From: a virus
Strand: one strand, 5' to 3'
DNA: 23,019 nt
Virus record (IMG/VR): IMGVR_UViG_3300008217_003711
Span: 1 to 23,019 of that record
In this document: piece by piece, positions 1 to 23,019 of the stretch
Layout of the letters: every line of letters begins with the position of its first letter
Numbering within the stretch: position 1 is the stretch's first letter
Notes under the pieces: model-generated
What the model was told of the DNA's origin: nothing
Seen by the model: the letters and a program-made list of their open reading frames with translations, nothing else
Databases searched by the model: none
Translations under genes and position numbers: made by a program

Positions 1-2680
1 GATAAAAAGAATATTTATCAAGATCAGAAGCAGCAACTCCCTGAGCTACATTCCAAGTCTTTGCTAAAGAAAGATTCACAAGCCTTCCGATGAATTGTTC
101 TCTCTTTATTCCCTTTACCTCTCTTTTTAAATCCTTAGTAAGCTGTAAATCTATAACCTTTACTATATTAGCATTTAAACCCACCTTCTTAAACAATTTG
201 TCAAACTCTGCTCCCATTATAGCAGTTCTTTTATCTGGATTTGTTATCTTCTTAGTCTTTTTATTAACAACTCTCCAGAAATCTATAGCAGACTTAATCA
301 AGAATAACTGTTCATTTGCTTCAAAGCTAGCCTGTGCAGATAAATCCTCTACAATACTGGAAGCAAAAAAATCATTGAATTGAAGTACTCCTGAAGCTGT
401 TAAAATCTTATCATAAGATTCACGCTTAGATACCATAGATTTTTTCTTCTTACCACCAGAATATGAAACTACACTTACTTTTTGATTATATATACTTAAT
501 GCTTCTCTTAAATTATGAAACCCCATTTCAATACCTTTGTGAATAATAGCAGTACTGTTTTGTATAGCTGTTACAGGACTTCCTAAATAGAGTGCAGAGA
601 CAGCCTTATTCATCAGTTTCATAAATCTAAATGTCTGTTTTTTATTAGCTCCGGTAGCATGTTGATATATCTTTGTAGGCAAATTAATAGTAGGAGACAG
701 AATAGAGGCTGCTATCTGCCCTCCAGAGCCTCCTCCTTCATAAAAATTATCAAAACTCATATCTATAACACCCGGGATTCCGGCAAATGTATCAGGTCTA
801 TTTAAAACTTGTCTATAAGAATTTATAATATAATGAACTAAAGTCTCTTTCAATCCCTTAGACATACGCTTATTAGCTCTTATTTTCCTAATAGCCTTCA
901 TAAGCTCCACAACAAGCTTCCCACGCTGTACAACAGTAAAATTACGCTTTGCATATATTGAGAATATATATGGATCTGTTCTTGCATTTCTAACATCAAA
1001 CATATTTGTTATATGCTTATAATGAACCATCTCTTTATCTGTAGCTATACCTATATCTGTAACATCATCAGCAACTTGACTAAGTTTTTTTCTCATGGTT
1101 TCATGACCCCAAGCTATAGCTGCTATTAAATCATCTACTTCTTTTTCTGATACCCCCTTTTTCAATCTCTCATGGCTATCATGTATAACTTCAATGGGAA
1201 TCATCTGTGTTATAAATTTTGCATCATCATATACAATAGGAAAAGTCACACGACCTTTCTTTTCAAGCTCTTGAGGTGCATCACTTAATATTCTAAAAAG
1301 ATTATATCTGGAAAAATTTTCAAAAAGAAACTTAACATCAGCCTTAAGACTTTTTGGAATACCTTTTGTATTCCCAGATAATACAGCCTTATAAGCAACC
1401 TCTATATCAATACCCCTTATCCAATGCCCAAGCTCTTTTCTAAAGGATCTTTTAACTATTTCAATCTCATCTTGAAGAGTATCATGAACCTCATCCATAA
1501 TCTCTTTCATATCTTCCATATTCTCTGAAATAGAATCTATAGTCTCTTTATTATTTAAAGTTTCAATATTAAGCCCATTTAAATTTTTAGCTATACCGAT
1601 CCTAAACTTCATATCTTTATTTAAAGCTATTCCATCCTTATAACTCTTTTTTTCCTCACCCTTTAAATCTCCCCCCTCAAGATAACTAACTAAATCTATA
1701 GGATCTTGAAAATCAAACATAGTCTTTCCGGATTCATACTTCCTTGGAATGCCTTTTTCATCTAATACCGGTGCATATCTTTTATAAACCAATATTCTAT
1801 TTACATCCTTATCCAGAATAAACAAATTATGCATAAGTCTAACCAATATAGATTGCACTTGTTCTGCAGCATCTACATCCCCAGTTTTATCAAGCTTCTC
1901 AAGCATACTCATTGTAATACCTTCATGAGTACCACCAAACAAAGCACTCATACCATAAGCCTTCCTGCCCTTCCCACCCAAGTTTAGAGCATCCGGTCCA
2001 ACTACAGAATTAATATATGTCTGTACTTCTTCTGAATATCTTTCTATAGCCCTTACAACAGAAAAAATAGCACCGGAGGGATCAATCATAGCAACAGAAC
2101 GAGGGATTCTAAAAGCCAATCTCAGCCTTCCAAGCTTTCCATCAAGCCTAAAGGTCTTATGCTTAATCTTACCATTCTTATCAAAAGCATATGCAGGAAG
2201 AGCCATTCTGGATGTGGCAAAAAACAAATTCTTAACAGTAGATAAAGGAAGCTTATCTAAAAGAACATCTCCCTTTACAGTTGTAGACCCCTTAGTTAAA
2301 TTCATACCAGATGCAAGCAAGGCTTTATAATTAGCTGTTTTAAGTATTGCATCTCTTACTAAATCATTATTCTGAAGTATAACTACAATTCTATATATGT
2401 ATTTTAACTTCTCAAAATTGGGTTTAGATACAGACATCTTCTTCTTAGACATCTCTTTTATTAAAGCCTTATCAAAATCTATTCCATCAACAAGATTCTC
2501 TCCATAATCCTCATGCATTGCATCAGAAACAGTATTAAATAGATTCCTTACTTCATCCGTTATAGGAAAATCTTCATAAACAGATTCTAAAAACTCCTTA
2601 TCCTGAACTTTGAAATGCTTATCAGTTATCTTAAGATGCTCTTGAAAAAGATCACATTCTTTATCAGTCATTAAGGGCAT
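1..2680 (-). CDS. Second giant phage protein, C-terminus cut by window edge (at least 893 aa)
   Basis: An open frame with no stop runs from an ATG at 2680 to base 1, so the C-terminus lies outside the window. The start is supported by AAGGAG (2686-2691) five bases upstream; a second ATG three codons in is also possible. The start overlaps the end of the 3021-codon gene by 10 bases, which suggests translational coupling. The product is mostly helical and basic/acidic mixed. Residues about 370-418 are heptad-like and acidic. Residues about 640-660 are Gly-rich (EGGGSGG). Residues about 690-720 contain LGSPVTAIQNS, of a type I recall near the C-termini of very large phage virion proteins (recollection only). 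No catalytic motif was recognised. Position suggests a companion of the giant upstream protein, either a co-ejected virion protein or an RNA polymerase accessory chain. Function unknown. Confidence 0.9.
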   Translation of the reverse strand, partial: MPLMTDKECDLFQEHLKITDKHFKVQDKEFLESVYEDFPITDEVRNLFNTVSDAMHEDYGENLVDGIDFDKALIKEMSKKKMSVSKPNFEKLKYIYRIVVILQNNDLVRDAILKTANYKALLASGMNLTKGSTTVKGDVLLDKLPLSTVKNLFFATSRMALPAYAFDKNGKIKHKTFRLDGKLGRLRLAFRIPRSVAMIDPSGAIFSVVRAIERYSEEVQTYINSVVGPDALNLGGKGRKAYGMSALFGGTHEGITMSMLEKLDKTGDVDAAEQVQSILVRLMHNLFILDKDVNRILVYKRYAPVLDEKGIPRKYESGKTMFDFQDPIDLVSYLEGGDLKGEEKKSYKDGIALNKDMKFRIGIAKNLNGLNIETLNNKETIDSISENMEDMKEIMDEVHDTLQDEIEIVKRSFRKELGHWIRGIDIEVAYKAVLSGNTKGIPKSLKADVKFLFENFSRYNLFRILSDAPQELEKKGRVTFPIVYDDAKFITQMIPIEVIHDSHERLKKGVSEKEVDDLIAAIAWGHETMRKKLSQVADDVTDIGIATDKEMVHYKHITNMFDVRNARTDPYIFSIYAKRNFTVVQRGKLVVELMKAIRKIRANKRMSKGLKETLVHYIINSYRQVLNRPDTFAGIPGVIDMSFDNFYEGGGSGGQIAASILSPTINLPTKIYQHATGANKKQTFRFMKLMNKAVSALYLGSPVTAIQNSTAIIHKGIEMGFHNLREALSIYNQKVSVVSYSGGKKKKSMVSKRESYDKILTASGVLQFNDFFASSIVEDLSAQASFEANEQLFLIKSAIDFWRVVNKKTKKITNPDKRTAIMGAEFDKLFKKVGLNANIVKVIDLQLTKDLKREVKGIKREQFIGRLVNLSLAKTWNVAQGVAASDLDKYSFY

Positions 2681-5600
2681 CTTATCTCCTTAGAATCTTT
2701 ATTCATATAATCCTCATCCAAAGCTTTATCAAACTGTTTAAAGTAAATACCTGCAACATCTTGATCTAATACAGTATGTCTGGTTTTATCTACAGGCAAG
2801 GGAAATAAATCTAACCTGCTTATTCCATCATCATCATTAACCAGCCTACCATACTTCTCAAGAAAATCAATAGTTGCTAATATCTTATGCTTTTCTGAAA
2901 GATTAGCAAACTGATTTGCTTTAACCTCAATCATTCCAACCAGATGTTCTGATGTATCCCACACATCCGGAAATGCAGGTCTTCCAGACAAAGGCTTCTT
3001 CCTTTTACCCTGATCTTTGATATCAACAACTTTAAAATAATCTTTTAACATATTTACTAAACCATTAGCATAGTTTGATGATGGAAAGTTATGTTCATAT
3101 CCAATGTTCTCTTTAACATATTCTAAAGCAGTTCTATGGGCATCAAGATAAATATGATTATGATATTCAGCTATATTCTGTTTACGCATATCTTCATTCT
3201 TAAATATTTCTCCAATCTTTACAGCTGTAGATTCATTAAGATTTAAAGCATCATCTTTATAAGTTATATTAATTATATCACCATCACTACTGTCTATATT
3301 TAAAGCAAGAGCCCAGTTTTCGATTCTTGCATCTATACTTTCTTTTAGTGCTATACTCTTATCTACAAGTTGAGTAAGATTGAACTTCCCTGTTGTATCT
3401 AAAGTATTATTAATAGCATAAGTTTCGTTAGCATGAGTCCATATGCTTTTATAAATAACTGACAATGCAACTTCTTTTATATCTGACTCATATTCATCCA
3501 ACCCCTTACCATTACCAAACTCAAACAGCTTTGCAATTAAATTCCCTCTACTATAATTCCATTGAGAAAGAAGTAAGTGCTTCCCATTGTCTACTGCTGC
3601 CTGAAGATATATCCTCAACATATTATCTACAGTATGTTTCTCATTCTTCATCTCAGGAACAGTTATAATCTTATCCCCAGACCTTATAGAAAGTTTGCCT
3701 ATCTCATTTATATCTATACTCTCAAATGTATCTTGAAGTATACCATAAATAGCCTGAATTTTAGAAACCTCTGCTTGAGCATGAAAAGCCAAAGCCTCAT
3801 ATATCTTATTTCTATCAACTCTATCTAAGAGATTATATTCAACTTCATCAACATAATCTGCAATGTTAATTCCATGAACATCCTTAGTATATTCTTCTCC
3901 GGTAAAATATTCTCTTGTAGCAACTTTCATATTATCTTGAATATCTACTATATGAAGATGATCACCATCATTATCAGCCTCTTTATATAGATAGACTAAT
4001 ATAGGATTTAGTCTTACTTCATTCTTACGTCTATGTGAATCTATATCAACAATACTTAACATAGATACACCATTCTTATGAGGAATTGGAGTCCTCCCGA
4101 CATTTATCTCAGGCTTTGTATCTCTTACCCATTTTCTAACATTTTTAAAGTTATAATTCTCACCCTTATTTTCTTTTAAGAATCTACTTCTTAAGAACTT
4201 CGCATTCTTGAATGGAATTGCAGCATCAAATAACTCTAATTGCCCAGATGTATCTGGTTTAAAGCTTAAAATAGTTCCCGGAAGCCCATCAAAGTTTATA
4301 GCAGGATCTATCATCTTACTTACAACAAGACCAGAGTATTTTGCCCTATCAGAAGATGGGATTCCTGTAAGAGCTTTTATTATAGCAGGATGTCTACCAC
4401 CACCAATCTTTGCAATATTAATATAAGATGCAGACAGATTGTCTGGAAAAGATTTATTAATATTTGTAACTAAGGTTTTAATCCCTTCAGCAGATTGCAG
4501 TGATTGCACAGCATTTGTTAACACCTTATGCATTAATCCAGAGTTAATCATATTCTTTAAAATAGCTTCTTTATACTTCCTGTCTCTGATAAAGTTGAAC
4601 TGCTGTCTTAACATCTTACCCTTAGTATGCACTTGATCTGAATATTGTATTATCCCTAAAGAATCTCCAGATACTCTTATAGGAGTATTAAATACATCAT
4701 ATTTACCAGTCCTTATTTTAGCTTCATCAGGAGTCTGTATATAAGAGACATATTCTCCATCAGCAGTATATATATCTCCATCATCTCTCACTTCTGCAAT
4801 CATATTCCCATCTTCATCAAACCATTGCATACCCCTGTCAGCAAGAAATTCTAAATGCTTCTGAGCATATACATCTCCACCAATAAACTTTTCTCCAAAT
4901 ATAGCTGAAATAAGCTTCTCTTCAGCAGAAAGAGTTGTGTTGCCTGATATCTCATATCCAACTGTTTTTGCGGTGGATGCAGAAATATCAAGACCACCAA
5001 ACTTAACCAGAGAATTAAAAGCTGCCTTAGACTTAAATGTAGCCCCATCAAATCTATTCTTTATACCTACACCCGGAACATCAACCATCATATCAAAAGC
5101 ATCATTAAGCCCAAGTTTTATTTTAGTTGTTTCAGGATTTATAAACATTACCACCTCATCAGGAGCACCTTCTAATCTTATAACAGGAGTAATAGGAATC
5201 TTAAACCTCATAATAATTTTTGGAGAATCTTTAAATGTAGCATATCCGGGCATGATTCTATTCATAATCTCAAATACAGCTATCTCTTGAGCCAAGAACT
5301 CCTTATTCTTACCCATCTGACCTCTTTGCCACTTCAACTGCTTCTTGGTTATAAATCCATCTTTTTCCTGCTCTTCCCAATAAGATATATCTCCAGCCTT
5401 TTCCATATGACTATCTTTAGTATAAGCAAAAGCTATACGCATAGAATCACCTCTTATAAAGACAGGAACCAGCTTATTGTGGCTTCCACTATCAAAGTTT
5501 ATAACATCTTGAGACATCTGATGTAATTCATTTTCATTCAAGAAGTTGTATGACCACCTATATCCTGCAGTAAACTGCTTCCCACTTGGATAAGTGACAA

Positions 5601-8600
5601 CCTTCTCTTTTCCTGCATAATACTCTTTAGAAGAAAGCCATATAAGATCCTTTAAGTCCATAATATTTTCTGCAACAAATGGAAGCTCTTTAGAAGATCT
5701 TGCTACTCCAAACTCATTTCCACTTTTACTAAATTTCCCTACACTTGAATCAATAATTCTATATTTAAAAGAAATCTTACCACCCCATTGATCTGGATAC
5801 CTCTTAAAAATCTGCATATAGTTTCTATCATTAGGAAGAGACCCCTTTGGTCTATGTACATTTATCTGCTGTCTGGCAAGAAGATAAAACCTCAACATTA
5901 ACTGTTTTTCATATGTAGATATAGCAGCAGATACTACTCCGGTTAACTTAGGCTGAACATTGTCAAGCCAGTGGTCAAATCCAGCTGTGTTCATTTTTGC
6001 TGTATCAAAAAGTTTTCTCATATTCTGTGTACTTATAACAACTTTCAATGCATACATCGGAATATATTTTAACCTATTACCAGACCTCCTTGTATCTATA
6101 TTATATACACCAGTTCCTATAGATGGATCTAATATTTCTATATATGTATCATTTACTATACTTTCAACTACATTTGCATCTTCAAATACCACATCAGTTT
6201 GAATAGAGGGATTAAACTTCTTCCAGTTTATAATATCATTTTCCTCTCTATCGTCAATCCATCTCTCAAATACTTTCACCATATCCTTATTTCTACCTAT
6301 AAACTTCTTTATAGCATTAATCCATATATGAGCAGGCAGTCTATCCTCAGAAGCCTTTTTAGAGTATTCCCAAGCATTATCAAAAGCCTTAAAAAGAGTC
6401 TGTTCATCAATAGACAGAATCTCTTGATAATCTATTTGAATAGGAAGATTAGCCGGAATATCTGCAATCTCTGCATTAAAGAACATCTCTGATGCTATAT
6501 CAGCCACATCCTTATCTGTTAAAGCACCTTTAAAGAATTTCTTAAGTGCAAGTACGAATTTCCTCAGCCAAGTCCTTATACGGCTTATTAAGCCCTTATT
6601 CTTCATCTTGCCTGTATAATACTCTCCAATATACTGTACAAGCTTCTCTTCAGTCTTAAATCTTTTTATTCCTTCTTTTATAACAGGACTGTCTTTCATT
6701 AGCCTGACATAGATATGAGCATACTCATGAGGTATAGTATCAAGTGTAGCCTTCCCTTTACTCCATTCTACTGCATCTGTTAATGCTCTTCCTGCTACCT
6801 CAGATCCCTCTTCATCATATATCTCATCCACCCATTTAGCTTTAACCCAAGGAAACTGCTTCTTTAATCTCTTTTCCATAGCCCTTGCAAGCTTCTTGTT
6901 ATCTAAAGCCTTTACACCTTTTCTTGGTCTTTGGAATAGTGGTAGAGTTTTTCCGGGCTTTACTTCAGCTGGTTTAATTAATTTCTTTGTACGAACTTCT
7001 TTTTTAGTCTTAGAGTCATAGTAGCCAACCTTATCAAATCCTTTATCAACTAAATCCCATATAGGAATATCAAATAATACTTCAGGTTGATCTACATCCA
7101 TCTCCATCAATTCAAAAAGCTGATAAAGACTTACATCATCCATCTCTTTTTCAGATATAAATTCTTCAACACCACTAATACCTTCCTCTAAAGCAGACAA
7201 AGGATCTTCTCTAAATTTCTCTATTATCTTATCACCAGCATCACTAACTTTATTTATTACCCATTCTTTACCATCAAAGTAAATTATATCACCTTGAACA
7301 GGTCTTGCTTCATTAGATAATCCCCATAGCTTCTCAAACTTCCTGCTCCATTCTTTCATTCTAGGAGTTAACTTTTTCTTCTTTATCTTAGAAGTAAGTA
7401 CTCCTACTTCAGCTGGAACTTCTTTTATCGGTCTAGTCTTACGGAAGGTAAAACTAATTCTTGGCTTAGCCGATTCGCCTACAGCATGCAAGTAAGTATT
7501 TTGAAAATCACCTGCTGGTAGTTCGTAAATATCTCCTTCAGCTATCCTATGAGACTCTAGTTTTTCCCTAGTCCTTGGATTTATTATATCTATAACAGAT
7601 GTACCTCCAAGAGAAAGAACCCCAACAGAGCCGATTGTTTTATCCTCTAGCCTTAAAATATCTTCAGCATCAGAATGTGCTGGTATTCCTACACCTGCTG
7701 GCAGTTCATTTATTAAAACACTATTATAATATCCTTTGTCTAATTCTAATGCTTCCTCTATCTTTTCTTTAATCTGAGTAACAAGCTTAGGCATTTCTTT
7801 TGCTTTATGTGTGCTGCCAGTATAAATATAATCTCTTTCACCAAACCATACAGCTTTATGCCCTTTTCTAGTTGTAGTGCCTTTAGTATTTTTAATTATA
7901 TTTCTAATGCTCTCAGTAAAGCTTGTTAAATCTTTTCCTTTAATTCTTTCAATATGCTTTACACCAAGCTTGCTGACAACTGGTTTAGCATAAAGATCTG
8001 AAACAGGATCCCAAGTCTTTTTAACCGGAGCTACTTCAGCTGAAGCTTCTTTAGCTAATAGGTCTATTTTAGGAGCTTTCTGAATATTTTGATATATCCT
8101 ATTACTCTTGGTAGTACCTATATAATTCCACAATTTTTCAGGGTGAGCAGGAGACATTTGAAATAACTGTGTATCTCCAGAAGTTGTATCTTTAATCTTA
8201 ACTATACTATCAAACCTATCATCAACAGAAGGTAATTCTCCCTCAAAATATGAATCTTCAAACCGTTCTTCATAAAACTCTTTAGGAGATAGTCCAGACT
8301 TTTCAAAATCACCAAAATCCATTTCTGGAAATTCATATAAAACATCTACATCTTTTCCTTTACCTTTTTTGGCAGTACTGCCTATAAGAGTAACATTTAA
8401 AGCCCCAGATTTCTGAGATTTTAATGCGCTTGCTCTTATCTCTTCAATCTTTTCTACTTCTACTAGAGCTTCTTTAGCTTTAGGTTGCTCTGCTTTAGCT
8501 GGAGGTTTCTTTCTAGCCTTCATCTTACTTCTTCTAACTGCAGCAACTGCTTCTGGTCCAATATATTTAAGGAGTCTATCTTTCGCCATCCCTTCCAAGA

Positions 8601-11600
8601 AATCAGCTGTCCATATTTTATTAGGAATATTATCATCTATATATTTTAAAACTCTCTCTCGAAGCTCTTTATCTGGAAATACTTTAGATAATTCTTTATG
8701 AACTGCAAGTTCTTCTTCTGTAGCATCCCCCTGTTCAAAATCACCTCCAAATTCACCTGATAGAAGTTGAGTAATATCATTGTCTCTTTCAGGGTGGTCA
8801 AGCCCTACATATTCTCTCTCTCTCATGAGTTCTATAATCTTACTTCTTGTCTTCTCAGAAAGCTTAGTAACTTCTGTTGCGATCCCCCTTACTGTAAGCT
8901 TTGCTGAAGCTTTCTTCTTGGGCTTGGCTTTTTCTGTAGGTTTTTCTTTAATACCAAACAGCTTACGTATCTCCTGTCTGCCTCTTGGAGTAAGCTTTCT
9001 TGCACCTATACCAGCAAAAGACCCTGTAATCTTAGGAACTTCTGACTCTGAATACTTTTTTCCATCCCACTTATGCCACTTATTAGTCTTCATATCAAAG
9101 ACATATACAGGCTTACCCATATCTATTCCCATCTGAGTAGCCCAAGCTGTACCACCTACAACCTGACCATTAGATATTCTGGAAACTGCTATTACCTGCT
9201 CTGAATCTATGACTTGAAAATAGTTACGTCTAAGTAAATTAGCTGAAAAAGGACTTGAAGGTGGGAACCTCCTTTTTAAAGTTTTATTAGCTTTCTCAAG
9301 ATGCTTATCAGCTATACTTAATTCACCTGAATCATGCCCAACTCTTGCAGGGTTCTTCTTAGCATGACCCTCAAAAGAGTGAGCCCTAACAGTATATCCA
9401 GACTCTTCCGCAGCAATTTGAAACTCTGTATCAGCTCCATCAGCCCCCCCAGAATGAACTATAATCTCTCTGAGGGGCTTTTTAGCTTTAGGCTTCTTCT
9501 TTGGCTTGATTAATCTCCCCCAGAATTTTTTTGCTTCATGAAGATTTGCAAAGAACTGTCTTTCTTTAAGCTCTTCTGGAGACAACTCACTATCTTTTAG
9601 TTGTGTATGGCTTTTCCCATATTTTTTCTTTAATTCTTTATTAAAATTATCTAAGTCATTTGCTAAATCAAGATTCACATCTGTCCAATTATCATATGTT
9701 AGTTCATCTACAATTTCACCCATTTCTTCTTCATAATGTAAACGAGCTTCTTCAGACAAATCTTCCTGTTTAATCTTTTTATATTTTTTATCTGCAGCAA
9801 TCCAGTTTATCATTCTTTCTGCAAGACGTCTTATTTTACTTGGAGATTTCTTCTTGGGCTTCTCTCCCTCTTCTTTCACCTGTGTAACATCTCTTACAAG
9901 CTGGTCAGGAATAAACTGTTCTTGCTCCAGTTGATCGGGATCAAACTGTTCAATCTGAGTAACATCTTCAGGATATATTAAGTCTTCCTGCTGGTCTTGA
10001 ACAGGTTGTGTCTCTTGTTCAGGGAACTGTTGTACTGCTTCTTGTATAACTTCAGGCATATCCTCAAGCTGGATATTCTGTTCTGTATAAAAATCAGAAG
10101 CTATTTTAGGATCTATATCAATCTGTTCTAAAGCTTTAGGATCTTGCTCTAATGCTCTATTCAGCATTTCTGCTTCTGATATATTATCTCTACGAGCCTG
10201 TTTCCTTAGCTGATTACCTCTATACCGCTGTTTTTTATCTAACCTCTCCCCATCCATCAATACCATCTCAGCTATAATAGCCTGATCTGTCAACTTTTCA
10301 GACTTCTTTTCTTTCTCTGCCTCTGCTAATTCTTTTTCTGCATCTGTAATAGGAATACCTAGATATGTTTCTTCCTCAGCTTGTTTTCTTGCACGATAAT
10401 CCCTATCTAGTCTATTTAAGATATTTGCAAGCTCTGCATCAGCTTCTGTCGGAGCATCTGCTTTTGTTTCCTCTTCTTTTATTCTACCGGAAGCCTCTTC
10501 TGCAGTTTCTTTATCTGGCTTAAAATTGTACTTTTTACCAAGTGCATCTAAGGATGCTGAAAGAGCATTTCCCGAAACACCTGCTGCACCACCAGCAAAC
10601 ACACCCCCCCAGAAGTTTTGAGCACCCTCTTCACCCAATGCTCTATCCCATACACCTATAGATTCATCATAGCCATACTTATTTATAGTCTCACTCATCA
10701 AGAATTGAGTCCATTCAGTAAGACCTTCAGTTATAGCATTATTAAAGAAATCTTCAGTAAGGAATTTAGCTACAGGAGTTTGAGGTTTGACCTTTTTAGC
10801 TCTTAATATATGTTTATAGAACTTATCTCTGGTTGAGCCTAAGAGAGTTGGCTTTGCATCAATCCCAAGAATCTTACGACCTACTCTATTTCCAACAATA
10901 GTCTCAGGAATAGCTTGAACAGCTGCACTTACAAGAGAGTTTGCATCAGCTATCTGCATAGCCTCACCATCAGAATATCCAAGCTCCTTTAATCTCTCAA
11001 AATCTTCATGAAGCTCACTACCATAGATTCTGGCATAGTTATATGGAAGAGATGCTTTACCCCTGCTTAAAGCAAAGACACCAGCCTGACTCATTATTTC
11101 TGTTAATCCTTGACCTGTAAAGCTACCCACATCAGAAACATCCCATTTAAAAGGATTCCACCCGGCAGGGTTTTGAGATTTATATTCATAGTGAGCCTTT
11201 ATTCTGGGATTATTATCTCTCCAGCTTTCAATACGCTTTTTCCACTTCTCCCCAATAGGTTTAACTCTTTCAGCCTGCCTTCTTTTATCCTCTATATCTA
11301 TTCTATTTGCGTAGTCTTCAAAAGATTCTCCCTCCGTTGGATCAATCTCGAGTGCTACTGCTCCTGCCTTATCCCCATGCATCAGCTTATCTAAAGCTGT
11401 TTCAAGACCTTTTCCAGTTTCAAATAAACCTGTTTTAATACCAGCTCCGGCAGATTCAAAGAACCCAAGCTTATCATAGCTTTGACGGAATTTATCTTCA
11501 GCTGCAATTTTATCTATATCTGATTTAAGATCGGGGAATAAGTCTATTACGGGGGATTTAGGATTACTCTGATAATAATCCATGAAGTCGGCGGGATTTA

Positions 11601-11736
11601 CTTTGAAGTAATGCCTTACTATATCTTCATTCTTGAAGTCAGCAGAGCTATACCTCCTGTTTGTTCTTTTTATTCTATTAGCAAGTCTATCTAATTCTGC
11701 ATTATAATCATAAATTTCAGTATAGGGTGATCCCAT
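2671..11736 (-). CDS. Giant polyvalent virion protein with SLOG, NTase, AlkB-like, zincin and two-barrel RNA polymerase regions (3021 aa)
   Basis: One uninterrupted frame of 3021 codons. Seen in order: a Gly/Ala-rich helical region (about 95-400); an acidic Q/E/P-rich linker (400-755); a permuted SLOG domain (about 755-930); an unassigned helical stretch (945-1070); a Pol-beta-type nucleotidyltransferase (about 1095-1200; G1119-S1120, D1129/D1131, D1176); an AlkB-like dioxygenase (about 1245-1440; H1354, D1356, H1417, R1426, R1432); a zincin (H1670-E1671-H1674); and an RNA polymerase-like region (about 2200-2760; D2588/D2590/D2592). Lys/Pro/Ala-rich linkers separate the modules. Known background: phages and conjugative elements carry polyvalent proteins of this style, and crAss-like phages package a two-barrel RNA polymerase. 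Inference: it is packaged, ejected, possibly cleaved, and both transcribes early genes and counters host defence. It follows the 506-aa gene by four bases, with only a weak SD (AAGTGA directly before the ATG). Confidence 0.95.
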   Translation of the reverse strand: MGSPYTEIYDYNAELDRLANRIKRTNRRYSSADFKNEDIVRHYFKVNPADFMDYYQSNPKSPVIDLFPDLKSDIDKIAAEDKFRQSYDKLGFFESAGAGIKTGLFETGKGLETALDKLMHGDKAGAVALEIDPTEGESFEDYANRIDIEDKRRQAERVKPIGEKWKKRIESWRDNNPRIKAHYEYKSQNPAGWNPFKWDVSDVGSFTGQGLTEIMSQAGVFALSRGKASLPYNYARIYGSELHEDFERLKELGYSDGEAMQIADANSLVSAAVQAIPETIVGNRVGRKILGIDAKPTLLGSTRDKFYKHILRAKKVKPQTPVAKFLTEDFFNNAITEGLTEWTQFLMSETINKYGYDESIGVWDRALGEEGAQNFWGGVFAGGAAGVSGNALSASLDALGKKYNFKPDKETAEEASGRIKEEETKADAPTEADAELANILNRLDRDYRARKQAEEETYLGIPITDAEKELAEAEKEKKSEKLTDQAIIAEMVLMDGERLDKKQRYRGNQLRKQARRDNISEAEMLNRALEQDPKALEQIDIDPKIASDFYTEQNIQLEDMPEVIQEAVQQFPEQETQPVQDQQEDLIYPEDVTQIEQFDPDQLEQEQFIPDQLVRDVTQVKEEGEKPKKKSPSKIRRLAERMINWIAADKKYKKIKQEDLSEEARLHYEEEMGEIVDELTYDNWTDVNLDLANDLDNFNKELKKKYGKSHTQLKDSELSPEELKERQFFANLHEAKKFWGRLIKPKKKPKAKKPLREIIVHSGGADGADTEFQIAAEESGYTVRAHSFEGHAKKNPARVGHDSGELSIADKHLEKANKTLKRRFPPSSPFSANLLRRNYFQVIDSEQVIAVSRISNGQVVGGTAWATQMGIDMGKPVYVFDMKTNKWHKWDGKKYSESEVPKITGSFAGIGARKLTPRGRQEIRKLFGIKEKPTEKAKPKKKASAKLTVRGIATEVTKLSEKTRSKIIELMREREYVGLDHPERDNDITQLLSGEFGGDFEQGDATEEELAVHKELSKVFPDKELRERVLKYIDDNIPNKIWTADFLEGMAKDRLLKYIGPEAVAAVRRSKMKARKKPPAKAEQPKAKEALVEVEKIEEIRASALKSQKSGALNVTLIGSTAKKGKGKDVDVLYEFPEMDFGDFEKSGLSPKEFYEERFEDSYFEGELPSVDDRFDSIVKIKDTTSGDTQLFQMSPAHPEKLWNYIGTTKSNRIYQNIQKAPKIDLLAKEASAEVAPVKKTWDPVSDLYAKPVVSKLGVKHIERIKGKDLTSFTESIRNIIKNTKGTTTRKGHKAVWFGERDYIYTGSTHKAKEMPKLVTQIKEKIEEALELDKGYYNSVLINELPAGVGIPAHSDAEDILRLEDKTIGSVGVLSLGGTSVIDIINPRTREKLESHRIAEGDIYELPAGDFQNTYLHAVGESAKPRISFTFRKTRPIKEVPAEVGVLTSKIKKKKLTPRMKEWSRKFEKLWGLSNEARPVQGDIIYFDGKEWVINKVSDAGDKIIEKFREDPLSALEEGISGVEEFISEKEMDDVSLYQLFELMEMDVDQPEVLFDIPIWDLVDKGFDKVGYYDSKTKKEVRTKKLIKPAEVKPGKTLPLFQRPRKGVKALDNKKLARAMEKRLKKQFPWVKAKWVDEIYDEEGSEVAGRALTDAVEWSKGKATLDTIPHEYAHIYVRLMKDSPVIKEGIKRFKTEEKLVQYIGEYYTGKMKNKGLISRIRTWLRKFVLALKKFFKGALTDKDVADIASEMFFNAEIADIPANLPIQIDYQEILSIDEQTLFKAFDNAWEYSKKASEDRLPAHIWINAIKKFIGRNKDMVKVFERWIDDREENDIINWKKFNPSIQTDVVFEDANVVESIVNDTYIEILDPSIGTGVYNIDTRRSGNRLKYIPMYALKVVISTQNMRKLFDTAKMNTAGFDHWLDNVQPKLTGVVSAAISTYEKQLMLRFYLLARQQINVHRPKGSLPNDRNYMQIFKRYPDQWGGKISFKYRIIDSSVGKFSKSGNEFGVARSSKELPFVAENIMDLKDLIWLSSKEYYAGKEKVVTYPSGKQFTAGYRWSYNFLNENELHQMSQDVINFDSGSHNKLVPVFIRGDSMRIAFAYTKDSHMEKAGDISYWEEQEKDGFITKKQLKWQRGQMGKNKEFLAQEIAVFEIMNRIMPGYATFKDSPKIIMRFKIPITPVIRLEGAPDEVVMFINPETTKIKLGLNDAFDMMVDVPGVGIKNRFDGATFKSKAAFNSLVKFGGLDISASTAKTVGYEISGNTTLSAEEKLISAIFGEKFIGGDVYAQKHLEFLADRGMQWFDEDGNMIAEVRDDGDIYTADGEYVSYIQTPDEAKIRTGKYDVFNTPIRVSGDSLGIIQYSDQVHTKGKMLRQQFNFIRDRKYKEAILKNMINSGLMHKVLTNAVQSLQSAEGIKTLVTNINKSFPDNLSASYINIAKIGGGRHPAIIKALTGIPSSDRAKYSGLVVSKMIDPAINFDGLPGTILSFKPDTSGQLELFDAAIPFKNAKFLRSRFLKENKGENYNFKNVRKWVRDTKPEINVGRTPIPHKNGVSMLSIVDIDSHRRKNEVRLNPILVYLYKEADNDGDHLHIVDIQDNMKVATREYFTGEEYTKDVHGINIADYVDEVEYNLLDRVDRNKIYEALAFHAQAEVSKIQAIYGILQDTFESIDINEIGKLSIRSGDKIITVPEMKNEKHTVDNMLRIYLQAAVDNGKHLLLSQWNYSRGNLIAKLFEFGNGKGLDEYESDIKEVALSVIYKSIWTHANETYAINNTLDTTGKFNLTQLVDKSIALKESIDARIENWALALNIDSSDGDIINITYKDDALNLNESTAVKIGEIFKNEDMRKQNIAEYHNHIYLDAHRTALEYVKENIGYEHNFPSSNYANGLVNMLKDYFKVVDIKDQGKRKKPLSGRPAFPDVWDTSEHLVGMIEVKANQFANLSEKHKILATIDFLEKYGRLVNDDDGISRLDLFPLPVDKTRHTVLDQDVAGIYFKQFDKALDEDYMNKDSKEIRCP
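3457..5139 (-). other. Two-barrel (double-psi beta-barrel) RNA polymerase-like region (residues about 2200-2760)
   Basis: GRTPIPH-K (2547-2554), R-L-N-P (2575-2578) and EADNDGDHLHI (2586-2596) reproduce, in order and near-identical spacing (R to first D is 40 residues versus 35 in E. coli), the beta-prime active-site barrel NRxPTLHR ... LHP ... NADFDGD. D2588, D2590 and D2592 would bind catalytic Mg. Upstream, RFDGATFKS (2229-2236) resembles the D-G-x-x-x-(I/F)-x-S start of the first barrel in single-chain polymerases, and K2372/K2374 (HTKGKM) are candidates for its lysines. QAAVDNGKHLLL (2712-2723) is a long helix that might be bridge-helix-like, which is speculative. Confidence 0.65.
6427..6924 (-). 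other. Zincin metallopeptidase domain (residues about 1605-1770)
   Basis: DTIPHEYAHIYVRLM carries the HExxH zinc motif (H1670, E1671, H1674). A glutamate in EEKLVQYIGEYY (E1697 or E1705) is a candidate third ligand. The following W-L-R-K-F...K-K-F-F-K-G...D-V-A-D-I-A-S-E-M helix is a pattern I recall downstream of such phage metallopeptidases. Likely roles are cleavage of the giant protein itself or of host proteins after entry. Confidence 0.8.
7417..8004 (-). other. AlkB-like 2-oxoglutarate/Fe(II) dioxygenase domain (residues about 1245-1440)
   Basis: NSVLINELPAGVGIPAHSDAE carries the HxD iron ligands (H1354, D1356). LSLGG follows, then an AEGDIYELPAGDFQ segment, the distal iron ligand H1417 (LHAV), and R1426...R1432 in PRISFTFR for 2-oxoglutarate binding. 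This is the full AlkB order. AlkB enzymes oxidatively demethylate alkylated nucleic-acid bases. In a packaged protein it could repair phage DNA or remove or alter base modifications; that role is inferred. Confidence 0.85.
8137..8454 (-). other. Pol-beta-superfamily nucleotidyltransferase domain (residues about 1095-1200)
   Basis: The segment VTLIGSTAKKGKGKDVDVLY gives the G-S ... D-x-D signature (G1119, S1120, D1129, D1131). A third acidic residue, D1176, sits in a beta-strand-like FDSIVKI. Together they form the metal-binding triad of minimal nucleotidyltransferases. Family members transfer nucleotides to small molecules, proteins or RNA. The substrate cannot be told from sequence; host-protein or tRNA/antibiotic-type modification are all possible. 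Confidence 0.7.
8947..9474 (-). other. Circularly permuted SLOG/YpsA-like domain (residues about 755-930)
   Basis: HSGGADGADTEF at 761-772 matches the second glycine-rich nucleotide-binding loop of SLOG/LOG proteins. A GGTAWA...MGIDMGKPVYVFD segment follows. Only then comes FAGIGARKLTP (907-917), which in ordinary SLOG domains is the first beta strand and loop. The order is therefore permuted, as described for the cpYpsA family. SLOG domains bind or process nucleotide-derived ligands such as ADP-ribose derivatives, and occur in phage polyvalent proteins and immunity systems. The ligand here is unknown. Confidence 0.75.
10537..11736 (-). other. N-terminal Gly/Ala-rich helical region of the giant protein (residues 1-400)
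   Basis: After a charged start, residues about 90-110 (ESAGAGIKTGLFETGKG), 203-225 (GSFTGQGLTEIMSQAGVFAL), 255-283 and 335-396 (ITEGLTEWTQFL, then WGGVFAGGAAG) form small-residue-rich amphipathic or hydrophobic helices. Similar stretches occur in large internal/ejection proteins of podophages, where they may help cross the cell envelope. That role is inferred from composition only. Confidence 0.5.
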
Positions 11737-11740
11737 TCAC

Positions 11741-13261
11741 TTAATTTTCGGGCTTCTGAGACTGCAGAAATACTATTTCTTGAAGTTTAGTTCTTAAATC
11801 AAGAAGATCGAGCATCCTGCTTACAACATCTACATCATAATCACTTACCCCCATCACCCAATCTACTGTACCTTGCTCTTCAAAATTAAAAGAGCTGAGG
11901 CTATTTCTACTCTTTGAAAGCTCATTTAATAACTTTTGAAGATGGTCGGCTTTAGTAATAATTAGCTCTCCGTCTTCATCAAGAAGTGATTCAGAATACA
12001 TAGGAGCATTCTCTATATTGCCTAAATACCTTTTAAAAACCTCATTATCACCACCTTTTGCTTGCTTTATAAGGCTAAATAAAGCATTTTCAACCTTATC
12101 AAGCATAACTTCATTAGCTTCATCACTTTCTTGAAGCCATTTTGATTTACCAAAATCATCTATATCATCAAATGCTTTTCTTACATCTTTAGAACCAAGA
12201 TTTTTACCTTCCTTGTGCAGACGGTTTAAATCTTTTACAGCAGAAGTATAATATTTCATAGCTGCTGCAATTTTTTCATCCTCAGCAACAGACTTACTTT
12301 CTAATACAGATTCATTTGAACTCTCTAAATAAATAGGCATTTGCTCAAGGATTCTTAATGCCTTTGTTGGGTTCCCGGCATTCTTATGAATTTCTATTAA
12401 GTCAAAAACAGTATTTATACTACGATTAGAAACCTCTTGATCAGTTTCAGGGTCTATATAAGATACCATCCGGTCTTTTACATGCGGTAAAAATTTTCCC
12501 TCTTCATCATAATAGTGGAACTTTAGATTTTCTATTTCCTCTTCACTGGCTTCGTTAGTAATCTTAATTGTCTTAGCAAGATCAAAATCTTGATAAGCTC
12601 TATTATATCTACCACGTATGTAATTATCATATCCTGATTGCATTCTATACTTATACTGAGTATTATTTATAGTTGATTGAAGCTGGAAGCCCGGTTTATT
12701 TGGATCATCTGCATCTGCAAACAGTGAATAGATAGAAGCAGTCTTTTTTAACTCATCTAACTGCTTATTTAAAGTCGGTATACCTCTAAGTCTATCTTGA
12801 TTATCTTCTATATATGTCTCTACATCCTGTATAAGGGGAGACAAATCGGTAGATAAATCTTCATCCTTTAAACCTGATTCTATCTCTGTAAATAAACCTT
12901 TTATATGATTCATAGATTCATTTTTTTCACGTATATCTGTAGACCTTATACCAAACTCGGTATTTAATACATCTAAAGAGGTTCTCATAAGCTCATCACC
13001 ATCAAACTTTGGATACAGAGCATTTATAGATTCACCAACGCTATCTATATCATCATCTGTACTATGCTTATCTAGAGTACCAATCTTTTTAGAAATATTT
13101 TCAAGTAATAATTTATCTATTTCTATCTGTTTCTCTTGATCCTCCTTCTGCTTCTGTTCCTGCTTATTACGCTTATCTCTAATATTTTCTATTAAGTAGA
13201 AAGGTATATCTCTTCTAATAAAGTCTTCTAAGGGATCTCTGGTATCAAAGAATTGAGCCAT
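11741..13261 (-). CDS. Helical TPR-like putative internal virion protein (506 aa)
   Basis: The product is almost wholly charged alpha-helix. Residues 28-60 are a Lys/Gln/Glu-rich coiled-coil-like stretch. Residues about 203-233 (YDNYIRGRYNRAYQDFDLA) and 283-312 (VFDLIEIHKNAGNPTKALRI) have the spacing of tetratricopeptide-like helical hairpins. It is Ser/Asp/Glu-rich and lacks a signal peptide, membrane segment or enzyme motif. It sits 10 bases after the Cys-rich gene and 4 bases before the giant protein gene, so it is probably co-translated with proteins destined for the virion interior. No SD precedes the ATG at 13261, only an A/T-rich tttttatata, so initiation may rely on coupling. Function not recognised; structural or chaperone-like scaffold is a guess. 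Confidence 0.85.
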   Translation of the reverse strand: MAQFFDTRDPLEDFIRRDIPFYLIENIRDKRNKQEQKQKEDQEKQIEIDKLLLENISKKIGTLDKHSTDDDIDSVGESINALYPKFDGDELMRTSLDVLNTEFGIRSTDIREKNESMNHIKGLFTEIESGLKDEDLSTDLSPLIQDVETYIEDNQDRLRGIPTLNKQLDELKKTASIYSLFADADDPNKPGFQLQSTINNTQYKYRMQSGYDNYIRGRYNRAYQDFDLAKTIKITNEASEEEIENLKFHYYDEEGKFLPHVKDRMVSYIDPETDQEVSNRSINTVFDLIEIHKNAGNPTKALRILEQMPIYLESSNESVLESKSVAEDEKIAAAMKYYTSAVKDLNRLHKEGKNLGSKDVRKAFDDIDDFGKSKWLQESDEANEVMLDKVENALFSLIKQAKGGDNEVFKRYLGNIENAPMYSESLLDEDGELIITKADHLQKLLNELSKSRNSLSSFNFEEQGTVDWVMGVSDYDVDVVSRMLDLLDLRTKLQEIVFLQSQKPEN

Positions 13262-13271
13262 TATATAAAAA

Positions 13272-14264
13272 TCAAATTATACAGTTTCCATTAGACCATG
13301 TACCACCAGCTGCTACACAGCAATCCTCTCTAACATATGGTGACGGACAATCAGTTCCAGCAGAGCCTTTGTCTGCACTTGAATCTAATTTAGGTTCACC
13401 CCAATAATCAGAAGTGCCACTTTCATCCCCATCTCCCTCAGTAGAATTTCCAAGACAATCAAATCCGGGATCAGGATATTCGCAATCCCCGTCAGCTCCT
13501 GTATTACAAGCATTTTCATCTGTGCATGTAGTTCCACCACTTGTAACATCGTCATCTCCCACACACATACAGTTTTCAGTATTTAAAATCTTGTCTATGC
13601 TTGCACAATCATCTGCTGTAAGAGGACAATCTCCTGCGGTTTCTTGATCATACCAGTCTGGAAGTTCTCCTTCAAAATCTCCTGCCTCTACACAATCTCC
13701 ACCATCTCCAGCATTAGGATCCCATATTTTTCCTTCTTGACAGAACTGTGCTCCGTATGCACTTGATAAATCTTCTACCTGCTGTTCAAAAGCTTCTGTC
13801 CAGTCTTGCATCTCCTGAAAAGCTCCAGATTCAAAAGTCTGCTGAGATTCAGATCTAGAAACATCTCTTTCTTTGAAAAGATTGCCCATAGCTTCCATTA
13901 AAGTTTTTCCAACACCACCAAAGCCAACATCTGGTCCATACTTTCCAAATAGTTTATCTGCCTCTCTTTTTGCTGTTCCAACACCCTTACCTACCTTGGA
14001 TGAAGCCTCACTAATACCCTGCTTCATTGCATCAAACAACATATTCTGTTTAGATGGATCATAATCTGCAAACATATCTGTATAATCTCCGGGATTCTGT
14101 AAACCGAATGTATACTGCAACATATCAGCTAATGTATCATCATCCATATCTAGCCAATCTTGAAAAATATCAAAATTATCAGGAGTCATAAAATCATCAC
14201 CAAGTCCAGCATATCCACCATGCTCAAACTTTCTTGCTTCTATTAAAGGATTACCTAATTTCAT
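13272..14264 (-). CDS. Putative virion protein with Cys-rich acidic C-terminal half (330 aa)
   Basis: Two halves differ sharply. Residues 1-170 are helical and free of cysteine, with Gly-rich amphipathic stretches (KVGKGVGTAKREADKL, GPDVGFGGVGKTL). Residues 171-330 hold all 14 cysteines (175, 191, 213, 220, 232, 234, 247, 253, 261, 270, 306, 315, 316, 328) in an Asp/Gly-rich background. The segment CTDENACNTGADGDCEY plus GFDCLGN (247-273) resembles a Cys/Asp repeat I associate with secreted proteins of marine bacteria. The end, EDCCVAAGGTWSNGNC, looks like another small disulfide module. Such a domain would be expected to fold by disulfides or bind calcium outside the cytoplasm, which is odd for a phage internal protein. 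The N-terminus (RKFEHGG) resembles that of the preceding gene. Function unknown. Confidence 0.85.
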   Translation of the reverse strand: MKLGNPLIEARKFEHGGYAGLGDDFMTPDNFDIFQDWLDMDDDTLADMLQYTFGLQNPGDYTDMFADYDPSKQNMLFDAMKQGISEASSKVGKGVGTAKREADKLFGKYGPDVGFGGVGKTLMEAMGNLFKERDVSRSESQQTFESGAFQEMQDWTEAFEQQVEDLSSAYGAQFCQEGKIWDPNAGDGGDCVEAGDFEGELPDWYDQETAGDCPLTADDCASIDKILNTENCMCVGDDDVTSGGTTCTDENACNTGADGDCEYPDPGFDCLGNSTEGDGDESGTSDYWGEPKLDSSADKGSAGTDCPSPYVREDCCVAAGGTWSNGNCII

Positions 14265-14267
14265 GAC

Positions 14268-14882
14268 TTATGTAAACATTGGATCATTAGGTTCACCGGG
14301 TTTAGGGCTAAACATATCTAAAATATCCTGAAGCCAATCGTCACCCTCCAACTCACCGAAGAAAGCCATATCTGAAAAAGCTCCAAGAATATTTTCCAGA
14401 TCCTGACTACGTTTAGATTTGTCTATGTTGCTACTAAACAGATCTTCATCTGACAAAGCACCAGACTTAAGACGAGATCTTGAACCCTTGTGAAAACGGC
14501 TATCACCCAACTCTCTGTCTTTAGCAAAATCAGCCCAAGATAATTTTGCAACATCAGGAGCCAGTGCTGTTCCAAGCCAAGACCCTAACCCAGAACCCAG
14601 AGCAGTAGTTCCAGCCTTTAAAAGAGGATTTTCTATACCATATCTTTTACTAGCTGCTTGACCAAAAAATCCACCGCCCTTACCACCAATAGCACCATAT
14701 CTACCCCTAGTAATAAGATCTTTTTCAGCTTGAGTACGCCTTTCCTCCTGATAGCTCCTCCAAGCATCTTCAATAGATTTAAGTCTATTCATTTCAGTAT
14801 TAGCTTCTAAGGTAGCCATAAGATTCATTATATTTTGTCCAGACAGACCACCTTTTTGAAATTTCTTTATACCATATCCCAT
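14268..14882 (-). CDS. Small putative internal virion protein with Gly-rich amphipathic stretch (204 aa)
   Basis: The ATG at 14882 follows GGAG by six bases. Residues 27-58 form a charged helix. Residues 62-108 (GRYGAIGGKGGGFFG, then KAGTTALGSGLGSWLGTAL) are glycine- and alanine-rich with hydrophobic faces, like short podophage ejection proteins. The C-terminus is acidic with Trp/Phe residues. The N-terminus MGYGIKKFQKGG shares a K-F-x-x-G-G pattern with the next gene (RKFEHGG). It is the first gene after the only sizeable gap in the window, so it may head a sub-operon with the Cys-rich, TPR-like and two giant proteins. Role inferred from context and composition. Confidence 0.85.
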   Translation of the reverse strand: MGYGIKKFQKGGLSGQNIMNLMATLEANTEMNRLKSIEDAWRSYQEERRTQAEKDLITRGRYGAIGGKGGGFFGQAASKRYGIENPLLKAGTTALGSGLGSWLGTALAPDVAKLSWADFAKDRELGDSRFHKGSRSRLKSGALSDEDLFSSNIDKSKRSQDLENILGAFSDMAFFGELEGDDWLQDILDMFSPKPGEPNDPMFT

Positions 14883-14926
14883 CGTTTACTCCATTTTACA
14901 GAATACTTATTTTACTGAATATTGTA
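14883..14926 (-). promoter_or_regulatory. 44-base intergenic gap with tandem repeat; possible promoter for internal-protein genes
   Basis: This is the longest gap between genes here. On the minus strand TATTCAGTAAAAT and TATTCTGTAAAAT occur 16 bases apart, followed by GGAG and the ATG of the 204-aa gene. It could be a phage promoter or operator pair. No clear host -35/-10 pair and no hairpin are visible. The function is a guess. Confidence 0.3.
14893..14921 (-). repeat. Two 13-base direct repeats, period 16, one mismatch
   Basis: Plus-strand copies are attttacagaata (14893-14905) and attttactgaata (14909-14921), separated by three bases. They fill most of the gap upstream of the 204-aa gene, which is otherwise the only non-coding DNA of note. 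Confidence 0.7.
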
Positions 14927-15559
14927 CTATACAAACAACTTTTGATATATAGGAATTAATGCTTTATTAGATTTATAATACTTACAATCCTTAGAAGGAG
15001 TAACATATAAGCTACTTTCAGAATACTTTATATCAAATCTATCCCTCAAAAGTTTCCTTCCAGATTCAGGCTTATTTAAAAATATACAAGCTCTTCCACC
15101 ATCTTTCATAAGATAATCAAATGCTTTATGTAAAAATATCTCTCCTCTACCTGAATCAGCAACCTTCTGTATAAGTGTATAATCATCATTCTCTGTTATA
15201 AGAGGATAATCGTCAAAGAATATACAATCATACTTCCCAAGAGAATCCACAACATTCTGCCATACATCTCTTATTATGCAAACTTTATCCATATATTTCT
15301 CAGACCACATCTCAGCTTGAGCTATTACAGTTGGATGACATTCTACTATTGTATGTGAATCTATATCATACTTATGAAATCTTTCAGCAGAGTATCCCAT
15401 ACCATACCCTATCTCTAAAACATCACCAGAAGGCTCTAAAGCATCCACACACGCCTCCATCCAAGGCTTCTCCCACTCCATCATCACTTGATGCTTTTTA
15501 TCCCTTATAAGAGCATTCTTAGTGTATTCCATACCACATTGTGTTGCATTCTCTATCAT
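14927..15559 (-). CDS. Class I SAM-dependent methyltransferase, GAMT/RMT2-like (210 aa)
   Basis: Residues 24-35 (QVMMEWEKPWME) match the V-M-x-x-W-E-x-P-Y-M element before the fold in guanidinoacetate N-methyltransferase and RMT2. Motif I is VLEIGYGMG (47-55). The acidic residue after strand 2 is E73 in HTIVEC. IFFDDYPL (113-120) matches the Y-D-T-Y-P-L of GAMT, whose Asp binds the guanidino substrate. These features favour this family over DNA methyltransferases, since no N/D-P-P-Y motif is present. Its ATGA start overlaps the tail-fibre stop by four bases, so it is coupled to it. Plausible roles are methylating a virion protein residue such as an arginine, or a host metabolite; sequence alone does not decide. 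Lengths near 200-240 aa are normal for the fold. Confidence 0.8.
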   Translation of the reverse strand: MIENATQCGMEYTKNALIRDKKHQVMMEWEKPWMEACVDALEPSGDVLEIGYGMGYSAERFHKYDIDSHTIVECHPTVIAQAEMWSEKYMDKVCIIRDVWQNVVDSLGKYDCIFFDDYPLITENDDYTLIQKVADSGRGEIFLHKAFDYLMKDGGRACIFLNKPESGRKLLRDRFDIKYSESSLYVTPSKDCKYYKSNKALIPIYQKLFV

Positions 15560-18441
15560 ACTCTCTCTATAGTTATATATCCACCATGTATTTGAGCAGC
15601 ATTTGCATTAGGATAAAAGACAATAGCAAGATAGTTAGTCGTTGATGCAACCACATCAGTCATATTTACTTCTGTATCACAGTTAGTTGCAGAAGATTTT
15701 GCTGTAGTTACACTATTTGCTATGTTGCCTTCGTAGATTCTATATTGGTCAGATGTATCATTAGAATAGACATTTGCATGAGTAGCTCTAAAACCGCTTG
15801 GAATAATAACACAAGCTACAGCATCTGTAGTCTGCTCTTGATCATAAGAATATCCACCAGTAGCGTGCATTGTAGTTACATCTGCATAATCTGTCTGCCT
15901 TGCAACACTATGATTTAACTGATACCCAACACTTTTGAAATCACTTGGAAGTATCTTAATTCTTGTAGAGGTAGCTAAAGCAGGTTGTTGACTCCAAACT
16001 ACCTTAGAATTTGTATCATCCCATGTTAATACTTCATCATCAGCAGGCGTATCTTGACCAATAGCGGTTACTTCTCCAGCTGAGGAAACTGCAATAGCTG
16101 TTCCACCACCCCCACCTGTTCCTATATTCCCTCCACCAGATAGAAGTAAGTCTGACAATAAAGTTAAATTATTTACATCTGTTATATTTGCATTCTCATC
16201 TATAGTAAATATATCTGTTCCGGTACTATTTTTTTGAATCTTATATGTAGCAGAGGCACCACCGGTATCATTATCATCTATCCTTACTGCAAAATTCTCA
16301 TCACACTTGATTAACATAGTATTTTCAGCACAAGTTATATTCTGAACTTTTATACTCTTAGAGCTATTCATAGAAAGCCCATCAGGACTAATATCAAATA
16401 TCTTAGTACCAGCATTGGCAAATTCTACAGTATTTGAGAAATTAAAATCAGCATCTTCACTTATTGCAAGGCTATTAGTATATCCACCACCACCATCAGC
16501 TTTCTGTATATAAATATAGTTTGTACTATTTCCATTATAATCCGGTCTTATAGCTATATTTGTCTCTGCTTGGATAATCAAAGAACTTGCTGTATCTGAG
16601 TTCTGGAATATACTTGCTTCTACAGTAGCATCAGCAACACCATAAGTACCATCAGCTTGAGGTTTTTCAAGCTTTAGCTTTGCTCCTGTGCCATCCCCAG
16701 TTTGAGTTATCTTTAGATCTCCAATATATACAGTTCCCTTGTTAAAATAACCATCTCCTGCATATATACTTTTAAACTTTCTGAACTTAGACCCAAGATT
16801 TACAAACCCATCTTTCCCCGGAATAATATGACCCTTCTCATATATCTTTATCCCGTCTTGATAAGTAGCTCCTCCATCATTAGTATATTGGAATCTAACC
16901 ATATCCTTAGAGTTTCCATTATAGTCTGGTCTAAAAGCTATACTTGCTTGAGACCTTACTACAACCGAACCTGCTGAGCCATCTGAAGTATCTGTATTTT
17001 GGAAGAAATCAGCCTCAATTACAGTATTCCCAGTAGTATAAGAAGAGGCATCATTAACAGCTTTATTTGTTATCTTTAGCTTGGCATTGTTCCCCTCGCC
17101 TGCTGCTTCAAGTTTTAAATCTCCAAGAAAAATACTTCCTTTGTCAAAATGTCCATCTTTAGCCCAAATCTGCTTAAATTTCTTACTTTTTGAACCAAGA
17201 CTACAGCCATACATATTTCCCGGCTGCACATTACCCTTTTCATCTATAGTAAGAGCATCTCTATAAGTAGTACCGCCATCTGTAGTTCTCTGGAATAAGA
17301 CTTTAGCAAGACTATTACCATTGTAGTCAGGTCGTATAGTTATGTTAGTAGCTGCTTCAAGGCGTAAAGCACCAGCACTTTGTATTACTTGAGGTGTAAT
17401 AGTCATATTATCAGCACTATAAGAAGATCCTCCTTCTGCCGTAGCAGCCTCAACTTCCAGCTTTGCTGCTGGACCTACACCAGTAACCGACATCTTTATA
17501 TCGCCAATATAGATAGAGCCTGAATCAGCTCTTACTGCTTCGCAGTATAGTGTATGAAATTTACTAGAGGCTTTACCAAGATTAACACCCTCATCTGCAT
17601 TTGGAATCAGATCTGTTGTTATATCCTGAAGACTTAGATTTACTCTTGTGCCTGCTGCCTGAGCAGACTCAAGCTTTAGTGGACTAAAGGAATTGTTTCT
17701 ATAATAAAATTCACCTGAATCGCTGTCTACATATATAATACCAATACCATTTACAGCAGCTGGATCTGTAGCTACTCCTTTAAACCCTAAATGACCACCA
17801 GATGTATCATGAACTCCAAGGTATACAGAAGAAGTACTTTGGCTAGTAGTACCAACTATAGATAACCCTTTACCACCAGTAGCATATCCAAGCATTCTTA
17901 TACCAAGATAATTTCCACTATTATAATTAGCAGGACTTAGACTACCATATATAATACCACCTTCGTTATCAAATCCAGAACCTAAAAATAGCTGACCCTG
18001 TTTATTTGATACTTCATCTTCACCAAAAGCAACAGAATGTTCTAAGCTAGTATCTGCATCCTCAGATGCACCCTTACCAACCACCTTCACCTCCACTCCA
18101 GCCTTATCTTTGAATAATAAGTCTGAACCATCAGCAGAAAGCTTTACACTTAAATCTTTTGTATCTCCAATATATAAAGCACCATTAGACAGATAGAGAT
18201 TCTTCCATCTTCTTATATTAGACCCCAAGCTGTATATTCTGCTCTTATCTGGAATTAAATCTGTAGAAGAATGAAATATCTTCAACCATTTGCCCATACC
18301 TTTAAAAAAGATAAATATGCCATCTTTAAGTCTTGCAAGCACAAAATCTCCTTCAGCTCCCTCTCTATTTAAAGGCTGTCTTGATCTTCTACTAGGTTTA
18401 TTTGCTTTACTCGATAGTAATGCTTTTATTTTATTTAACAT
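15556..18441 (-). CDS. Repeat-built tail fibre protein (961 aa)
   Basis: A short basic N-terminus (KANKPSRRSRQPLNREG) precedes a beta-rich domain. Then come repeated modules, each with N/S-L-G-S-K-x-x-K-F-K, a Y-I-G-D strand and R-P-D-Y-N-G-N-S. Residues about 770-800 are a Gly-rich hinge with GGGNIGTGGGGGTA. The last roughly 140 residues (from TRIKILPSDF) have a different, Asn/Thr/Tyr-rich beta composition and probably form the receptor-binding tip. This build is typical of trimeric phage fibres that bind host surface glycans or proteins. The start overlaps the preceding 962-aa gene by 11 bases. Only a weak purine stretch (GAATGAAGA) precedes the ATG. No intramolecular chaperone or lyase motif was recognised. 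Confidence 0.85.
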   Translation of the reverse strand: MLNKIKALLSSKANKPSRRSRQPLNREGAEGDFVLARLKDGIFIFFKGMGKWLKIFHSSTDLIPDKSRIYSLGSNIRRWKNLYLSNGALYIGDTKDLSVKLSADGSDLLFKDKAGVEVKVVGKGASEDADTSLEHSVAFGEDEVSNKQGQLFLGSGFDNEGGIIYGSLSPANYNSGNYLGIRMLGYATGGKGLSIVGTTSQSTSSVYLGVHDTSGGHLGFKGVATDPAAVNGIGIIYVDSDSGEFYYRNNSFSPLKLESAQAAGTRVNLSLQDITTDLIPNADEGVNLGKASSKFHTLYCEAVRADSGSIYIGDIKMSVTGVGPAAKLEVEAATAEGGSSYSADNMTITPQVIQSAGALRLEAATNITIRPDYNGNSLAKVLFQRTTDGGTTYRDALTIDEKGNVQPGNMYGCSLGSKSKKFKQIWAKDGHFDKGSIFLGDLKLEAAGEGNNAKLKITNKAVNDASSYTTGNTVIEADFFQNTDTSDGSAGSVVVRSQASIAFRPDYNGNSKDMVRFQYTNDGGATYQDGIKIYEKGHIIPGKDGFVNLGSKFRKFKSIYAGDGYFNKGTVYIGDLKITQTGDGTGAKLKLEKPQADGTYGVADATVEASIFQNSDTASSLIIQAETNIAIRPDYNGNSTNYIYIQKADGGGGYTNSLAISEDADFNFSNTVEFANAGTKIFDISPDGLSMNSSKSIKVQNITCAENTMLIKCDENFAVRIDDNDTGGASATYKIQKNSTGTDIFTIDENANITDVNNLTLLSDLLLSGGGNIGTGGGGGTAIAVSSAGEVTAIGQDTPADDEVLTWDDTNSKVVWSQQPALATSTRIKILPSDFKSVGYQLNHSVARQTDYADVTTMHATGGYSYDQEQTTDAVACVIIPSGFRATHANVYSNDTSDQYRIYEGNIANSVTTAKSSATNCDTEVNMTDVVASTTNYLAIVFYPNANAAQIHGGYITIERV
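16417..17583 (-). repeat. Three tandem about 130-residue fibre repeats
   Basis: Module starts fall at residues 287 (NLGKASSKFHTLY), 414 (SLGSKSKKFKQIW) and 548 (NLGSKFRKFKSIY). The strand R-P-D-Y-N-G-N-S recurs exactly at residues 370, 504 and 632, spacing 134 and 128. A degenerate first copy (SLGSNIRRWKNLY, residue 71, with YIGD) lacks the R-P-D-Y-N-G-N-S part. Identity appears high at the protein level but diverged at the DNA level, so the duplications are not very recent. Confidence 0.85.
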
Positions 18442-21319
18442 TCTTCATTCTATATACTATAGATATATCACCAATCTCAAAACCAGCAGGGACATTTGTA
18501 GATCCGGGAGTAGCTGCCTCTAATTTCAACTGGAAAGAATAAATATTATTTGCTTGTGAAGATGTTGCAGGCTTTAAAACTGCTTTATAATAATCAGGCT
18601 CTTCTGTTGAAGATAGATCTGAAACTTCAATAAAATCTCCTGATACAGCTGATTGATTCTCTACATAAAAATAATGATCTACAGCTGTTGCGGTAAAAGA
18701 AAAGCTGTAAGCACCCTCCTGACCTACAACTTTAGAGAATATATTGTTTGTATCTGGGTTTGCAGTAGAAGTTGTAACGCTAAAAATAGCTTGAAAAGGC
18801 TTAACATTCTCCAATCTTGAAGTTCCACCAAATCCGGGTTTAAAATACAGTCTGATATTATAAGTTCTAGCTTCCAATGTTCCTAAATTATATCTTGCAT
18901 ATCCTTTAGCTGCTCCGCTATTTTTATATCTTATTGTATTATTAGAAGAAGTTTTAGTTAACCCTGTTCCACCACTACTATTATCACTACTTAAATCAAA
19001 TACCCCCGATCCTGCATCTATATTTGTACTAAAATCTTCTGATGTTGTATTAAGTTCATTAGAAACAAAGTTATCTCCATCCTCAAATAACTTTGCAAAT
19101 TCAGGGCTTCCATCTGTTGAATAGCTTGCTTTTACATTTGTATCCTGTTTATTGGTTTTAAAAGATATATATACTTTATAAACCTTCTTTTTTACATTTG
19201 GGAATCCAAATACTATATCTGGAGTAACCAGCCTAAATTCGTTATTCTCTGCAGGTAAATCTTTTATAGAATACAAATCAAGCTTTTCAGTTGCTGATGT
19301 AGGATCATATTGAACAAATCTTGGAACACCAGAAGAATCTACCATAAAGTTAGACCTGTTTCTACTAAAGGTTCCTATAGCCCCGGAAGCTAAAGTCCAT
19401 CCTTCAGTCTTAAAATCATATACCCATGCATCATTAGCATTATCATCTCCATTCATACTATGAGACATCCATAGTTGCTTTTTAGAGAATAAATAAGTAA
19501 TAGCAGGAGTATGACTTGGATCTACAGACCATCTCTGAGAAAGAGTTCCACCAGACCAATTTGCTGAAGGAAGCCAGACACCACCAGAATACACTTTCCC
19601 TTCAACAAGATTCACAACATCTGTCTCCCCGGCATATAAATAACATCCACTAGGATTTATCCAAGCTATACCCTTCTCAAATTTTACTACTTGAGAAGCA
19701 TGATTTATACCAATATAAGGTAATTGTTTCTCTACAAACTCTGCTCCATCCTGAGATACATTGACAATATATACAGACTTCTTCTTAAAGACTAATAATC
19801 TATCAGCATATCCTTCAAGCTCTATAATATCATCACCATCATTTACAGCTATATCCATCTTATGTGTAGCTGGGAAAGTATCAAATTGAGGTCTGCCCTC
19901 AAAGTTTACTGGAGACCTTACAATTCTATCAGGATAAATAGGAGTAAAAGTATCATATGCATCTGTAACTTTTGCTACCTGTTGTATATTTCCTATATAT
20001 GTTCTATTGTTAAATATTGTAGCACACTTATACTTAGCAGAAGTTACTTCTTCTGGTCCATATCCATTCAATATATCATATGTCAAGGCTTTAGGAGGAT
20101 CTTCAAACTCGAAGCCCTTTGTAATTGCAGTTATAGCAGTTCCATCTATACCAGCCGGACATTCAAATTCTCTATAAGGTACTGTATTGCCCCAAACAGT
20201 ATAATCAAGTTCATCTGCCTTTTTACAGCCTTTTACAAGATCTATATCAAGGAATAAGTATTTTGTTCCGGATCCATCAGCTGGATCAGAATAATATAAT
20301 CTACCGCCAGTTATTCTTGGGTTAATTCTCCATACATTATCAGGAACTTCTGCAGATTCTCCGTCAGCTCCAGATGCATACTGTACAGTCACTCCAACAA
20401 ATACACTCTCTCCAGACGATCCCATAGTAAGAGTTCCCAGCTGAGTAACAGGAGATTCTTGAGAACCATCATATATAAAACTGAGATAAAAAGTATAAAC
20501 TGCAGATAAATCCCATGTGCTACTTGCATTAGCTATTGAATCAACCCATATCTCCATACAGTCATCATCCGAAGGAGCATCAACATTTGCTCCAGTATTT
20601 TCAAAAGCTACGCTTCCAGCTACAGTAGACCCTCTCCCTGTTATCCATTGTTCATGATAGTTACTTGCAGAATCCAATTTCGGAGGTATAAGCTCTTGAG
20701 CCTCTGCATGCCACCTATTATGGTTTACCAGCTTATCTGCTGTATTACTTGCTGTAGCATCAACAAATAGAGACCTCTTTATATGACCAAACCATCTATT
20801 TTTAAACCCAACATCATTATTGGAGTTTGTATAATTGCCATCAGCAACTCTTAAAGCTCCATCTCCATAGTAAAATACAGGTTTAACTACAGCATTAGTA
20901 CCAGCATCTGCTCCAAGATCAATAGAATAATTAGCTAAATTGAATGATGTAGAATTAGCATCCCATACAGGTATTCCTCCAGCCACACGATCTAAGAGAA
21001 AGAATAGTGGTCCATAAAAGTACACATAAAACTCAGTCTCTCTTTCAACTGCAACTGCAGCACTTGCTGGTCTGGTAAAATCGGAAGGAAATGTAAAGAA
21101 GCCTGTTCCGGGAATAAGCTTATAATCTGTATCTGTTAAGGTTCCTGTAGAATAGTCACCACTCTCTATTTCTGCTTTTGGTAAGAGCTTTACAATGCCT
21201 ATAGTACCTACATCGCAAGCCTTGGCGGTTACTAGTCCACCAGCAGGTATATCTTTTGAATCATAAGCACTTAGAATGCCCTTTTCAAATCTATCTATCC
21301 TGAATATCTGCTTGGGCAT
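18431..21319 (-). CDS. Large tail/neck structural protein, beta-propeller-like with jelly-roll C-terminus (962 aa)
   Basis: The N-terminus (F-E-K-G-I-L-S-A-Y-D, then D-I-P-A-G-G) and the central segments DRLLVFKKKSVYIVN (506-520), PYIGINHASQVVKFEKGIAWI (534-554) and SGCYLYAGETDVVNL (557-571) recall beta-propeller tail or stabilisation proteins of short-tailed phages (P22 gp10 / T7 gp12 style): a 'switch on, check, display' strand pattern repeated around the ring. From about residue 735 a Thr/Ser/Asn-rich, jelly-roll-like beta domain follows (RYNLGTLEARTYNIRLYF). Position directly before the fibre gene (11-base overlap) fits a tail-hub or fibre-attachment role. Its ATG shares the A of the upstream TGA (TGATG). 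No enzymatic motif was seen. Family assignment is by fold-like pattern, not by clear identity. Confidence 0.7.
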   Translation of the reverse strand: MPKQIFRIDRFEKGILSAYDSKDIPAGGLVTAKACDVGTIGIVKLLPKAEIESGDYSTGTLTDTDYKLIPGTGFFTFPSDFTRPASAAVAVERETEFYVYFYGPLFFLLDRVAGGIPVWDANSTSFNLANYSIDLGADAGTNAVVKPVFYYGDGALRVADGNYTNSNNDVGFKNRWFGHIKRSLFVDATASNTADKLVNHNRWHAEAQELIPPKLDSASNYHEQWITGRGSTVAGSVAFENTGANVDAPSDDDCMEIWVDSIANASSTWDLSAVYTFYLSFIYDGSQESPVTQLGTLTMGSSGESVFVGVTVQYASGADGESAEVPDNVWRINPRITGGRLYYSDPADGSGTKYLFLDIDLVKGCKKADELDYTVWGNTVPYREFECPAGIDGTAITAITKGFEFEDPPKALTYDILNGYGPEEVTSAKYKCATIFNNRTYIGNIQQVAKVTDAYDTFTPIYPDRIVRSPVNFEGRPQFDTFPATHKMDIAVNDGDDIIELEGYADRLLVFKKKSVYIVNVSQDGAEFVEKQLPYIGINHASQVVKFEKGIAWINPSGCYLYAGETDVVNLVEGKVYSGGVWLPSANWSGGTLSQRWSVDPSHTPAITYLFSKKQLWMSHSMNGDDNANDAWVYDFKTEGWTLASGAIGTFSRNRSNFMVDSSGVPRFVQYDPTSATEKLDLYSIKDLPAENNEFRLVTPDIVFGFPNVKKKVYKVYISFKTNKQDTNVKASYSTDGSPEFAKLFEDGDNFVSNELNTTSEDFSTNIDAGSGVFDLSSDNSSGGTGLTKTSSNNTIRYKNSGAAKGYARYNLGTLEARTYNIRLYFKPGFGGTSRLENVKPFQAIFSVTTSTANPDTNNIFSKVVGQEGAYSFSFTATAVDHYFYVENQSAVSGDFIEVSDLSSTEEPDYYKAVLKPATSSQANNIYSFQLKLEAATPGSTNVPAGFEIGDISIVYRMKNVK

Positions 21320-21516
21320 CAGTCTTCATCTACAGCAGCCATCAGAGCTTCTTGCAGAGTCTCATACAAAGCATCTAAAAGCTCAGCCTCTGTTTCCTCT
21401 GATATCATAGGAAGGTTAATCTTTTTATTAAGCTGTTTAATCACTTTATCTTTATTAGCATCGTTTAAAAGCATTTCAACAGCCATCTTCTTTAAAGTCT
21501 TTACAAGTTTGTTCAC
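21319..21516 (-). CDS. Small helical protein, GTG start (65 aa)
   Basis: A GTG at 21516 is preceded by a strong AAGGAG five bases upstream, which also occupies the nine-base gap after the previous gene. The product is basic at the N-terminus and acidic at the C-terminus (EETEAELLDALYETLQEALM), and helical throughout. Its TGA overlaps the ATG of the 962-aa gene by one base, giving tight coupling. It may be a small chaperone or assembly factor for that tail protein; this is inferred from position only. Confidence 0.8.
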   Translation of the reverse strand: MNKLVKTLKKMAVEMLLNDANKDKVIKQLNKKINLPMISEETEAELLDALYETLQEALMAAVDED

Positions 21517-21525
21517 AAAATCTCC

Positions 21526-22002
21526 TTAATTATAAACTACCTCTACATATATATCACTTGCAGAAGTATTATTATGTAGAAAAAAATCGTCTAGGTTATC
21601 ACTATCTCCACCTAAACCATGAAAACAAATAGATTCTCCGGCTTCAAGTGTAAATCCCTTTCCCAAACCTGTACCGCCTGTATCAAAAGATTCTCCAAAC
21701 CCTACTGCAAGTACATCTGTAGTAGCCGTAGTTTTACCAGACTCTCTATAGCCAGTATTCTTTATAAAAATAAATGATGCTATAGCTGCAGTACCAATAA
21801 TAGCTTCAGAATCATCTTGAGTTTTGTGTGAAGTAGTATAATCTACAGAACTATCTGCTTCTATTTGAAAATTGCCTTCCCCGTTTAAATTCTGAGCTGT
21901 AGTATCATTTGTTTCCACATCCACTTCAGGCATATCACCAGATGTTAAAGTTCTATGAAATACTTCATAATCTGTAGTAACTCTCATTCTTGTATCAGCC
22001 AT
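21526..22002 (-). CDS. Small beta-rich probable virion protein (158 aa)
   Basis: A Thr/Asp/Gly-rich all-beta sequence with strands such as AIASFIFIKNTGY (75-87), a Gly-rich loop (FDTGGTGLGKGF), FTLEAGESICFHGL and a terminal ASDIYVEVVYN strand. This composition is typical of small jelly-roll decoration or head-fibre proteins. The pattern 'IKNTG ... L-x-A-G-E-S' is common in phage surface proteins. The ATG overlaps the upstream TAA by one base (TAATG), with AAGGGA as a likely SD. There is no signal peptide and no enzyme motif. Confidence 0.7.
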   Translation of the reverse strand: MADTRMRVTTDYEVFHRTLTSGDMPEVDVETNDTTAQNLNGEGNFQIEADSSVDYTTSHKTQDDSEAIIGTAAIASFIFIKNTGYRESGKTTATTDVLAVGFGESFDTGGTGLGKGFTLEAGESICFHGLGGDSDNLDDFFLHNNTSASDIYVEVVYN

Positions 22003-22262
22003 TATTTAGATCCCTTTAACTGTTTGCCTATCTTGGTAAGTTTTGCTGAGAAAGCCACTCCAATAAAGGATATCCAAAGAAGCATCAGAGAATCAAAAAG
22101 AATATCATCTATAAGACCCAACTTATAAAGCAGGATAGAGCCTGCAAAGCCACAGAATCCAATCTGCCTTTTCTTGCTATTCTCACCTACAAGAAGGTTT
22201 GACGCTTTTGATACCATCTTAGACCCTCCAACAGCTCCTTTGATTAAAGAAAGTATGTTCAT
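22002..22262 (-). CDS. Small membrane protein, candidate holin (86 aa)
   Basis: Two hydrophobic segments at about residues 34-50 (IGFCGFAGSILLYKLGL) and 55-76 (ILFDSLMLLWISFIGVAFSA) are joined by a short acidic turn (IDD). An N-terminal amphipathic Gly/Ser helix (LIKGAVGGSKMVSKASNLLV) precedes them and the tail is basic (KLTKIGKQLKGSK). Size, topology and charged tail fit a class II holin. The start directly abuts the preceding TAG, with GGGAG as SD. No endolysin gene is in the window, so lysis is likely but not proven. Confidence 0.6.
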   Translation of the reverse strand: MNILSLIKGAVGGSKMVSKASNLLVGENSKKRQIGFCGFAGSILLYKLGLIDDILFDSLMLLWISFIGVAFSAKLTKIGKQLKGSK

Positions 22263-22568
22263 CTAACTCCCGTTTTTGTTTATAAACTTTAATAAAGTGT
22301 GTAAAGACTTCTCAATGCCGTTTACATCTTCACCGATGATTCTCTGATTTTTAATCAACTGTTCGGTGATTCCGTACAGCTTGCTATTCTCATCCATCAC
22401 TTCTGTTTTTATCTCAGCAATTTCTCTAAGAAGCTCTTCATACTTTGTATCAACTCGCTTGGTATAGCTATTAAGAAACCACCTGCCAACATAGCCAAAA
22501 GCCCCAAGCAGGATGAGTACAAGAGTAACAGCAAGACCGTTCTCGGATAAGAGTCCATTAATGTCCAT
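22263..22568 (-). CDS. Membrane-anchored coiled-coil protein, lysis-cassette type (101 aa)
   Basis: Residues about 11-32 (GLAVTLVLILLGAFGYVGRWFL) form one transmembrane helix. The rest (35-97) is a charged, heptad-patterned helix (YEELLREIAEIKTEVMDENS). This resembles phage hemolysin XhlA-like, anti-holin or inner-membrane spanin proteins. It overlaps the previous gene by 11 bases and abuts the candidate holin gene. No clear SD, so coupling is likely. Exact role unknown. Confidence 0.65.
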   Translation of the reverse strand: MDINGLLSENGLAVTLVLILLGAFGYVGRWFLNSYTKRVDTKYEELLREIAEIKTEVMDENSKLYGITEQLIKNQRIIGEDVNGIEKSLHTLLKFINKNGS

Positions 22569-22779
22569 GTTCTACTTTAACACTATCATATTTAGCAGAT
22601 CCACCTACTTCTAAAGTCTGGAACAGTTCAAGAAAGTCTGAAGTGACTGCCCTTGCATTCTCTATAATTGTATCAGACTTCAAACCTTTTTTAGCATACT
22701 CCTCTACAATTACAGAATATAAATCTTTAGCTCTATCCCAGTTATCAAACTCATGATGAAATAAGTCTTGTCCATTCAT
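22558..22779 (-). CDS. Small helical protein of unknown function (73 aa)
   Basis: A soluble, helical, acidic product beginning MNGQDLFHHEFDNWDRAKDL with no membrane segment or recognised motif. The start at 22779 overlaps the upstream stop in ATGA and has GGAG eight bases before it. Its stop overlaps the next gene by 11 bases. Being wedged between two membrane/coiled-coil genes suggests a related lysis or virion-assembly role, but the sequence gives no direct evidence. Confidence 0.7.
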   Translation of the reverse strand: MNGQDLFHHEFDNWDRAKDLYSVIVEEYAKKGLKSDTIIENARAVTSDFLELFQTLEVGGSAKYDSVKVEHGH

Positions 22780-23019
22780 TGCTTCATCTCCACATATTCT
22801 ACACCCAGCTTATCAGCTATCTTACCTAGAATTGCACTCTGATATTCCAGATGATGCTGTAATTCCTTATACACCCATGCAAGTTCTTGGATCTCCTCCT
22901 CTAAAAGCAGAAGTCTAGCCTCTTGCTTCTGTACATTAACCTCTAGGTAGTTAACATCAGCTTTAAGAGATGTATAAAACATAGCTACACCAAATATAAT
23001 ACTTACTGATGTTATCAGA
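22776..23019 (-). CDS. Membrane-anchored coiled-coil protein, N-terminus outside window (at least 81 aa)
   Basis: The frame stays open to the right edge. An internal ATG at 22982 has no SD, and the 12 codons upstream of it encode LITSVSIIFGVA, which together with the following MFY makes a transmembrane helix. I therefore think the real start lies outside the window. After the helix comes a heptad-rich coiled coil (QKQEARLLLLEEEIQELAW). Topology resembles the 101-aa neighbour. It may be a spanin-like or holin-associated protein; function not established. Confidence 0.7.
   Translation of the reverse strand, partial: LITSVSIIFGVAMFYTSLKADVNYLEVNVQKQEARLLLLEEEIQELAWVYKELQHHLEYQSAILGKIADKLGVEYVEMKQ

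Follow-up and report, generated by a model that had tools for sequence, protein, structure and literature searches.

A putative late protein of an environmental phage carries a cysteine-rich half with a module found in bacterial secreted proteins

Results

The locus and its relatives

We analysed a virus record of 23,019 bases, hereafter called the window. Its genes run in the order putative tail protein (962 aa), fibre (961 aa), methyltransferase-like protein (210 aa), a protein of 204 aa, P0001, proteins of 506 and 3021 aa, and an open frame of 893 aa (table 1). A GGAG-like site was present at 4 of the 13 gene starts, and no tRNA was found in the window. The 962-aa protein received no assignment from PDB or PHROGs; the best PDB match of its profile, to beta-lactamases (E 0.1), was taken as chance. 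The giant 3021-aa protein matches 2OG-FeII_Oxy_2 over residues 1300-1432 (E 4.3e-07, 30.8 bits for a cut-off of 31.2). A (K/R)KFxxGG stretch occurs close to the N-terminus of both P0001 and the 204-aa protein (positions 14214-14234 and 14847-14867, minus strand). The similarity is not significant (E 0.59); a docking or processing signal common to both proteins is conceivable.

Table 1. Position of P0001, its predicted parts and the neighbouring genes in the window.
Feature	Position	Strand	Description
P0001, 330 aa	13272-14264	minus	open reading frame and translation; helical N-terminal half, cysteine-rich acidic C-terminal half
P0001 residues 1-170	13755-14264	minus	cysteine-free, helical by AlphaFold2 at low confidence
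P0001 residues 171-330	13275-13754	minus	cysteine-rich acidic half
Bead 1, residues 171-200	13665-13754	minus	C175, C191; two short strands predicted in the AlphaFold models
Bead 2, residues 206-242	13539-13649	minus	C213, C220, C232, C234; short helix and two strands in the AlphaFold models
Bead 3, residues 243-276	13437-13538	minus	C247, C253, C261, C270; CxDxxACN...CxYPxxxxDCxGN module
Linker, residues 277-304	13353-13436	minus	mostly predicted disordered; pLDDT below 50 for residues 282-304
Bead 4, residues 305-330	13275-13352	minus	C306, C315, C316, C328; AlphaFold models; CxAAGGTWx4C motif
962-aa protein	18431-21319	minus	tail label by position only; anchors synteny; 27% identity, E 1e-32 to L002
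961-aa putative tail fibre	15556-18441	minus	weak: End_tail_spike E 0.0017 (below cut-off), minor tail protein E 0.0063
210-aa methyltransferase-like protein	14927-15559	minus	7 cysteines; sub-threshold NodS E 0.0055, Methyltransf_25 E 0.011
204-aa protein	14268-14882	minus	function not assigned; upstream of P0001
506-aa protein	11741-13261	minus	no cysteine; downstream of P0001; position of the relatives' 416-444-aa proteins, no sequence match
3021-aa polyvalent-type protein	2671-11736	minus	AlkB-like 2OG-Fe(II) oxygenase region; HEYAH zinc-peptidase-like motif (by eye)
893-aa open frame	2-2680		runs off the record

The 962-aa protein is common to a set of related viral contigs, at 24-28% identity, in which the gene order is tail, 126-146 aa, 249-299 aa, 416-444 aa and a giant protein of 2253-2411 aa. 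Similarity to the giant protein of the window (22%) was found for L002 (identical to L016), L015 and L017, and the counterpart in L012-L014 was judged from size and place. Three small cysteine-free proteins lie between the tail and giant genes in all five contigs with a visible block (L002, L012, L013, L014 and L017, among which L013/L014 and L002/L017 are close pairs). Profile comparison revealed no similarity between P0001 and these small proteins, and gave no mapping of the 204-aa and 506-aa proteins onto them. Since the small block proteins of the five relatives lack cysteine, the cysteine-rich domain would answer no conserved need. The 210-aa gene separates the fibre gene from the P0001 block, and the five relatives have no gene of that size at this position.

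L014 has upstream genes for a major head protein and for an endolysin, which places the P0001 block, as judged from these assignments, in the late region of a tailed phage. Given this setting in a late block with a polyvalent-type giant protein, we take P0001 as a late, probably virion-associated protein, for which an exposed and an internal position are both possible. The initial annotation had called it a phage internal-type protein, a name given by inference with no observation behind it, and had likened its N-terminal half to a cytoplasmic ejection protein. The gene position agrees with this latter idea, as P0001 lies between tail genes (weakly labelled) and polyvalent or internal genes, before the polyvalent-type protein. 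By sequence, P0001 has no Pfam or NCBIfam family and reaches PHROGs at E 0.15 only, its N-terminal half had no homologue in any of the searches, and it has no match among the relatives' block proteins, bearing in mind that fast-diverging proteins can escape such searches.

A cysteine-rich acidic half in P0001

The 14 cysteines of P0001 are residues 175, 191, 213, 220, 232, 234, 247, 253, 261, 270, 306, 315, 316 and 328, and there is none in residues 1-170. The translation thus bears out the initial annotation, which had counted 14 cysteines confined to residues 171-330 and had quoted the motifs ACNTGADGDCEY, GFDCLGN and EDCC, all of which are found. It had also described this half as acidic, which is correct: residues 171-330 have 37 D+E and 5 K+R (pI 4.05), have no histidine and show a strong D/G/S bias. 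Both C-x-C and C-C occur among the groups of four cysteines. The remaining window proteins have 22 cysteines altogether (12 proteins examined, 6415 residues, with the 893-aa open frame left out of the count). At this rate, the probability of at least 14 cysteines in 160 residues is 9e-16 under a binomial model, a rough yardstick that takes residues as independent, and the cluster is therefore far above chance. Codon use gave no sign of recent capture: the third-position GC of P0001 (0.188) is inside the range of seven other window genes (0.138-0.256).

Searches with the complete protein gave no relative among viral contigs and a best E of 6 among phage records. The best PDB match had an E of 1.9, a profile search of the PDB had weak matches only (best E 0.24) on residues outside the beads, and the viral fold library gave nothing under E 0.001. 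No Pfam family matched residues 171-330. We found no signal-peptide-like N-terminus by eye, and no sorting domain in Pfam or NCBIfam.

We modelled the whole protein and the cysteine-rich half alone with AlphaFold (at modest confidence, mean pLDDT 59.5 and 70.6, pTM 0.32 and 0.27, respectively), from input alignments that held relatives for bead 3 only, plus one row for bead 2. In the AlphaFold2 model of the whole protein, means over ten-residue blocks are 31-57 for residues 1-140 and 62-70 for residues 141-170, and the low-confidence helical N-terminal half ends with a helix at 139-173. The better-predicted segments coincide with all four cysteine groups in both models, and the half modelled alone has the short elements and the poor linker of the whole-protein model. 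The models suggest that the cysteine-rich half is divided into four small beads, which hold 2, 4, 4 and 4 cysteines. The even number in each bead is compatible with disulfides within beads and does not prove them.

Bead 3 is homologous to a module of bacterial secreted proteins

We built an HMM from 24 distinct cellular modules, none of which came from the window. Bead 3 scores 46.2 bits, for maxima of 10.1 among 5,000 full shuffles and 14.5 among 5,000 shuffles with fixed cysteines. The conservation of cysteines among the 24 modules is itself no test, because they were picked with a cysteine-containing expression. We also made tblastn alignments, without such an expression, to loci L002-L033 (minus L010), a set in which L003-L009 and L018-L020 came from cysteine-containing patterns and L023 duplicates the stretch of L019. 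C247, C253, C261 and C270 fall on cysteines in 31, 31, 31 and 30 of the 31 distinct alignments, a count in which overlapping alignments of one module may be included repeatedly; identity over the other positions of residues 247-273 is 54%. The four cysteines, ACN, YP and DCxGN of the bacterial modules all occur in bead 3 in the same order. Its short spacing, in which six residues separate ACN from the third cysteine, recurs in L018, L019 (= L023), L021, L022 and L026-L033. Ser274 of P0001 replaces a fifth cysteine found after DCxGN in 21 of the 24 cellular modules; as it is absent from the other three too, this cysteine is usual rather than defining.

The short-spacing pattern CTDxxACNx6CxYP occurs in three MAG contigs (bacterium TMED6, an uncultured Chitinophagales and an uncultured Flavobacteriales), and residues 171-330 match two of these three genomes at E 0.001 or better. 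The top match is genome G002 (E 4.4e-10, 66% identity across 41 residues). At the same threshold, one of 295 genomes in the class of G002 and one of 198 in its order have a match, which in both cases is G002 itself. In the class of G001, 9 of 150 genomes match, G001 included. With residues 171-330 as the query, the distribution of the module across genomes is thus patchy. We found no family model for the CxDxxACN module. Among the open-licence PMC papers listed, none dealt with it, as judged from titles and the opening of abstracts.

The cellular carriers of the module look exported, judging from their other domains. Por_Secre_tail, the type IX sorting domain, matches the carriers in L019 (E 6.5e-12, also matched by TIGR04183) and L021 (E 4.5e-13), and is found below the cut-off in L028 together with FlgD_ig. 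Lamin-tail (LTD) domains are present in L031, L022 and L018, and several cellular carriers have signal-like N-termini by eye. Besides L019, which was scanned separately, the family scan covered seven carriers, five cellular and two viral; of the latter, L006 has no family and L009 has only a dockerin below threshold. The carrier in L027 had no match in NCBIfam, its sole scan, and those of L026, L029, L030, L032 and L033 were outside the family scans. The family matches of the scanned carriers concern other domains, with their best stretches outside the module.

These results establish that bead 3 is homologous to a module that occurs in secreted proteins of bacteria. Bead 3 belongs to the CxDxxACN module, while P0001 as a protein is not of the exported carrier kind: it has a lone module, no evident signal peptide or sorting domain, and a serine in place of the usual fifth cysteine. 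The initial annotation had proposed that the phage captured a host extracellular module in residues 171-330. The part that survives is bead 3, whose four cysteines are conserved in bacterial secreted homologues, so that its homologues are not restricted to phages with non-conserved cysteines. For the other three beads the comparisons gave no such support, as detailed below.

The module in other virus contigs

The pattern DGxCxYPxxxxDCxGN was found in seven viral contigs, which correspond to six distinct module proteins (L003, L004, L005 = L008, L006, L007 and L009; L005 and L008 are near-identical). The short-spacing scan retrieved one viral contig, again L006. Two of these six other proteins have assigned tail or baseplate neighbours. 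Baseplate wedge genes (E 1.1e-28 and 9.4e-17) are found close to the module gene of L006, and a tape measure gene (E 4.6e-15) immediately precedes that of L009. A gene near the L004 module is shared with L006 (45% identity, E 9e-89) and has no match in PHROGs. L005/L008 and L007 showed no clear structural neighbour; the match to a baseplate hub next to L005 is weak (E 0.018). The viral module proteins differ from P0001 in that L003-L008 carry 18 to 96 cysteines and L009 carries 14 in 1603 aa, in that 6 of their 7 distinct modules are of a longer variant, and in their gene neighbours. BLAST searches of phage records with proteins or stretches taken from L005, L006, L019, L041 and L037 found nothing, which is weak evidence because low-complexity masking lowers their sensitivity.

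The module protein of L003 is a secreted-type protein in its entirety, type IX sorting domain included, rather than a phage fusion. This virus-called contig has two adjacent secreted-type cysteine-rich proteins (L003:794-4113), one of them with the module and the sorting domain, and their neighbours include a collagen-like gene (by eye) and a PHROGs match to 'regulator of chromosome condensation'. A phage may have captured a whole gene here, or the contig may be an artefact of assembly.

Beads 1, 2 and 4

The pattern CxAAGGTWx4C of bead 4 was found in 14 viral contigs, which form three groups among L034-L047. The first comprises 10 contigs with one protein family, of 557 aa where whole; its copy in L043 matches the PHROGs 'amidase' (E 3e-44) and 'virion structural protein' (E 8.4e-14). 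The second (L037 and L038) comprises related large proteins encoded ahead of another large gene, and the third (L039 and L041) related proteins of 359 and 294 aa. The exact pattern was absent from 171 genomes of the class of G001 and 295 of the class of G002, a scan that variants would escape. In the loose tblastn alignments described above, C306, C315, C316 and C328 fall on cysteines in 11 of 15, 5 of 8, 3 of 7 and 2 of 2 cases.

Bead 1 had no homologue in viral contigs, in phage records or in a pattern hunt over the collected loci. That hunt used regular expressions for beads 1 and 4 and retrieved nothing, which says little on bead 4 because the expression was stricter than the CxAAGGTWx4C scan. 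Over beads 1 and 2, the equally loose alignments place C175 on cysteine in 0 of 2 cases, C191 in 3 of 6, C213 in 5 of 10, C220 in 10 of 12, C232 in 5 of 13 and C234 in 3 of 13.

We rejected bead 2 as a host-type module: it scores 2.1 bits with an HMM of five host segments, a value equalled by 753 of 5,000 shuffles with fixed cysteines and 351 of 5,000 full shuffles. In the whole-protein model, it resembles the VEGF heparin-binding-like fold at low Z (3.2 over 34 residues for 4deq and 2.3 over 34 for 1vgh); the model of the half alone gave no Z of 2 or more in a comparison with just four chains. A PDB match of bead 2 (a 36-residue query) to ribonuclease inhibitor (E 0.0083) was put down to chance, with single stretches below 6 bits.

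Bead 3 is host-type, bead 4 has a phage-type motif (CxAAGGTWx4C) found, as an exact pattern, in phage contigs and in none of the 466 bacterial genomes scanned, and beads 1 and 2 are orphans without a demonstrable homologue. We therefore regard the cysteine-rich half, as far as sequence comparison goes, as a composite.

Discussion

Phages with host-like extracellular domains are already a known kind. We propose that P0001 is a late, probably virion-associated protein that carries a putatively disulfide-stabilised string of beads, one of them host-type, facing outward or into the periplasm, a reading that we consider about equally likely to be right or wrong. The helical N-terminal half would anchor the protein to the particle or to partner proteins, and the C-terminal half would be a flexible, strongly acidic string of four beads with room for up to seven disulfides. 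Because P0001 has no obvious signal peptide, its cysteines would stay reduced in the cytoplasm until lysis or delivery to the periplasm. They would then oxidise and make each bead rigid, and the rigid beads would work in the oxidising exterior, where they may bind host surface material or stabilise an exposed part. Bead 3 descends from the bacterial secreted module or shares a common ancestor with it, hinting that phages borrow a secreted-protein module for parts that face the cell exterior. Part of the phi-crAss001 report describes disulfides in the tail and portal-vertex region (PMC10172136), a precedent for such bonds within a phage particle. The bonds described there are between tail hub and ring proteins or within a gp57 dimer, and a string of cysteine beads does not figure in that part of the report. 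Against our reading stand the absence of whole-protein relatives, the proof of host homology for just one bead in four, the serine of bead 3 in place of the usual fifth cysteine, the lack of cysteine in the small block proteins of five relatives and the modest confidence of the models. The place of the gene before that of the polyvalent-type protein fits cargo or ejection equally well.

The latter point leads to a serious rival, which we regard as possible but somewhat doubtful, namely that P0001, following the initial annotation, is an internal ejection protein with a cargo-like N-terminal half and a cysteine-rich half that, once ejected, is stabilised by disulfides in the periplasm or the outer membrane of the host. 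It differs from the favoured reading mainly in the final location of the beads. Polyvalent proteins typically have their genes in the vicinity of virion genes and are believed to be injected (PMC5512222). The gene of P0001 likewise has putative tail genes on one side and that of a giant multidomain protein on the other, although P0001 has itself no recognised polyvalent domain. The window also parallels the relatives' order of tail, small proteins and giant protein, and in L037 and L038, too, another large gene (at least 1041 and at least 490 aa) comes after that of the CxAAGGTWx4C protein. However, the relatives' block proteins are dissimilar, cysteine-free and not themselves proven ejection proteins, and two of the six other viral module proteins adjoin assigned tail or baseplate genes. 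Passage through the narrow tail would presumably need unfolding, so that disulfides could form only afterwards.

We judge two further explanations improbable. The cysteines come in fours, including C-x-C and C-C, as they might if they bound zinc or iron-sulfur in a cytoplasmic domain, but residues 171-330 have no histidine and match no Pfam family, and bead 3 belongs to a module of exported proteins. The half could instead be a drifting acidic tail of no specific function, in which the likeness of bead 3 is a relic of an old recombination. Its absence from the five relatives, the two beads with no homologue and the D/G/S bias would agree with such drift. The retention of bead 3 at up to 66% identity argues against it, as do the even cysteine count in every bead and the better prediction of all four cysteine groups in the AlphaFold models.

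Beyond P0001, we tentatively suggest a wider picture, which we think rather less likely than not. In it, an uncatalogued module would be exchanged between late proteins of environmental phages and surface proteins that bacteria export by the type IX route and by others. The bead would be soft in the cytoplasm, would be locked by oxidation after lysis, and would give virions or ejected parts a host-like adhesive surface; P0001 would add a phage-type CxAAGGTWx4C bead, and phages would assemble composite strings of beads locked by oxidation. As we found no family model for the module, defining its family would help to annotate the secreted proteins of uncultured bacteria. If this picture is true, post-lysis oxidation would be a maturation step of phage parts, the CxDxxACN...CxYPxxxxDCxGN motif would be a sequence handle for locating such parts, and phage virions would be connected with an as yet unnamed building block of the proteins that bacteria secrete.
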